Below, piece after piece: positions 1-64,000 of a DNA stretch of 64,000 bases. Source of the stretch: Haliscomenobacteraceae bacterium. GTDB taxonomy: Bacteria > Bacteroidota > Bacteroidia > Chitinophagales > Saprospiraceae. Position 1 is the stretch's first letter; every line of letters starts with the position of its first letter. The notes beneath the pieces were generated by a model. It had not been told where the DNA came from. It did no database searches and worked only from the letters and a program-made list of their open reading frames with translations. The translations under genes were made by a program, and so were the position numbers. Location of the stretch: the NCBI GenBank assembly GCA_947501115.1, contig CANMVX010000001.1, positions 62,001 to 126,000 of the forward strand, read 5' to 3'.

Positions 1-487
1 ACCTTCTAATGTTTCTCTCTATTCTGTAATGGGTAACGTTTATGATAATTTACACCAGAAAACAACTAAAGATAATGGTGATCCTGTGGTTGCTGATGGT
101 TATTTTGCTAAGTCACTGGAGTATTTTAATAAGGCTATAGAAATGGATCCTAAAAATGTAGAGGCTCTTTACAGCATTGGTGCCCTTTACTATAATAAGG
201 CTGCATTAACTTCTCAAAAAATGAATGCGCTAAGTGAGGATTATTCTAAAGAAGGTCTTAAAAAGTTTAATGACCTTAAAGCTCAGGTTTTCAAACAGTT
301 CGATGAATCTTTACCTTACTTTCAAAGAGCTGAAGCGCTTAATCCAAATGATACTAATACATTAATCGCTTTAAAAGAAATATATGCTAAAAAGGATCAG
401 CTGGATCTAAGCAAGGAATTTAAAGCAAGATTGGAGTTAGTTCAAGGTGGTGGAAAAAATGATAAAAGTTATTTTCCTAATAACTAA
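1..487 (+). CDS. TPR-repeat protein, C-terminal part (5' end outside window)
   Basis: The reading frame is open from base 2 with no start needed, so the gene begins before the window. The ATG at 29 is therefore most likely internal. The visible part carries at least two tetratricopeptide-like helical pairs, with the usual pattern of a Y-F-x-K-A-[IL]-E-x-[DN]-P-x-[ND] turn: KAIEMDPKNVEALYSIGALY and, later, RAEALNPNDTNTLIALKEIY. TPR arrays are protein-protein interaction scaffolds. In Bacteroidota they are common in periplasmic and outer-membrane assemblies, but location cannot be judged without the N-terminus. The protein ends in a polar, glycine- and lysine-rich tail. A strong terminator follows immediately, so this is the last gene of its transcript. 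Confidence 0.85.
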   Translation, partial: PSNVSLYSVMGNVYDNLHQKTTKDNGDPVVADGYFAKSLEYFNKAIEMDPKNVEALYSIGALYYNKAALTSQKMNALSEDYSKEGLKKFNDLKAQVFKQFDESLPYFQRAEALNPNDTNTLIALKEIYAKKDQLDLSKEFKARLELVQGGGKNDKSYFPNN

Positions 488-507
488 ATAGCTCTGTATT
501 AATTTCT

Positions 508-555
508 ATTGGCCGCTTTTGCCCTTGGGTGAAAGCGGCCAATTTATTTTTTTTG
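508..555 (+). terminator. Rho-independent terminator after the TPR gene
   Basis: A perfect 12-bp inverted repeat (508-519 and 532-543, GGCCGCTTT core) with a 12-nt loop is followed by a run of T residues at 546-554. It lies 20 bases after the TPR stop codon and separates that gene from the PKD protein that starts at 619. Confidence 0.9.
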
Positions 556-582
556 ATTTTATTCCTTTTTTGCGTACATTTC
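553..582 (+). promoter_or_regulatory. Putative Bacteroidota promoter of the PKD type A gene
   Basis: TTG at 553-555, exactly 19 bases, then TACATTTC at 575-582. This matches the Bacteroidota sigma-A form TTG-N19-TAnnTTTG except for the last base. Transcription would start near 589, leaving a leader of about 30 bases before the ATG at 619. Confidence 0.5.
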
Positions 583-618
583 AGGCTTATTTAATATTCC
601 GATAGTAATCTTAATATT

Positions 619-3600
619 ATGAAATTCATTCACTTGTGTTTTTTTGGGTTAGTATATACCTGTGCTATCAATGTGTCTTTCCTTTCCGCTCAATCTACTT
701 GTGAAGTTCCCTGTTCAAGGAATGATTGTGGTGCAGTAAATTATGACGTTTCTCCTATTGATTCCCTGGTTTGTGAAGGTTCCATATTGCGATTCAAAAA
801 TAATACAGCGATTCAAACATATACTGGGCTTGTAATTCGATGGGGTGACGGTAAGCAAGACACCGTATTTCAATTAAATGATTTTTATCATAAATATGAT
901 TTGCCCGAATCATTGAAGGCTTCCTGCCAAAATGACACAATTTTAAGGTTAACAGTATGTATAACTGCATTCAAACAATGTAACGAAGGATTTACCTGCA
1001 GCCAAAAAGTTCAATCTTTTCCAATTAAAATTGCGTTAAAACCTAAAGCTGCATTTGTACCCTCTGCAACCACAGCCTGTGTAGGAGCAAGACTTAGTTT
1101 TCAAAATAAAACTTGTTTCTCAAATGCAGCTCTTTACACCTGGCGATATTCTACTTTTCGTATCACAAATATTAGAGATATTAATCTGGATTATGATTTG
1201 CCAGGGCAATATGATGTAGAACTAACTGCAAGGAATAGTTGTGGCGCTGATTCTGTAAAACAGGTCATTACCATTTTGGAAAAACCAAAGGCCGATATTA
1301 TTATTGATACCCAGCAGTTTTGTTATCCAATATCAGTGAGGTTGAAAAATAAACAAACAAACTCATCTGATGGTGTTTGGAAAATTACAGGAGATACCTC
1401 TGTTTGGGAGTCTGTACTTTCCTTTCCTTCCGGCGATTCAACATGGATAAGATTTAAACGCTTGGGTGCTATTAATATAAAACTGTTAACCTCTAATGGT
1501 TGTGGGGCCGATTCTATTTCTATGCCCTTTATTCTTAAATCAACGCCTTTTTTTAAAACTGATTCAGAGGTAAATTTATGTCAGGAGGGTTTCATTTCCC
1601 CTGAATCGTTGCTTTTTACCTATGATAAGCTAAGAATAAATTCTCTAATTTGGAAAGTTAATAATGAAAGTCCTTTTACGGCACAGGGAAGTACCTTCCA
1701 ACCTGCATTTTTTAAAAAAAATGGGACTATCGATTTACAAACCAATGGACAATGCGGTACCTTTCACCATACCATTCGAATACAAGTATTTCCAAAAGAT
1801 ACATTGAAATTATCAAAAAAAGCGGTTTCGTTTTGCTCCAATGATGCACCAGTTCAGTTAACAGCTTCTCCAGCTGGAACCTGGTCGGGTTTTGGTATTT
1901 CCTCCATGGGAAGGATAGATCCTTCTTTATTCCTAAATAAATCCAAAGGAATCGTTTATTTTGATGCTTCAAATCCTTATTGTACCCTTCGTGATTCTGT
2001 TTCTCTTACAATTACAGATCCTATGACAGTGGCTTTAGCCCCTGTTTCTCCTCTTTGTGAAAATGAAGAGTTTACGCCTATATATGCAGTAAATGGTAAT
2101 TTTACAGGGATAAAATGGATAGTTAATGGAGGCTCTGCTACAAATCTTAATGGTTTAGACCCTGGGAAAATAAGATTTTCTAATCCAGGCGTGTTTGGTA
2201 TTACCCTTCAAGCTACCAATATTTGTGGAACTGTTTTTGATACAACTACCGTCAGGGTTTTTTCTAAACCCATTATGGAATCTTTATCTGTTTCCTCTGC
2301 GTGTATAGGTGATAAAAGTGACCTTAGATTAAGTTTGTCCAATAGAGATAATGAGACATTGAAAATCTCCATTTCTTTGTCGGGTTCTCCTCTTTTTGAT
2401 ACCGTTATCACCGGAAATACGTTGATCTGGTCTTTTAGACCATTTGTCAACATTGGAAATTATCCGTTAAAAGTGGTTGTTTCAAAAGGGGCAAATTGTA
2501 CTGCTGAACTCATTTCTGAATTAAAAATTATTCAAAAACCTAGTCTTTCTCTTGCTAAGTTAAATCCATTTTGTTCTAATATTGAGTTTACGCCCTCTTT
2601 AACTACCTCAGGAACTTATGAAACCCTAAAGTGGTCCTTTCCTGGTGGTATTCCATCGTCTTTTGTCGGGTTAAATCCTGTTAAAGTCAAATATAATATT
2701 ACCGGTAAGTTTACCGTAAAGGTAGAAGGGGTAAGTTCCTGTGGTTCTTCTGCAGACTCTCTGCAGCTTGATGTTATTGAACAACCCAATATATCCAGAT
2801 TTACTGCAACGCCTGTTTGTTTGGGGAACGAATCTTCTGTGAGTATGAAATGGTCAAATCTTTCAGGTAATCCCGTAAAAGTTCAATTATTCCAATCGGG
2901 AAATATTTTGTTAGACACTACAGTGAAGGGTGACATTATTGATTACAAGTATTTTCCTCCAAAAATAAATGGTCTATACCCTTTAACTTTAGTAACTACC
3001 GCTGGAAATCAATGTAAGAGTGAATCCAGGACAGAAGTAAATGTCTATTCTTCTCCACCCGTTTCCATCCTGGATTTAAAAAGTAATTTATGTATTGCCA
3101 CAGATAAAATTGAACTAAAAGGAAATCCCACAGGAGGAAAGTTTTCTGGTTTAGGCGTTATTGATTTGTTAAATGGTAAATTTCAGTTACCCATAGGTAC
3201 TGGTATTGCGGATCGTTGGATTTATTATGATTATACCGATAGTGGGGGATGTAAAGGCAGAGACTCTCTCTTTTTGAAAGAAATAAAGCAATCGCCCACA
3301 CTCCAATTTGAAAACCTTATTACTTCTTATTGTAAAAGTGATAAATGGATAGAATTTAAAGTAAAACCGACGGGTGGTTTATTTAAAATTGGAAGTGGGC
3401 CTTTAGTGGAATCAGTGAATAAGGATGTAGGGCTATATCGTTTTAAACCATTAACGTCAGGAGAATTTGCTATTTCTTACCGTTATAGTGATAATTCTGG
3501 TTGCCTGGATTCGCTGGATTGGAAATTTTCCGTTGCTGATAAATTTCCTTTTGACCCTGCGGTGGATACTTTTATTTTGTCCGGCCAGAAATTAACCATT

Positions 3601-4029
3601 GGTAAACCTGCTATAGCCGGATATTCATATCGTTGGTTTGATGGTTCAACACAATCGACTTATACGGTGGAAGATCCAGGTATTTATACCCTGGAGGTAT
3701 TTAATGTAGCTTCAGGGTGTTCTGTGGTGGACACCATTAAAGTATCTTTTGGTGGGGTGAATAGCATTAAGGAATCTTTACAAAGTATAAGTTTATTAGA
3801 TGTTTATCCTAATCCATGTAATGAATATCTATTTTTAAAAAATAAAAATAGGGATAATCAAAAAGCTAAATTATATCCGATTCGTGTGCTGGATGTTTAT
3901 GGAAAAGTACTGAAGACTGTTGAAATTTCCTCTTTTGAGGAAGAAATTATGATTGATGTTAGTTTTCTCCCAAGTGGTATGTATTTTATTGAAGGCTACG
4001 GGAAAACACAACGGGTAATAAAGATATAA
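619..4029 (+). CDS. Giant secreted PKD-like repeat protein with T9SS type A sorting domain
   Basis: An 1136-residue exported protein. A signal peptide covers about residues 1-25, ending near SAQS. A cysteine-rich N-terminal segment (NDCGAVNYDVSP) precedes a PKD-like module with the RWGDGKQDT turn, and many immunoglobulin-like repeats follow, each with a single Cys in a C-x-[GND]-x-x-F/S type motif. The last 75 or so residues (YPNPCNEY, then VLDVYGKVLK and FLPSGMYFIEG) are a classic T9SS type A C-terminal sorting domain, so the protein should cross the outer membrane and be anchored or released. PKD repeats usually serve adhesion or act as stalks; no catalytic domain is visible. Its N-terminus is clearly related to that of the 1624-residue protein at 9908-14782. 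It is convergent with the ankyrin gene, with 7 bases between stops. Confidence 0.85.
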   Translation: MKFIHLCFFGLVYTCAINVSFLSAQSTCEVPCSRNDCGAVNYDVSPIDSLVCEGSILRFKNNTAIQTYTGLVIRWGDGKQDTVFQLNDFYHKYDLPESLKASCQNDTILRLTVCITAFKQCNEGFTCSQKVQSFPIKIALKPKAAFVPSATTACVGARLSFQNKTCFSNAALYTWRYSTFRITNIRDINLDYDLPGQYDVELTARNSCGADSVKQVITILEKPKADIIIDTQQFCYPISVRLKNKQTNSSDGVWKITGDTSVWESVLSFPSGDSTWIRFKRLGAINIKLLTSNGCGADSISMPFILKSTPFFKTDSEVNLCQEGFISPESLLFTYDKLRINSLIWKVNNESPFTAQGSTFQPAFFKKNGTIDLQTNGQCGTFHHTIRIQVFPKDTLKLSKKAVSFCSNDAPVQLTASPAGTWSGFGISSMGRIDPSLFLNKSKGIVYFDASNPYCTLRDSVSLTITDPMTVALAPVSPLCENEEFTPIYAVNGNFTGIKWIVNGGSATNLNGLDPGKIRFSNPGVFGITLQATNICGTVFDTTTVRVFSKPIMESLSVSSACIGDKSDLRLSLSNRDNETLKISISLSGSPLFDTVITGNTLIWSFRPFVNIGNYPLKVVVSKGANCTAELISELKIIQKPSLSLAKLNPFCSNIEFTPSLTTSGTYETLKWSFPGGIPSSFVGLNPVKVKYNITGKFTVKVEGVSSCGSSADSLQLDVIEQPNISRFTATPVCLGNESSVSMKWSNLSGNPVKVQLFQSGNILLDTTVKGDIIDYKYFPPKINGLYPLTLVTTAGNQCKSESRTEVNVYSSPPVSILDLKSNLCIATDKIELKGNPTGGKFSGLGVIDLLNGKFQLPIGTGIADRWIYYDYTDSGGCKGRDSLFLKEIKQSPTLQFENLITSYCKSDKWIEFKVKPTGGLFKIGSGPLVESVNKDVGLYRFKPLTSGEFAISYRYSDNSGCLDSLDWKFSVADKFPFDPAVDTFILSGQKLTIGKPAIAGYSYRWFDGSTQSTYTVEDPGIYTLEVFNVASGCSVVDTIKVSFGGVNSIKESLQSISLLDVYPNPCNEYLFLKNKNRDNQKAKLYPIRVLDVYGKVLKTVEISSFEEEIMIDVSFLPSGMYFIEGYGKTQRVIKI

Positions 4030-4036
4030 TGGAGAT

Positions 4037-6340
4037 CTAGAATTCTTTCAATTTGTATTTTTCAATAATCCATTGGCTTCCCTGGAAGTTGTTTTCTACC
4101 TGAAACCCAAAATAATTTCCTATTGATTTTGGCAGTGTGGTTGTTAACAGGGTACTATCATTTAACCTAAACTCAAACTGGCTTTCATCTTTTTTTATTC
4201 TTAATCTTACTTCCTTAGTATTTCTTTTTAATTCAATGGAGCCTGATTTAATGATTTCCTTATTGTTTTTGAGTTGCCATCTACCTGATGAGTTTATTGT
4301 TATTGACCATTTATTATTTTTTGAAGATGAAAAAATAACACCGAAGTCTCCACTTTCTTCCGTTATTGGTATAGACAAAAAGCAAGAAAATTGATAGTTT
4401 GCTTGGAGTGATAAATCAAAAGGGTACATTCTGAATAGAGAATTATTGAAAACCAGGTGTTCATTTTCATTTATAAACGAACCATTTATATTTCTATTAA
4501 ACGGACTATTAGCTTGAAATGCATCAAGGAAGGAAAAAAGATGGGTACTATAATCATTTACTACCTTTCTCATTTCCTCTGATTCAATGCGGGCATTGAA
4601 TTCATTTTTTGTTAAAAAGGGTGGAATAGTAGCACCATTAGAAAGAAGTATTTTGGCCAAATCTGGTAAATCTAAGGCAAGGGTGTAAAGTAAAGGAGTA
4701 ATTCCTTTTGAGTCTGAAAAATCAGGATCTGCGCCTGCACCAAGAAGTTTATTTACCAGGTATTTGTTGTTCAGGGTGATAGCATGAATAAGAGGTGTTT
4801 CGCCATTTTTCTCCTGACGGGTATCCATGTTTACGCGCTGTTCAATCAAATAGTCCAGCACTTTTGGTTGATTAAAAGCGACGGCGGTCCATGGAGCAGA
4901 CCAACCTTTTAGCGCTGGATTTGATGTATTTTTTTCCTGAACATCTAAAGGGATTTCACCCTTTTCGTTTAAAAATTCAAGTAAATCTACATCGCCATTT
5001 ACTATGGCAAGAACAATTGGGCTAGTATAATCATGTTGGTTAACGGTAATCACTTGTTGTTCAGGGTTGCGATAATCAGCACAGGCCATTACCATTTTTT
5101 TTACTTGTTGGGTGTTTCCTTTAACTATTTCCAACAAAAGGGGATTTCCATTGCATTGAACGGGTGGCGAAACAATAGCAGGAATGGCAAAAACTACGGT
5201 TAAAACAAGTATAAAAAGAGCTGCAAACAACACCCATTTTCTTTTGGGTTTTTCTTTTAGAGTAACTGATTCAGTTTTGGGTTTTCCTGTGATTAATTTA
5301 TCTACAATGGTAATTTCATCCTCTCCTATCTCTAAAAAATCATCAATGATTAATTCTTTATGAGATGATATTTTACTATTTTTCGCCGGTACTGTTTCTT
5401 TGGGACTTATTTTTTCGCCCAAGTTTAAAAAAAACAGAAGGGCTTCAGATGAGTCTTTTCCAAAACTTTCATCTAAGGCTTCCTTAAAAAGGGCTACGCT
5501 TAACTTTCTGTTATTCAATAAGGAAAATAAATGATTAATATCATTATAAGGAATGACTAATTGTAATTGAGCTTTATTTTCTCTTATAGTTTTTTCCTTT
5601 TCTGCAATAGTTAATGCTAATTTTTGAGAGGTTAATTGAAAGGCAATGGGTTTATTGGCCACGCTTAATTCACCATTCCATATTTTTTCTTTAGAAGTAA
5701 TGAAGTTTTCAGCTATTTTAAAAGCTTCTTTCAGCACATTTTCTTTAGTAACTTTGGTAACTGTTCCGGACTTTTGAAGGACTTCGTTCAAAACTAATTG
5801 GGAAAAGACTAATTTTTTGAAATCAATTTCTCCTGATTTGGTCATTTGGTCTGTTTTGAATGACGAAGGATCATGAGCGTCTAACAAACTAACAGATAAA
5901 TGATAATCAGCAAAAAGGGTGTCCATTACCTTTTCAAATTTATTGGTATCATGGTTCTTAAAGGATTTTTCAACGAAAATTTTGTGAAATTCATTATCCT
6001 TTAGAGATGCTAACATCCATAGATAAAAATCTTCTATTTCTGTTTTAAATGATGGGGTAATGTTTGAATCTACAATTAAAAGAATATTGCTTAATAATTT
6101 TTCCGAATTAAAAAGAGCGTCGGATTGTTCAAAGGCTATTTCTATCCTTGATCTTAAAAAATCTTCAATAAATTGAAAAATAATAGGTTGTAATTGAGCT
6201 ATATTTTTTACAATGGGAAGATTCTTTACTTCTTTGAATTCAATTTCATGATGATAATAGTACAGCTTTATTCTTTTAGTATGATTACTAAAGGTTATAA
6301 TTAATACATCGCCATTTAACAAAGAATTCCCGTCAGCCAT
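4037..6340 (-). CDS. Membrane-anchored ankyrin-repeat protein with LamG-like C-terminus
   Basis: A 767-residue protein that I do not recognise as a named family. Residues 1-365 have no signal peptide and match no domain I can name. A basic stretch (KPKRK, 364-368) precedes a single transmembrane helix at about 369-391. About 396-575 form ankyrin repeats (NGETPLIHAITLNN, SKGITPLLYTLAL). About 600-767 is a beta-rich segment of concanavalin/LamG or DUF1080-like character. By the positive-inside rule the N-terminal part is cytoplasmic and the ankyrin and LamG-like parts are periplasmic. It is the last gene of the minus-strand cluster 4037-9797, separated from the preceding gene by 93 bases that hold a promoter-like -7 box. 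Topology and domain naming are inference from sequence pattern. Confidence 0.7.
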   Translation of the reverse strand: MADGNSLLNGDVLIITFSNHTKRIKLYYYHHEIEFKEVKNLPIVKNIAQLQPIIFQFIEDFLRSRIEIAFEQSDALFNSEKLLSNILLIVDSNITPSFKTEIEDFYLWMLASLKDNEFHKIFVEKSFKNHDTNKFEKVMDTLFADYHLSVSLLDAHDPSSFKTDQMTKSGEIDFKKLVFSQLVLNEVLQKSGTVTKVTKENVLKEAFKIAENFITSKEKIWNGELSVANKPIAFQLTSQKLALTIAEKEKTIRENKAQLQLVIPYNDINHLFSLLNNRKLSVALFKEALDESFGKDSSEALLFFLNLGEKISPKETVPAKNSKISSHKELIIDDFLEIGEDEITIVDKLITGKPKTESVTLKEKPKRKWVLFAALFILVLTVVFAIPAIVSPPVQCNGNPLLLEIVKGNTQQVKKMVMACADYRNPEQQVITVNQHDYTSPIVLAIVNGDVDLLEFLNEKGEIPLDVQEKNTSNPALKGWSAPWTAVAFNQPKVLDYLIEQRVNMDTRQEKNGETPLIHAITLNNKYLVNKLLGAGADPDFSDSKGITPLLYTLALDLPDLAKILLSNGATIPPFLTKNEFNARIESEEMRKVVNDYSTHLFSFLDAFQANSPFNRNINGSFINENEHLVFNNSLFRMYPFDLSLQANYQFSCFLSIPITEESGDFGVIFSSSKNNKWSITINSSGRWQLKNNKEIIKSGSIELKRNTKEVRLRIKKDESQFEFRLNDSTLLTTTLPKSIGNYFGFQVENNFQGSQWIIEKYKLKEF

Positions 6341-6398
6341 ACAAAAGAATGAGCTACATTAATTAAATTGACTGGGAGTAAATTAGGAAAATTAAACA

Positions 6399-6406
6399 CA
6401 AATATA
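6399..6406 (-). promoter_or_regulatory. Putative -7 box for the ankyrin gene
   Basis: On the minus strand this reads TATATTTG, a full match to TAnnTTTG. No TTG is found at the 19-base spacing. Transcription would start near 6392, giving a leader of about 50 bases. It suggests the ankyrin gene can be expressed separately from the three genes upstream. Confidence 0.35.
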
Positions 6407-6433
6407 GTTTAAATTAATCTTTCACACTATTAA

Positions 6434-7576
6434 TCAGGGTTTTATTTTGCCAAATATATCCGTTTTAACAATTTTATATCCTGTTGGATCTATTCCCAAC
6501 ATGGCGTATCCAAAATCATTTGAAATAATCAGATCTACTATTTTTTCGTTTGGTTTTTCAGGAGGAAATACACTTTCCCAAAGTAGCTCTCCAGCAGCGT
6601 TCAATCGAATTAATCTATGATTATAATTTCGATTGATTGAAACATTTCCTTCTCTTTCTAATAAAATAATTTGACCTTCTTTCTCGCAAATAATTTTTAT
6701 GCCTTTGCTTATTCCTAAATTAGATTCTTTTGTATATTCCCATTCTCTGTCACCATTTAGGGAATAAGAAGTTACAGAGGTTTTATATCCTTTTAAGGTT
6801 TTTTGTGCAGCGGTTATAAAAATAGATTTTCCGTTTCCTGAAATACCTCCTTCTTGGGTAAGATAAATATTTTGTAAAGGTTTTGATAAGGTTAGTATTC
6901 CCTTGTTTGTGAACCTTAGTAAAAGAGCATTACCATTGGGTCTGGCTGTCAATAAATAATAAGTACCGTTATCTAATAAATACCCACCAATAGGTTGAAT
7001 ATTTGTTTCGTAGGTATGTATCCATTCTGATCCACCTCCTGCTTTTAAAGAACTCATGAATAAACGACTATCTTGTGTTGATTGCTTCATGGTTCCGGCT
7101 ATAATCCAGTTTCCTTCTTTTGTTGTTGAACAATGAAAGCCTTCAGAACTTTCAATAAGTGGAAATTTTTTTGATAAATCACCACTAACCACTGATTGCA
7201 ACGTAGGAGATACACCATTAGAATACTGAAGAAAGGTAATTCCTTCTTTACGTTGTACTAAGGTGCCGAAGGCATTTTGTCCTATTCCATTTTGAATATC
7301 TGAGGCTATTCCTGTACCTGGAGAAATTTCAAGATTGGCAGATTTACCATCGGCACTTATTTGGAGGAGATTAATTTCCTTTTTGCTATTCGTACCTATA
7401 ATTCTAAAGGTTCCGTCTGTAATTTGAATGAACTGATGCGCATATTGGGTGTCAATGGAGGGAGAAATAGGGTAATCTTGAGAAAATGTATTCAATGGAA
7501 ATTTTTCTAAATCCCACTTAACACAAGATGGTATCCATATTCCAATCATCAGTATTCCTACAAGTACTTTTTTCAT
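6434..7576 (-). CDS. Lipoprotein, beta-propeller-like, unknown function
   Basis: A 380-residue protein with a lipoprotein signal (WIPSC, Cys18), so it should be lipid-anchored in the periplasm or on the outer membrane. After the signal it consists of repeated beta-strand units of about 45 residues with G-rich turns and recurring patterns such as WIIAGTMK, YYLLTARPNG, SIFITAAQKT, GEL-L-W-E and FGYAMLGI. This resembles the WD40/PQQ-type propeller-like proteins of Bacteroidota that report 'element and value' repeats. No enzyme motif is seen. It starts 3 bases after the stop of the 457-residue gene, so the two are cotranscribed. The propeller assignment is inference from repeat spacing. Confidence 0.65.
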   Translation of the reverse strand: MKKVLVGILMIGIWIPSCVKWDLEKFPLNTFSQDYPISPSIDTQYAHQFIQITDGTFRIIGTNSKKEINLLQISADGKSANLEISPGTGIASDIQNGIGQNAFGTLVQRKEGITFLQYSNGVSPTLQSVVSGDLSKKFPLIESSEGFHCSTTKEGNWIIAGTMKQSTQDSRLFMSSLKAGGGSEWIHTYETNIQPIGGYLLDNGTYYLLTARPNGNALLLRFTNKGILTLSKPLQNIYLTQEGGISGNGKSIFITAAQKTLKGYKTSVTSYSLNGDREWEYTKESNLGISKGIKIICEKEGQIILLEREGNVSINRNYNHRLIRLNAAGELLWESVFPPEKPNEKIVDLIISNDFGYAMLGIDPTGYKIVKTDIFGKIKP

Positions 7577-7579
7577 CGA

Positions 7580-8953
7580 TTAGAATTTTATTCTGTAACC
7601 TGCTACGGGTTGATTTACAAATGGGTTCGGGCCATTTTTTTGGTATCCAATAGTTGGTGATGGCACGGTATTCATAAATAATTCTCGGCTGGTTCGTTGT
7701 GCTTTTTTATCTTTCACAAAAATATGAGCATCATTTAGTATCCAAATACCTAAACTTACAGCAGCACTTATCAAACTTCGATGATGCCATTTGTTTGCAT
7801 TAAGATACGCAGTTTCATTTTCAGTAACTGAAAATGTTTTTTTATGAATGGCGTGATCAATATCAGATTGCCTTTTACTTACTGCTGCGAAAAAACTGCT
7901 TCCCAACCATACGCCTGTTACGATGGGCCAAATGGGAATGTTAGGTTTATTCTCTTTCATAGCCTGAAAATGTCTGATTCCAAATCCAGGCACTAAATAG
8001 GTAAATGGTGATACAGGTTTATAGTCTTTGGGTGGTGTGGCCGATTTTAGTGTTAAATCATTCTTTGTAGTATCAAGTAGGGCGATTTCAGAGGTTAAAA
8101 TACTTACATCGGGTAAGGTACAAGCCACTTCGGGTAGATTTTCACACAACTTTTCGTCTGTGACCTTGCTTATTCTTATAAACGATACTTGCCAATAGAA
8201 TTTATCTGGCGCACTTTGACTTAATTTTGTTTCAGGATCTAAAAAACAGCGTAGCTCAAAAAACATTTCCTTGCATATCGTCTTTTCGACAGGTAATCCG
8301 TTTTGTAAAAAGCCAATTCGTTCCCGAACAGGAAGAGATCCCCGATATACTTCGTACAGCAAGTTATCTGGATGTTTTTGCCCATTTGGAAGGTAAATAG
8401 GACTTGAAAAACCGGCAGATTTAAAAACAACGGTTTTACCAGATTCCTCACTGGGTAATGCCCAACAAATATTAATTCCAGTTTGCTCCTTAGGTTTCTC
8501 AATTAACAAATCCATATAAGTATCTAAATTCAGATAACTTTCATTTATCTGTCCACTCTCTCCTAAAGTCATACCGTAATATGGCGTACTTCCTGATATT
8601 TCTCCACGTGCATCTTTAAAAAGAGTTAAAGCGTGTCTTTTAGCTGCTTCTTTTAGGCGTAAAATTTTTTCATCATCACTAATTATTCTAAAACATTGAT
8701 GTAACTCCTGAGCCATTCCGTAGGCTAAGTTTCCGAAACTCAGTTTCTTTTCATTTAAAGATTCTTCTATTTCCTGCCTTTTTATACTCCATGATTCTGC
8801 TGTATGCCCAACAGGAATATTATTAAGTTTAGGTGCTTCAAACGTGAATTTATTCCCATTTTTATAAATGCCGTCTTGGGCAATTAATGGGATGGAACTT
8901 ACATGGACTATCGAAATCCATACCAGGAATAGTCTTATTGAGGGGCTATTCAT
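7580..8953 (-). CDS. Exported protein with C-terminal DUF5683-like hydrophobic region
   Basis: A 457-residue protein with an N-terminal signal peptide (about residues 1-25, ending LIAQ). The central part, about 30-300, is soluble with several cysteines and matches no family I know. The C-terminal third begins with a YLVPGFGIRHFQ segment, followed by two hydrophobic stretches near 340-358 and 392-410. This is reminiscent of DUF5683-type Bacteroidota membrane proteins, which begin with a PG-x-G-Q segment. Its start overlaps the 3' end of the upstream PKD lipoprotein gene by 8 bases, and the next gene starts 3 bases after its stop, so translation is probably coupled across three genes. The DUF5683 comparison is tentative. 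Confidence 0.6.
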   Translation of the reverse strand: MNSPSIRLFLVWISIVHVSSIPLIAQDGIYKNGNKFTFEAPKLNNIPVGHTAESWSIKRQEIEESLNEKKLSFGNLAYGMAQELHQCFRIISDDEKILRLKEAAKRHALTLFKDARGEISGSTPYYGMTLGESGQINESYLNLDTYMDLLIEKPKEQTGINICWALPSEESGKTVVFKSAGFSSPIYLPNGQKHPDNLLYEVYRGSLPVRERIGFLQNGLPVEKTICKEMFFELRCFLDPETKLSQSAPDKFYWQVSFIRISKVTDEKLCENLPEVACTLPDVSILTSEIALLDTTKNDLTLKSATPPKDYKPVSPFTYLVPGFGIRHFQAMKENKPNIPIWPIVTGVWLGSSFFAAVSKRQSDIDHAIHKKTFSVTENETAYLNANKWHHRSLISAAVSLGIWILNDAHIFVKDKKAQRTSRELFMNTVPSPTIGYQKNGPNPFVNQPVAGYRIKF

Positions 8954-9797
8954 ATAAGGTAATCTTTGATAATAATGAACTTTCAGCAGCCGTTTCCATT
9001 TGTCTTACCCCGTTTATTACGGATAAGTCCATATAACCTTTTTCTTTATTTTGCTCTGTTCTTACTAAAAAATAATCGATGAACGAATCAATAGTAGCAA
9101 ATTTTCTGTTGCTTTTTCCCTGACTGGCTTGATTTAACTCGATGAGCATCGAGTTAGTTCTAAATAATTTTTTAAATTCATCTATACTTTTAAGCAGCCA
9201 TTTTTCATCATCTGAATAAGCTGCCTTTTGAATACTATTTATTTTATTTAAAACATATTCTGAAGAGCAAAGAACCAATATTTCAATACGATTGCGTTGG
9301 GTTTTGTCCGCATTGTATGCCTCAATTTTATACTGCCCGGGCTTTTGGAAAACATGAGATATCTTTTTTCCGGTATTGGTGGTTCCATCGCCCAACTGCC
9401 AGATTAATGCTGATTTAGTGTTTACATAAAAAGTTATGGGTTCACCTACCTCCAATCTGGAGGATGAAACTAAAATGGAAAACCCATTTCCCATTTTATC
9501 TGTAGTAATAGGGGCTTCACCGCCTTTAAACACCAGGTCGTTTGTATTTTGAATGGGTATAATGTTTTCGTCAATGACTTTTGGTTTGGCTAATTCTACG
9601 TCAGATTTTGATGGCACAACCTCATTCTCCGATCCTACAATTTCAAGCATTGCAAAGGAGGGAACCGTTATATTTAGCTCGTTTTGTTGCGGTGTTTTCG
9701 TTGATGACACTCTATCTTTGGTCTCACAAGCACTGAATAGAATTATACTCAATGCCAAAACAAAGATCAATAAAATTAATTTAAGGGGGGTACTCAT
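8946..9797 (-). CDS. Lipoprotein with one PKD domain
   Basis: A 283-residue protein. The signal ends in a lipobox (FSAC, Cys24). A low-complexity linker of about 70 residues leads to a single PKD domain at about 105-176, with the typical IWQLGDGTT turn and the closing pattern HVFQKPGQYKIEAYN. The C-terminal 100 residues are helical and of no recognised family. It is the first gene of the minus-strand cluster and overlaps the next gene by 8 bases. PKD domains bind proteins or carbohydrates, so it could act as a periplasmic or surface receptor for the cluster; that role is inference. Confidence 0.7.
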   Translation of the reverse strand: MSTPLKLILLIFVLALSIILFSACETKDRVSSTKTPQQNELNITVPSFAMLEIVGSENEVVPSKSDVELAKPKVIDENIIPIQNTNDLVFKGGEAPITTDKMGNGFSILVSSSRLEVGEPITFYVNTKSALIWQLGDGTTNTGKKISHVFQKPGQYKIEAYNADKTQRNRIEILVLCSSEYVLNKINSIQKAAYSDDEKWLLKSIDEFKKLFRTNSMLIELNQASQGKSNRKFATIDSFIDYFLVRTEQNKEKGYMDLSVINGVRQMETAAESSLLSKITLYE

Positions 9798-9843
9798 TTT
9801 AATATATTAATAATCAGTAATTTAAACTGCTTATAACTGTGGT

Positions 9844-9851
9844 CAAAAATA
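9844..9851 (-). promoter_or_regulatory. Putative -7 box of the four-gene envelope cluster
   Basis: On the minus strand this reads TATTTTTG, matching TAnnTTTG. A TTG lies only 14 bases upstream, not the usual 19. Transcription would start near 9837, about 40 bases before the lipoprotein start. The remainder of 9798-9907 is T-rich, with a 12-bp palindrome at 9894-9905. Confidence 0.35.
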
Positions 9852-9907
9852 CGATTTTCCCGTTACAATAGATTTTTTTTTCATTTTTTTTTCTTTGTTA
9901 ACAAAAA

Positions 9908-12900
9908 TTATCGCAAAATGCTAACGGAACCCGTAAAAATTTCCTTTTTTCCATTAACGAAGGTTACCACCGCCTGCCAAATATAAGCTCCTTGGGGAAG
10001 AATGGGGCCAATATTATTCTTACTTCCATTCCAACTCTCTGCGGGTGCATCAAGGTTTAATTTGTTGGAATACCACACTCTTTCCCCCCAGGGACTATAT
10101 ATCTGTATTTCATAAGCTGTAAGGCCTATGCCCACCGGCTTAAATACTTGAATCGCTGGATTATTTGCCGATGGTACTAAGGCATTGGGTGCATGAAAGG
10201 TTGTAATCCATTCTGGTTCAATAGATTTTGTTATTGTGTCTGAACAAAAAAAACCATTTAAATAGTCTGCATAAGCAATTAATTTTACTTCAATTTTTCT
10301 GTTAATACTATACTCATGAATAGGAGATAAAGCTTTTGAGGTAATGCCATCACCAAAATTCCAAAAGTATCGGGTTGAAAAATTAGATTTATTAGTGAAT
10401 TGTACTTCTCCAATAGTCCGTTCAATAAAATTAGTCCGGTAATCAAATTCAGCTTCAGGTGTTGGCAATACAGTAATGTTTTTAAGCAGTGTTAATGTAT
10501 CCTTGCATTTATCATTCTGAGCGGTAACCAATGTAATTGAAAAATCACCTACACGAGTAATGTTAATTAATGGATTTGCTTGCTCGCTTACCAATGTTGT
10601 ATTTAAAAACCATTGAAACTGATTGGCATTGTTACTTTTATTGTTAATCAATGGCGTTTTTCCTAAGCAAATAGTGGGTGACATAATATCAAAATCTGCA
10701 AAAGACTGCATATTGATTTTAATCTTTTTATTCAGTGAGTCCTTACATCCAAAATTATTTTTTGCAATTAAGGTAAGATCGTTTTCACCCTTTTTCTTGT
10801 CAGCAAAGAGTTGGGGTTCAACATCTGTGTAAATATCGTCTTGCCATTTCCACTCAAATTGGATGGAACCAAGCGATTTATTTTTGAGTCCTTCTATCAT
10901 TGAAAATTCACAAACTTCATCCTTTAACAGGGTGAAATTGGCCGTTGGCCTCGGATAAACAGAAATTTCAATGGGCCGCCCCTCTTCTTTACAACCAAAT
11001 CTATTGGTAGCTGTAAGCTTTACTTTTGCCGGACCACTTTTATTAAAAACATAACTTGGTTGGAGTTCAATCAGGGAGGGTAAATCTTCAAAATTCCATT
11101 GATAAGTGGAACCTGTTTCCACTTGATGTTTAAACTGAACCGATAAGGGTGGACATCCAGCTATTTTATCTGGCATAAAAGTTACATCGGGTAGGGGATG
11201 AATGGTTATGATTTTGTCTATCGTTGTTTTGCAAGCATTGATGGCTGAGGTAGCCGTTAACTTATTTAAATAGGTGCCTGGTAACTTATAGGTATGCTGC
11301 GCATTAATATTATTCGAAGTAGTTCCATCACCGTGCTGCCACAAAATACTGGATACATTACTCAAATCATTTATGGAGAATAAACTGGGTATTGTCTCAT
11401 TAAGACAGTAATTATCTTTATTTATCGGTGCAATTATGGGTGCAGGCCAAACGTTTATCTTCGTTTGTAAGGTGTCTGTTCCACATTTAGTAGCACCTAA
11501 TAATAAATTGTATTCACCAGAAGCTGTTAAGATTGGGTTAAAAGTGTTCTGATTTCCTGAAATAATTTTTCCGTCAGGCGATGTCAATTGCCAGTTGAGG
11601 GCAGCGCCAGAGGATGAAAAACTTTTAGCAGTTAGTTGAAAAGGGGGACATCCCTTCAATGATTCAATCTCAAAAAAGGCTTCTGTATCCCTTTTATAAA
11701 CCGATATTATTTTGTCCAAACTATCTTTTCCGCAAGCATTTTCTGTCCTTAAGGTAATTTTGTATTCTTTGTAATCCTTTCCATCAAGAAAGTATAATTG
11801 ATCTTCCGCTAATGAATCAAAGCTTAGATTTCCATTACCATAATCCCAAAAATATTGTAAAGGTCCACCTTCACTTACATTAGCCATCTTAACGGACAGT
11901 GGGGAACAACCTTCCAATGGAAAGGTGCCAAAAATAGCTTTCGGAAGGGGGTGTATTACAATTTCCTTGACATCTTTAATCTCAGCACAACTGTTTTTAG
12001 CAATAGCCTCAATTTTATAGATTGTATCTTTTTTTGTACCTTCTAGTTTCCACTTTGGGGGATCGGCACTTACAATAGTATCTCTGCCATTAATCCATGT
12101 GATGGATAAATTATCTCCTGAGGATATTTTATTTATTGAAACGGTGTAGGGAGCGCACGATTCATCGTCTGAAAGAGAAATACTTATGTTGGCTGGCGTT
12201 GAAACATTAAAGGTTGATTCTTTACTGGTTCGACAGTTTTTATCGTTTTTTACCTCTAACTTGAGGTTTTTAAGCCCCGGTTCTTTGAAAAGGAAGCTTG
12301 GATTTTTCTTATCGCTGTTTTGATTTTCTTCCGCAGTCCAACGAAATTCATTTCCACCCATACTTTTATTTTGCGGGCTAAATGCCTTATTTAAGCAAAT
12401 ATTATTGGGCAATATAAAATCTGCAGTTGGCGCAGTATTTAAATAAATGATTTTAGTTGCACAAGCCTTACAAGCTTTAAAATTTGGATCACTTAGGCAG
12501 TAAATAAATTTATTTTCACCAGATAGTAAAAGAGATGTATTGACTATAGCTGCGTCGGTACCCGATAAACCCGGTCCAGTCCAGGAACCTCCAGCGGGAA
12601 ATCCTCCCGTTAGTAAAAATGGGGAGGCATCGGGACAAATTTCCAAACGATCTCCAGCTGAAATAGTTAATCCTGGATTGAGTAAATTAATGGTAACGTT
12701 TCCCTCCTGAAAACAAGAAGTTTCAGGTCTGAAAACATATTGGTAAATGTGTTTCCCCGAACTTGGAATAGATAATTCTACTAATCCTTTTTGAGTATCT
12801 ACCCCTTTTCCTTTCCAGCTGCCTCCTGGAATATTTGAGGTAAGTTGGAATGACATGGCATCAATACAAAGCGTCGTATCTTTTGAGAGTGTAAGTGGGG

Positions 12901-14782
12901 GAGTGTTAGTTGATTTGGCAAAAATACTATCCCTGACAGAGCATCCGTAGCGATCATATTGAACATGTAATATTGATATTTCATTTTGCGGAAGCAATGT
13001 AGTATTTAAGGTGCCTTCCGATGAAATGACACCAGTTCCTGACCAGGTAAATTGTCCATTCGTTGAATCTACTTTCAAATCTGTTTCTACCAATAAGTTT
13101 GAAACTTTGTTGCTATTGCAAAACAAAATACTATCTGCTAAGGTCAGAACCGGAGGTTTATCTACCAGAATGACCTCTCTTGCAGTAATGCGACAGCCGT
13201 TCAATTTATCTAAGGTATAGGAAATATTAAATCGGCCTGGTCCGCTCAATACAGGTGAAAAAAGCCCACTTACGGGATCTACTCCTATGCCGGAATATAC
13301 TCCTCCTCCCGGCTGACCAAGTAATAATTTTGAAGCATCGCCTAAGCAAAATGAATCAACAACTAACGAAATGGCAGGTGTAGCTATAATGGCTATTTTA
13401 AATGAATCAGAGGCGCTGCAGCCCCCATTTCCTATTTGGTATGTCAATGTAATGGAGGTATTTTCAGGCAAATCCTTAGGGTAAAAAGTTCCCTTTATTG
13501 GATCAATAATTCCCTGTCCTTTCCAACGTCCTCCTAAAGGACTCGCTTTGAGCATTAAAGTGTCACCACCTGCACAAAATTGATTTGGATTTTCACTCAG
13601 GTTTATGCTCGGGTTTTGAATGACTGTAATGGGTATCCGATGGGTCAATGTGTTACAGACTTCCGACTCAATTTTCATGGTAACCGTACCTGATTTGGCA
13701 AATGTCAGCCCTTTGAAACTTTCAGAAGAATCTACGTTTCTATCTGCACCCTCGAAGGTCCAGGATATTGATTTTATGTCTCCACTGGAGGTAAATTTTA
13801 AATCTTTTTCGGTAATCACTGCTTTTTCACAAAAAACATTTGGGGTGTCTATTTGATACGTTGGCGGATTAAAAACCTTGTATTTCATAATACTTTTATC
13901 CATACCACAAACATTTTGTGAGGTATGAGTGATGGTGAAATCTCCTGTTTTTCTGGCGTTGATTTTTAAATCTTTGGAAGACAAGGAGTATGTTGTATCT
14001 AAAAATTTCCAGGAAAAGGTGTCTTTTGGTACGATTTCCCAACTTCCTCTTCCCCATAAATCATCATTCATCTTTAGTTGAATAACACCTGGGCCACAAA
14101 GTCCTTTCGCCGGATTAATAGTAAATCCTGCCTTTGGAAAATCAACTAAGCGGATAGATTTTGTAGTCGTATTAGAGCCACATTCATTAAAAGCGGTAAG
14201 TTTTACGTTGTAAATGCCAGTACTTGCGAAGGAATGGGTAGGATTCCTATCTGTGCTCGTTTTTCCGTCGCCAAATTCCCATAGATAGGTTTCTCCATGG
14301 CAACCATTTTCTTTGAAATTTATCGTTTTACCCAGACAATATTCGCTTTGAATATCAATGTTTGCCTCCGGATTTAATTTGACACTAACGACGGTGGTTG
14401 CTGTATTGCAACTCTTCTTTGTGCCACATTTTTTCTCCCCAATATAGCTGATTATTTGGTTGAATTTAGCGTTTGATTCACAACGTTTAAATGGTGAAGA
14501 ATAAGTGTAAACGTGTTTTATATCGTCATAATTTCGCACCGTATCTTTTTTACCATCTCCCCAATCAATATAAAAAACTTCAAAATCTTTAGTGGAACTT
14601 CTATTTTGTAAAATGACTGTTGCACCTTCACAAAACACATTGGAACCTATTGGACTATAGGTAGCAAAAACATCACCACAATCATTGTCATTACAGAGTG
14701 CAGTCTGGGCATTCAAACCTAATATATTAACATTAAGTACAATGCATATAAGTATAAATTTATAGTATCTCAATAATTTCAT
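9908..14782 (-). CDS. Giant PKD-repeat protein with T9SS type B (CHU_C) sorting domain
   Basis: A 1624-residue secreted protein. A signal peptide covers about residues 1-25 (ending LNAQ), followed by a cysteine-rich NDCGDVFATYSP segment and a long series of PKD and PKD-like Ig modules. The PKD turn recurs as IDWGDGKKDT, WEFGDGKTS, WDYGNGN, WQHGDGTTS and WNFGDGITS. The last 95 residues (TTFHAPNALVP, then YSPWGERVW, then PQGAYIWQAV and TGSVSI) are the gliding-motility-associated C-terminal domain (CHU_C), the type B T9SS signal. The PorP/SprF-like gene lies immediately upstream with 2 bases between, the usual partner arrangement. The protein is probably held at the surface by that partner. No enzyme domain is visible. 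Confidence 0.88.
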   Translation of the reverse strand: MKLLRYYKFILICIVLNVNILGLNAQTALCNDNDCGDVFATYSPIGSNVFCEGATVILQNRSSTKDFEVFYIDWGDGKKDTVRNYDDIKHVYTYSSPFKRCESNAKFNQIISYIGEKKCGTKKSCNTATTVVSVKLNPEANIDIQSEYCLGKTINFKENGCHGETYLWEFGDGKTSTDRNPTHSFASTGIYNVKLTAFNECGSNTTTKSIRLVDFPKAGFTINPAKGLCGPGVIQLKMNDDLWGRGSWEIVPKDTFSWKFLDTTYSLSSKDLKINARKTGDFTITHTSQNVCGMDKSIMKYKVFNPPTYQIDTPNVFCEKAVITEKDLKFTSSGDIKSISWTFEGADRNVDSSESFKGLTFAKSGTVTMKIESEVCNTLTHRIPITVIQNPSINLSENPNQFCAGGDTLMLKASPLGGRWKGQGIIDPIKGTFYPKDLPENTSITLTYQIGNGGCSASDSFKIAIIATPAISLVVDSFCLGDASKLLLGQPGGGVYSGIGVDPVSGLFSPVLSGPGRFNISYTLDKLNGCRITAREVILVDKPPVLTLADSILFCNSNKVSNLLVETDLKVDSTNGQFTWSGTGVISSEGTLNTTLLPQNEISILHVQYDRYGCSVRDSIFAKSTNTPPLTLSKDTTLCIDAMSFQLTSNIPGGSWKGKGVDTQKGLVELSIPSSGKHIYQYVFRPETSCFQEGNVTINLLNPGLTISAGDRLEICPDASPFLLTGGFPAGGSWTGPGLSGTDAAIVNTSLLLSGENKFIYCLSDPNFKACKACATKIIYLNTAPTADFILPNNICLNKAFSPQNKSMGGNEFRWTAEENQNSDKKNPSFLFKEPGLKNLKLEVKNDKNCRTSKESTFNVSTPANISISLSDDESCAPYTVSINKISSGDNLSITWINGRDTIVSADPPKWKLEGTKKDTIYKIEAIAKNSCAEIKDVKEIVIHPLPKAIFGTFPLEGCSPLSVKMANVSEGGPLQYFWDYGNGNLSFDSLAEDQLYFLDGKDYKEYKITLRTENACGKDSLDKIISVYKRDTEAFFEIESLKGCPPFQLTAKSFSSSGAALNWQLTSPDGKIISGNQNTFNPILTASGEYNLLLGATKCGTDTLQTKINVWPAPIIAPINKDNYCLNETIPSLFSINDLSNVSSILWQHGDGTTSNNINAQHTYKLPGTYLNKLTATSAINACKTTIDKIITIHPLPDVTFMPDKIAGCPPLSVQFKHQVETGSTYQWNFEDLPSLIELQPSYVFNKSGPAKVKLTATNRFGCKEEGRPIEISVYPRPTANFTLLKDEVCEFSMIEGLKNKSLGSIQFEWKWQDDIYTDVEPQLFADKKKGENDLTLIAKNNFGCKDSLNKKIKINMQSFADFDIMSPTICLGKTPLINNKSNNANQFQWFLNTTLVSEQANPLINITRVGDFSITLVTAQNDKCKDTLTLLKNITVLPTPEAEFDYRTNFIERTIGEVQFTNKSNFSTRYFWNFGDGITSKALSPIHEYSINRKIEVKLIAYADYLNGFFCSDTITKSIEPEWITTFHAPNALVPSANNPAIQVFKPVGIGLTAYEIQIYSPWGERVWYSNKLNLDAPAESWNGSKNNIGPILPQGAYIWQAVVTFVNGKKEIFTGSVSILR

Positions 14783-14784
14783 AT

Positions 14785-15963
14785 TTACCAGATATTTTCA
14801 TATAATTTCCGTCGCCCCCGACTAAAAGATGAACTGGGACATTGAACACCGGGATAAGCCATGGCATTGTCTTTGCCCAGGATACCACAACCGGGACTTT
14901 TGCTGAAATGAAAAGCCAGATTAGCCTCAAGAAAGGGACCAATATTATTTCTTAGACCAGTGAGGGGTATATTATAGGTGAATCCAAGCTCTATTTTTTT
15001 GTCTTTAAGAACGTTATGACCAAATCCCATTTGGAGGGAAAGCCATTGTGTATCATTATTTTGTTGAAAATTATTAATTTGTTGTACGAAAGTGCCAATA
15101 GAAAAATGTCTGTTTAACGAAAAATGAGAGCCTACATTCCAATAGTGAAGATTACTCTGCATTTCGAACGACAGGTGTGGTTTTACACTGACAAATTGAC
15201 CCAAATGATAATAAGGGATAAATTCAAATTGTACAAATCCATGAAACCGATAGGGTAGGGAAGTTTCCAACTGAAGAATGGACTCTGCTTGCCCCCAGTT
15301 TTTATCATTGCTCAGTCCAATTAAATGATGCATGGCTAATCCCCATAAAACGGTAGATGATTTTTTATTTTCACTGTTAAATAAAATACGATGGCTGAAC
15401 CCTACGGCAGGGGTGAAAAACCATTTAGTTCTATTGTTTAGTGGAGCGATAAAAGAGCTTTGATTCAGGTTTCCAAAAGCATCAAATGCGCCATATTTGG
15501 GGTCAAGTTGATCAGAAAAAACCAATTGATTAAAGTTTATAGCATTAAACTGCCAAGCGAGACCTATACCAAAGCGTATATTATGTACGGTACTTTTTCC
15601 TGTTTCAAATGGAGCTGTTCCAGCTATATTACCTCCTAAACGCATAGTTTTATAAATACCTGAACCTTCTTCATTGTATTCCGCATGCACATCATAATCA
15701 AAAATAGAGCAAGGGAGACTTTCTTCCATTTTGAATAACCCTGTTCTATAAGCATTTAGTTGTGGCGATTGCCACTGAGAAACAAATCGACCTGAAATAG
15801 AAAATGCTCCCCTGAAACCTGATAGAGAAGGATTGAAGGCTGATTCATTTCCCAAAAAATTTGAATAAAGTCTATCCTGAGAAATAACATTAAAAACGAC
15901 GCATAAAAATGAACAGGTGATAAAAAATACCCTTAATTTCGTCCCATTATTTATTATTTTCAT
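14785..15963 (-). CDS. PorP/SprF family type IX secretion system membrane protein
   Basis: A 392-residue protein with a signal peptide (ending VISQ) and a beta-barrel pattern of alternating hydrophobic strands. The start of the mature part (DRLYSNFLGNESAFNPSLSGF) is the family hallmark: a Y-x-Q/S-x-F-x-N-x-x-x-x-NP-x-x-x-G pattern in which the NPSLSG turn is diagnostic. PorP/SprF proteins sit in the outer membrane and partner with type B cargo of the T9SS, which is exactly the next gene. The pair should be one operon with 2 bases between. The start codon at 15963 is only 22 bases from the divergent nuclease start at 15986, so each promoter must lie at least partly in the other gene. A -7-like element (15981-15988, one mismatch) fits this. 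Confidence 0.88.
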   Translation of the reverse strand: MKIINNGTKLRVFFITCSFLCVVFNVISQDRLYSNFLGNESAFNPSLSGFRGAFSISGRFVSQWQSPQLNAYRTGLFKMEESLPCSIFDYDVHAEYNEEGSGIYKTMRLGGNIAGTAPFETGKSTVHNIRFGIGLAWQFNAINFNQLVFSDQLDPKYGAFDAFGNLNQSSFIAPLNNRTKWFFTPAVGFSHRILFNSENKKSSTVLWGLAMHHLIGLSNDKNWGQAESILQLETSLPYRFHGFVQFEFIPYYHLGQFVSVKPHLSFEMQSNLHYWNVGSHFSLNRHFSIGTFVQQINNFQQNNDTQWLSLQMGFGHNVLKDKKIELGFTYNIPLTGLRNNIGPFLEANLAFHFSKSPGCGILGKDNAMAYPGVQCPSSSFSRGRRKLYENIW

Positions 15964-15985
15964 TTCAATAAATTATAATTCAAAA

Positions 15986-16492
15986 ATGATGAAATTTAGA
16001 TTAATTAATTCAAAAACGAAGTTCTTATTTGTTTTATTTATCTTATTTTTTGCCTTTTCGACTAAAAGTTCCTTCTTTTCACAAAGTAATGAATTTTTGA
16101 GAGTTATCGGTATTAAAGACGGAGATACCGTTGTTTTATTAACAGCAGCTAAGACAGAAATAACTGTCCGCTTATCTGAAATCGATGCGCCTGAAAGGAA
16201 ACAAGCCTTTGGAACGGTTTCCCGTACTTTCCTCTCTGACCTTATTTTTGGAAAAGAAGTTAAGCTAGAAAAATTGGGTACTGATAGGTACGGTCGTACC
16301 TTGGGCTTTATTTTTTTGCGAAATGGTACGAATGTCAATCTTGAAATGGTAAAAAATGGCATGGCATGGCAATACGAAAAATATTCAAAAAGTGCGGTAT
16401 TGAAAAAAGCGCAGGCTTCTGCTAAATCCATGAGCGTCGGTCTTTGGAGAGACCCAAATCCTGTGGCACCTTGGGAATTCAGACGTAAATAA
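15986..16492 (+). CDS. Secreted thermonuclease (SNase family)
   Basis: A staphylococcal-nuclease-fold protein of 169 residues from the ATG at 15986. The upstream in-frame ATG at 15917 would place 23 extra residues inside the divergent porP-like gene and break the signal peptide, so I reject it. The signal peptide is about residues 1-33. The mature domain has the family core: DGDTVVL, then VRLSEIDAPERKQ (which carries the first catalytic Arg and the Glu), then DRYGRTLGFIF (second catalytic Arg) and NGMAWQYEKYS. These enzymes cut DNA and RNA with calcium. The gene is convergent with the adenosine deaminase gene, with 4 bases between stops. Confidence 0.9.
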   Translation: MMKFRLINSKTKFLFVLFILFFAFSTKSSFFSQSNEFLRVIGIKDGDTVVLLTAAKTEITVRLSEIDAPERKQAFGTVSRTFLSDLIFGKEVKLEKLGTDRYGRTLGFIFLRNGTNVNLEMVKNGMAWQYEKYSKSAVLKKAQASAKSMSVGLWRDPNPVAPWEFRRK

Positions 16493-16496
16493 GATC

Positions 16497-17972
16497 TTAT
16501 TTTTCAAAAATATTTTGGTACTGATGTAAAAAATAGTTCTCAAAATGGGTAAAGTCTCTTTGGAGTTTTTCTAAAAGTTTTTTCCTTACTTCAACCCCTT
16601 TAATAAAACTATGGTTTATCGAATTGAAAGCGAATTCCTTGAAATCATTATAGGTTAAGTTAGGAAAATCAAGAGCAATTTGTATAAACTCTCCATTGTG
16701 GTCAGTCCGTAATACCCCTGCATCGTCAGTGCAGATAACCATGGGGATGTTTGCTTTGTGATATAAATAAAGGGGATGGTTCTTGTGCGTGGATCCTAGT
16801 ATGAAGCGGTTACTATGGTAATTAATTTCAATGACTGTTTTTTTAGCCTTCATTCTTTCAATAAGTGATAATACATCTTGCTCAAAGGCCAGGGCCGTTC
16901 CATGACCAATTCTCTTTGCTCCTGCAATGTCAACAGCTTCTTGAATATGAAAATGCAGATTTTCAGGTGAAACAAGTCCCTCTGACAATTCGCCGGCATG
17001 TAAACTTACAGACACATTAGGCCACATTTTAGCACAATATTGAAACATTCTCATGTGTAATCGATAATCCCGAAGGGCTATTGGATGGTGTTCAGGGGCT
17101 ACCATGTTTATGCCAACCAGCAAAGTATCCTCTTTTGCCGCTTCAAATGATACTATCATTTGTGACAGTACCTGAATAGGCGGTAATATTCTTAACACGT
17201 AAGTTTGATACCGAAGCGTAAATAATGAGTCGTCGATTTGTAATCGGATATGCTCTTTTTCAAGTTCCTTTAGATAGTTCTTTAGGCAAAGTTTATTGTT
17301 TTCGTTTAATATGCTATTTTTTAAAGAATTAAATAAGTTAAATAATTTTGTGGTATCATTGGAAGCTTGATAGATAAGTAATGAATCATTTAAATGATTG
17401 AAATCCGCAGTTAATTTACCGCAAGGTATGGTTTCCAGCATGGTTTCGATATAGGAAACTTTCTGTTGGATGGCATTTTGTTTAAGCCATAATAATCCCG
17501 AACCATCTGTTAATTTGTTTTTAGATGAGCCAAATCTATCAAATGTTTCAAAAAAATCATCATAAGAGGTGATTCCGTCTGATTGCGAATAATCTTTTGT
17601 AGAAAAGTGTTTCAGTAATATTTGTTGAAAATTATATTCCCCTAATTCTTTTTCCAGCGTCAGAAATTTTTTCCATTCCTTATTCATCAATATATCCGAT
17701 GAATCAAACTTTATGTCTAAGGTCACCGTGTTAATCCAGGCATTGGCCGATTTTGCTATGTCAATGTATTTTTCAGCATAAATTGATCCAGAGTAATGAT
17801 GATGTAAATCGCCCCCTTTTGGCATGGCGCTAAAAAATATTCTTAATGCTGCTTCATTTGTTCTTAGGGTTTGAAATAAAGAATCTAATCGAGGTTCATT
17901 AGATTGAGAGATTAAAAATCCAGGGAATAATAGAATTAAAAAAAATAAAATATTGGGGTAGGGATTTTTCAT
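16497..17972 (-). CDS. Secreted adenosine deaminase (ADGF-like)
   Basis: A 491-residue amidohydrolase-fold deaminase with a signal peptide (about residues 1-22, ending LISQ). Zinc and catalytic motifs are all present: HxH at residues 57-59 in GGDLHHHYSGS, SLHAGEL near 326 (zinc His and catalytic Glu), RIGHGTA near 355, and CTDDAG near 414 (zinc Asp). It is longer than cytosolic adenosine deaminase (about 350 residues), because of an N-terminal extension and an insertion after the first motif, as in the ADGF/CECR1 group. It should convert adenosine to inosine outside the cytoplasm. The neighbouring secreted nuclease (convergent) suggests joint use of extracellular nucleic acid. Substrate specificity within the family is inference. 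Confidence 0.88.
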   Translation of the reverse strand: MKNPYPNILFFLILLFPGFLISQSNEPRLDSLFQTLRTNEAALRIFFSAMPKGGDLHHHYSGSIYAEKYIDIAKSANAWINTVTLDIKFDSSDILMNKEWKKFLTLEKELGEYNFQQILLKHFSTKDYSQSDGITSYDDFFETFDRFGSSKNKLTDGSGLLWLKQNAIQQKVSYIETMLETIPCGKLTADFNHLNDSLLIYQASNDTTKLFNLFNSLKNSILNENNKLCLKNYLKELEKEHIRLQIDDSLFTLRYQTYVLRILPPIQVLSQMIVSFEAAKEDTLLVGINMVAPEHHPIALRDYRLHMRMFQYCAKMWPNVSVSLHAGELSEGLVSPENLHFHIQEAVDIAGAKRIGHGTALAFEQDVLSLIERMKAKKTVIEINYHSNRFILGSTHKNHPLYLYHKANIPMVICTDDAGVLRTDHNGEFIQIALDFPNLTYNDFKEFAFNSINHSFIKGVEVRKKLLEKLQRDFTHFENYFLHQYQNIFEK

Positions 17973-18008
17973 AGCAGCAATTTCATCCTAATACTACAAT
18001 ATAAATAG

Positions 18009-18016
18009 TAAATTTG
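18009..18016 (+). promoter_or_regulatory. Putative -7 box of ftsE
   Basis: TAAATTTG matches TAnnTTTG fully. There is no TTG at the 19-base spacing. Transcription would start near 18023, 13 bases before the ATG. Confidence 0.4.
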
Positions 18017-18035
18017 TTAACTTAAAATAATAATT

Positions 18036-18722
18036 ATGTCTCAACAAATTGTTCGCATGCAAGATGCTTCTATTTTTCAGGAAGATAAATTGATTTTGCA
18101 ACAAGTTAATGTAAGAATACATGCCGGTGAGTTTACTTATCTAATTGGTAAAACGGGCAGTGGAAAATCTAGTTTATTGAAGGTTTTATATGCTGCATTA
18201 CCCCTTAAAAAAGGTATTGGTGAGGTGGCAGGTTTCGATCTTTCTAAATTAAACAGAAAAACAATTCCATCCCTGAGAAAAAAATTAGGTATTGTTTTTC
18301 AAGATTTTAATCTTCTCACAGATAGAAACGTGGAAGAAAATCTTGATTTTGTTCTACAAGCGACAGGTTGGACTGACAAGGTGCAGAGAACCCATCGGAT
18401 AAATACCGTTTTGGAACAAGTAGGTTTATCTGGTATGTTAAAATCAATGCCGCATCAACTTTCCGGCGGGGAACAACAAAGGGTCGTCATTGCCCGCGCG
18501 CTGGTAAATAGTCCGGAAATTATTTTAGCTGACGAGCCAACGGGAAATTTGGACCCTGACACTTCAGATGATATTCTCATGTTGTTGAGAGAGATTTCAA
18601 AAAAAAATAATACAGCCGTTCTATTTGCTACCCATGATTATAGGATTTTGGAAACTTTTCCAGCCAGAATTATTCGATGCGTTAATGGGAGAATTTATGA
18701 CGATCAGGAATTAGCGGTATGA
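18036..18722 (+). CDS. ftsE: FtsE-type ABC transporter ATPase
   Basis: A 228-residue ABC ATPase. Walker A is GKTGSGKS (38-45), the Q-loop is VFQDFNLL, the signature is LSGGEQQ (142-148), Walker B is IILADEP (162-168), and the H-loop His is 200. FtsE binds FtsX in the inner membrane and, by its ATPase cycle, activates peptidoglycan hydrolases during division. The sequence shape ([19 protein letters not shown]-like) is that of Bacteroidota FtsE. No ftsX neighbour is present; the flanking genes are on the opposite strand, so this is a monocistronic unit here. Confidence 0.88.
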
Positions 18723-18751
18723 TAAAATATTAACAACATTATTTTAGCAGG

Positions 18752-19297
18752 TTAAAGTTCCCCTTTTGCTTTCATTAGTGCCAGTTTGTAAACGCCAATG
18801 ATAGTTATGGCATCTGTTATTTCGCCAGCTTCAATTTGGTTTAAAGCCTCCTCCAGGGTTACTTTTTTGACACTTAAATTTTCTGTTTCCTCCGGATTTG
18901 ATTCGCCAGCTATGAGTTGTCTTGCTAAAAACAACTGCCCCACTTCGTCGGTAACGGAGTTCGATAAATGAAAAGTACAAAGAGGCAACCAATCTTTAGC
19001 TTCAAGGCCCGTTTCTTCCTTTAATTCACGTTTGGCCGTGGACAGATTATCCTCTCCAATGGGACAACCTCCTTCCGGAATTTCCCAGCAATAGGCATCT
19101 AATGGGTAGCGGTCTTGACCTACTAAAACGATATTTAAATCTTCATCTATGGCCAGTATGCCAATAGCCTTATTATGAAAATGTACCACACCATATATTC
19201 CTTCGTTTCCTGATGGATTGATTATTTCGTGGTGACTTACCTCAATCCAGGCATTGTTATATACTTCTTTTTTAGAAATGGTTTTCCAATCTGTCAT
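18752..19297 (-). CDS. Nudix hydrolase, ADP-ribose pyrophosphatase-like
   Basis: A 181-residue protein with a complete Nudix box, G-x5-E-x7-R-E-L-x-E-E-x-G-L, beginning at GGCPIGED and ending REL-KEETGL. The preceding WEIPEGG segment is typical of ADP-ribose/NUDT5-type hydrolases, which cleave nucleoside diphosphate sugars with magnesium. The gene is the last of the minus-strand run 21662-18752 and starts 4 bases after the stop of the YdcF-like gene. Exact substrate is not determinable; ADP-ribose is the best guess. Confidence 0.82.
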   Translation of the reverse strand: MTDWKTISKKEVYNNAWIEVSHHEIINPSGNEGIYGVVHFHNKAIGILAIDEDLNIVLVGQDRYPLDAYCWEIPEGGCPIGEDNLSTAKRELKEETGLEAKDWLPLCTFHLSNSVTDEVGQLFLARQLIAGESNPEETENLSVKKVTLEEALNQIEAGEITDAITIIGVYKLALMKAKGEL

Positions 19298-19301
19298 AGC
19301 A

Positions 19302-20075
19302 TCAATTATAGCCTTTGATTTTATAAGTTATGACCCCAATCCATTCATGAAGGATAGCCTCCCAGGCAAATAGTTTTGAGGAGGAGGGTTCTAAAAATAA
19401 TTTTAACAGATTATCATGCTTTTGCCTGTAGTAATCTGTTGGATAAATCGTGGTAGGTAATCCTGCCTTATCATAACAAGCTTTGGACCTTGGCATGTGT
19501 AAGGCACTGGTAACCAATAGACAAGATGCATTTTTTTGAAGAGAATCTACTATTTGTTTTGAAAAAATGGCATTTTCCCAAGTATTTCTGGATTTATTCT
19601 CAACAATGAATGCACTGTCGGGCAGACCTAGAGTTTTTAAAAAGGGAGCAACATATTCTGCTTCCCCATATTTGTCGCCCAATAATTTGCCAGAACCACC
19701 AGTAAGTATAATTTTTTTACCAATGCCTTTTTTGTACAAATTCAATGCAGTTATAAGTCGATTACCTCCTTTTAATCCTAATTGAAATTCAGATTTCCCC
19801 ATGGCCGTCTGGAAATCACTATATCCACCAAGTAATATGATAAAATCATATTCTTTTTCTAAATTTTTTATGGCGACAGGTTCAGGTTCCCACCAATTAA
19901 CAACGCCTTGAAAAACAGCGCCATTGGTTAACAGGAGGAGCAAAATAAAACCCGTTAAGAAAAAAGACCGTTTCCGTTTTTCATTTTTCAAGAAAAATGA
20001 AAGTAAGAAGCAAGCTATAATCCAAACAATGGGTTTAATGCAAAAGGCAAAAATCTTAGATAGTATGAAAAACAT
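19302..20075 (-). CDS. YdcF/DUF218 family membrane protein (ElyC-like)
   Basis: A 257-residue protein with two N-terminal transmembrane helices (about 1-26 and 37-57) and a DUF218 domain. Motifs include IILLGGYSD, ILTGGSG, GEAEYVAPFLK, SRNTWENA and LLVTSALHMPRSKAC. This is the SanA/ElyC-like arrangement; ElyC in Escherichia coli is linked to envelope biogenesis and lipid carrier use. The function here is therefore tentative. It lies 15 bases after the rhomboid gene and 4 bases before the Nudix gene, so the run is probably one transcript. Confidence 0.8.
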   Translation of the reverse strand: MFFILSKIFAFCIKPIVWIIACFLLSFFLKNEKRKRSFFLTGFILLLLLTNGAVFQGVVNWWEPEPVAIKNLEKEYDFIILLGGYSDFQTAMGKSEFQLGLKGGNRLITALNLYKKGIGKKIILTGGSGKLLGDKYGEAEYVAPFLKTLGLPDSAFIVENKSRNTWENAIFSKQIVDSLQKNASCLLVTSALHMPRSKACYDKAGLPTTIYPTDYYRQKHDNLLKLFLEPSSSKLFAWEAILHEWIGVITYKIKGYN

Positions 20076-20090
20076 AAGGCTATTGTTATA

Positions 20091-20741
20091 TTATTGTAAA
20101 AAAGTAGGCCAGCTAGGTCCTTCCATAAGTTTGCCTATGAAGTACTGAATAAACTCGGGCTTCAAGATACTGGCAGAAATAAAGGCAAAGGCTAAGCCAA
20201 AGGTAGCTCCCCAAAAATGGGCATTATGTCCTATATTATCGCCCCCTCTTTTGTCCATGTAGGAGGAATAATACAAATAAGCAATGCCTAAAAATAAAGC
20301 GGGGAGGGGAGGAAAAAGAAACCAATTCCATGGATCTTGGACTATATAAACAAAAACTAAGGCTGAAGTAGCGCCACTCGCACCCAATGATCTATAAGAT
20401 GGATTATCCTGATGCTTGAAATAGTCAGGTATGCTGGAAAAAATCACCGCGCCAAGGAAAAATAATACAAATACCAGTGAAGCATATTCGGCACCAAAAA
20501 GATAGCTAAAAAACCTTTCGGCTACTTCACCAAATTGATATAACACAAATAAATTAATCAACAGATGATTCCAATCGGCATGAATGAAAGCATGGGTGAT
20601 AAATCGCACCCATTCACCATTATATTTTATGGCATAAGGGTGAAATAGTAACCTCGCTTTTACCTGATCTTTATTAAAACCTTGCCAGGAAATAAAACCA
20701 ATAATGATTACCAATAAAAGGGTCAGACTTAGATTTTCCAT
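20091..20741 (-). CDS. Rhomboid-family intramembrane serine protease
   Basis: A 216-residue multispan membrane protein. The catalytic pair is present: GASGATSA (Ser122) and the C-terminal NAHFWGATFG (His175). The oxyanion-side HxxxN motif is WNHLLINL (His59, Asn63). Rhomboids cut within transmembrane helices of substrates. The number of predicted helices is at least six. It lies in the run 21662-18752, 15 bases after rlmH and 15 bases before the YdcF-like gene. The substrate is unknown. Confidence 0.88.
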   Translation of the reverse strand: MENLSLTLLLVIIIGFISWQGFNKDQVKARLLFHPYAIKYNGEWVRFITHAFIHADWNHLLINLFVLYQFGEVAERFFSYLFGAEYASLVFVLFFLGAVIFSSIPDYFKHQDNPSYRSLGASGATSALVFVYIVQDPWNWFLFPPLPALFLGIAYLYYSSYMDKRGGDNIGHNAHFWGATFGLAFAFISASILKPEFIQYFIGKLMEGPSWPTFLQ

Positions 20742-20756
20742 ATTTTCTTACAAGAT

Positions 20757-21230
20757 TTAGGCATTGTGATAAGGTTCGTTATTCAATATAGTGAACCCTC
20801 GGTAGATTTGTTCTAAAAAAAATAACCTTACCATCTGATGTGAAAAGGTCATTTTGGATAATGAAATTTTAAAATTCGCCCGCTGCTGTAATTCCGGGGA
20901 AAATCCAAATGAACCACCCACCAGAAATATAAGCTTTTTGTAAGACTTATTTAACTCTTTTTCAATAAATTGAGAAAATTGTACAGATGAAAATTCTTTT
21001 CCACCCTCATCGAGCAGTATTAAATAATCTTGAGGAATTAATTTTTGAAGTACTTTTTCTCCTTCTTTAAGAAGTCTGTCCCTGGCAGCATAGCTACCCG
21101 CATCCTTTATATCAGGAATAATAACAGCTTCGAAGGGTACGTACTTCTTAATTCTTCCGGTAAAATCATCTATTCCTATTTGTAGATAGGCGGGGGACGT
21201 TTTTCCAATAAACCAGGCTTCTATTTTCAC
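20757..21230 (-). CDS. rlmH: 23S rRNA (pseudouridine1915-N3)-methyltransferase RlmH
   Basis: A 157-residue SPOUT methyltransferase, the normal length for the family. Diagnostic segments are LILLDEGGKEFSS, the SAM-binding FLVGGSFGFSPE (about 103-113), SLSKMTFSHQMVRLFFLEQIYR (HQMVR at 131-135) and the terminal NNEPYH (151-155). RlmH methylates pseudouridine 1915 in helix 69 of the 23S rRNA of assembled ribosomes. It begins 6 bases after the stop of the 141-residue gene and is followed by the rhomboid gene. Confidence 0.95.
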   Translation of the reverse strand: MKIEAWFIGKTSPAYLQIGIDDFTGRIKKYVPFEAVIIPDIKDAGSYAARDRLLKEGEKVLQKLIPQDYLILLDEGGKEFSSVQFSQFIEKELNKSYKKLIFLVGGSFGFSPELQQRANFKISLSKMTFSHQMVRLFFLEQIYRGFTILNNEPYHNA

Positions 21231-21236
21231 TAACTA

Positions 21237-21662
21237 TTACGCAATAGGGGGCTCTCCGATATACACACGTATTTCAGGACTTAACTTAATGCGAAGACGA
21301 AGATAAAAATCCTCAGGCATTTCTGGCTTAATTTTATGATACATTTTAAAAGTTGACTTTAAGGTATTGTAAACCAAAGCTAAACTTTTATTTTTTTCAT
21401 TCAGTAAAATGAGTTCTTCCCATTTTTCTAAAGGGAAGTCAACACATTTTCCTCTGAATTCTGCATCTATAGACGGATTTAAGGAAGCGCTAAATGAAAA
21501 ACTATATAACTGCAAGCCTGATTCCTCAATTTGTGGAATGATTTTAATCCAGTCTTCAACCATTTTCTCATATTGATTTTTGGCGCTGGCTGAAATATTC
21601 TCTGCCTGGTTTTTTATATTGTTTTTAGCGTCGTCTAAGAGATTTAAAATCTTGTCAACCAT
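21237..21662 (-). CDS. Hypothetical protein, 141 residues, upstream of rlmH
   Basis: I do not recognise this protein. It has no signal peptide or transmembrane segment. The first 40 residues are amphipathic and helix-rich (LLDDAKNNIKNQAENISASAKNQYEKM), followed by a compact alpha/beta segment that ends in RIKLSPEIRVYIGEPP. It is 6 bases upstream of rlmH on the same strand, so probably cotranscribed. It is the first gene of the run that ends at 18752. The 46 bases before it separate it from the adhesin-like gene of the sigma operon and hold no clear promoter. Confidence 0.6.
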   Translation of the reverse strand: MVDKILNLLDDAKNNIKNQAENISASAKNQYEKMVEDWIKIIPQIEESGLQLYSFSFSASLNPSIDAEFRGKCVDFPLEKWEELILLNEKNKSLALVYNTLKSTFKMYHKIKPEMPEDFYLRLRIKLSPEIRVYIGEPPIA

Positions 21663-21708
21663 GGTTATTGTTTTATTTTAATAACATATAAAACAAAAAA
21701 TGGTTCTT

Positions 21709-22764
21709 TTATTGGTTTGGCGCGTCAATGACTAAACTTCCGTAGTTTAACTCTGCTTGAAGGAAAAACCCTCGAGCTGTTCTGTAATAACCCTTATATT
21801 CTTTTGTAGATGATTCAACCCTTTTGAGATTAAAATGAACAGAGGAAGGGAATTTAAATGAAGCATATTTACCAATAGTATAAAATTCAAAGGCATTGTC
21901 ATTTGGCATTTTAAGGTTAAAACCAGTATAACTACCAAATAATCTTACCTTCTCTACCTGTTGGCCTAATGTTAAGGTATATCCACCATATTTTGCATCA
22001 ATTTCAATGCTTTCTATTCCCCCAATCTTATAAGTATCATAACCTGAACTAATTTTCAAAATATTGCCATTTAATATGTTTACATTAGAATATTTTGTAA
22101 TTAAATCTGCCTTTTTGACTTCCTCTGCTTTTAGATTGCTATACTTAATGTCAGCATTGAGGTTATTTGCTTTTCCCATAGTTCCATTCCCATATCCAAG
22201 CAGAATGTTTGTATTGCCTTTGACGTCATTTAATGTGAAATTGCCATACTTTATATCAATATTTGCATTGCCCCCAATGGATTTTGCCGTTAAATTTCCA
22301 TATTTAAGATTTACATCCACACTGTTTTCATAAGGAAGCCATACCTCATAATTTATTCTGAATTCATTACTCGAAGACTTATCAATCATTGAAGAAAGTA
22401 GATCTCCTAATGAGTTTATTATATTATTATGTGTTTGCATATTAAATTGAAGGACAGTGGCCGCACTTACGTTTGATGAACTATTGGAAAAATCAATTTT
22501 GATACCATCAAACAAATCATTTGCGGCATTTTTATTTGAAGCTTTTACTTCTATTTGAACTATTATTTTAACCGCATCTTTATCCCAATTATTTAATACA
22601 ACATGACCATATTTATTGGTGATACTTGTTTTTCCATTGGCGTTGATATTAAATTCCTCTGTGATTTTTTTTGTAAACGTCTCTTTCACTCCACCAGCTT
22701 CCGTTATAAAAGGTATTATGAAGGTTGCGATAGTTAAAACGATAACTTTAAATTGCTTTTTCAT
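21709..22764 (-). CDS. DUF4097-like putative adhesin of the ECF sigma operon
   Basis: A 351-residue exported protein with a signal peptide (about residues 1-22, ending TEAG). The mature part is a right-handed beta-helix-like repeat region with recurring Y-G/S-N motifs about every 15-20 residues: KYGNLTAK, KYGNFTLN, GYGNGTM, KYSNLKA, KYSNVNI and KYGGYTL. This is the DUF4097/DUF4098-type head domain often found next to ECF sigma and anti-sigma genes of Bacteroidota. The gene overlaps the anti-sigma gene by 17 bases, so translation is coupled. The protein may be surface exposed or act as the output or sensor of the sigma pathway; that role is inference. Confidence 0.72.
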   Translation of the reverse strand: MKKQFKVIVLTIATFIIPFITEAGGVKETFTKKITEEFNINANGKTSITNKYGHVVLNNWDKDAVKIIVQIEVKASNKNAANDLFDGIKIDFSNSSSNVSAATVLQFNMQTHNNIINSLGDLLSSMIDKSSSNEFRINYEVWLPYENSVDVNLKYGNLTAKSIGGNANIDIKYGNFTLNDVKGNTNILLGYGNGTMGKANNLNADIKYSNLKAEEVKKADLITKYSNVNILNGNILKISSGYDTYKIGGIESIEIDAKYGGYTLTLGQQVEKVRLFGSYTGFNLKMPNDNAFEFYTIGKYASFKFPSSVHFNLKRVESSTKEYKGYYRTARGFFLQAELNYGSLVIDAPNQ

Positions 22765-23284
22765 CTTGTTTTTGTGTTTTTGACTCTAAACGATAAATAA
22801 TTTTATCAAGAATGTTAATTTTCGTTTGATATCCCCGTTTGAGCTGTTCTAAAATAATTTTTTCCTGACCCGAAGGAATTCGTTCCAATTCCTTTTTTAA
22901 CTCCTCCATAGATCTGTCTATTTGTTGTAAATCTGAAAAAATGCTTTCCTCTGCATTTAATTCCCTTAACTGAAATAGTTTTTCGTTAATGCTCTTTTGC
23001 GATACCATTTCGAAATCGGTAAATGGTTTCGATGCCATTCCATAATTCCAAAGGGGCGATTCTTTTTTATTTGCCAGGAGAAAGCCAAGAGTACCACCAA
23101 TGACGAGTAAGGTAAAACCTGCAGCAATACTCCTAAATAGGTTAGAACGATACCATACTGTGCGCAATGTATGGGGGTTAACCTGTTTGGAAATATTTTC
23201 CCAAATTTTTTCATCAGGAATTTTCACATCGAATAATTCCCTTTCTTCCTGAACAAATTTTTCTAAATCATCTATTTTATTCAT
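22748..23284 (-). CDS. Membrane protein, probable anti-sigma factor
   Basis: A 178-residue protein with one transmembrane helix at about 53-70 and a coiled-coil-rich C-terminal domain of about 100 residues (QLRELNAEES, EELKKELERI). The zinc anti-sigma motif HxxxCxxC is absent. Its position, directly after the ECF sigma gene with the ATGA overlap of 4 bases at 23281-23284, and its size and topology make an anti-sigma role likely. The following adhesin-like gene overlaps it by 17 bases. The function is inferred from context, not from a motif. Confidence 0.65.
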   Translation of the reverse strand: MNKIDDLEKFVQEERELFDVKIPDEKIWENISKQVNPHTLRTVWYRSNLFRSIAAGFTLLVIGGTLGFLLANKKESPLWNYGMASKPFTDFEMVSQKSINEKLFQLRELNAEESIFSDLQQIDRSMEELKKELERIPSGQEKIILEQLKRGYQTKINILDKIIYRLESKTQKQDEKAI

Positions 23285-23832
23285 TTTCTTAGGGTTTCTC
23301 TGATTTTTTGTTTTGCTCTGCTATACTGCGATTTTGAAGTGGCCACAGAAATATTCAGGATATTTGCAATTTCTTCATGATCGTAACCCTCAAAAAGATA
23401 AAGATTACAAACCGTTTTATATCCAGTTGGCAATGCTGCGACAGCTTCGGTAATCATTGGAATCATGCTTTGATTATATTCAAATTGCTGCTCATTATTG
23501 CTTTCCTCATAAGGAATTTCAAAATGATGAGAATTTAAATCCTGGAATGCCAGGTTTTTTTCCTTCAACTTATTAATGCATTGATAAATGACAATTTTTT
23601 TTATCCAGGCTCCAATAGTGGACTCTCCTCGAAAAGATTCCATGTTTTTAAAAATTAGGATAAACGCATTTTGTAATGCTTCTTCCGCGTCCCTGCTGTC
23701 ACTCAAAAATCGGAGACAGGTATTATACATGGCTTTTGAAAAGGCATGATAAAGATCATATTGTGCCTTGTGATTACCTTGCAAACATTTTTTAACCAAG
23801 CTGTGAATGTCTTCTGTATTGGGTTGTTCCAT
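23281..23832 (-). CDS. ECF RNA polymerase sigma-70 factor
   Basis: A 183-residue ECF sigma factor. Region 2 is visible at about 15-80 (LYHAFSKAMYNTCLRFL, DAEEALQNAFILIFKNM) and region 4 at about 125-180 (LPTGYKTVCNLYLFEGYDHEEIANIL, followed by SVATSKSQYSRAKQKIRE). It directs polymerase to a regulon that normally includes its own operon. The anti-sigma and adhesin-like genes follow with overlaps, so the three form one operon. A -7-like box (TAATATTG on the minus strand, 23890-23897) lies inside the intergenic segment that also holds the inverted repeats near the divergent tetR gene. Confidence 0.9.
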   Translation of the reverse strand: MEQPNTEDIHSLVKKCLQGNHKAQYDLYHAFSKAMYNTCLRFLSDSRDAEEALQNAFILIFKNMESFRGESTIGAWIKKIVIYQCINKLKEKNLAFQDLNSHHFEIPYEESNNEQQFEYNQSMIPMITEAVAALPTGYKTVCNLYLFEGYDHEEIANILNISVATSKSQYSRAKQKIRETLRK

Positions 23833-23898
23833 TTTTTACCCTTGTTTCAATCCTAAGGACTGAATATTTTTAAAATGGTTGCATTTTTTCAATATTAG

Positions 23899-23927
23899 CA
23901 TTAAACCTTTTTTAATGAACAATGTTC
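23899..23927. promoter_or_regulatory. Inverted repeats between ECF sigma and tetR, possible TetR operator
   Basis: CATTAAA-ccttt-TTTAATG (23899-23917) and GAACA-a-TGTTC (23917-23927) are two adjoining perfect inverted repeats, 22 bases upstream of the tetR start. They fall between the -7-like box and the TTC-like -33 element of the divergent sigma gene, so a bound repressor could affect both. TetR proteins commonly bind such sites beside their own genes. Confidence 0.4.
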
Positions 23928-23949
23928 TAAAAAAAAACAACGTTTATAA

Positions 23950-24567
23950 ATGGGGGTGTCAGAAAGAAGAATACGAGAGCGATTAGATGCCAGGCAATCT
24001 ATTTTAGCCACGGCAAGAGAATTATTTTTGTTGAAGGGATTTGAAGCTACCACCATTAGAAATATTGCAGAGAAAATTGAATATAGTCCATCTACCATTT
24101 ACCAACACTTTAAGGACAAAAATGAAATTTTTTATACGATTCATTCTGAAGCCTTTGCCGAATTGGTTAGGTATTTGAATGCATCGGAAATGCATAAGAA
24201 TCCAATGGATCAACTCATAGCTCTTGGGCAAATTTATATACAGTTTGCCCTTGAAAATCCCGAACTCTATGATTTGATGTTTATTATGGAAGCACCCATT
24301 GATTTTCTGAATTATTTAGAGGATGCTAATTGGATAGAGGGTAAAATGGCTTTTGATTATTTGAAATCTGTCATTGCTAATTGTATCCAGCAGGGTCTTA
24401 TAAAAGAAACGGATCTGGAGTCGCTTTCCTACCTGATTTGGAGCACTGTTCATGGATTAGTTACCATTTCCATAAGAAAAAGAGGCTTAAAAATAGGGTT
24501 ATCTGACCCGGACACTATTATTCAACGATCATTTGCTATTTTCAGTCATTTATTGGTTAAATCCTAA
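23950..24567 (+). CDS. TetR/AcrR family transcriptional regulator (first efflux operon)
   Basis: A 205-residue regulator. The N-terminal helix-turn-helix domain covers about 8-55, with the family pattern ARELFLLKGFEATTIRNIAEKI followed by STIYQHFKDK. The C-terminal domain of about 140 residues should bind a ligand and form dimers. The downstream TolC, fusion-protein and RND genes (17 bases to the next gene) make local repression of an efflux operon the likely role. Inverted repeats at 23899-23927 are candidate operators. The inducer is unknown. Confidence 0.85.
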   Translation: MGVSERRIRERLDARQSILATARELFLLKGFEATTIRNIAEKIEYSPSTIYQHFKDKNEIFYTIHSEAFAELVRYLNASEMHKNPMDQLIALGQIYIQFALENPELYDLMFIMEAPIDFLNYLEDANWIEGKMAFDYLKSVIANCIQQGLIKETDLESLSYLIWSTVHGLVTISIRKRGLKIGLSDPDTIIQRSFAIFSHLLVKS

Positions 24568-24584
24568 TTTCATATATACGAAAA

Positions 24585-25925
24585 ATGAAATATTTACATC
24601 GCTTTTATCTTTTCTTTCTCATCATTTGCCTTCCAAAGTTGGTTATATCTCAAAAACCGCTGCTGGACCAGTATATTGATGAGGCTATTCAACAAAATCT
24701 TGTGTTGAAGCAAAAAAATATTCCCCTTGCCAAAAGTAGATTGGCTTTAAAAGAAGCAGAAAAAAGATTTAAACCAACTGCAGATTTTTCATTTTCATAT
24801 ACGCTGGCTTTGGGTGGTCGGGCTATTGATTTACCCATTGGTGATTTATTGAATCCAGTTTATAGCACTTTGAATAGGTTAACTCAAAGCACTCAGTTTC
24901 CACAAGTGGAGAATGTTGAAAATCAATTTTTACCCAACGATTTTTATGATGGAAGAGTTAGAATTTCTTATCCACTTTTCAATAAGGATCTTTTACTTCA
25001 AAAGGAAGTAAGAATTCAAGAAATTCAATTACAGGAAAACGAGATTGAAATTTATAAAAAAGATTTGGTTTTGGCTGTTAAAATGGCGTATTACCAGTAT
25101 GGTTTAGCTTTGGAAAGTCAAAAAATCTTAGCTAATACAAATAGTCTGCTCGAAAAATCTCTTCAAACGGTTCAAATTTTAGTTCGTGAGGGAAAGGCAA
25201 TCCCTTCTCAGGTACTAAGAGCTGAAAATGAGATTACCATGATTCAATCAAAATTGAAAGAGGCTGAATATAATGTAGCTAATGCCAGACTTTACCTGAA
25301 ATTTTTGTTAAACAGGGAAAATGAAAAGGATCTTGGTTTCGAAAAACCAGCTTTTATCATTGATAAAATGGGAGATGTAGAGGGTATTAATTATGTTTCA
25401 TCAAATCCTATGCTTAATAAAATCTCGTTAGGCTTATCTATTCAATCCTTAATGGAAAAAAGGAACCAACAATATTTTATGCCTCAGATCAGCTTATTTT
25501 CTGATATTGGTTCACAGGAATTCAAATGGCAATTCAGTAGGAAAAGTGTTTATATAATGGGAGGCTTACAGCTTTCCATGCCTTTATGGACAAATAAAAT
25601 CAATAAAATTAAAGGGGAACAGATTCAATTGGATATCAAAGCTTTACAATCGAATAAGGAACTGATTGAGCAGCAGGATAAATTAGCCATTGATATAGCA
25701 AAGAACAAGTTGCTTTCTTCAAAAGCGGCTTTTATGGCCATGGAAAAACAAGTTAGTACATCAGCTACTTATTTAAGGCTTACAGAAAAGGCATTTCAAA
25801 ATGGGACGGTTTCCTTATTGGAAATGTACGATGCTCAAAATCAATATACTACTGCTTTGCTTCAGGAAAACGTAAGGTATTTCCAATTTTTAATGGCTTT
25901 AGCTGATTTACAAAAATTAATATGA
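24585..25925 (+). CDS. TolC-family outer-membrane efflux protein
   Basis: A 446-residue protein with a signal peptide (about 1-23, ending LVISQ) and two outer-membrane efflux protein repeats rich in heptad helices and Gln/Asn. Patterns such as DFSFSYTLALGG, RISYPLFNKDLLLQ, LAVKMAYYQYG, and later MPLWTNKINK and LLEMYDAQNQYTTALLQE are typical of TolC/OprM relatives. It forms the outer-membrane exit duct of the RND pump. The stop overlaps the start of the fusion-protein gene by 4 bases (ATGA at 25922-25925). Confidence 0.85.
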   Translation: MKYLHRFYLFFLIICLPKLVISQKPLLDQYIDEAIQQNLVLKQKNIPLAKSRLALKEAEKRFKPTADFSFSYTLALGGRAIDLPIGDLLNPVYSTLNRLTQSTQFPQVENVENQFLPNDFYDGRVRISYPLFNKDLLLQKEVRIQEIQLQENEIEIYKKDLVLAVKMAYYQYGLALESQKILANTNSLLEKSLQTVQILVREGKAIPSQVLRAENEITMIQSKLKEAEYNVANARLYLKFLLNRENEKDLGFEKPAFIIDKMGDVEGINYVSSNPMLNKISLGLSIQSLMEKRNQQYFMPQISLFSDIGSQEFKWQFSRKSVYIMGGLQLSMPLWTNKINKIKGEQIQLDIKALQSNKELIEQQDKLAIDIAKNKLLSSKAAFMAMEKQVSTSATYLRLTEKAFQNGTVSLLEMYDAQNQYTTALLQENVRYFQFLMALADLQKLI

Positions 25926-26980
25926 AAATGATAAAATCAACGCTTTTTACCATTATTTCAATGGGCATTTTTTTAATGTCAATGGGTTGCCATGCTGATA
26001 AAGCACCAGTTACCAATAAGTTAGATGTAGATATAATACCTGTTTCCATCATGGAACTTAAAAAAGAGGTCATTAACGAACCTTTCTTATTGTCGGGCAT
26101 TTTTACCACTGAAAATGAAAGATACCTGTCATTTAAATTAGGAGGAATCATAAATGCCGTCTTTGTTAAGGAAGGGGATGCTATAAAAAAAGGTCAAATT
26201 CTGGCATCTTTAGACCCAATAGAAATACAAAGTCAAATACAAATGTCCAAAATTGGGTTGGAAAAGGCGGAAAGAGATTTACAAAGGGTAAAAAATTTAT
26301 ATATGGACAGTGTAGCCACCCTGGAACAATTTCAAAATGCAACATCTGCTCTTTCTCTGGCAAAAGAACAATTTAAAACGGCCAGTTTTAATGGTCAATT
26401 CAGCACTATAACGGCACCTGCAGGTGGTTTCATATTAAAAAAGTTAGCCGATGTTGGTCAGGTAGTAGGCCCTGGTTCTCCTGTGTTTTTGGCGAATGAT
26501 GTAGCCGGTAATACAGCCTGGGTGCTAAAAGCAGGGGTTACGGATCATCAATGGCAGATTTTAAATGTAGGGGAAGCGGCAAGTGTAAGTTTTGAAAATG
26601 GCTCATCTGTGCCGGCAAGAATCGTTCGGAAATCAGCCCTGGTAGATCCATTTACAGGGACACTTACCGTAGAATTAAAACCCTTGAATACCTCAGAAAT
26701 TTCTCTTGCCAGTGGCATGTTTGGTAAAGCTGTAATTACTTCAACAAAAGGTATTGAGGTGTTTCGTATTCCATTTTCTGCTCTGCTTGATGCCAATCAG
26801 CAAGATGGTTTCATTTTTATTACCACGGACAAAAAAACAGCAAAAAAAGTTAAAATAAATATAGCTGGTTTTGATAAGATAGGCGCCTGGACTGATTTTA
26901 CATTTGAACCAAATACCTACCTCATCAATGAAGGTGGCCCTTATCTTACAGATGGTGCCTCTATTAATATTAAACCCTAA
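25922..26980 (+). CDS. RND efflux membrane fusion protein (AcrA-like, lipoprotein)
   Basis: A 352-residue periplasmic adaptor. The signal ends at MSMGC (Cys23), so lipid anchoring is likely although the lipobox is not ideal. The lipoyl/barrel-sandwich core is visible (GGIINAVFVKEGDAIKKGQIL, later ITAPAGGFILKKLADVGQVVGPG), with a helical hairpin between (about 100-140) and a beta-barrel domain at the C-terminal side (VEFENGSSVPARI-like). It links the RND pump to TolC. It overlaps the TolC gene by 4 bases and is followed by the pump gene after 11 bases. Confidence 0.87.
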   Translation: MKMIKSTLFTIISMGIFLMSMGCHADKAPVTNKLDVDIIPVSIMELKKEVINEPFLLSGIFTTENERYLSFKLGGIINAVFVKEGDAIKKGQILASLDPIEIQSQIQMSKIGLEKAERDLQRVKNLYMDSVATLEQFQNATSALSLAKEQFKTASFNGQFSTITAPAGGFILKKLADVGQVVGPGSPVFLANDVAGNTAWVLKAGVTDHQWQILNVGEAASVSFENGSSVPARIVRKSALVDPFTGTLTVELKPLNTSEISLASGMFGKAVITSTKGIEVFRIPFSALLDANQQDGFIFITTDKKTAKKVKINIAGFDKIGAWTDFTFEPNTYLINEGGPYLTDGASINIKP

Positions 26981-26991
26981 TCCCCTCGGTT

Positions 26992-29900
26992 ATGAGAATC
27001 ACTGATTTTGCCGTTAAAAATTATCCTTTTACATTAATCGTATTCCTTCTCATTTCTGTTATTGGCGCATTTACGGTCATCAATATGCCCAGATCCGAGG
27101 ATCCTGAATTAAATGCTCCTATTTTTCCTGTAACTATTATTTATCCTGGTACCAGCCCGGTGGATATAGAGGAATTGGTCATTAAACCAATGGAAAAGGC
27201 CTTGTATGGTCTTGAAAATATCCGGAGATTGAAAAGTATTATCGGCGATGGGTACGCAGTAATACGGGTTGAATTCAAATATGGAGTGGATGTTAATGAA
27301 AAATATCAGGAACTGGTGCGCGAACTGGCATCTTTGAAGGGAAAACTTCCTTCAGATATGGATCTTCCGACGGTAGAAAAGGTGAGTCCCTCCAATGTAA
27401 ATGTTATCCAGACTGCCCTGATTTCTGAGACAGCAACCTGGAAGCAACTGAAAATTGAGGCTGATAAACTGGCAGAGTCACTTGAAAAAATTCCTGCCTT
27501 AAAAAATATTGAAATTGCGGGTTTACCAGAAGAACAGATTCAAATTTCCCTCGATTTTGAGCGAATGGCTCGCTTAGGTGTCTCCCAACAAGCAGTTATA
27601 AATAATTTGCAAAGTGAACTGGCAAATATTCCTTCCGGTAGTATCGACGTGGGAAATAGATACTTTAATGTTAAATCAAGTGGTAATTTTAGAGAAGTTG
27701 AGGAAATTAAAAATACCCTGGTTTATTCTGCTAATAACAGAAATGTTCAACTTAGGGATATTGCCAACGTTTCTATGACTTTTGCTGAAAGAGATCATAT
27801 CACCAGGTTGAACGGCCATAGGGGTATATTTGTGGTAGCTGCCCAAAAGTCAAAGGAAAATATAGCCGCAACCCAACTAGCTTATCAACCTATACTTGAA
27901 AAATTTAAAAAGAGTTTACCGTCTAATATTGATATGATCCATCATTTTGATCAGGCAGAGGTAGTGCAAAAAAGGTTATCCGGATTGGGCTTTGATTTTA
28001 TCTGGGCTATTTTGTTGGTTGCTTTTACCTTGCTTCCACTTGGCTTCAGGCCTGCCATCATTGTTATGATTTCAATTCCTCTTTCTTTATCCATTGGGAT
28101 AATCATTTTAAATTATCTTGGATATAGTTTAAATCAATTGAGTATTGTTGGCCTTGTAGTTGCCCTTGGTTTGTTAGTTGATGATAGTATTGTAGTCATT
28201 GAGAATATAGAAAGATGGATGTTGAATGGATACAGTCGAAAAGATGCTGTCCTAAAGGCGACTTCCCAGATTGGAACTGCTGTTTTGGGCTGCACGGCCA
28301 CTTTAATTATTGCCTTTCTTCCGTTAATTTTTCTTCCAGAAGCCTCTGGAGAATTCATAAGATCATTGCCCATTAGTGTCATTGCATCTGTTTTAGCTTC
28401 ATTATTAGTTTCTTTAACTATCATTCCATTCCTTGGAAATATTCTATTGAAAAAAACAATGACCCATTCTGAGGGAAATTGGTTTATGCGCGTACTTAAA
28501 AGCGGTATCAGTAAGAGTTATGCCCCCATTTTGGAAAGATCCTTAAATAATCCTTTCAAAACAATGGGAATTATTTTAGTGGTCTTTTTTGCTTCCTTAC
28601 AATTAATGCCAATCATTGGATTCAGTTTGTTTCCTGCTTCTGAAAAACCTCAATTTCTCATTAGAATAAATCCTCCAGCTCAGGTTAATATTAAAAATAC
28701 AGATACCATTTCCAGGTTTGTTGAAAAGGAGTTGACTAAAATTTCTGATGTTCAGTTTTATGCCACCAATGTGGGTATGGGAAACCCACAAATATATTAT
28801 AATGAGATTAGGTCCATTAAAAAACCAAATTTCGCAGAAATTTTTGTCCAGTTGGATCCAGCCACGTCAGTAGAAAGAAAACTGTTTTTAATCGATTCCT
28901 TAAGAAGTGAATGGACCCCTTTTCATGGTGCAAAGGTTCAGATAAATAATTTTGAACAAGGTCCTCCCGTCGTTGCTCCAGTAGAGGTTAGATTATTAGG
29001 GGATAATCTGGATTCCTTGAGAGCCTTATCCTTTAAAATTGAAAATCTGATAAAAAGTGTGCCGGGTACCATTTATGTGAATAATCCTGTAAGTAATCTA
29101 CAAACAGACCTGAGAGTTAAGATTAACAAAGAAAAGGCTGCACTATTAGGTGTCCCCACCATTTCTATTGATAAAACCCTGCGACTGGCTTTGGCTGGAA
29201 TACCAATAGGCATTATGTCTGATGATGATGGAGAGGATTACCAGATTCTTATTAAGAAAAAAGAAAATACTCCATTAGATTTGGATGTTTTTAAAACCTT
29301 ATTTGTGGAAAATGTTAAAGGTAAAGCTATCCCTTTAACTCAGTTTGCTCATCTTGAACTTGAATCTTCTCCTTTATCTATAAATCATTTGGATAAGACA
29401 AGGATGGTTTCTATTTCCGCTTTTGTAAGTAAAGGATATTTGAATGATGAAGTGATTAAACTGGTCATGGATAAATTGGATCAATTTTCCCTACCTTCAG
29501 GTTATACCTATCAGATGGGGGGAGAATATGAGACCAGACAGGAGTCGTTCAGTGGTTTTACCATTATTATAATTCTTACCATTTTTCTATTTATTGGTAT
29601 TCTTCTATTGGAGTTTAAAACCTTTAAAAGCACCATTATTGTATTGAGCGTCATTCCTTTAGGCATGGTAGGTGCACTCGCCGCCTTATGGTTAACTGGA
29701 AACTCACTTTCATTTGTGGCTGTTGTCGGACTTATTGCATTGGCTGGAATAGAAATTAAAAACACTATTTTATTGGTCGATTTTACCAATCAATTAAGAG
29801 AAGAAGGAAAACCCTTAGACATTGCTATTAGAGAAGCAGGTGAAATTCGTTTTTTACCTATTATCCTGACTTCATTGACTGCCATTGGTGGCCTTATACC

Positions 29901-30036
29901 TATCGCTCTTTCAACTAATCCACTTATATCACCATTAGCCATAGTCCTTATTGGTGGATTAATAAGTTCAACATTACTTTCCAGAATTTTTACACCAGTC
30001 ATTTATAAATTAATTCCTCCTAAAATGGAATCGTAG
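26992..30036 (+). CDS. RND family efflux pump permease (first operon)
   Basis: A 1014-residue inner-membrane pump of the AcrB/MMPL-like RND superfamily. It has the two-fold repeat of one transmembrane helix, large periplasmic loop and five more helices. The proton-relay segment VVALGLLVDDSIVVIENIERW, with the paired Asp of helix 4, is present near 390-410. The start (DFAVKNYPFTLIVFLLISVIG) and the PxEDPELNAP segment are of the type found in Bacteroidota heavy-metal/HAE relatives. Pump specificity is not visible. The gene's 3' end overlaps the opposite FISUMP gene by 17 bases. Confidence 0.9.
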   Translation: MRITDFAVKNYPFTLIVFLLISVIGAFTVINMPRSEDPELNAPIFPVTIIYPGTSPVDIEELVIKPMEKALYGLENIRRLKSIIGDGYAVIRVEFKYGVDVNEKYQELVRELASLKGKLPSDMDLPTVEKVSPSNVNVIQTALISETATWKQLKIEADKLAESLEKIPALKNIEIAGLPEEQIQISLDFERMARLGVSQQAVINNLQSELANIPSGSIDVGNRYFNVKSSGNFREVEEIKNTLVYSANNRNVQLRDIANVSMTFAERDHITRLNGHRGIFVVAAQKSKENIAATQLAYQPILEKFKKSLPSNIDMIHHFDQAEVVQKRLSGLGFDFIWAILLVAFTLLPLGFRPAIIVMISIPLSLSIGIIILNYLGYSLNQLSIVGLVVALGLLVDDSIVVIENIERWMLNGYSRKDAVLKATSQIGTAVLGCTATLIIAFLPLIFLPEASGEFIRSLPISVIASVLASLLVSLTIIPFLGNILLKKTMTHSEGNWFMRVLKSGISKSYAPILERSLNNPFKTMGIILVVFFASLQLMPIIGFSLFPASEKPQFLIRINPPAQVNIKNTDTISRFVEKELTKISDVQFYATNVGMGNPQIYYNEIRSIKKPNFAEIFVQLDPATSVERKLFLIDSLRSEWTPFHGAKVQINNFEQGPPVVAPVEVRLLGDNLDSLRALSFKIENLIKSVPGTIYVNNPVSNLQTDLRVKINKEKAALLGVPTISIDKTLRLALAGIPIGIMSDDDGEDYQILIKKKENTPLDLDVFKTLFVENVKGKAIPLTQFAHLELESSPLSINHLDKTRMVSISAFVSKGYLNDEVIKLVMDKLDQFSLPSGYTYQMGGEYETRQESFSGFTIIIILTIFLFIGILLLEFKTFKSTIIVLSVIPLGMVGALAALWLTGNSLSFVAVVGLIALAGIEIKNTILLVDFTNQLREEGKPLDIAIREAGEIRFLPIILTSLTAIGGLIPIALSTNPLISPLAIVLIGGLISSTLLSRIFTPVIYKLIPPKMES

Positions 30037-30619
30037 ATTTTAAACACCGCACTGAAAATCCACTTCCTTTTGAATAATGCCGTTTTAAAAGCATGGTATC
30101 ATCATAGTAAAGGTTTATTCCCATTGCGTTAGCAAGGTCATAGTCGGTTATTGTCCACCAAAAGCCATTAGAATTGGCTAAATCGAAGTATCCCAGGGGA
30201 TATCTGAGGCCTCCTGGATATCCGTTAAACAGACATAATTCATGTGATACTGATATATTAGAAGTACCACTTTCCCAACAATCTATTGATTTTAAATAAG
30301 TGCCAGCTTCCGTTAAGCCTCCGTAATGACCGGATAGATTTGTCCAATCATTTATAGACGGAATTTTAAAGTTTGCCGGTGCCAGTCCGTTTTCGTCAAT
30401 AACTGCATAATAGTTATACAATTTTCCAAATATCAGACCTAAAGCATGGTTATTTTCATAGTGGCAATAAGCGGGTAAATGGTTCTTTGCAGCATATTCC
30501 CATTCTTCTTCATTGGCAGCATGGTGAATGGGTATTCCATTTCTAAAGGAGTTTACGTCCAGATTGGTACTCATCCATTCCTGTTCTCCGATAATAATGG
30601 TTTCTGTCGGTAGAATCAT
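30020..30619 (-). CDS. FISUMP-domain protein (no signal peptide)
   Basis: A 199-residue protein that consists almost only of a FISUMP domain (Fibrobacter succinogenes major paralogous domain). Recognisable segments are IGEQEWMSTNLDV near the start, GKLYNYYAV, PTINDW-like (IPSINDWTNL), a GG-x-R segment, GFWWT and GFSVRCLK at the end. FISUMP proteins are normally exported lipoproteins, but this one starts with MILPTETIII and lacks a signal, so it may be cytosolic, mis-started or a shortened copy. Its 3' end runs 17 bases into the pump gene on the other strand. Function unknown. Confidence 0.78.
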   Translation of the reverse strand: MILPTETIIIGEQEWMSTNLDVNSFRNGIPIHHAANEEEWEYAAKNHLPAYCHYENNHALGLIFGKLYNYYAVIDENGLAPANFKIPSINDWTNLSGHYGGLTEAGTYLKSIDCWESGTSNISVSHELCLFNGYPGGLRYPLGYFDLANSNGFWWTITDYDLANAMGINLYYDDTMLLKRHYSKGSGFSVRCLKSTIPF

Positions 30620-30694
30620 ATAAAAAAATAATTAAAAGGCATTTAATTTTATTAAAAGAAGGATTCATATTATTTTGCAAGAAAGTAAAATTAA

Positions 30695-32170
30695 ATGAAA
30701 AAAGAGGAATCCAATGGACTGGACAGACATTTAAATCTTTTAACCTTAACGGCCACGGGTATTTGCTCTATGGTTGGTGCCTCCATTTATGTGGTTCCAA
30801 TTATGATTCAAAAGAATGTTCCTGGTATAGGACCTTATGTATTAGTTGCTTTTTTAATAGCCGCAGTACCCGCTTTATTTGCTGCCCTTTCTTACGCCGC
30901 TCTGGCATCGGCCATGCCTAGGGCTGGAGGTAGTTATATTTATGCAAGCAGAAGCCTGCATCCATACGTTGGATTTGTAGCGAGTTTCTCCCAATGGTTT
31001 GGTCTTAGTTTGGTTATTGGTGTGGTTGCTTTTGTTACGATTCCCTTTTTTAGAGATTTTTTCAATGCCCTCGGATTTGTAGAAATAGGTGCCTTTTTAA
31101 CCATACCTTATGTAAGATTATTTTTAGCTATGGCCATTCTGGGCTTTTTTACTTTTACAAATATTAAGGGAGGCTCATTTTATGCAAATACTTTAATTCC
31201 TCTAATGATCCTCATGTTTATTTTAGGTGGCATAGTTATGTTTTTTGGATTTTACTATGATAAAACAGATTTTGCCCTGGCTTTATTGGACAAAACGGGC
31301 CAGCCCTTAATAGAAAAACCGGTATTGGCATTTTCCTGGCAAACTCTTTTTACGGGTGCTTCCATATTATTTGCCAGTTTTATAGGTTTTGATTCCATAG
31401 CTCAGGCAGGCGGTGAAGCTAAAAATCCATATAAGAATTTACCAAAGGCTATTATTTTAGCTATTTCCCTGGTAGGATTATATTACTTTGTTTTTTCAGC
31501 GGCTGTTTATCATTCTATTCCCTGGTGGTACATTGCGGAGGAGGCAAAACAGAAAGATCTGACTGCTCCAGGGTTGTTTTCCATCTTATTAAATCCATTT
31601 TGGTCAGCTATTATCCTATCAGGTGCTGCCATTGCTTTATTGAACGATTTGCCAGGAATGATTTTATCTGTTTCAAGATTAGTATTCGCCTGGGCAAAAG
31701 ATGGTATTATAAATCCTGTTTTTGCCCAGGTAAATCCAAAGACCAAGACACCACAAAGTGCCATTCTATTCAGTTCCTTCATTTCTGCTCTGGGTATTTT
31801 AGGGTGCCATTTTGCCGGGGATATTTTTCTCGGTATCGATATTATGGTCACTTCCATGTTGGTGAACTTTATCCTTATCTGTCTGTCAGTAGTATTTTTA
31901 CCACTAAAGAATAAAACGCTTTCAGCTAATATGTTAGGATATCAATTTCCAAAAATTAGAACCATATTGGCGTTGTTAGGTGTCTTTTTATTGTCCATCC
32001 TACTGGTCTTTCATACCATAAAGGATTTAAATAGTTCTCTTAGTCATTGGTATTTTAAAGCAACTTGGGTTTGGTTAATCGTTATGACTATGGGAAGTAT
32101 CTGGTTTTTCCTATTCTGGCTTAAAAATAAAAATGGGAAATCCCATTTTGAGGAACTTCCCGAAGGGTGA
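30695..32170 (+). CDS. APC family amino acid permease
   Basis: A 491-residue membrane protein with about 12 transmembrane helices and the APC superfamily consensus in helix 1 (LTATGICSMVGASIYVVP) and helix 3 (SYAALASAMPRAGGSYIYASR). The latter is the conserved A-E/M-x-x-x-x-P-x-x-G-G-x-Y signature. It should move amino acids or amines by proton or sodium coupling. Substrate is not determinable. It is monocistronic by position, divergent from the FISUMP gene by 75 bases. Downstream, 32171-32366 contains no gene and no clear terminator. Confidence 0.88.
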   Translation: MKKEESNGLDRHLNLLTLTATGICSMVGASIYVVPIMIQKNVPGIGPYVLVAFLIAAVPALFAALSYAALASAMPRAGGSYIYASRSLHPYVGFVASFSQWFGLSLVIGVVAFVTIPFFRDFFNALGFVEIGAFLTIPYVRLFLAMAILGFFTFTNIKGGSFYANTLIPLMILMFILGGIVMFFGFYYDKTDFALALLDKTGQPLIEKPVLAFSWQTLFTGASILFASFIGFDSIAQAGGEAKNPYKNLPKAIILAISLVGLYYFVFSAAVYHSIPWWYIAEEAKQKDLTAPGLFSILLNPFWSAIILSGAAIALLNDLPGMILSVSRLVFAWAKDGIINPVFAQVNPKTKTPQSAILFSSFISALGILGCHFAGDIFLGIDIMVTSMLVNFILICLSVVFLPLKNKTLSANMLGYQFPKIRTILALLGVFLLSILLVFHTIKDLNSSLSHWYFKATWVWLIVMTMGSIWFFLFWLKNKNGKSHFEELPEG

Positions 32171-32366
32171 TACCGAGAGTAATACTACTATAAATTTATT
32201 TATTCTTTTGAATATTTTAAAGAAAATGTAGTACTTAAAATGTTTGAAAATAATAATTAAGGAAAAAATTAGGGATTTTTCAGATAATTTATTTATATTA
32301 CTGATTGATTGTTAATGGTTTAAATCCGAAAATAGTAAAACATTTTAAGGAAAAAATAATTTGTTT

Positions 32367-33800
32367 ATGAGCATAAATATTCCCCCTGTTATCATTGGAT
32401 TATGGCAAATTGCCGATATCGAGCGGAAAAATGCAACCTTCAATCCTGCCTCTGTAGTTGAAAATATGGAGGCTTATCTGGATGCAGACTTGAATTTTTT
32501 TGATATGGCTGACCATTATGGTTCTGCAGAAATTATTGCCGGTCTATTATACAAAAAAAGAAAAGAGGAAGGTAAATCATTGCCTGTTCTGGCTACCAAA
32601 TGGGTGCCTAAACCTGGCCATAATTCAAAAGATATTGTTAAAGATGCAGTGACTTTGGCTTTAAACAGGTTACAAGTAGATCAACTTGATTTACTTCAAT
32701 TTCATGCTTGGGATTATTCTGATCCCTCCTGGATTGAAACCTTGTTTTATCTGGATGAACTGAGAAAGGAGGGCTACATTAAAGCATTAGGGGTAACCAA
32801 TATGGATACAGTGCATTTAAAAATGGCCATTGATTCAAACATATCCATTGTCTCTAATCAAATTTCTCATTCTCTTTTTGACCAAAGAGCTGTTCATAAA
32901 ATGATTCCGTATTGTTTGGAAAATCAGGTAAAGGTTCTTTGTTATGGCACCGTGGCAGGTGGTTTTTTTTCAAATAAATGGTTGGGAAAAGTGGAGCCTT
33001 CCATTGAAGATTTACCTACCTGGTCATTAATGAAGTATAAAAGGTTTCAAGAGGAAGTTTGTGATTGGAAACAATTTCAAGACTTACTTGAACAATTAGA
33101 TGTCATTTCAAAAAAATTAGATTTATCCATAGCCCAGCTAGCTTCCCTGTATATTAAAGAGGAGTTTTATTGTAATTCAGTCATTATTGGCGCAAGGTTA
33201 GGGGAGTTAGAACATATTGCTGAGAATAAACAGGTTAGTAAAATGGGATTAGATGAGGAGTCTAAAATGGAAATTGCAAATTGTCTAAAACAGTTTAATT
33301 CTATTAACGGCGATTGTGGAGATGAATATAGGTATCCACCTTTTCTGACGGCTTCTGGCGATTTAAGCCATCATATTGCTTCATTTCCACCCGCTTTTCA
33401 AGTAAAAGATGAGGGAAATGGCAGATATAGTGCTTCAAGTGGCACTATTTGGGAGGCTTTTGCAGGTTATTCGCGGGCGGTAAAAAAGGGAAATCATGTG
33501 TTTGTTTCAGGTACTACCGCAACGCAGGGTTCATTGGTTATAGGTGGAAATAGCCCTGATTCTCAAATGCATTTTGTATTGGATAAAATCGAAGGTGCTC
33601 TAAAATCAATGAATGCCACAATGAAGGATGTAGTCAGAACAAGGATTTTTGTATCTGATATACACCATTGGGAGGCTATTGCACGTGTACATGGTAAAAG
33701 GTTTGAAGGCATTAATCCGACAAATACCCTGGTGGTAGCTAAATTAATAGGGGAAGAATACCTCGTAGAAGTTGAAGCTGACGCTATAATTAATGAATAA
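32367..33800 (+). CDS. Aldo/keto reductase fused to a RidA-like domain
   Basis: A 477-residue fusion from the ATG at 32367; the TTG two codons earlier is less likely as start. Residues 1 to about 310 are an aldo/keto reductase barrel: IGLWQI, NFFDMADHYGSAE (catalytic Asp and Tyr), ATKWVPKPG (Lys) and LLQFHAWDY (His), with SNQISHSLFDQRA and later SVIIGAR, the NADPH-binding region. About residues 360-477 are a RidA/YjgF-like domain (GNHVFVSGTTA, MNATMKDVVRTRIFVSDI, PTNTLVVAKLIG, VEVEADA). RidA proteins hydrolyse reactive enamine/imine intermediates. In the RidA part, the Arg of the R-T-R-I-F-V segment fits the usual catalytic Arg. The partner reaction is unknown. Confidence 0.88.
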   Translation: MSINIPPVIIGLWQIADIERKNATFNPASVVENMEAYLDADLNFFDMADHYGSAEIIAGLLYKKRKEEGKSLPVLATKWVPKPGHNSKDIVKDAVTLALNRLQVDQLDLLQFHAWDYSDPSWIETLFYLDELRKEGYIKALGVTNMDTVHLKMAIDSNISIVSNQISHSLFDQRAVHKMIPYCLENQVKVLCYGTVAGGFFSNKWLGKVEPSIEDLPTWSLMKYKRFQEEVCDWKQFQDLLEQLDVISKKLDLSIAQLASLYIKEEFYCNSVIIGARLGELEHIAENKQVSKMGLDEESKMEIANCLKQFNSINGDCGDEYRYPPFLTASGDLSHHIASFPPAFQVKDEGNGRYSASSGTIWEAFAGYSRAVKKGNHVFVSGTTATQGSLVIGGNSPDSQMHFVLDKIEGALKSMNATMKDVVRTRIFVSDIHHWEAIARVHGKRFEGINPTNTLVVAKLIGEEYLVEVEADAIINE

Positions 33801-33955
33801 AATGGATTAATTAAAACCGTTTTGCATCATTTTAGAGAGCCCCCCAGACTTTTACCAATAAGCTAATAGATATAATCATCTTTCTGTTGTAAAATTTGAA
33901 AAAAAAGAAGAGAAATTACTAGTACAACAGGCGTTTCTTCCAGTTACGAATTTTG

Positions 33956-33985
33956 TTGTAAGTTCACTGAAACTCCTTTTATTTG
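33956..33985 (+). promoter_or_regulatory. Putative promoter of the toxin-antitoxin pair
   Basis: TTG at 33956-33958, exactly 19 bases, then TTTATTTG at 33978-33985: a match to TTG-N19-TAnnTTTG with one mismatch in the -7 box. Transcription would start near 33992, 26 bases before the antitoxin ATG. An 8-bp inverted repeat CTGTTGTA/TACAACAG (33884-33891, 33923-33930) lies upstream. Nothing else is visible in 33801-34017. Confidence 0.5.
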
Positions 33986-34017
33986 AAACTCTTAGCAATT
34001 TTTCTTACATTTAAAAT

Positions 34018-34254
34018 ATGAAAACAATGACACTCGAAATACCTGATAATCTCGATGAAAGGGAAACTAAAACTCTTTTTGCAGCTAAGCTTTATGAAAA
34101 GGGATCATTGTCTTTAGGTCAAGCTGCTGAGCTTGCTGGTTACTCTAAACGGACATTCCTGGAACTTTTAGGCAACTATGGAGTTTCGATTTTTGAATAT
34201 CCTGAAATGGAACTAGAAAAAGATATCAAGAATGCGCAGAACTATCATCTCTGA
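34018..34254 (+). CDS. UPF0175-family antitoxin
   Basis: A 78-residue protein with the UPF0175 pattern: an N-terminal beta strand (MTLEIPDNL), then KLYEKGSLSLGQAAELAGYSKRTFLELLGNYGVSIFEY, a helix-turn-helix-like core, and an acidic EMELEKDI tail. UPF0175 proteins are small DNA-binding antitoxins encoded just upstream of DUF3368 PIN-domain toxins. Here the toxin reading frame overlaps the antitoxin end by 23 bases, the classic layout. The antitoxin itself is intact. Confidence 0.85.
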   Translation: MKTMTLEIPDNLDERETKTLFAAKLYEKGSLSLGQAAELAGYSKRTFLELLGNYGVSIFEYPEMELEKDIKNAQNYHL

Positions 34255-34687
34255 CACTAGTTGCCTTATTCTATTAGATAACATTGGTGAACTTTCAATC
34301 CTAAATAAATTATTCGGAAATATAACAACGACATCGGAAGTAGCTGGAGAATTTGGTAGACTACTTCCTCCCTGGATTGAAATTAAAGAACCTAGTAATA
34401 AGAATTATCAATCAATAATTTAAGCTTCATTAGATAAAGGTGAAGCAAGTGCTATTGCCTTGGCTATTGAGTTAGATAATTGCCTTCTGATTATTGATGA
34501 TCTCAAAGGAAGAAAATTTGCAAATCAACTTGGCTTAACAATAATTGGTACTATAGGAGTTATTGAAGACGCTAAACTTGTTGGAATAATTCCAGCAATA
34601 AAACCTATACTATCTAAAATAAAATCAACTAATTTCAGAATTACAGAACAGTTAGAATTACTTATTTTAAAGCTAGCTGGCGAATAA
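34232..34687 (+). pseudogene. DUF3368 PIN-domain toxin, interrupted by an in-frame stop
   Basis: The frame from ATG 34232 encodes a PIN-type start (MRRTIISDTSCLILLDNIGEL, with the first acidic Asp) and stops at TAA 34421-34423. The same frame continues directly with ASLDKGEASAIALAIELD and IIDDLKGRKFANQLGL, which hold the conserved E and D residues of DUF3368 PIN domains, and ends at 34687. No frame change is needed, so a single base substitution (for example from CAA, GAA or AAA) accounts for the break. The intact product would be about 151 residues. PIN toxins are ribonucleases with magnesium-binding acidic residues. This copy is probably inactive, unless the stop is a sequencing error or is read through. 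Confidence 0.8.
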
Positions 34688-34923
34688 GCCTTCGACTTAA
34701 AAAAACAGACAATTTGATAGACGGATCCTTGAAAAATAAATATCCAACTAGCCTTGTATCAAATATATTAATATCTAATACACCTATAAGAATTGATTAT
34801 TGAGTTCTTATTAGATAAATTTATAGTAAAATATCCAACTATTTCAATCTTCAGAATGAGATTTCCTGCTGAAGTGGTTTGACAGTTTACTACGAAATTT
34901 TAGACCTGTATCCATTTTTAATC

Positions 34924-35670
34924 CTAGGTAGTTAATGCGCCACACACGCTAATCGTCTGTCCGCTGATATAAGCCCCCATATCGGATGCCAGAAAAACAC
35001 AAACATCTGCTACTTCAGAAGATTTTCCGAATCTTTTTAATGGAATATTCGCTAAATATGCCTCTCTGGTTTTGTCATCCAACTCATCTGTCATGTCCGT
35101 TTCAATAAATCCTGGTGCAACGGTATTACAACGAATATTTCTGGTACCCATCTCTTTGGCTAAAGATTTTGTAAATCCAATAATGCCAGCTTTAGATGCC
35201 GCATAATTCGCTTGTCCTGCATTTCCAGTAACACCAACAATTGAACCCATATTAATGATAGCACCATTTTTAGCTTTCATCATGGGTTTCAAAACCTGCT
35301 TGCAAAGATTGAATACAGATTTTAAATTCGTCTCAATCACTTTATCCCATTGTTCTTCAGTCATTCTCAACAACAAGGTATCTTGCGTAATTCCTGCGTT
35401 ATTTACTAAAATATCTAATTTACCAAAATCTTCCAGGACCTGATTTACTAAGGTTTCAGCAGCTTGAAAATTAGATGCATCTGATTGATAAGCTTTTATG
35501 GTAATACCTGAAACTGCGTTATCAGCAATTACTTTTTCTGCTTCTGCGGCACTTGATCTATAAGTAAAAGCAACATGAGCACCATGTTCCACAAAACGAG
35601 CAACCAATGCAGCTCCAATGCCTCTCGATCCGCCGGTAATTAAGGCAACTTTATCTTGTAATAACTTCAT
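34924..35670 (-). CDS. fabG: 3-oxoacyl-[acyl-carrier-protein] reductase
   Basis: A 248-residue short-chain dehydrogenase. The NADPH-binding TGGSRGIG motif is at about 13-20, NNAG at about 90-93, and the catalytic Ser-Tyr-Lys set is in NMGSIVG and YAASKAG (YxxxK). The segment NTVAPGFIETDMTDEL is typical of FabG rather than of other short-chain dehydrogenases, and the total length is normal. It reduces 3-oxoacyl-ACP in fatty acid elongation. It is divergent from the tetR gene that starts the second efflux operon, and it is preceded downstream (34688-34923) by 236 bases without a gene, which hold a 13-bp direct repeat. Confidence 0.92.
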   Translation of the reverse strand: MKLLQDKVALITGGSRGIGAALVARFVEHGAHVAFTYRSSAAEAEKVIADNAVSGITIKAYQSDASNFQAAETLVNQVLEDFGKLDILVNNAGITQDTLLLRMTEEQWDKVIETNLKSVFNLCKQVLKPMMKAKNGAIINMGSIVGVTGNAGQANYAASKAGIIGFTKSLAKEMGTRNIRCNTVAPGFIETDMTDELDDKTREAYLANIPLKRFGKSSEVADVCVFLASDMGAYISGQTISVCGALTT

Positions 35671-35687
35671 ATCTTATTTTTATACTA

Positions 35688-35695
35688 CAAAGTTA
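35688..35695 (-). promoter_or_regulatory. Putative -7 box of fabG
   Basis: On the minus strand this reads TAACTTTG, a full TAnnTTTG match, 18 bases upstream of the fabG ATG. The predicted start is about 11 bases before the ATG. No TTG at the 19-base spacing. Confidence 0.45.
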
Positions 35696-35725
35696 TCAAA
35701 ATTTTCAAAAATAATTTTAAAAAAC

Positions 35726-35755
35726 TTGGAAACTAATTGAACCTTTTTAGTTTCC
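35726..35755 (+). promoter_or_regulatory. Promoter with overlapping palindromic operator of the second tetR operon
   Basis: TTG at 35726-35728, exactly 19 bases, then TAGTTTCC at 35748-35755 (TAnnTTTG with two mismatches). Laid over it is a perfect 9-bp inverted repeat, GGAAACTAA (35728-35736) and TTAGTTTCC (35747-35755), with a 10-base centre. A dimeric TetR bound there would cover both promoter elements. The tetR ATG follows at 35771. Confidence 0.6.
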
Positions 35756-35770
35756 ATCGTTTATTAAGAC

Positions 35771-36394
35771 ATGAATTCTACAAAAGATAATATTCTCATC
35801 CAGGCGGAGGCATTTTTTATGAAATATGGTTTCAGAAACGTAACCATGGACGATTTGTGTAAAGAAATGGGTATAAGTAAAAAAACATTATATCAATATT
35901 TCCAGACCAAAGACGCCCTGGTGGAATCCTGTATTTTTGGATATATGGAAAAAGAGGCCGATAAAGTTCAGCAGATACGGAAGAAGGCGACAGATCCCGT
36001 GGATGCGTTTTATAGTTTATCAAAAAGGGCGCTGGAATCGTTAAAAGAGGTTTCTCCTTTTGTCATTTTCGATTTACAGAAAAACCATCCTGAAATATGG
36101 AAAAAATTTGTTAATCATGATTTTGAATGGCAGTATAATATGCTGGTTTTCAATTTTCAATCAGGTATTGAACAAGGTTTTTACAGAGCTGAAATAAACC
36201 CATCCAAGGTGGCTAAATTATTTTTATTGCAGTCGGAAGGTATGTTAAGACCAAGAATTTTCGAACCTGAATCCCTGGAGCTTATTGAAGCAATTACTAT
36301 AAGAGATGAATTATTTCTACGAAGCATTTGTACGCCATTAGGATTAGAACGGTTAATCAGTTTAATGAGCGCTAAGGCTACTACCATTTCATAA
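35771..36394 (+). CDS. TetR/AcrR family transcriptional regulator (second efflux operon)
   Basis: A 207-residue regulator with the helix-turn-helix at about 8-55 (AEAFFMKYGFRNVTMDDLCKEM, then SKKTLYQYFQTKD) and a helical ligand-binding C-terminal domain. It begins the order TetR-TolC-fusion protein-RND pump, with 21 bases to the TolC gene. The palindrome at 35728-35755 directly upstream is the best candidate operator in the window. It shares only the general fold with the regulator at 23950, so the two systems should respond to different signals. Confidence 0.87.
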   Translation: MNSTKDNILIQAEAFFMKYGFRNVTMDDLCKEMGISKKTLYQYFQTKDALVESCIFGYMEKEADKVQQIRKKATDPVDAFYSLSKRALESLKEVSPFVIFDLQKNHPEIWKKFVNHDFEWQYNMLVFNFQSGIEQGFYRAEINPSKVAKLFLLQSEGMLRPRIFEPESLELIEAITIRDELFLRSICTPLGLERLISLMSAKATTIS

Positions 36395-36415
36395 AATCTA
36401 CCAACAAATAACACG

Positions 36416-37783
36416 ATGAATAAAATGAAGATTTTTTTAAAATCACATGTATTATTTCCCAGTTTAGGTTTGTTTTTCCTGTGTTCGTTTTATCAGGTGA
36501 ATGGCCAAATGCCATTGAATCTTAAGGCGGCAATGCAGTATGCTGTCGATAACAATAACAGCGTAATTCAGGGTAAACTCGACGAAGCAAAGGGATTAAT
36601 TAATGTGGAACAGCTGCTTTCCTCAGGTTACCCACAAATTAATGGAAATGCTCAATTTGTTTATAACCCGTTGTTACAGGTTATCTTTTTTCCCGACTTT
36701 TTGAACGGTAAACCTGACGATATCAGACCGGTGACCATTGGCACTCATTGGGGAACCAATGCCTCTATTGAGGTGACCCAATTGGTATTTAGTCCTGAAT
36801 TCAGGGTAGGTCTGAACGCTGCAAAAAAGGCTACTGAATTGTACAGATCCAGGGCAGAGGCCACTAAAGAAGAATTGGTTTTACAGGTTTCTAAAGGCTA
36901 TTATGCTATTCAGGCGGTAAAATCTCAAAAGGCAAATATTCAGGCTAATTTGTTCAAAATTAAGGAATTACTGAAATTAACCAAGGTGCAGGTTGAAAAT
37001 GGATTAGGGAGAATGCAAGATGTTAAACAACTTGAACTTACTGAACTTATCTTGGAAAACCAGTTGAATAATCTGGAATTGCAGATTCAACAGCAGATGG
37101 TTATGTTTAAGCTTTCACTTCAAATGCCATTGGTAACTGACATCATTCTTACGGATACCCTAAGTGAATCTAGTTATACCTTGCCTGAGGTCGTGGCCTT
37201 ACAAGCTAATTATAATCAGCGTATTGGGTTATCACTTATAGAGCAAAATCAAGCGCTTAATGTAATTAATTTAAACAGGTACAAAGCGAGTTACTGGCCC
37301 ACAGCCAATTTATTTGCAAATATTGCAGCTCAGGCGCAGCCAAGAACTTTTGGCGATTTTGTTAGCTCTAACTCATGGGCCAGCTTTAGTTCTGTTGGAT
37401 TAAGGTTGCGCGTGCCCATTTACGATGGTGGTTTAAGAAGAACTCAGGTTGAGTCGGTTCAAATAGATATTAAAAAGGGAGAGGAAGACAGAAAGCAACT
37501 CCTTTCTTTATATGAAGCTCAATTTGAAAATGCAAAGAAAACATTGGCCCTTAATCTGAATAATTTAACGCCGCTTAAAAGAGCCCGAAGCCTCGCCGAA
37601 GAAATTTACGCCCAAAGTCAGGCAAGATATCAGCAGGGACTTGCTCCATTAACGGAAATATTAAATGCAGAAACATCCCTCAGAGAATCAAAAAATAATG
37701 TACTCTCGGCTTTGTTTCAGGTTAGAATAGCCGAACTCGATTTGCTTCATGCTAATGGGCAATTGATTAAATTTCTACAGTAA
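36416..37783 (+). CDS. TolC-family outer-membrane efflux protein (second operon)
   Basis: A 455-residue protein with a signal peptide (about 1-28, ending QVNGQ) and two outer-membrane efflux protein domains. Visible patterns are LKAAMQYAVDNNNSVIQGKLDEAKG at the start of the helical barrel, YPQINGNAQFVYNP, ASIEVTQLVFSPEF, LRVPIYDGGLRRTQVE and QARYQQGLAPLTEILNAETSL; the last is the typical second-repeat signature. It should form the exit duct for the pump encoded 1 kb downstream. It follows the regulator after 21 bases and precedes the fusion protein by 27 bases. Confidence 0.87.
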   Translation: MNKMKIFLKSHVLFPSLGLFFLCSFYQVNGQMPLNLKAAMQYAVDNNNSVIQGKLDEAKGLINVEQLLSSGYPQINGNAQFVYNPLLQVIFFPDFLNGKPDDIRPVTIGTHWGTNASIEVTQLVFSPEFRVGLNAAKKATELYRSRAEATKEELVLQVSKGYYAIQAVKSQKANIQANLFKIKELLKLTKVQVENGLGRMQDVKQLELTELILENQLNNLELQIQQQMVMFKLSLQMPLVTDIILTDTLSESSYTLPEVVALQANYNQRIGLSLIEQNQALNVINLNRYKASYWPTANLFANIAAQAQPRTFGDFVSSNSWASFSSVGLRLRVPIYDGGLRRTQVESVQIDIKKGEEDRKQLLSLYEAQFENAKKTLALNLNNLTPLKRARSLAEEIYAQSQARYQQGLAPLTEILNAETSLRESKNNVLSALFQVRIAELDLLHANGQLIKFLQ

Positions 37784-37810
37784 ATAACCCAAACTTTATA
37801 TTATAACAAC

Positions 37811-38875
37811 ATGAAAAAAGGACTTAGAATTCTGACCATTCTATCTATTACCATCGGTGTATTCGCCGTAATTGGATGGAAATTAACAGATAATAAAAAG
37901 AAGATTGATAGCTCTGCAGCAAAAGCTCAGGTAAGAAATACTACGGTAATGGTTTCTTCTACCTTTCCGGAAATTACCTTGATGAAGAAAGATTTCAATG
38001 CAAATGGTTCATTCAGAGCGTTTAAGGAGGTAGCTATCATTTCAGAAGCCGCTGGAAGAGTGACTCAGGTGAATTTTGAAAATGGAAAGCAAGTGCAGGA
38101 AGGTAATGTCTTGGTGACTTTAGATTCTGACCTATTGCTTAATCAAATCGCCCAAGTTAAATTTAATCAGGAGAAAATTAAAAAAGACGTTCAACGTCTG
38201 GCTAATTTACTACCAGTGGGTGGCGTTTCTCAACAACAATTAGATGATGCAGTCAATGCGCTTGAAAATCTAAAATTTCAGCAGGTTAGCCTTGAAAAGC
38301 AACTTTCTTTTAGTAAGGTTAAAGCGCCTTTAACCGGGGTCATCTCAAATAAAATGGTGGAAAAGGGTTCTTTTATAACTCCGCCTATGAAGTTAGGAGA
38401 TATAGTACAAACGAATAAATTGTATTTCCAGACATACCTAACGGCCGAGCAGATTTCTCTCATCAAGTTGGGATTCATTGCAGATGTTATAACCGACGCA
38501 ATGCCTGATCAAAAACTTAAAGGCGTTGTTACGCTCATCGATGTGAAATCTGATCCTTCAAGAAGATACCTTGTGGAGCTTTTGATAACAAATCCAGGGC
38601 GATTAAGACCGGGTATGACCGGCCAGGTTTCATTCAATGATATTGCTTCTTCTGAAATTTTGGCCATTCCTCGTATTTGTTTGGTAGGTAGTTCCAGAAA
38701 TGCTTCTGTTTATGTGATTGAAAATGGAAAAGCCGTTCTAAGAAATATCCAAATTGGGGTTGGCACAGGAAGTTTGCTTGCCGTTCTTGGTGGCTTGCAA
38801 AAGTCAGATGAAATTGTCCTCACAGGTCAGATAAATCTGGTGGATGGTGCGCCTGTTATTGTAAAAAACAAATAA
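37811..38875 (+). CDS. RND efflux membrane fusion protein (second operon)
   Basis: A 354-residue adaptor anchored by one N-terminal transmembrane helix (about 5-24), unlike the likely lipoprotein of the first operon. The barrel-sandwich half motifs are EAAGRVTQVNFENGKQVQEGNVLVTLD and VKAPLTGVISNKMVEKGSFI, with a short helical hairpin between. The beta-barrel domain and membrane-proximal part follow (RLRPGMTGQVSF, then VYVIENGKAVLRNIQIG). This is the HAE1-type arrangement. It lies 27 bases after the TolC gene and 34 bases before the pump gene. Confidence 0.88.
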   Translation: MKKGLRILTILSITIGVFAVIGWKLTDNKKKIDSSAAKAQVRNTTVMVSSTFPEITLMKKDFNANGSFRAFKEVAIISEAAGRVTQVNFENGKQVQEGNVLVTLDSDLLLNQIAQVKFNQEKIKKDVQRLANLLPVGGVSQQQLDDAVNALENLKFQQVSLEKQLSFSKVKAPLTGVISNKMVEKGSFITPPMKLGDIVQTNKLYFQTYLTAEQISLIKLGFIADVITDAMPDQKLKGVVTLIDVKSDPSRRYLVELLITNPGRLRPGMTGQVSFNDIASSEILAIPRICLVGSSRNASVYVIENGKAVLRNIQIGVGTGSLLAVLGGLQKSDEIVLTGQINLVDGAPVIVKNK

Positions 38876-38909
38876 GGAATAATCATTTAACCTTTTCAAA
38901 AGAAAATTC

Positions 38910-41900
38910 ATGTCATTAACTGAAATTGCTATTAAAAGGCCTTCCCTGATTATAGTGCTGTTTGTTGTGCTAACCGTTTTAGGCCTTTTTAGTTATACCC
39001 AATTGAGCTATGAACTTATTCCTAAGTTTGAAGCACCTATTCTAACAGCTACTACAGTATATCCAGGCGCTGGTCCAATGGAGGTCGAACAAAGTGTCAC
39101 TAAAAAAATTGAAGATGCTCTTTCCGGCTTGGCAGGCGTAAATAGTATACGCTCTACCTCAAGAGAAAATATTTCGTCGGTTATTATCGAGTTGGAGCAA
39201 AATGCAAATATTCAACAAAGTCTGCAAGAAGCGCAAAGAAAATTAAATGAAATTCAACCTACTTTTCCAAGAGATGCTAAAGTGCCTGTTCTCGGAAAGT
39301 TTTCCAGTGATGAATTTCCTATTATGAATATTGGGGCTAAAAGTAAATTGGATGCTGGTCAAATGTTTGATTTAGCAAAAAATAGGATTGTTCCTCTCCT
39401 AAGTAGTATCGAGGGTGTGGCGAGGATTACCATTGTGGGTGGCCAGGAAAGGGAAATAAGAATTAATATTAATAGAAAGGAACTTGAACAACGTAAATTA
39501 AGTCTTCTTCAGGTTCAAAACGCTATTCAATCGGCAAATCTTGATTTTCCAACAGGGAAAATTAAAAATCAGGATGAGCAGATTACCATACGTCTTGCTG
39601 GAAAGTTAGACGCATTAAATCAGTTGAGAGGCATAATTGTAAGTAATAATCCTTTAACTAATAGCCCCGTAAGACTCGATGAGGTAGCTGAAATTGAAGA
39701 TGCTACAAAAGAACCATCTGATTTAAGCCGCTTAAATGGTGTGTCAGGTCTGGCCTTTCTTGTTCAAAAACAATCAGATGCTAATGCAGTAGCGGTAAGT
39801 GAGAGTGTAATTAAGGAAATCGAAGAGTTAGAGGAACTCTATAAAGCGGATGAACTCACTTTTGGTATTGCAAATAATTCTTCTGATTTTACTCTAGAAG
39901 CTGTCAATGCCGTTATTGATGATATTGGTCTTGCCGTTATTTTAGTGGCGGTTATTATGCTTCTTTTCCTACACAGTTTTCGCAATGCGCTGATTGTTAT
40001 GGTGGCCATTCCAGCTTCCTTAATAACCACCCTTATTTTTATGTATGCCTTCAATTTTACTTTTAACCTGATGACCTTGCTTGCCATGTCTCTTGTTATC
40101 GGTATTCTCGTCGATGATTCCATCGTAGTACTTGAAAATATCTTCAGGCATTTGGAAATGGGAAAAAATAGAAGGCAAGCAGCTTTCGATGGCAGGAATG
40201 AAATTGGTTTTACCGCTTTAGCGATTACTTTAGTCGATGTCGTTGTGTTTTTTCCCATCGCTTTAACTGGCGGTATTATTGGGAATATTATGAAACAGTT
40301 TGCATTGGTCGTAGTTATTTCTACCCTGGTGTCTCTCCTTGTTTCATTTACATTAACCCCTATGTTAGCCTCTCGTTTTTCAAGATTGGAGCATTTTAAT
40401 AAGAAAACCATCGGAGGATTTATTTTAATTGCTTTTGAAAAAGGAATTTCAAATCTTACCGAGGCTTATGTGAAATTATTAAAGTGGGCCATTAGAAAAT
40501 GGTGGGCCGTTTTAGGTCTTACAACCATTATTTTTCTATCCTCCTTCCAATTAATTACTGGTGGTTTCATTGGGACTGCGTTTATATCTAATAGCGATAG
40601 AGGTGAGTTTATTATAAAACTTGAGCTACCTAAAGAGGCTACTTTAGAGCAAACAAATCAGGTGGCACTCGCCGCTGAAAAATATTTAGTAAGCAAAAAG
40701 GAAATTATAAATATTTTCACAACGGTAGGAAGAAGTTCTGATTTTATAGGAAGTTCAACCCTATCCAATCTGGCTGAAATACAGGTGAAAATAACTCCCG
40801 CATCAGAAAGGAAGGAGTCTACCGACTTCTTTGCCAGAAATATTAAAATGGAACTGGAAAAGGAACTGGTTGGCGTAAAAGTTAATTCAAGTCAGGTTTC
40901 TTTCTTTGGTGGAGCAGACCAGGCGCCTATTCAGGTGATTGTCAGCGGGGCTGATCTGAAAAAGGTAAAAGATTATGGTGATAAAGTGCTCGATTGGGTT
41001 AGAAATACGCCAGGTGCCATGGAAGCTGATATGAGTTACAAAGAAGGTAACCCCGAAATTAAAATTGAGGTAGATAGACTAAAAATGTCGGAACTAGGTT
41101 TAAATCTGCAGGTTGTAGGTGCTACTATGCAAACTGCTTTTGCGGGAAATACCGATACCAAATTTAGAGATGGTAACTCTGAGTATGACATAAATATTAG
41201 ATTTGATGCCTTTGATAGAAATAATGAGGAGGATGTTAAAAATTTGTTGTTCGTAAATCCCAGAGGCGAGCAAATTAAGTTGTCTCAGTTCGCTTTGGTA
41301 TCCAGTTCAACTGGACCTAGTCTCCTCGAACGAAAGGATAGGATTCCTTCGTTGGTTGTATCGTCCAAAATTTTAGGACGTCAATCTGGTGATATTGGTG
41401 TGGATATACAAAATAAAATAGCTGAAAATCCCCCACCTGTGGGCGTTTTTATTGCCTACGAAGGCGATTTAAAAGCACAGGCAGAGAGTTTTGGAAGTCT
41501 CGGTCTTGCCTTTGGTGCTTCCATTCTTTTTGTGTACCTCATTATGGTGGCTCTATACAATTCCTGGGTCAGTCCCTTTGTCGTTTTATTCTCCATTCCA
41601 GTAGCCATGGTGGGCGCCTTTTTAGCCTTAGCTCTTTCTATGAGTACCATGGATATTTTTGCTATTCTCGGAATCATTATGTTGGTAGGTCTCGTAGGTA
41701 AAAACGCAATCTTATTAGTTGATTTTGCCAATCAGCGAAAAGAGGAGGGGAACAGCACGATCAGAGCTATTCTTGAAGCTGGCTCTTTACGTCTTCGTCC
41801 CATAATTATGACCACTGTAGCCATGGTGTTCGGAATGTTACCTATCGCCCTGGCAAAAGGTCCCGGGGCAGAATGGAAAAATGGTCTTGCATGGGCACTG

Positions 41901-42062
41901 ATAGGTGGTTTGACCAGCTCCATGTTGCTTACCTTACTCGTCGTTCCAGTCATTTATTTCCTTATGGAAAAAGCAAGAAAATGGACAAATAAACTGTTTG
42001 GAGCAGATAAACCCTCTGATGATATCATTGTAGTAAAGGAAAATAAAACAGAGTTTATATAA
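38910..42062 (+). CDS. RND efflux pump permease, HAE1-like (second operon)
   Basis: A 1050-residue pump with the AcrB-type two-fold plan. Opening residues ITEIAIKRPSLIIVLFVVLTVLG-like, the PKFEAPILTATTVYPGAGPMEVE motif, and the proton-relay segment MSLVIGILVDDSIVVLENIFRH (paired Asp in helix 4) are all present, as are the second-half segments LYNSWVSPFVVLFSIPVAMVGA and LVGLVGKNAILLVDFANQ. It pumps hydrophobic or amphiphilic compounds across the envelope; the substrate is unknown. A strong terminator follows at 42088-42127. Confidence 0.93.
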   Translation: MSLTEIAIKRPSLIIVLFVVLTVLGLFSYTQLSYELIPKFEAPILTATTVYPGAGPMEVEQSVTKKIEDALSGLAGVNSIRSTSRENISSVIIELEQNANIQQSLQEAQRKLNEIQPTFPRDAKVPVLGKFSSDEFPIMNIGAKSKLDAGQMFDLAKNRIVPLLSSIEGVARITIVGGQEREIRININRKELEQRKLSLLQVQNAIQSANLDFPTGKIKNQDEQITIRLAGKLDALNQLRGIIVSNNPLTNSPVRLDEVAEIEDATKEPSDLSRLNGVSGLAFLVQKQSDANAVAVSESVIKEIEELEELYKADELTFGIANNSSDFTLEAVNAVIDDIGLAVILVAVIMLLFLHSFRNALIVMVAIPASLITTLIFMYAFNFTFNLMTLLAMSLVIGILVDDSIVVLENIFRHLEMGKNRRQAAFDGRNEIGFTALAITLVDVVVFFPIALTGGIIGNIMKQFALVVVISTLVSLLVSFTLTPMLASRFSRLEHFNKKTIGGFILIAFEKGISNLTEAYVKLLKWAIRKWWAVLGLTTIIFLSSFQLITGGFIGTAFISNSDRGEFIIKLELPKEATLEQTNQVALAAEKYLVSKKEIINIFTTVGRSSDFIGSSTLSNLAEIQVKITPASERKESTDFFARNIKMELEKELVGVKVNSSQVSFFGGADQAPIQVIVSGADLKKVKDYGDKVLDWVRNTPGAMEADMSYKEGNPEIKIEVDRLKMSELGLNLQVVGATMQTAFAGNTDTKFRDGNSEYDINIRFDAFDRNNEEDVKNLLFVNPRGEQIKLSQFALVSSSTGPSLLERKDRIPSLVVSSKILGRQSGDIGVDIQNKIAENPPPVGVFIAYEGDLKAQAESFGSLGLAFGASILFVYLIMVALYNSWVSPFVVLFSIPVAMVGAFLALALSMSTMDIFAILGIIMLVGLVGKNAILLVDFANQRKEEGNSTIRAILEAGSLRLRPIIMTTVAMVFGMLPIALAKGPGAEWKNGLAWALIGGLTSSMLLTLLVVPVIYFLMEKARKWTNKLFGADKPSDDIIVVKENKTEFI

Positions 42063-42087
42063 TAAATTCAGATTGTTGATATTTATC

Positions 42088-42127
42088 GGGTGTGGTGTAC
42101 TATATTTGTACCCCGCACCCTTTTTTT
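42088..42127 (+). terminator. Rho-independent terminator of the second efflux operon
   Basis: A 13-position stem (42088-42100 with 42108-42120; one mismatch and one G-U pair) with loop TATATTT, followed by seven T residues (42121-42127). It is 25 bases after the pump stop codon. Confidence 0.85.
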
Positions 42128-42156
42128 GTGTGTATAGTAACACTTGACATATTTTA

Positions 42157-42702
42157 ATGAGTAAACATATCTCTTTTTTAAAAGAAGCTATTAAAGACTG
42201 GCGTTCGACAGGTTCTATTGTAAGAAGTTCTCCTGAGTTAATCAAGAAGATGTTGCAACCTATCCTTTTTGATAAGGTGGAATTAATCGTTGAACTCGGG
42301 GCAGGGCAGGGTTGTATTACAAAAGCTTTGGCAGATTCCCTGGTAAAAAATACCCACTTACTTGCTTTTGAATTAAATGATCATTTTTTGGAAGAACTCT
42401 CTTTGTTGGAAAAAGAAAATGTGGAGATTATTAATGGCGATGCGTTGAATTTGTTGACCTATGTAAAAAAAGAATCTGTTGATGTCGTTATTTCAAGTTT
42501 ACCCCTTGCCAACTTTCCGTTTGCCTTGAAAAGGGATATTTTACAACAGTGCTATGATGCTCTTAAGCCCTCTGGATTGTTTATTCAGTTTCAATATTCG
42601 CTGATAGATTATAAACTTCTTAAAAAGAAGTTCTCATCGGTTGAAAGGAAGTTTACGCCATTAAACATACCTCCGGCGTTTATCTACGTTTGTAGAAAAT
42701 AA
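42157..42702 (+). CDS. SAM-dependent methyltransferase, PmtA/KsgA-like
   Basis: A 181-residue class I methyltransferase. The segment STGSIVRSSPELIKKM followed by motif I VELGAGQGCITKAL and an acidic residue in AFELND is the pattern of phospholipid N-methyltransferases of the PmtA (Rhodobacter) type and of rRNA dimethyladenosine transferases. The later SSLPLANFP in place of the NLPY motif argues against an rRNA adenine dimethylase. A role in lipid or small-molecule methylation is therefore more likely. The gene is short, set off from the efflux operon by a terminator, and convergent with tex. Confidence 0.7.
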   Translation: MSKHISFLKEAIKDWRSTGSIVRSSPELIKKMLQPILFDKVELIVELGAGQGCITKALADSLVKNTHLLAFELNDHFLEELSLLEKENVEIINGDALNLLTYVKKESVDVVISSLPLANFPFALKRDILQQCYDALKPSGLFIQFQYSLIDYKLLKKKFSSVERKFTPLNIPPAFIYVCRK

Positions 42703-42729
42703 TTTTTAAGGCATTATTTATAAGCAAAT

Positions 42730-44862
42730 TTAATTTACATCTTTCATACTTAATTGGACACGCTTTCTGGCATAGTCAATTTCGACGATTCTAACGGTTA
42801 CCTCTTGATTAAGTTTAACCACCTCCGCAGGATTTTTAATAAAGCGATTAGCCATTTGACTCACATGTACCAAGCCACTTTCTTTAATTCCTATATCAAC
42901 GAAAGCGCCAAAATTGGTAATATTATTTACAATACCTTGTAAAACCATGTCTGTTTTTAAGTCATTGATAGAGTGAATACCATCAGCAAATGAAAAAGCT
43001 TTTGCCTCTCCACGTGGATCCAAACCTGGTTTATTGAGCTCTTTAATGATGTCATTTAAGGTTGGAATACCTACTTTTTCAGTGACATATTGATTAACTT
43101 TAATCTGTTTTCTGATAGTTGATTGTTTTATCAACTCGTCCATCGAACAACCTAAATCTTTAGCCATTTTTTCAACAATAGGGTAAGATTCCGGATGAAC
43201 AGCCGTGTTATCTAAAGGATGTTCCCCTTGTCTGATGCGTAAAAATCCTGCAGATTGTTCAAAAGCCTTTTCTCCCATTCTGGGTACTTTTTTTAGTTCC
43301 TTCCTCGCTTTAAATGGACCATTCTCTGTCCTGTATTTTACAATATTCTGTGCTAAAGTTGGCCCAAGGCCTGAAATATAGGATAATAAATGTTTGGACG
43401 CTGTATTTAAATTAACGCCAACACTATTAACGCAACTTGCTACTACACTATCCAGGCTTTCTTTTAGTTTGGGCTGATTTACATCGTGTTGATATTGTCC
43501 AACGCCAATAGATTTCGGATCAATTTTGACTAATTCGGCCAAAGGATCCATTAGCCTTCTACCGATAGAGATGGCACCTCGAACGGTTAAATCCTGGTCG
43601 GGAAACTCTTCTCTTGCGGCTTCGGAGGCAGAATAAATAGAGGCGCCAGCTTCATTAACGCTAAATATAGAAATAGGGTGAGGTTGTGGAAGGGTCCGGC
43701 AAAAATCAACACTTTCTCTTCCAGCTGTTCCATTTCCAATGGCAATCGCATCTATATTATGTTTTTGAATTAGATGTGATAATGTCTTCGTTGCCCCAGT
43801 TGTGTCATTTTGAGGCGGATGCGGATAAATGGTGGTGTTTTCCAATAATTCGCCACTGGCGTCCAGGACAACTATCTTACAACCCGTTCTAAATCCAGGA
43901 TCAATACCTAAAACAACTTTTTGTCCCAAAGGAGCTGATAAAAGTAATTGTCTGAGGTTGTCAGAAAATACATCTATAGCGGCAATATCAGCTTTTTCTT
44001 TAGATAGTTGTCTGAATTCAGTTTCTATAGATGAGCTCAATAACCTTTCATAACTATCTTTAATGGCAACCTTTACCTCATTTGCCGCTTGATTATTTTT
44101 TTTGATGTGAACCCTTTCAAGTTCAAAAATAGCCATTTCCTCATCGGTTGGAACAATCATAACTCTTAAAATACCTTCCTCTTCAGCCCTGCGAATAGCA
44201 AGAATACGATGGGATGGACATTTACTTAATGGCTCCGAAAATTCATAATAATCTTTGTATTTTATTCCTTCTTCCTCCTTCCCTTTAGCCACTTTTGCTT
44301 GTACAACTGCTGTTTCGGTATAAATTTTTCGCATCAGATTTCTGGAGTTTATATCCTCACTAACCATTTCTGCGATAATATCTCTTGCACCTTGTAAGGC
44401 CGCATTTATATCGGTAACGTTTTCGTTTAGGAACTTTTGGGCTATTTCCTGAGGAGAAATGCCATTTTCCTGACTATAAATACTTAATGCAAGGGGCTCT
44501 AGGCCGTTTTCTCTCGCGACCCCCGCTTTTGTTTTTTTCTTCCTTTTGAAAGGAAGATACAAATCTTCAAGATCGTTTAATTGCAAGGTAGCATTAATTT
44601 TTAATCTTAATTCTTCTGTTAATTTTCCTTGCTCTTCAATAGATTTAAGTATAGCCTCTTTGCGCTTATCCAGTTCTTCAAGTCGTTTACTTTCTTTTTG
44701 TATATCTGCAATTTCTACCTCGTCCAATGAACCTGTAGATTCTTTTCTATATCGGGCAATAAATGGAATGGTCGATCCTTCATTTAACAAAGCCAAAGTG
44801 TTTTTAACACTTTGAAGTGAAATTTGTAAAGTGGAGGCTATTAATTTGCTGTAATCTTCCAT
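42730..44862 (-). CDS. tex: Tex-family S1 RNA-binding transcription accessory protein
   Basis: A 710-residue protein with the full Tex architecture: an N-terminal helical domain (IASTLQISLQSVKNTLALLNEGSTIPFIARYRKE), a YqgF/RNase H-like fold near 320-450 (VLGIDPGFRTGCKIVVLD), helix-hairpin-helix segments (SKHLLSYISGLGPTLAQNIV, then RKELKKVPRMGEKAFEQSAGFLRI), and a C-terminal S1 domain at about 635-710 (VNNITNFGAFVDIGIKESGLVHVSQM). Tex acts on RNA and on stalled transcription complexes and is widely conserved. Length is normal. -7-like boxes on the minus strand are at 44883-44890 (TAAATTTG) and 44917-44924 (TATATTTG). Confidence 0.95.
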   Translation of the reverse strand: MEDYSKLIASTLQISLQSVKNTLALLNEGSTIPFIARYRKESTGSLDEVEIADIQKESKRLEELDKRKEAILKSIEEQGKLTEELRLKINATLQLNDLEDLYLPFKRKKKTKAGVARENGLEPLALSIYSQENGISPQEIAQKFLNENVTDINAALQGARDIIAEMVSEDINSRNLMRKIYTETAVVQAKVAKGKEEEGIKYKDYYEFSEPLSKCPSHRILAIRRAEEEGILRVMIVPTDEEMAIFELERVHIKKNNQAANEVKVAIKDSYERLLSSSIETEFRQLSKEKADIAAIDVFSDNLRQLLLSAPLGQKVVLGIDPGFRTGCKIVVLDASGELLENTTIYPHPPQNDTTGATKTLSHLIQKHNIDAIAIGNGTAGRESVDFCRTLPQPHPISIFSVNEAGASIYSASEAAREEFPDQDLTVRGAISIGRRLMDPLAELVKIDPKSIGVGQYQHDVNQPKLKESLDSVVASCVNSVGVNLNTASKHLLSYISGLGPTLAQNIVKYRTENGPFKARKELKKVPRMGEKAFEQSAGFLRIRQGEHPLDNTAVHPESYPIVEKMAKDLGCSMDELIKQSTIRKQIKVNQYVTEKVGIPTLNDIIKELNKPGLDPRGEAKAFSFADGIHSINDLKTDMVLQGIVNNITNFGAFVDIGIKESGLVHVSQMANRFIKNPAEVVKLNQEVTVRIVEIDYARKRVQLSMKDVN

Positions 44863-44882
44863 TTGGTATTTTTTTTGGTGGG

Positions 44883-44890
44883 CAAATTTA
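44883..44890 (-). promoter_or_regulatory. Putative -7 box of tex
   Basis: TAAATTTG on the minus strand, 20 bases upstream of the tex ATG. A second match, TATATTTG, is at 44917-44924. Neither has a TTG at the 19-base spacing, so the choice between them is open. Confidence 0.35.
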
Positions 44891-44930
44891 AACCATAATT
44901 CAACTTTTTAATGTATCAAATATATATTCA

Positions 44931-44947
44931 ATGCATTTAAAATGCAT
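44931..44947. promoter_or_regulatory. Perfect 17-bp palindrome between tex and the metalloprotease gene
   Basis: ATGCATTT-A-AAATGCAT is a perfect inverted repeat with a single central base, followed by a further GCAT half (44952-44955). It lies 37 bases upstream of the metalloprotease ATG and just upstream of a -7-like box (GATATTTG at 44956-44963). The shape suits a dimeric regulator. Confidence 0.4.
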
Positions 44948-44984
44948 AAAAGCATGATATTTGCGTTATTCACTAAATAATAAA

Positions 44985-47900
44985 ATGAAAATTTTTAAAA
45001 AATTTTTCCTTTACCTATTTTTTTGCGCTGCTGGAATAGTACATGGATCCGCCCAGGACTCTGTGTTGGTCTCTTTTCCTAACGGATTGTCTGCATTTCT
45101 TAAGCTACATGCCGCAGAGGTGATGCCATCTTCTTTACAGCAGCGATTTCCTATGATTAAAGTCTGGAAATCAAACCATAAACTTTTTCCCCAGGTTGAT
45201 TTTAGAATTTTAAAACTGAATAATGATTGGGAAATTTATGCTATAAAAGGAGATTCTATTACCAAATTAATTAGTAAAAAAGAGGGTGTCTGGGATTCAG
45301 AAGTTGAGGACGACTTTCATGAAAGCGTAAAATGCTTTACCTCAACTTCAAATAAATTTCAACAGCTTGATAAATCTCTTACCATTTCTTCAAATGATTC
45401 ATTGAGTGTTTTTCGCTTAGCTCTTAGTTCAACCGGCGAATTTACTGACTTTCATGGCGGTGACATATCAAAGGTATTATCCGTTATGCTCAAAATGGTT
45501 AATTTGGTAAATGCTGTTTTTGAAAGAGATTTGGGGATTCGATTTGTTCTTATAGATAGAACAGATGACCTGATTTTTCAATTTGCCAACGCTGATCCAT
45601 TTACCAAGGGTAATGAAAGTAGTGAAAATCAACAGTTATTAGATCGTATCATTGGTGACATTAATTATGATATTGGACATGTTTTAGGTGGATTGCAATC
45701 GGTAAGTATTGGTAAAATTGGCAGCATTTGTCAGAAGGGTGAAAAGGGTAGGGGTGTTTCTACAGCGCTTGTTCCAGACGGTATCTTTTTTACTTTTGAC
45801 TATTTTAGCCATGAACTTGCCCATCAACTGGGGGGCAACCATACTTTCAACAGCGTTATTTGCAATGCTCAGCGAAATCCTCTTACCGCCTGGGAACCTG
45901 GCTCAGGTATGAGCATCCTTGGTTATCCGGGTTTATGTAAATCAGATAATTTGGGCCAACACGTTTTGCCGCGTTTTCATAGTGGTAGTGTAGAAGAAAT
46001 TTCTAACCTTTTAACGTCCAAAGCCTATCAATTTTGTGGTTTAAAAGTACCACGGTCAAATAGGAAGGTTTCTCCACTGGATATTGAAAACACCTATCTT
46101 CCAAGGAATACGCCCTTCTTACTCCATCCATTAGCCTCAGATAGTACCTCCTGGTTTTCCTGGGAGTCGATAGATATTGGTGAACCAATGTCATTAAATA
46201 GTATTTCGGGAAATAGTCCTAATATCAAAATGACTGAACTTAAGTCAAATACCTTCAGATCATTTCCAGGTATGGATTCATTGGTTAAAATGGTTAATGA
46301 GCCTGGCGTGTTATTAGCCGATTATGAAAGAGATATGAGATTAAGGCTTGTAAGAAGATTTGAATCAAATCTGGTCTGGCAACCTTTTAATCTTTCTGTT
46401 AAAGCTAATATGGGGCCTTTTACTGTGGTTAAACCTAAAGAGGATGTATTTTACTCAGCCGATGAACCAATACAGGTTGAATGGATGCCGGCAAATACTT
46501 TTCTTCCTCCATTACTTGCTGACAAAGTAGATGTTTTTTTAGTGGATGTAGCTAATCCAGATTCTTTGATTTTTTTGAAAAGGAATGTCCCAAATCTTGG
46601 TAAATATTCTTTGTTTATAAATGAAAATATTAAAAATGCTACTTACAGATTAGGGGTAAAGGGGACAAATAAATTATTTTTCAATTTAAGTCCCGGAAAA
46701 ATTGTTGTTCAAAATAAAGCGGTTTTTTTTAGCGGACTTTCTTTTGATGTTTCTCATTTTACATGTGAAGGAGATATTCTTTTCCGTTGGGATTTATCAA
46801 CTTTAGCGGATTCTATTTTTCCCTTAACCTTTAAAATAGAAAATGTAACTCAATGGAACCCTGGATGGCGTGAAATGATAATGCTGAAACCAGGGTTGCT
46901 GGAATGGCGTTTGTCTGCTCCGGCTGGTGAATCAGTTCCTGTTTTTAATCAGGCAACCCTTCAGGTGACAACGGCAAATAAAAAGTTTAGTCTTCCCATA
47001 GAATGGCATTATCAGACAAAAAAGCCGCTGGATGTCGAAGCTGTTTATCCGCTGAATAAATCTGAAATTAGTGATGTACGTCCTTTATTTTCCTGGAAAG
47101 CAAATGACAAAGCCGATTGGTACCAAATAGAGCTGTCAGAAAGTAAGACTTTTGAGTACATTATCGATTCTCTTGTGACAGTTGGTTCTCCTGTTTATCC
47201 AACCAAACCCTTGATAGCTGGAAAACAGTATTTCTGGCGAATAAAATATCATACTATTTTATGTGGAAGTAATGTTTCAGAAGTTTTTTCCTTTTATATA
47301 AAACCAGCTATTTGTGACGAATGGAAGAAAGTGGATACGCTCGTTCTCAATCAAATTCCCTTCAGGCAATCAAACCTTATTATTAATCAAAAAGGAGTCA
47401 TCACTGATTTTCCTGAAATGTGGATGAATATTAAGTTATCAGACATAGAAAAAGTAAAGATATTTTTAAAAACACCCTCCGGTTTGAGTCTATCTCTTCC
47501 TTTGCCCAAAAATTGTTTAAAATCGCTTCAATGGCATAAAATTATTTTTTCAAAAGCAGCTATTTTAACAGATTCTTGTATTGGTGGCGATTCTTTAAAT
47601 ATAAATGTGGGTAATTTATTTAATTTATTGAAAGGGGAGAAATTAGATGGATTGTGGCAATTGGTATTTGAAGGAGTTAATCAGACGGGAAACATAGGAA
47701 GTTGGGGATTTAAAAGCTGTTATTTGGGAGAAGTTACTTTTTCTTCATATATCCGTAAAAATGAGATGTTAGCCTATATTTCACCAAATCCTGCAGCTGA
47801 AAACATGGGTAAATTAACCTTTTTACAGGAAGGGCAGGCGAGTATTATTTTGTGGGATTTCCTGGGAAATAAAAAAGGGGTATGGATGAAAAGTCAGTTT

Positions 47901-48008
47901 GAAAATGAAATGTATATTAAACTTTTTGATTTACCTAAAGGCATTTATTTGTTGGATATAAGAGGAGAAGATGGAAAAAAACAACTTATGAAATGGGTCA
48001 TTCAATAA
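44985..48008 (+). CDS. Secreted M12B-like metalloprotease with T9SS type A sorting domain
   Basis: A 1007-residue protein from the ATG at 44985; an upstream TTG would add eight residues ahead of a normal signal peptide. The signal peptide is about residues 1-23 (ending GSAQ). A long propeptide-like part precedes the zinc motif HELAHQLGGNH at about 276-286, which matches reprolysin/M12B HExxHxxGxxH. The catalytic region is followed by immunoglobulin/FN3-like modules near 665-770 and a proprotein-convertase P-like domain near 780-900 (a KVKIFLKTPSG-LSL pattern). A T9SS type A domain closes the protein (ISPNPAAENMG, later FDLPKGIYLLDIRG). It should be exported through the T9SS to the surface or medium. 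Confidence 0.87.
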   Translation: MKIFKKFFLYLFFCAAGIVHGSAQDSVLVSFPNGLSAFLKLHAAEVMPSSLQQRFPMIKVWKSNHKLFPQVDFRILKLNNDWEIYAIKGDSITKLISKKEGVWDSEVEDDFHESVKCFTSTSNKFQQLDKSLTISSNDSLSVFRLALSSTGEFTDFHGGDISKVLSVMLKMVNLVNAVFERDLGIRFVLIDRTDDLIFQFANADPFTKGNESSENQQLLDRIIGDINYDIGHVLGGLQSVSIGKIGSICQKGEKGRGVSTALVPDGIFFTFDYFSHELAHQLGGNHTFNSVICNAQRNPLTAWEPGSGMSILGYPGLCKSDNLGQHVLPRFHSGSVEEISNLLTSKAYQFCGLKVPRSNRKVSPLDIENTYLPRNTPFLLHPLASDSTSWFSWESIDIGEPMSLNSISGNSPNIKMTELKSNTFRSFPGMDSLVKMVNEPGVLLADYERDMRLRLVRRFESNLVWQPFNLSVKANMGPFTVVKPKEDVFYSADEPIQVEWMPANTFLPPLLADKVDVFLVDVANPDSLIFLKRNVPNLGKYSLFINENIKNATYRLGVKGTNKLFFNLSPGKIVVQNKAVFFSGLSFDVSHFTCEGDILFRWDLSTLADSIFPLTFKIENVTQWNPGWREMIMLKPGLLEWRLSAPAGESVPVFNQATLQVTTANKKFSLPIEWHYQTKKPLDVEAVYPLNKSEISDVRPLFSWKANDKADWYQIELSESKTFEYIIDSLVTVGSPVYPTKPLIAGKQYFWRIKYHTILCGSNVSEVFSFYIKPAICDEWKKVDTLVLNQIPFRQSNLIINQKGVITDFPEMWMNIKLSDIEKVKIFLKTPSGLSLSLPLPKNCLKSLQWHKIIFSKAAILTDSCIGGDSLNINVGNLFNLLKGEKLDGLWQLVFEGVNQTGNIGSWGFKSCYLGEVTFSSYIRKNEMLAYISPNPAAENMGKLTFLQEGQASIILWDFLGNKKGVWMKSQFENEMYIKLFDLPKGIYLLDIRGEDGKKQLMKWVIQ

Positions 48009-48015
48009 AAAAGAA

Positions 48016-48060
48016 AAAGTGCCAATCAATGAAGAAATGGCACTTTCCCTATTTAATTTG
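48016..48060. terminator. Bidirectional terminator between the metalloprotease and DUF4397 genes
   Basis: A 9-bp perfect stem AAAGTGCCA (48016-48024) with TGGCACTTT (48038-48046) and a 13-base loop. T-rich bases follow on the plus strand. On the minus strand the stem is followed by a run rich in T (complement of 48005-48018). It serves the convergent genes on both sides. Confidence 0.7.
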
Positions 48061-48062
48061 TT

Positions 48063-48818
48063 TTAATTATTAGATACTAACCCAATAATTGGTTTTTGTG
48101 CCGCCAATGTGGCTGCATTACTGCCTCTGGCAATAATTGTGTATTTTTTACCCCGTACTAAGTTAAGATTACTTAACGTACTTAATGCGACAGTTTTACC
48201 TTTTTCGCGAATAACAATGGTAAAACGAGTTGAACCAGGCTGATCAAATGCCTGGAAATTTTCTTTTCCCGTACTTCTGCCTGTAAATTCAGTATTTACA
48301 ACGTTATTAACTAAAAACTCAATACCCGTTGCAGGGCTGTCAGTTAAGGCACTTAAAAACCTGATATAGGTTTTCTCTGGATCAGGAATAGAAAGATCGT
48401 CTTGTGAAACAAAAAAGTCATATTTACCTGCTATGCCAAATGCGTGTACCGTGTAATAAGTGTTGTCAGCTAAATTGAGATCTGTTGTCAAATTTACTTC
48501 TCCGGTGGTAGCCGTTGCCGGTACAGTAACTTTAAGTTTTGCAGTTCCCGAAGGGATAACTGCATAATCTATGATGGGAAATAAACTGCCGTAAGTTACC
48601 AATCCAGGAACGCCAACGGTAGTTAATACACCCGAAACAACTTTATCGTTAATAGAGGCAACCACACCTGGAACGTCAGGAGCTGCATGAAATACTTTAA
48701 TCCTTGCACCATTTGTAGCTGGGGTAGCATTCCGAAGGAAATCAAATTCCTCACCGCAGGAAACGAAAGAAAATGCGCTAATGAATAAAAGGGCATTCCA
48801 TATATATGTTAATTTCAT
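48063..48818 (-). CDS. DUF4397-domain lipoprotein
   Basis: A 251-residue lipoprotein from the ATG at 48818. The in-frame ATG at 48848 would overlap the SusD gene and precede no signal. The lipobox is FVSCG (Cys21). The mature protein has one or two DUF4397 repeats: GARIKVFHAAPDVPGVVASINDKVV and later a second unit beginning EKTYIRFLSALTDSPATGIEF, with VVNTEFTG. DUF4397 proteins are secreted beta-rich proteins of unknown role that often accompany SusC/SusD pairs. It is 11 bases after the susD stop, so it is cotranscribed and probably part of the same outer-membrane assembly. Confidence 0.82.
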   Translation of the reverse strand: MKLTYIWNALLFISAFSFVSCGEEFDFLRNATPATNGARIKVFHAAPDVPGVVASINDKVVSGVLTTVGVPGLVTYGSLFPIIDYAVIPSGTAKLKVTVPATATTGEVNLTTDLNLADNTYYTVHAFGIAGKYDFFVSQDDLSIPDPEKTYIRFLSALTDSPATGIEFLVNNVVNTEFTGRSTGKENFQAFDQPGSTRFTIVIREKGKTVALSTLSNLNLVRGKKYTIIARGSNAATLAAQKPIIGLVSNN

Positions 48819-48829
48819 GATATTATATT

Positions 48830-50320
48830 TTAAGGTTGAACAAACCAAAGTGGTTTTGTATGATAATCAGGTAAATCGGCACCAATTCCTCTTAACGTAG
48901 CTAAATTCCAAACATATTCTGAGTTAAATCTTGGACGAACTCTCTGAACAAATTTGCCGCTATTGTCAGGGTATAGACTGGTTGGGAAAGAAATACCCTT
49001 ATATATTTCGTTGCTATAATTATATCTTCTCATATCAACCCAGGTTTCAAGCGCACCCTGACCATACAAAGCGATATATTTTTGTAGCATAATATCACTT
49101 AGTGTCAAATCGTTACCAGATTTAGGTATGGCGGCACTAGCTAGATAAGCGTCGCGATTTGCTGCTGAAACACCAACAAAGTCCAGGGCAGAACTAACTC
49201 CTAGTCTAAAGGCCGTGTAGGCTAACGTTTTATCCCCTTTTTTGAAAGCAGCCTCCGCTTTGATAAATTGTAATTCTGGATAAATCAGTATAGCATGTGG
49301 TGCATTATCATTAAATATCCATTTTCCTGTAGCTGGAATAACACCCAGGCCTCCCCATAAATTAGGAATTCTATTGGTACGGCCTGCTATATTATTCGGA
49401 TCGCCTGAAGCAGGTGCAACACCTCTGAATACACCGTCAGGACTAGCCGTAAACATGATAGGGAGTCGTGGATCTTTAACGCCAGTAAATGTTGTTCCGT
49501 CAAGTAAGGAAATAATATAAGATGATTGAACAAAACTTCCCATGTTATTCCTTAATGGTCCATAGAAATTGCCATCGCCTGAATTTGATCCGGCATGGGG
49601 AACCAAAAAGTTATCAGTATTATTCTGAAATGCTTTATCAACATATTCTATTACTTTGTCCGCACTGAATCCTGATTTGTTTGATAAGTGGATGGCATTT
49701 CTGGCAAGATTTGCATAAATGAATTTTTTCCACTTGCTAACATCTCCCTTATATACAATATCTCCTCTGGATAAAGAGGCGGAATAGCCCGTTTTATCTA
49801 AATCAGCAAGTGCTTCGGTACTTAATCTAACTACTTCAGCGTAAACATCTTGTTGTGGATCGTAATCGAATACATATCGATTTGGCTCCCAGGCTTGTTT
49901 TAAAATCATTTCGCCATGAAGGTCTGTTGTTGATTGCCAGCTCCAGGCACGTACGGCTTTGGCTGCACCCACATAATCCCATTTATTGTTAGCTACACCA
50001 TCTGTAATAATTAAATCAATATTGGTGCCTATAGACCAGTAATGAGAACGCCATTTTTCACCACATGCATCAGATCCTGGCGCAAAGCCTTGTCTGTCCC
50101 ATGCATTTCCAGCTGATACCCAACCCCAATATTGAACATATTGACCGATATATCTTGCATCCCAGGCGTCACCTCTCACCATTTGGGCAAAAATAGGCGG
50201 GAGTAGGGCAAATCCTTCCGCTACCTGCGGATTACTTGGATCTTGATTAATATCAAAATAAGATTCGCAGCTGCTACCCAGGAAGAGTAAAAAAGCGAAT
50301 GGATATAATATTTTTTTCAT
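48830..50320 (-). CDS. SusD/RagB family outer-membrane lipoprotein
   Basis: A 496-residue lipoprotein. The lipobox is GSSCE (Cys18). Mature start SYFDINQDPSNPQVA is the SusD_RagB/SusD-like_2 pattern with the NxDPxxP segment. The helical tetratricopeptide-like fold follows (AARAWSWQSTTDLHGEM-like, KKFIYANLARNAIHLSNKSGF), then the C-terminal half with LIYPELQFIKAEAAFKKGDKT. SusD-like proteins cap the SusC channel and bind the ligand on the cell surface. It is 11 bases after the susC stop. The ligand is unknown; no carbohydrate enzyme gene is nearby. Confidence 0.92.
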   Translation of the reverse strand: MKKILYPFAFLLFLGSSCESYFDINQDPSNPQVAEGFALLPPIFAQMVRGDAWDARYIGQYVQYWGWVSAGNAWDRQGFAPGSDACGEKWRSHYWSIGTNIDLIITDGVANNKWDYVGAAKAVRAWSWQSTTDLHGEMILKQAWEPNRYVFDYDPQQDVYAEVVRLSTEALADLDKTGYSASLSRGDIVYKGDVSKWKKFIYANLARNAIHLSNKSGFSADKVIEYVDKAFQNNTDNFLVPHAGSNSGDGNFYGPLRNNMGSFVQSSYIISLLDGTTFTGVKDPRLPIMFTASPDGVFRGVAPASGDPNNIAGRTNRIPNLWGGLGVIPATGKWIFNDNAPHAILIYPELQFIKAEAAFKKGDKTLAYTAFRLGVSSALDFVGVSAANRDAYLASAAIPKSGNDLTLSDIMLQKYIALYGQGALETWVDMRRYNYSNEIYKGISFPTSLYPDNSGKFVQRVRPRFNSEYVWNLATLRGIGADLPDYHTKPLWFVQP

Positions 50321-50331
50321 TGTTGTAAATT

Positions 50332-53300
50332 TTAAAGGGTTATTCTAATACCTCCAGAAATTGTTCTGGGTAAAGAAATAGTACCAAAATCGAAACCAAA
50401 AGCGCCTACACCTCTTGTTGTTGCTGAATTGCCATTGACATTTGGGTCAGCTCCACTATAGTTAGTGAGTAACCATAAGTCAGTACCGCTGACAAATACT
50501 TTGGCACTTTTGAATAGTTTACTTCCTTTTAAAACAGAGCTGGGTATATTGTAGTTAATGGATACATCTCTTAAACGAATCCAATTTATATCCTCTTCAA
50601 CAAAATCTGACTCCGGAGCAGCACTAAAGAAATCACTACGGGTTAACGGGGTAACTTGAATTGTATTTTTTGTAGGACTCTCTGTATTTTCTCTTCCATC
50701 TCTTAATACGCCATTGAAAATATAAGGTTGCGTTCTGTCTAACAGGTGAGTACTCAAACCTCTTTGGTATAAAAATCGTTCGGTTCCGTTAAAAACGTCA
50801 CCCCCTTTACGGATATCCAAAAGAAATGAAAGACTAAATTCTCCTATCCTGAATTCATTGGTTAAACCAATGGTAAAATCAGGATTACGGTCTCCAATAG
50901 GAAGGAAATTGGTGTTTACAACAGGTAAACCATTAGATGGATTTATGAGTATGTCTCCTTTAGTGTTTCTCAAATAGCTATAGCCGCCAATAGCGGTGGC
51001 ACTACCTAATCCTCTTTGATTGTAGTCAAGATTTACACCAGGGTAAAATCTGGCTAAATCTGAGACAAACGCACTGGCACGCGCATTTCCAAATAACCAG
51101 GTATCTGAATTGTAGAATTCTGCCTGATCTGCTGGTAGGTTATCAACAGTGGTGGTGAAAGTGGTGAAATTCATTAAGATATCCCACTGTATCTTCTCTT
51201 TCTTAATTGGCGTTAGCGAGAGTTGTACTTCAAATCCTTGGTTTGAAAAGGTACCTCCATTAACGAGACCAAAAATAAATCCGGTTCCGTAACTTAAACG
51301 TTGAGATACAATCTGGTCGAAACGTGAATTTTTGAAATAAGCAAAGTCGATACCTATTTTATTTTTAAATAACTTAAGTTCAGCACCAAATTCATAACCT
51401 TGTGTACGTTCAGGTTTCAAATCGGGATTTCCACCAAAGAAACCAAAAGCGAAGCCTCCACCCGTGGTTGTTTGTGGAGCTAAAGCTGGTAAAATTTTAT
51501 AAGGAGGTGCATCTTTACCTGTTTGAGACAAAGTAGCTCTCAACTTACCATAACTTAACACTTTTGAATTGTTAAAAATGGGTAATTCGCTGAAAATAAA
51601 ACTTAAACCTGTTGAAGGATAAAAGAAGGAGCGATTGGCAGACGGTAGGGTAGAAGACCAGTCATTTCTACCTCTTACATTGAAAAATAGAATATCCTTA
51701 TATCCTAAATCAAAGGTTCCCAATAAACTAAGTAATCTTTGTCTTGTTATGGTTAACTTACTTCTCTGAGTAGTTGGATCGGTATTATTGATACTGTTAT
51801 AGTCAGGTATATACATTTTTTCACCTCTTATAGAGGTTACTTCATAATTTCTATCGTCAAGAGATCCACCAAAAGTTAGCGAAGCTTTAAAGTCACCAAA
51901 GGACTTTTTAGCTGTGGCTAAAATATTACTATTCATTAAAATGGAATTTTCATTGTATGACTCAATGACTCCCTTACCTGTGATACCATAGATAGATTCA
52001 GGATGCAACAGCGTATTTCCAATGGTGGAGTAAGCGTCAATACCAAATCTTCCTGTAATATTTAACCATTTATATGGGTCGTAAAGCACGCTGAAATTTC
52101 CTATCGTTCTCTTATTTCTGGTTTGATTTTTATTTGCATACACGTTAAACAAGGGATTGTCTTGCTCCGTCGTACTTTGAATCAACTGTCTTCTTGTTCC
52201 GTCAGGATTTAAAAACACACTGGCATCGTCATAAAAAGGCCAGGAAAGTAAGCTTATTAAATATCCATTGGCTCCTCTCTGCGGTGCTGTGGTATTTGAA
52301 TTGACAAAATTCAATGAACTGCTGGTACTTAGCTTATCAGAAATTTTAGCTGTCGTACTCAAGCGAACAGAAATTCTATTGAAATCATTGGTTGGCACTA
52401 CCCCTTTTTGGTCGGTATAAGCGGTAGATAGGCGATAGCTTAGGCCGGTGGTACCCCCTTCAAATCCTAAATTATGGGTTTGAGTGAATCCATCTCTGAA
52501 AAAAGCATCGATATTATCATATTTTGGAGTAGATGCAGGAAGTTTTGGACCAAAGAAGAAAGAAGTGGTTGGATCAGTTGAACCGTTAAATCCTCTGGCA
52601 TAATCACTGTTGTACTCTGGAAATCTATAAAGATGTTCATTCCTGAAAAGGTTATCATAACTAATTTTTCCTTTTCCTGAACTTCCCTTTTTTGTAGTAA
52701 TGATAATGGCACCAGAAGAGGCATCAATACCATATAAGGCGGCAGCTTCAGGGCCTTTTAACACAGTAACTGATTCAATATCAGCTGGATTAATATCACC
52801 CGCTCTATTTTGATAATCGTTGGCTCGGTTTGCCTGATCAGATACAAGAGCACCCTGATTGAATGTTCGATTATCAATAGGTAAACCATCCACTACAAAT
52901 AAAGGCTGGTTATTTCCGTCTATGGAACTTGGTCCACGCAATTGTACGGCAACGGAAGAACCCGCTTGTCCACTGGTAGGCGTCATATTCAGACCAGCCA
53001 CTCTACCTTGAAGAGAAACAATAAAGTTATCTCTTCCTGTATTTTGTAGTGCCTCTCCCTTAACTTCTTGAATTGAATAGGCCAGTTTTTTCTTTTCTTC
53101 CTTGATACCCAAGGCAGTTACCACTATTTCACCCAATGCAGTAGCTTCAGCAATGAGCTGTACATCAAGTAAAGTTTCATTGGTGATTTTAATTTCTTTG
53201 GGTTTATAGCCCGTGTAAGAATAACGTAATGTTTGACCTGTGGCCACCTGAATAGCATAAGTGCCATCTAAATCAGTTACTGTTCCAATGCCAGTCCCAA

Positions 53301-53448
53301 CGACCAAAACAGTCACGCCAATCATAGGACTATTGTCATCGGCATCTGTAATGGTTCCTTTTAATGTTCGGTTTTGAGCTGCCAGTCCATTCTGGTGAAG
53401 GAAGACAAACAGCAGAAAAACGAATGCTTTCAGTAATGTAATTTTCAT
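50332..53448 (-). CDS. SusC/RagA family TonB-dependent outer-membrane transporter
   Basis: A 1038-residue transporter from the ATG at 53448; an in-frame ATG at 53487 lies in a hairpin-forming leader and adds residues ahead of a standard signal peptide. Order: signal peptide (about 1-24, ending LAAQ), a carboxypeptidase-D-like regulatory domain (TLKGTITDADDNSPMIGVTV), the SusC signature and plug (VTALGIKEEKKKLAYSIQEVKGE, RLAGL-like VAGLNMTPTSGQAG, and LFVVDGLPIDN), then a 22-strand barrel ending in a short RITL terminus. It takes up ligands with TonB energy and a SusD lid. The ligand is not identifiable. Confidence 0.93.
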   Translation of the reverse strand: MKITLLKAFVFLLFVFLHQNGLAAQNRTLKGTITDADDNSPMIGVTVLVVGTGIGTVTDLDGTYAIQVATGQTLRYSYTGYKPKEIKITNETLLDVQLIAEATALGEIVVTALGIKEEKKKLAYSIQEVKGEALQNTGRDNFIVSLQGRVAGLNMTPTSGQAGSSVAVQLRGPSSIDGNNQPLFVVDGLPIDNRTFNQGALVSDQANRANDYQNRAGDINPADIESVTVLKGPEAAALYGIDASSGAIIITTKKGSSGKGKISYDNLFRNEHLYRFPEYNSDYARGFNGSTDPTTSFFFGPKLPASTPKYDNIDAFFRDGFTQTHNLGFEGGTTGLSYRLSTAYTDQKGVVPTNDFNRISVRLSTTAKISDKLSTSSSLNFVNSNTTAPQRGANGYLISLLSWPFYDDASVFLNPDGTRRQLIQSTTEQDNPLFNVYANKNQTRNKRTIGNFSVLYDPYKWLNITGRFGIDAYSTIGNTLLHPESIYGITGKGVIESYNENSILMNSNILATAKKSFGDFKASLTFGGSLDDRNYEVTSIRGEKMYIPDYNSINNTDPTTQRSKLTITRQRLLSLLGTFDLGYKDILFFNVRGRNDWSSTLPSANRSFFYPSTGLSFIFSELPIFNNSKVLSYGKLRATLSQTGKDAPPYKILPALAPQTTTGGGFAFGFFGGNPDLKPERTQGYEFGAELKLFKNKIGIDFAYFKNSRFDQIVSQRLSYGTGFIFGLVNGGTFSNQGFEVQLSLTPIKKEKIQWDILMNFTTFTTTVDNLPADQAEFYNSDTWLFGNARASAFVSDLARFYPGVNLDYNQRGLGSATAIGGYSYLRNTKGDILINPSNGLPVVNTNFLPIGDRNPDFTIGLTNEFRIGEFSLSFLLDIRKGGDVFNGTERFLYQRGLSTHLLDRTQPYIFNGVLRDGRENTESPTKNTIQVTPLTRSDFFSAAPESDFVEEDINWIRLRDVSINYNIPSSVLKGSKLFKSAKVFVSGTDLWLLTNYSGADPNVNGNSATTRGVGAFGFDFGTISLPRTISGGIRITL

Positions 53449-53460
53449 TCTGATGTGTAT

Positions 53461-53487
53461 ATGGGTTAATAAATAAGTAAAACCCAT
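53461..53487 (-). promoter_or_regulatory. Hairpin in the susC leader
   Basis: ATGGGTT (53461-53467) and AACCCAT (53481-53487) form a perfect 7-bp stem with a 13-base loop, 12 bases upstream of the susC ATG at 53448. A -7-like element, CAAAATTC read on the plus strand (53533-53540, one mismatch to the reversed box), is further upstream. It could control translation or mRNA stability. Confidence 0.35.
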
Positions 53488-53583
53488 TAAATATTAATTT
53501 AACAGGTAGGAAAAAAATCCGTTTTACTTTGGCAAAATTCTTAAGAAAATAAAAAGAAAATATACCGGGTTTTTATAGGTGCT

Positions 53584-54120
53584 CTAAAAATTATCGCTTA
53601 ATTCCATTCGTTTCATATAATTCTTCAAACTTTCCATTGGACGTGTTATGGCCACTCTCCCCGAACGAACGAACTCAAATATACCATATTTTTTGAATTC
53701 TTCCAATAACGCTTCTGTTTCTATGGCTGTTCCCGTTTTTTCAAATACAATGAATTCTGGCTCAATCTCTAATATGCGAACATTGTATTCTCTTACAAAC
53801 TTTTCAACTTTCAGTGTTGCGCCAAAAATAGAAGAAGGTATTTTATAAAGGGCAATCTCCTGATATATTATTTCGTGTTTCTCGTAGTAAAACGCTTTTA
53901 AAATATCTATTTGCTTATCAAGTTGCGCAACCAGTTTTTTTATCATTTCTTCCGTAGTGAAAACTACAATAGTAAATCGATGAATACCAGGAAGAGATGA
54001 TTTAGAGGTATTTAAACTTTCTATATTGATATGTCTTCTGGTGAAAATGGAAACAACTCTGGAGACCATTCCTGTTTGATTTTCTGAAAAAACTGAAAGG
54101 GTAAATTCTTTTTTTTCCAT
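53584..54120 (-). CDS. ilvN: Acetolactate synthase small (regulatory) subunit
   Basis: A 178-residue regulatory subunit with an N-terminal ACT domain (FTLSVFSENQTGMVSRVVSIFTRRHINIESLN) and a C-terminal ALS_ss domain (KVEKFVREYNVRILEIEPEFIVFEKTG, then FVRSGRVAITRP). It binds branched-chain amino acids and tunes the large subunit. It starts 5 bases after the ilvB stop. It is named ilvN/ilvH by convention; I use ilvN. After it, transcription meets no ilvC but a 135-base gap and the SusC locus, with no clear terminator. Confidence 0.93.
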   Translation of the reverse strand: MEKKEFTLSVFSENQTGMVSRVVSIFTRRHINIESLNTSKSSLPGIHRFTIVVFTTEEMIKKLVAQLDKQIDILKAFYYEKHEIIYQEIALYKIPSSIFGATLKVEKFVREYNVRILEIEPEFIVFEKTGTAIETEALLEEFKKYGIFEFVRSGRVAITRPMESLKNYMKRMELSDNF

Positions 54121-54125
54121 AAGTA

Positions 54126-55886
54126 CTATTTAATATTTGGTTCAAGAAGGATTTCGCCAACGCCAGCGCCACTTTGAACCATTGGAAAAACATTGTCCTC
54201 TTTTTCTACCATTACATGCAAAAGATAGGGTCCTGGGTAGGCCAGCATTTCAGCCACCGCCTCTTTTAAAGAGGAAACTTCTTCAATCTTTTTTCCTGTA
54301 ATTCCGAATCCTTCGGCAATTTTTAGGAAATCAGGATTCTGAAGCTCTACAGAAGAGTATCTTTTATCGTAGAATAATTGTTGCCATTGACGAACCATAC
54401 CCAGAAAATTATTATCTAAAATAACAATTTTCACAGGCATTTTCCATTGATTTATCATTCCTAATTCCTGGATGGTCATTTGAAATCCACCATCTCCAAT
54501 AAAGGCAACGACGGTTTTATCTGGTTGAGCATATTGAGCACCAAAAGCAGCCGGGAGTCCAAAGCCCATTGTTCCTGCTCCACCTGATGAAACCCATTGA
54601 TTGGTAGATCGATAAGTATAGTATCTGGCAGCTGCCATTTGATGTTGTCCGACATCAGTAGCTACGATAGCCATGCCATCCGTTTGGTCAGAAATTTCCT
54701 TCACGACCATTCCCATCCTCATTTTTCCTTCAGGCGTAGGTGATAAATCTCTATTTATTACCTTTTCAAATTCAATTTTTTTACAATCGTCAAATTCCTG
54801 AAGCCACGCGGGATAAGTTTTTTCTTCAATTAAGGGTAAAAGCGCTTCAAGGACCATCTTGGCATCTCCAAGAACTGGTATGGTTGCTTTTACATTTTTA
54901 TTTATTTCTGAAGGATCAATTTCAATATGAATAACTTTGGCTTGTTTGGCGTATTTTGTCAGATTTCCAGTTACCCTATCATCAAAACGCATGCCAATGG
55001 CGATGAGCACATCACATTCATTTTGTTTTATATTCGCCCCATAATTTCCATGCATGCCAAGCATTCCAACATGTTGAGGATGGTCATCGGGAAGCGAAGA
55101 TAAACCGTGCAGGGTGCAGGCTACTGGAATACCTGATTTTTCAACAAAACGTTTAAATTGGTTTTGAGCATTAGCGATCTGGATACCATGCCCAGCAAGA
55201 ATAAGAGGTTTTTTTGCCTCATTAATCATCTGAGCAGCGGAAGTTATTTCATCTTCATTTAGTTTGGGTAATGGATGATAACTTCTAATATTTGTACAAG
55301 GTGTATATTCAAAATCAAAAAATTCATTTTGAGCATCTTTGGTAATGTCAATGACCACAGGACCTGGTCTACCTGAATTGGCAATGTAGAAGGCTTTGGC
55401 AAAAACGGATGGAATTTCAGATGCATGGGTAATCTGATGGTTCCATTTTGTAACAGGCATAGTACAGTTGATTACATCTGTTTCCTGAAATGCATCAGAA
55501 CCTAGTAATGTAGAAGCAACCTGACCCGTTATACAAACTAAAGGAGTGGAATCAAGCATAGCGTCAGCTAATCCCGTCATTAAATTCATCGCGCCAGGTC
55601 CGGAAGTTGCCATAGCCACACCCGTCTTTCGGGTTACTCGTGCATATCCTTCAGCCGCATGGATGGCCCCTTGCTCATGCCTTGGTAAAATATGATTAAT
55701 TCGGTCCGTGTAATGATATAAGGCATCATACACAGGCATGATGGCACCTCCGGGATAGCCGAAAATGGTGTTTACTGATTCAGCAATCAAACATTTCAGT
55801 ACCGCCTCCGCTCCAGTGATATTTACCTTTTCCTCTGTGGTATGATTCGGCTGGGTTTCACTTAGTTTATTTACTACTTTTTCCAT
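54126..55886 (-). CDS. ilvB: Acetolactate synthase large (catalytic) subunit
   Basis: A 586-residue thiamine-diphosphate enzyme. The catalytic Glu lies in the [29 protein letters not shown] region, and the TPP/magnesium segment is [30 protein letters not shown]. The segments [12 protein letters not shown] and [10 protein letters not shown] are typical of IlvB. It condenses pyruvate (or pyruvate with 2-oxobutyrate) to acetolactate, the first common step of valine, leucine and isoleucine synthesis. It starts 3 bases after the ilvD stop and is followed by ilvN after 5 bases. Confidence 0.95.
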
Positions 55887-55889
55887 GTT

Positions 55890-57584
55890 TTAGAGGTTTT
55901 TTTCGTCGGTTACACAACCTTCTGAAGCAGAAGATACTAACTGAGCATATTTTCTAAGGTAACCGGTGGTTGCTTTTGAAGGTTTGGGTTGCCATGAGGC
56001 TTTCCTTCTTTCAAATTCCTTTTCATCAATATTGGCTTCAAGTACATTATTTATGGCATCAATAGTAATTATATCACCATTTTGAACCAGCGCAATATTT
56101 CCACCAATCTGAGCTTCAGGGGTAATATGACCTACTACAAAGCCATGGGTTCCACCAGAAAATCTGCCATCTGTTATTAAAGCTACTTTATCACCCAGAC
56201 CTTCTCCCATTAGGGCGGAAGTAGGCTTAAGCATTTCCGGCATGCCGGGGCCGCCTTGAGGACCACAATAGCGAATGACAATAACAGACCCTTCTTTTAT
56301 TTCTTTATTGGCTATAGCAAGATTTATCGCTTCTTCTCCGTCGAATACCTGTGCAGGACCCTGAAAGTATTCTCCTTCCTTTCCTGTTATCTTGGCTACC
56401 GATCCTTGTGTGGCTAAATTTCCGTATAGTATTTGAATATGTCCGGAGGGTTTTATGGCCTCTTTAATTGAATGAATTACTTTTTGACCCTCATCTAAAG
56501 GACGTGCATTTTCTAAATTTTCGGCCATGGTCTTACCCGTAACCGTCATGCAATCACCGTGTAGCATGCCTTCTGCTAACATCCATTTCATAACACCAGG
56601 AACACCGCCTACTTGAAATAAATCTTCCATAACGTATTTGCCACTTGGTTTTAAGTCAGCTAAAAATGGTGTGGTATCACTTATTTTCTGAAAATCATCT
56701 AAGGTTAAAGGCACGCCCATAGCCTTAGAGATAGCTATTAAATGCATGACGGCATTGGTTGACCCTCCTAAAACAGTGATAAGGCGCATGGCATTTTCAA
56801 AAGCCTTAGCGGTCATTATTTTGGAAGGTGTTAAATCTAATCGTATAAGTTCAGCAATAGCTGCGCCAACATTTAAACTATCTTGTTTCTTATCTGGATG
56901 ATCTGCTGGCAGAGAAGAATTACCAGGTAAACTCATACCCATAGCCTCAATAGCTGAGGCCATTGTATTGGCCGTGTACATACCTCCGCAAGCACCCGGA
57001 CCAGGACAGGCTTTCTGAACGATCTGCTTGAAATCTGCATCGGTAATGGTTCCCGCTATTTTTTGACCTAGTGCTTCAAAGGCTGAAACGACGTCTAATT
57101 TCTTACTTGCATGACAACCTGGGGCAATGGTACCGCCGTAAACTAATATAGATGGACGATTAAGACGAGCCATAGCCATCATTGCTCCAGGCATGTTTTT
57201 ATCGCAGCCAGTAACCGCAACAATAGCATCATACCACTGGGCACCTGCAACCGTTTCAATGGAATCGGCGATTAAATCTCTACTTGGTAGAGAGTAGCGC
57301 ATACCCGTTGTTCCCATTGATATGCCATCACTTACGCCTATAGTATTGAATATCAGACCGTATAAATTGGGTTGAACCTGAACTCCTTGTTTGATAACTT
57401 TAGCCAAGTCATTTAAATGCATATTGCAGGGATTACCTTCCCATCCCATACTCACAATACCTACCTGTGCCTTTTCCATGTCGGCCTCAGTCATCCCAAT
57501 AGCATAAAGCATGGCTTGTGCAGCCGGTTGACTTACGTCTTGTGTAATCGTTTTACTGTACTTATTCCAAATGATAGATTCCAT
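55890..57584 (-). CDS. ilvD: Dihydroxy-acid dehydratase
   Basis: A 564-residue dehydratase of normal length. The iron-sulfur cysteines lie in [16 protein letters not shown] and [18 protein letters not shown]. Further hallmarks are [29 protein letters not shown] and [11 protein letters not shown]. It dehydrates 2,3-dihydroxy acids to 2-oxo acids in branched-chain amino acid synthesis. It is the first gene of the ilvD-ilvB-ilvN operon. A promoter with a perfect -7 box and a TTA at the -33 place lies about 60 bases upstream (57644-57673). Confidence 0.95.
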
Positions 57585-57643
57585 GTAAAAAATATTTTTC
57601 TTTTTGACGGACGTAATTATTGATTAGTCACTTTAATATATAC

Positions 57644-57673
57644 CAAAACTAAACATTGATGAACCTTACCTAA
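57644..57673 (-). promoter_or_regulatory. Putative promoter of the ilv operon
   Basis: On the minus strand: TTA (57671-57673), exactly 19 bases, then TAGTTTTG (57644-57651), a full TAnnTTTG match with TTA in place of TTG. Transcription would start near 57637, giving a leader of about 50 bases with no obvious leader peptide. The rest of 57585-57790 shows no gene, only an AT palindrome at 57741-57752. Confidence 0.5.
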
Positions 57674-57790
57674 AACTTAAATTAGCAATACTTACGATAC
57701 GGCAAAAGGCTGAAATATATACTAATATACTCATTTACAGTATTTTAAAATAAGTTTTCTTACAATAGACAGGTAAAATTAATATCTTGC

Positions 57791-58471
57791 TTAGAAATGA
57801 TATCTCAGGGTAATTCCAGCCTGTATTTGTGATAAGTTGGTCATTCCGTTAGCCGTTTTGTTTCCAGTGGATGGATTATTAAGTAAATTTATTAACCCCG
57901 GCCAGTTTAATCTCGAAAAAAAATAGGCATTGGCGAAGGTGGTTATAGTAATGTTTTCGTTCACTCCTATATCGTAGCCTAAACCTGCCCCAATATTCGG
58001 TTTGATTAAATTATCAGTAATATTTGATGAAGGGGTTTCTACTGTGTTTGCAAAGTAACTTACTCCCGGTGAAATATTTAAAAATAGACCTTTCTTTAAG
58101 GGATTGCCTTTTTTTGAAAAAGTTGGACAATCGCAATCTCCCTTAAAATCAAGAAAATAAATATGGGTATTGAGCTGAAAACGAAGCGTTTTATTTTTAA
58201 AAGTCCCCAAATCTATAATATCATTTTCAAATAAAGCACCGCCAATCTCAGGAACAAAGGCTATTCTATAGTTTTTACTTGAAAATTCATAATTCAAACT
58301 TACAAAGTAGGAATTTCCTGGTAAGTCGTATGTTATACTGTTATTTAGGTCAGTTATAGCCCAGCCGGCTGCATTATTTAAGGTACCACCAACAGATACA
58401 CCTATTTGTGCTATAGATGTTAATGGGTAAAGAAACACAAAGAAAAAACACCATTTTTTAATAATATACAT
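57791..58471 (-). CDS. Outer-membrane beta-barrel protein, unknown function
   Basis: A 226-residue protein from the ATG at 58471; an upstream ATG (58510) would lack a proper signal start. The signal peptide is about 1-22 (ending TSIAQ). The mature protein has alternating beta-strand patterns with glycine-rich turns (IGVSVGGTLNNAAG, FVPEIGGALFEND, PNIGAGLGYDIGVNENITITTFANAYFFSRL) and ends with ITLRYHF, a barrel-like terminus with C-terminal Phe. It resembles the small PorT/outer-membrane-beta-barrel families of Bacteroidota, but I cannot assign one. A CDCP motif (GDCDCPTF) is present near residue 115. It is divergent from rimO. Confidence 0.7.
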   Translation of the reverse strand: MYIIKKWCFFFVFLYPLTSIAQIGVSVGGTLNNAAGWAITDLNNSITYDLPGNSYFVSLNYEFSSKNYRIAFVPEIGGALFENDIIDLGTFKNKTLRFQLNTHIYFLDFKGDCDCPTFSKKGNPLKKGLFLNISPGVSYFANTVETPSSNITDNLIKPNIGAGLGYDIGVNENITITTFANAYFFSRLNWPGLINLLNNPSTGNKTANGMTNLSQIQAGITLRYHF

Positions 58472-58535
58472 AAGGCTTGTTTTATCTCTTTTAAACGAAA
58501 ATGTTCTCAATGTCGTATCCTTTTAGGTTAAATAT

Positions 58536-58543
58536 TATCTTTG
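58536..58543 (+). promoter_or_regulatory. Putative -7 box of rimO
   Basis: TATCTTTG matches TAnnTTTG fully. Transcription would start near 58550, which leaves about 22 bases before the preferred ATG at 58572 but only 7 before the ATG at 58557. No TTG at the 19-base spacing. Confidence 0.45.
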
Positions 58544-58571
58544 TTCCCTAATCTGAATGTTACGCTTAAAT

Positions 58572-59879
58572 ATGAAAACAAAATCACTAAGACCAGATAA
58601 AGTTAATGTAATTACTTTAGGCTGCTCGAAAAATAAAGTAGATTCCGAAAATTTGATTACCCAACTTATAGGTAATGATTTTGACGTTTCCCATGAGACA
58701 AACGAAAAATCCGATATCATTATAATAAATACCTGCGGTTTTATTGATCTTGCAAAAGAGGAGTCCATTCAAACTATATTGGATTATGCAGAAAAAAAGA
58801 AAGAAGGCGAGATTAAAAAATTATTTGTTACAGGTTGTCTTTCTCAAAGATATAAAGACGATTTAGAAGTTGAAATTCCTGAGGTTGACGCCTTTTTTGG
58901 TACCTTGGAAATGCCTTCTTTGCTCGCAAAGTTAAACGCCGATTTTAAACACGAACTGGTAGGAGAAAGGTGGATCAGCACCCCAAGTCATTTTGCCTAT
59001 CTTAAAATTGCAGAGGGTTGTAATCGTACCTGTTCTTTTTGTGCCATTCCACTCATGCGGGGAGTCCATGTGTCAAGAAATATTGAAGATATTGTTGTCG
59101 AGGCTAAAAGTTTGGCCAGAAGAGGGGTTAAAGAGTTGATGCTTATTTCACAGGAGCTTACTTATTACGGTCTGGATACTTACAAAAAAAGAATGCTTCC
59201 TGAATTATTGACAGAATTAGCCAATATTGAAGGAATCGAGTGGATTAGACTCCATTATGCTTACCCAAGTAAATTTCCTCTTGAAATTTTTGAGGTAATG
59301 GCTGCTCAGCCCAAAATATGTAATTATTTAGATATGCCTCTTCAGCATGCTCAAAATGGCGTTTTAGCCAGAATGAGAAGACAAATTACGGTGGAGGAAA
59401 CCAAAGAATTGCTTGAAAAGGCAAGGTCTTTAGTTCCCGGAATTACCCTAAGGAGTACTTTTTTAGTAGGATTTCCAGGGGAAACAGAGGCTGAATTTGA
59501 AGCGTTGTGTGATTTTATCGTGGAAGCATCTCTCGATAGAGTGGGCGTTTTTACCTATTCTCATGAAGAATCTACCCGTGCTCACGACTTAGTAGATGAT
59601 GTCCCTGAGGAAGTCAAAATGGAAAGAGCTAATCGGATAATGGAAATTCAAAGCGCTATTTCTTACGAAAAAAATAAAGCTAAAATTGGAAAATCATTCA
59701 AGGTTTTATTTGATAAAATTGAAAATGGTCACTTTGTTGGCAGAACCGAAGGTGATTCGCCTGAAGTGGATAATGAGGTTTTAATTCCTGTAAAGGGAAA
59801 TTATGTCAGATTAGGTGATTTTGCTGAAGTGACGATTACTGATGCTTCTGAATATGATCTGATTGGTATTTTGAAGTAG
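58572..59879 (+). CDS. rimO: Ribosomal protein S12 methylthiotransferase RimO
   Basis: A 435-residue radical SAM enzyme from the ATG at 58572 (an in-frame ATG at 58557 adds five residues; I prefer the second because the KTKSLRPDKVNVITLGCSKN start fits the family and the -7 box). The N-terminal cysteine domain has GCSKN and NTCGFI. The radical SAM motif is CNRTCSFC, and the C-terminal TRAM-like domain ends near DASEYDLIGI. RimO adds a methylthio group to an aspartate of ribosomal protein S12. The MiaB look-alike is excluded by GCSKN and the later YAYPSKFPLEI pattern. It is followed by a small membrane-protein gene after 50 bases. Confidence 0.93.
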   Translation: MKTKSLRPDKVNVITLGCSKNKVDSENLITQLIGNDFDVSHETNEKSDIIIINTCGFIDLAKEESIQTILDYAEKKKEGEIKKLFVTGCLSQRYKDDLEVEIPEVDAFFGTLEMPSLLAKLNADFKHELVGERWISTPSHFAYLKIAEGCNRTCSFCAIPLMRGVHVSRNIEDIVVEAKSLARRGVKELMLISQELTYYGLDTYKKRMLPELLTELANIEGIEWIRLHYAYPSKFPLEIFEVMAAQPKICNYLDMPLQHAQNGVLARMRRQITVEETKELLEKARSLVPGITLRSTFLVGFPGETEAEFEALCDFIVEASLDRVGVFTYSHEESTRAHDLVDDVPEEVKMERANRIMEIQSAISYEKNKAKIGKSFKVLFDKIENGHFVGRTEGDSPEVDNEVLIPVKGNYVRLGDFAEVTITDASEYDLIGILK

Positions 59880-59929
59880 GTTAATATTACATAAACTTTG
59901 TTGGCTATTCTTTGTTACGTTGAAAAAAA

Positions 59930-60385
59930 ATGGCATTGCTAACTAAATTTCAGTTTAATATCGAAAAACCATTAGTCCAGGCGGCTATTATTATTGCTTC
60001 GGTTTTTGTTGTCAATATTGGATCCTTAATGGTGATAGCTACTGGTTTGATTGAGGTAACAAATCGCTTTCCCTGGTTGAATGCTGCTTCCTTTATGCTT
60101 TTTTTTGCCGTTCTAAATAGTATATATTCAATTACAGCAAAAAGTGTTCCTCATTATTGGGGACTTTCAATGTACAGTTTCATGATTGTGGCAGGTGTTT
60201 CTGGCTTACAGGCCTGGGCTTTCTCGGGTATTCCCATTGTAGATGCTGGTTCTTATATGTGGATTTATGTAGTTGTAACCTTTGGATACCTCGTTTTCCT
60301 TACCATTATGGCTATCCTCAAGAAAGTGGTTGCTTTTGCTGAAAAAGAAGAATGGAATAGTCCTAAAATGAGGCCCAGAGGTTAA
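59930..60385 (+). CDS. Small four-helix membrane protein, unknown
   Basis: A 151-residue protein with four predicted transmembrane helices at about 17-41, 50-70, 77-97 and 108-130. The C-terminus is polar and basic. No family recognised. Between rimO (50 bases upstream) and msrB (26 bases downstream) on the same strand, so it may be cotranscribed with the latter. Nothing in the sequence indicates a function. Confidence 0.7.
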   Translation: MALLTKFQFNIEKPLVQAAIIIASVFVVNIGSLMVIATGLIEVTNRFPWLNAASFMLFFAVLNSIYSITAKSVPHYWGLSMYSFMIVAGVSGLQAWAFSGIPIVDAGSYMWIYVVVTFGYLVFLTIMAILKKVVAFAEKEEWNSPKMRPRG

Positions 60386-60411
60386 ATTTTTAATCGCCAA
60401 AATATTTTTTT

Positions 60412-60900
60412 ATGCGTTTTCTAAAATATGCTTTCTTGTTATTCTTCCTTGGTGTAAGCTTTGCAGCTTATAGTTCTGAGATGAAAACAGACACAATTAA
60501 ACCTATTCGTAAGTCAGATAAAGAATGGAAGGAGTCTTTATCACCTCAGGCTTATTATATCCTTAGAAAAGCAGGAACCGAAAGGGCTTTTACAGGTAAA
60601 CTCTATAACATAAAAACAAAAGGAACCTACATTTGCGGTGGTTGTAAATTACCGCTTTTTTCCTCTGAAACAAAATTTAATTCAGGAACAGGTTGGCCTA
60701 GTTTTTGGCAGCCTATCAGCAAAAAAAATGTGAAGGAAATAGAGGATTTTGAATTGGGTATGGTAAGAACGGAAGTTAGGTGCGCGCGATGTGACGGACA
60801 TATTGGTCATGTTTTTGATGATGGTCCAAAACCCACCGGATTGAGATACTGTATGAATTCTGAAGCTATGTTATTCACTGCCGCGGAACAAAAAAAATAG
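60412..60900 (+). CDS. msrB: Exported peptide-methionine (R)-S-oxide reductase
   Basis: A 162-residue MsrB with an N-terminal signal or anchor (about 1-22). Zinc-binding pairs are CGGC (75-78) and CARC (124-127). The catalytic Cys is in RYCMNS (Cys147), and GTGWPSF is the conserved core. It reduces methionine R-sulfoxide in proteins. The signal means the reduction takes place in the periplasm or at the surface, where an electron donor other than thioredoxin may be needed. It is convergent with miaE, with 2 bases between stops. Confidence 0.92.
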
Positions 60901-60902
60901 TT

Positions 60903-61529
60903 TTAATGAAGGCGGTTTCCGCTTAATTCTAACCTCTGCATGATTGCTGCTTCTTCCTTTAAATAAGATTCCCATCTTGTTTTTACTTTGTCTTGAGGGA
61001 AATATAATCTTGCCAGGTCTAAAAATAAGACATAGTGTCCAGCCTCAGATACCATAAATTTGTAGTAAAATTCTTTTAAATAGGGATCTGTCAGATATTC
61101 GTGAAGCAATCTAAATCTTTCACAACTTCTGGCTTCAATCAAGCCGCAAAATAATAATTTGTCAAGAAGTCTGTCTTCCCGGGAGCCTCCTTTTTGCTGA
61201 AAAGCAAGAAGTTGATTGACATATAAATCTTTCCTTTGTGTACCTAAATTAAATTGACGACGTTCAATTTCTGCTAAAACCATGCGAAAGTGTCCCCATT
61301 CTTCTGTTACAATGGGTGAAAGTTCACGAACCAGTTCTTTTTTATCTGGAAAACCCTGAATCAAAGATATACAGCTTACTGCTGCTTTTTGCTCACAATA
61401 GGCGTGATCTGTCAGTATATCTTCCAAAGATATTTCAGCTAAATTTACCCATCGAGGATCCGTGGGAAGCTTTAGCCCAAGCATTATAAATGGGACATTT
61501 TTTTCACCTTTTTCCTCAGATTTTATCAT
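60903..61529 (-). CDS. miaE: tRNA-(ms2io6A37)-hydroxylase MiaE
   Basis: A 208-residue di-iron hydroxylase of MiaE size. The four-helix bundle carries Glu and Glu-x-x-His metal motifs: ILTDHAYCEQKAAV, EEWGHFRMVLAEIERR, GLIEARSCERFRLL and SEAGHYVLFLDLAR. MiaE hydroxylates the isopentenyl group of ms2i6A at position 37 of tRNA. It starts 1 base after the stop of the 384-residue hypothetical gene, so they are cotranscribed. The match to MiaE motifs is good. Confidence 0.9.
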   Translation of the reverse strand: MIKSEEKGEKNVPFIMLGLKLPTDPRWVNLAEISLEDILTDHAYCEQKAAVSCISLIQGFPDKKELVRELSPIVTEEWGHFRMVLAEIERRQFNLGTQRKDLYVNQLLAFQQKGGSREDRLLDKLLFCGLIEARSCERFRLLHEYLTDPYLKEFYYKFMVSEAGHYVLFLDLARLYFPQDKVKTRWESYLKEEAAIMQRLELSGNRLH

Positions 61530-61530
61530 T

Positions 61531-62685
61531 TTAATCCAAACATTTTAATTGACGGGAGAAAAAATCTATATTATACACAGGATAAACCTCAAAACCAGCA
61601 CTCCAATACATACGAATTTCCTCCAGTTCTTGTTTTCTCAACATATTAATCTGTTGATTATCCATTTTATATATCATCCTATAAGTTAAAATGTCTTTAT
61701 CTGTTTCATATTTGCCTAAATCTAATTCACCTGCTTTTAATTCAATGATTTGTCCGTCAAATAATTTTAGCGTAACTAAACTATTTTTTTCGATAACACC
61801 ATAAGCTTCTCTGGCATTTGGATAAGCAAATCGAAATTCTATGGTTAATTGTTTTTCTCTTTTTCCAACAGATGACAAAAAAGCTTCACAGCGTAGATAT
61901 TCCTTATCAGGAAAAAACAATCTTAATCTTTCATCAGTGAAAGTAAACAACAATTCTTTTTCACCATCTCTTCGCCAGTCAATACCCTTTGCATCTAGTC
62001 CTTCATAAGCGTATTGGCAAATAGAGCTTGTACTGGCAAGATTATCAGGCATGATTACGCCGATATTTTGTCCATAAAAAGCAAGGGGAGAATCATTCGC
62101 AAAAAAATCGAGATTCACCATTTCCTCTGAAGCAAAAACAGTATTAAGTTCTAATTTTCCAGGGGATATTTCTGGTTTAAACAGTCTTAGAATATCCCCC
62201 TTCATTCTTAAATCTTGCGTAATTAATAGGTCAGATTGAGCTTCTTTTATAGTTCCTAAAGAAGTTGCTGCCAACTGTTGCGTTAACGTTAATTGGTTTA
62301 ATAATTTATTTAATTCATCCGCGGGAACTAAACTATTCTGTTGAGCAATGGCTATTTTGTTTTGTAATTCTTTTTCTTGCTCTACCATAGCTTTTGCCCT
62401 GATATCAGCATAATAAATGGCGTCTTTCGCCTGTTGAATTCTTCGATTTACCAGTTGATTTACTTCTTCCCGGGTAATTTCAATAGGATTATCTAATGGT
62501 GTTACCTCCTGATTTACAACAGGATAATTACCTCCTGACAATTGCCTTTTATGAAAATACCGCCAGGTTCCATCAGGAAAAACAATAATTCGCTCTCCAA
62601 TTTCATTTTGCCTGATTTCCTGACCGAAGAGGAATATCGGCAAAAAAAGGCATAAGAATAAAGAAAGAAAATTTATTTTATACAT
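61531..62685 (-). CDS. Exported coiled-coil protein, unknown, upstream of miaE
   Basis: A 384-residue protein with a signal peptide (about 1-21, ending LFGQ). The start of the mature part has a VFPDGTWRYFHKR motif seen in other Bacteroidota exported proteins. A coiled-coil region covers about 85-150 (AKAMVEQEKELQNKIAIAQQ), and a beta-rich domain with no recognised name follows. The C-terminus contains LRCEAFLSSVGKREKQLTIEF. I see no catalytic motif. It lies 1 base before miaE on the same strand and has a -7-like box upstream (62719-62726). Confidence 0.65.
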   Translation of the reverse strand: MYKINFLSLFLCLFLPIFLFGQEIRQNEIGERIIVFPDGTWRYFHKRQLSGGNYPVVNQEVTPLDNPIEITREEVNQLVNRRIQQAKDAIYYADIRAKAMVEQEKELQNKIAIAQQNSLVPADELNKLLNQLTLTQQLAATSLGTIKEAQSDLLITQDLRMKGDILRLFKPEISPGKLELNTVFASEEMVNLDFFANDSPLAFYGQNIGVIMPDNLASTSSICQYAYEGLDAKGIDWRRDGEKELLFTFTDERLRLFFPDKEYLRCEAFLSSVGKREKQLTIEFRFAYPNAREAYGVIEKNSLVTLKLFDGQIIELKAGELDLGKYETDKDILTYRMIYKMDNQQINMLRKQELEEIRMYWSAGFEVYPVYNIDFFSRQLKCLD

Positions 62686-62718
62686 CCGGGGATAGGATTA
62701 TTTAAAATTTAAGATATA

Positions 62719-62726
62719 CAAATATA
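62719..62726 (-). promoter_or_regulatory. Putative -7 box of the hypothetical-miaE operon
   Basis: On the minus strand this reads TATATTTG, a full match to TAnnTTTG, 34 bases upstream of the ATG at 62685. No TTG at the 19-base spacing. Transcription would start near 62712. Confidence 0.45.
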
Positions 62727-62760
62727 GGAAAAAGTCCCTTTTTTTTACTATTTTGCAACC

Positions 62761-63579
62761 ATGTATATTTCATTTCTATCTAACATCTTTTCTTCCTTTT
62801 CAATAGGATCAATGACCTTTAGTTTATTGGATCTCATTGATTTTTTTATTTTTAGTTTTATCATTTACCAAATTTACACCTTGTTAAGAGGGAATTTTGG
62901 TTACGGATTATTCCTTGGCATTCTCTTGCTATTTGTCATTTGGTGGACGGTTAATGCGTTAGATATGCAGCTAATGTCTAGTTTGCTGAATCAATTCATT
63001 AATGTAGGAGTGATTATTATTGTTATTATTTTCCAACCTGAAATTCGACGTTTTTTGTTGTTTTTAGGAAATACGACCTTAAGAAAAAGGTCTAATTTCT
63101 TGTCAAGAATTCTTTTAGCTAAACCAGGTGTTAAAACAGACAGAGAAAAACAAATTATGGCTCTTAGTAGTGCTTTACTTAGAATGAGCCGAGATAAAAC
63201 GGGTGCTTTATTGGTTTTATCAGGTGATACGATTGCTGAGCCTCTTATTGGAACAGGTACCTTACTGGATGCCGTGGTAACTCGCAGATTGGTGGAGAGT
63301 ATTTTTAACAAAACTTCACCTCTCCATGACGGCGCTTTAATTATAAGTAAAGGTAGGGCCGCCGCTGCTTCCTGTATTTTACCCTTATCTGAAAATGGAA
63401 ATTTACCAGCAGATGTGGGGCTCCGTCACCGGGCTGCCTTAGGGGCATCTGAACGTTATGCTGTCGCTGCGGTTATCGTTTCCGAGGAAAATGGTTTTAT
63501 TTCTACCAGTTTTCAAGGTATTATGAAATACCATATTTCAAATGAAGAACTTCTGATTTTTTTACAAGAACATATTTGA
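62761..63579 (+). CDS. cdaA: Diadenylate cyclase (CdaA type)
   Basis: A 272-residue membrane enzyme. Three transmembrane helices at about 20-42, 46-64 and 72-91 are followed by a DisA_N-type catalytic domain. The catalytic motifs are SPLHDGALI (DGA at 190-192) and GLRHRAALGASE (RHR at 222-224). It makes cyclic di-AMP from two ATP, a second messenger in osmotic and cell-wall control. The start gives a normal length. It is divergent from the operon at 62685; a C-terminal tail past the catalytic core is short, as in CdaA. Confidence 0.92.
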   Translation: MYISFLSNIFSSFSIGSMTFSLLDLIDFFIFSFIIYQIYTLLRGNFGYGLFLGILLLFVIWWTVNALDMQLMSSLLNQFINVGVIIIVIIFQPEIRRFLLFLGNTTLRKRSNFLSRILLAKPGVKTDREKQIMALSSALLRMSRDKTGALLVLSGDTIAEPLIGTGTLLDAVVTRRLVESIFNKTSPLHDGALIISKGRAAAASCILPLSENGNLPADVGLRHRAALGASERYAVAAVIVSEENGFISTSFQGIMKYHISNEELLIFLQEHI

Positions 63580-63609
63580 TGACTATTTTTAATGGTGAAA
63601 ATTGATATT

Positions 63610-64000
63610 ATGAAAACAGTTCATGAATACCTGCAGAATAATAAGGAAAGGTTCGTTTCCGAATTATTTGATTTTTTACGTATTCCTTCCGTAAGTGCAA
63701 ATCCTGATAATGATGCTGATGTAGCTCGTGCTGCCGCTTTTGTAGCAGAAAAATTAAAATCAGCAGGCGCCGATAATGTGGAGGTTATTCCAACAAAGGG
63801 TCATCCTGTCGTTTTTGGTGAAAAAATGGTGGATCCTTCCCTGCCTACCATTATGGTATATGGTCATTATGATGTTCAACCCGCTGATCCTCTCGATTTA
63901 TGGCTGTCTCCTCCTTTTGAGCCTGTTATCCGACAAACAGTTGTTCATCCAGATGGAGCTGTCTTTGCAAGGGGTTCCTGCGATGATAAAGGTCAGGTAT
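63610..64000 (+). CDS. M20-family peptidase, N-terminal part (3' end outside window)
   Basis: The frame is open from the ATG at 63610 to the window end (about 130 residues). An in-frame ATG at 63592 is possible but MKTVHEYLQNNKERF fits the family start better. The protein is a dipeptidase of the M20 metallopeptidase family: LRIPSVSANPD, VYGHYDVQPADPLDLW (zinc His and catalytic Asp) and ARGSCDDKGQ (zinc Asp) are its hallmarks. It cuts dipeptides or small peptides in the cytosol. It begins 30 bases after the cdaA stop on the same strand. Confidence 0.9.
   Translation, partial: MKTVHEYLQNNKERFVSELFDFLRIPSVSANPDNDADVARAAAFVAEKLKSAGADNVEVIPTKGHPVVFGEKMVDPSLPTIMVYGHYDVQPADPLDLWLSPPFEPVIRQTVVHPDGAVFARGSCDDKGQV

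Follow-up and report, generated by a model that had tools for sequence, protein, structure and literature searches.

An earlier annotation of this DNA, made from the sequence alone, had noted four adjacent genes for envelope-type proteins at positions 4037–9797 of the window (the whole analysed stretch of 64,000 nt, bases 62001–126000 of contig C1 in an assembly of 4.7 Mb, 175 contigs and 96.66% completeness). The locus raises the question whether these genes belong to one system and what such a system might do. It is carried by five records, all of them metagenome assemblies. The four-gene observation was confirmed in its open reading frames, overlap, gap, gene order and conservation. All four ORFs lie on the minus strand and encode, in order of transcription, a PKD lipoprotein of 283 aa (8946–9797, lipobox cysteine 24) with a helical-looking C-terminal region, an exported protein of 457 aa (7580–8953; from here: tail protein), a propeller-type lipoprotein of 380 aa (6434–7576, lipobox cysteine 18) and a membrane transducer-like protein of 767 aa (4037–6340; from here: ankyrin protein). 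The first three genes are packed as tightly as had been claimed, with an 8-base overlap followed by a 3-base gap, and a gap of 93 bases separates the propeller-type lipoprotein gene from the ankyrin gene.

The cluster is flanked by T9SS-related genes. Upstream and on the same strand lie the genes for a PKD giant of 1624 aa (9908–14782; PF18911, 183.1 bits) and a PorP/SprF-type outer-membrane protein (14785–15963; PF11751, 46.1 bits, cut-off 22.3). The giant ends in a type B-like T9SS tail, its CHU_C match of 26 bits lying just below the cut-off of 27, and the adjoining PorP/SprF-type protein is likely its partner. On the other side, a plus-strand gene convergent with the ankyrin gene encodes a type A T9SS-exported PKD protein of 1136 aa (619–4029; Por_Secre_tail 45 bits, cut-off 27).

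Within the genus, the four-gene order was identical in all six loci examined, the window and L009–L013, with L011 and L012 truncated where their contigs end; in one genus locus a contig end interrupts the ankyrin gene. Loci L009–L013 come partly from the same genomes as G390–G394, and counts from the two sets were not summed. Apart from the window, four genus loci extend far enough to include PorP and the 1624-aa giant, and this pair was syntenic in all of them. Comparison of the window with its genus relatives yielded dN/dS values of 0.078–0.134 for the four cluster genes and of 0.058–0.154 across seven genes. The ankyrin protein was found in six of the seven genus genomes, in one of them split across two contigs, and had no match in the seventh, G389. 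A DNA search of G389 matched no part of the region, flanks included, but was run without a positive control and is uninformative on absence.

The motif TAnnTTTG, the −7 box of Bacteroidota, is conserved upstream of both the PKD lipoprotein gene and the ankyrin gene in 6/6 loci. The minus-strand intergenic stretches 9798–9907 and 6341–6433 are thus candidate promoters of the three-gene unit and of the ankyrin gene, respectively. Because the motif also arose in shuffled gaps (351/5000 for the first gap and 680/5000 for the second), it supports separate transcription units only modestly. Terminator-like sites were listed in neither gap, and promoter- or terminator-like sites overall did not clearly exceed those in shuffled sequences. 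RNA folding of the gaps was no better than that of shuffles (z −0.19 for 9798–9907), and there was no Rfam match within window positions 1–17000.

The tail protein consists of a signal peptide, a possible NTF2/cystatin-like domain (residues 65–268) and two long tail helices (341–428). Its end had been called hydrophobic and DUF5683-like. Its hydropathy was moderate, with the best 19-residue segment at 1.53, below the value of 1.6 taken as threshold for membrane segments. Membership in DUF5683 was rejected: the protein matched no Pfam family at E ≤ 1 and seven tail-bearing relatives gave no match to this family either, assuming that the library holds the model. The structure model reached a pLDDT of 60.4; its matches to NTF2-like structures (Z 6.4–7.8) are at a level common by chance, and Foldseek returned no match at E ≤ 0.001, making the predicted fold suggestive only. 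Searches of PDB sequences with the tail and propeller proteins gave chance-level matches only. By sequence comparison, homology of the tail protein across genera is firm, with a BLASTP E-value of 2e-31 to the relative in genome G611 and hhalign values of 99.3 and 95.7%.

The spread of the locus was followed with the tail protein. A single-sequence search detected it in 2 of 149 genomes of the order, the window genome included, and a profile built from the genus only in 2 of 247 genomes of the class, namely the window's and one weak match. Widened profiles matched 9/248 family genomes in one sample and 18/398 in another. In the latter, matches were strong in ten genomes, six of the seven of the genus plus G044, G086, G611 and G699, which each belong to a different other genus of the Saprospiraceae; the remaining eight were weak and limited to the tail. 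A sample of 326 genomes of the phylum included four with matches to the tail protein, two of them strong and both within the Saprospiraceae, and no strong match outside this family.

In all five genera with strong matches, the gene directly downstream of the tail protein gene encodes a lipoprotein-like product, at distances of −13 to +4 bases. Such neighbours were scored by a simple rule, which also applied to 63 of 477 ORFs in the fetched stretches, a base rate that is not random because these stretches were picked for the module and related searches. The 380-aa protein of the window itself matched no Pfam family at E ≤ 1. Its assignment as a propeller is a putative one, derived from the PQQ_2 match of one relative (23.1 bits, below the cut-off of 27.6). 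Its homology across genera is moderate (BLASTP to G611 4e-7, hhalign 75.7 and 71.0%); against G044 alone, the alignment was limited to the signal region (0.001). The propeller profile matched 66 of 298 order genomes, while the module was present in five (G000, which is the window genome, G390, G393, G044 and G086). At the only non-module locus that was inspected for a tail protein, in G108, the propeller match (2.4e-11) had none beside it. A W-x-L-E-like stretch follows soon after the lipid cysteine in the window protein (6434–7576) and in lipoproteins of L069, L120 and L121; the pattern used in the search was derived from this very motif.

The PKD domain of the 283-aa lipoprotein was verified by Pfam (PKD_4, 32.5 bits, cut-off 27). 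A collinear weak relative exists in G611 (E 0.039 and 0.027) and has no Pfam match. Pfam detected PKD in the upstream protein in the window only, not in G611, G044, G086 or G699, and hhalign gave no link to the upstream proteins in the last three of these (0.2). The PKD lipoprotein is placed in the module because of its gene position.

The first-pass annotation had proposed co-occurrence of the four families as a test. Outside the strain, co-occurrence holds for the pair of tail protein and propeller lipoprotein, whose genes are direct neighbours in four further genera, each time close to a gene for a type A T9SS protein. The ankyrin protein is absent there, and the PKD lipoprotein is represented weakly at most (G611). 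The natural unit is thus not the cluster of four but the tail protein plus the propeller lipoprotein, accompanied by a type A T9SS-exported protein that adjoins the pair or lies convergent near it in 5/5 genera. The type A tails scored 26.1 bits in G044, 39.8 in G086, 34.5 in G611 and 27.0 in G699 (cut-off 27), and PKD was detected in this protein in two of the five genera, those of the window and G611. The window type A protein matched those of the foreign genera at 3e-18 to 1e-29; this similarity is not specific, as a giant from another family (f21) also matched it at 5e-21. Moreover, the type A proteins of G044, G086 and G699 are related to each other (35–37%), so that these genera are not wholly independent cases.

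The genes around the pair differ between genera. In G044, an operon-like run comprises genes for an exo/endonuclease-like protein, SrfB, SrfC (PF10139), a subtilase, a DO-GTPase2 (33.2 bits, cut-off 27) and several products without assignment, and ends with an unassigned TM protein, the tail protein, the propeller lipoprotein and the type A protein. G699 follows the same plan, with SrfB, SrfC and subtilase recognized by Pfam, the SrfB being a C-terminal fragment (29.8 bits, cut-off 27.1), and a GTPase-like gene without significant Pfam match. The run in G611 encodes FHA (by eye), kinase-FHA, ExbD-like (by eye), MotA/ExbB, FHA-trypsin, PP2C and kinase proteins and two small products, followed by a lipoprotein and then the tail/propeller pair; a kinase and a PKD protein of type A are encoded convergently. 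The MotA/ExbB protein of this FHA/kinase/PP2C run, with its ExbD-like partner (L066:8037–9629), shows weak similarity to ZorA. G086 has a protein that resembles the exo/endonuclease-like one of G044, then a TM protein, a lipoprotein (vWA-like by eye only, without Pfam match), the tail protein, the propeller lipoprotein and the type A protein, but no clear signalling core; its propeller gene is interrupted by a contig break, the two parts being linked through a stretch that they share.

Runs of SrfB/SrfC, subtilase and GTPase-like genes were seen at L035/L040 (G044), L116/L117 (G699) and L046/L047 (G137), two of the three ending in the envelope module. The run in G137, a genome of the same order, was read by eye beyond SrfB, and no module was seen in the fetched stretch. 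Among 14 weak or outside loci, five had a lipoprotein-like direct neighbour (G414, G530a, G194a, G194b and G1060). The direct neighbours at 11 such loci were, by Pfam, WD40 or Kelch proteins in seven (G442, G477, G530a, G530b, G564, G577 and G948), fn3-like in two (G099 and G414), PKD in one (G1060) and a weak match only in one (G194a). Small tail-bearing proteins lie beside WD40 and, at several loci, also Kelch-type lipoproteins in L069, L120, L121, L133 and L134. All five loci contain nSTAND1, three of them (L069, L121 and L133) CHAT as well, and L120 has a nucleotide cyclase.

In the window, the pair is followed by the ankyrin gene. Its product consists of an orphan N-terminal domain (residues 1–365), one TM segment (366–396), ankyrin repeats and a LamG-like end. 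Pfam bore out the ankyrin repeats (47.7 bits, cut-off 27.3). The LamG-like end is backed by alignment and by kinase-fused relatives, the match of which lies below the Pfam cut-off (9.8e-5). The Ank-LamG half aligns with proteins encoded by five genomes from a single genus within family f21, and in all five a Ser/Thr kinase recognized by Pfam precedes this ectodomain. Among the 149 order genomes, matches were to the ectodomain only, and the whole protein was matched only within the genus. ORFs similar to the window PKD proteins occur in the same fetched stretch as the kinase-ankyrin proteins in 5/5 f21 genomes; these loci (L030–L034) combine Ser/Thr kinase-TPR-Ank-LamG proteins with giants resembling those PKD proteins. 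In L030, the two are separated by a subtilase whose T9SS tail scores near the threshold.

In the window protein, the orphan 365-residue domain occupies the place of the kinase. No kinase was detected by Pfam in residues 1–340 or in the whole protein. The N-terminal 365 residues had no relative in Pfam, PDB sequences or the order genomes, and no convincing one among 130 neighbour proteins (hhalign best 6.7%). The model judged for this domain had a mean pLDDT of 41.8 and its listed PDB matches were mostly ankyrin-repeat proteins; this quality is too low to decide for or against an actin-like, kinase-like or SrfB-like fold. PHROGs gave ankyrin-region and chance-level matches only, and within the cluster PADLOC matched only the ankyrin repeats.

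We consider it possible, at a probability of roughly 0.37, that the module contacts T9SS-displayed proteins and passes their state to an inner-membrane partner. The pair of tail protein and propeller lipoprotein, joined in the window by the PKD lipoprotein, would form an envelope module that touches the 1136-aa type A protein at the surface, and probably the 1624-aa giant with its PorP partner as well, and would relay the state of these proteins inwards. The partner in the window would be the ankyrin protein, with an ectodomain that would dock to the module on the periplasmic side and an orphan domain that would work inside the cell, in the cytoplasm. The pair in related genera may connect to other partners, either kinases with a phosphatase or SrfB/SrfC with a GTPase-like protein. 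We infer the physical contact, the periplasmic topology, the direction and the ligand; the purpose would probably be outside-in sensing. The signalling reading is suggested by the swapped gene sets, with SrfB/SrfC/subtilase/GTPase-like genes in two genera and FHA/kinase/PP2C/ExbB genes in one, and by the ectodomain shared with kinases. Counting against it are the candidate promoter of the ankyrin gene and its absence from the loci of other genera, the propeller-profile matches without module, the rarity of the module and the situation in G086. Further points against it are the limited reach of PKD by Pfam (only the window's upstream protein, and the type A protein of two genera out of five), the moderate hydropathy of the tail, the lack of support for DUF5683, the relatedness of three of the genera's type A proteins, and a window genome in which neither DO-GTPase2 nor SrfB was detected. 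The earlier suggestion that these genes survey surface proteins is a fair guess; the first interpretation as a whole is partly supported, since the pair recurs outside the strain but the four genes are not one unit.

The constant T9SS neighbour suggests, alternatively, that the genes serve to keep T9SS-exported proteins at the outer membrane or to mature them there, in a PorE-like manner and without signalling, and the PorP and type B-like giant directly upstream fit this. We regard it as rather unlikely; the kinase, phosphatase and GTPase-like genes alongside would stay unexplained by it. PorE, which we take to be PG1058, combines OmpA-like and TPR domains, and Pfam detected neither in the four window proteins. 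Type B substrates are bound by PorP-like proteins according to PMC9143113, and the window cluster likewise joins a PorP-like protein and a type B-like PKD giant, then lipoproteins. Unlike in that system, the tail/propeller pair stands elsewhere beside type A substrates, and the window PorP had no relative among 104 ORFs of four foreign module loci.

That there is no system, and separate envelope genes with common binding domains became neighbours by chance, is improbable: PKD, ankyrin, propeller and LamG domains are indeed common, the upstream PKD lipoprotein gene is not clearly conserved beyond the genus and the candidate promoters are separate, but in five genera the genes for tail protein and propeller lipoprotein abut or overlap, amid surroundings that change. 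Slightly more doubtful still is a contact-dependent conflict or cell-fate system, in which recognition of a rival, phage or kin at the surface triggers an internal effector. The more distant tail proteins beside nSTAND1 (5/5 loci scanned), CHAT (three) and WD40 or Kelch proteins point in this direction, as do DO-GTPase systems, presented in PMC7159879 as conflict systems with membrane-near components. Yet no effector domain was found in the window cluster, where PADLOC matched ankyrin repeats only, and the CHAT/STAND loci have only the tail in common with the module.

With DO-GTPase (Kaur et al. 2020) and SrfB/SrfC operons the module shares its place at the end of the SrfB/SrfC runs in G044 and G699, the former including DO-GTPase2, whereas neither DO-GTPase2 (PF19993) nor SrfB (PF07520) was detected in the 96.66% complete window genome. 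The main text of Kaur et al. 2020 contains neither the term SrfB nor PKD. The f21 kinases resemble the window protein in their homologous Ank-LamG part and in the PKD-similar giants in the same stretch; the window protein differs in having the orphan domain instead of the kinase and in lacking the TPR part. A limited search of open-licence papers found no description of the module, nor one of a kinase with ankyrin ectodomain.

The recurring envelope genes suggest a system for sensing or display across the envelope, with a shared surface part that appears to be undescribed. A bolder version, which we consider unlikely, is that tail protein, propeller lipoprotein and T9SS-exported proteins are a plug-in surface head of the Saprospiraceae, recruited as receptor by different intracellular switches (kinase/phosphatase, GTPase-like/SrfBC, perhaps CHAT/STAND), and that the window ankyrin protein would carry a new class of intracellular output domain. 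The module provides gene families for finding further loci. If the sensing reading is true, T9SS-displayed proteins of Bacteroidota would have a way of sending signals inwards, and the outer half would be supplied for switch systems whose inputs are unknown.
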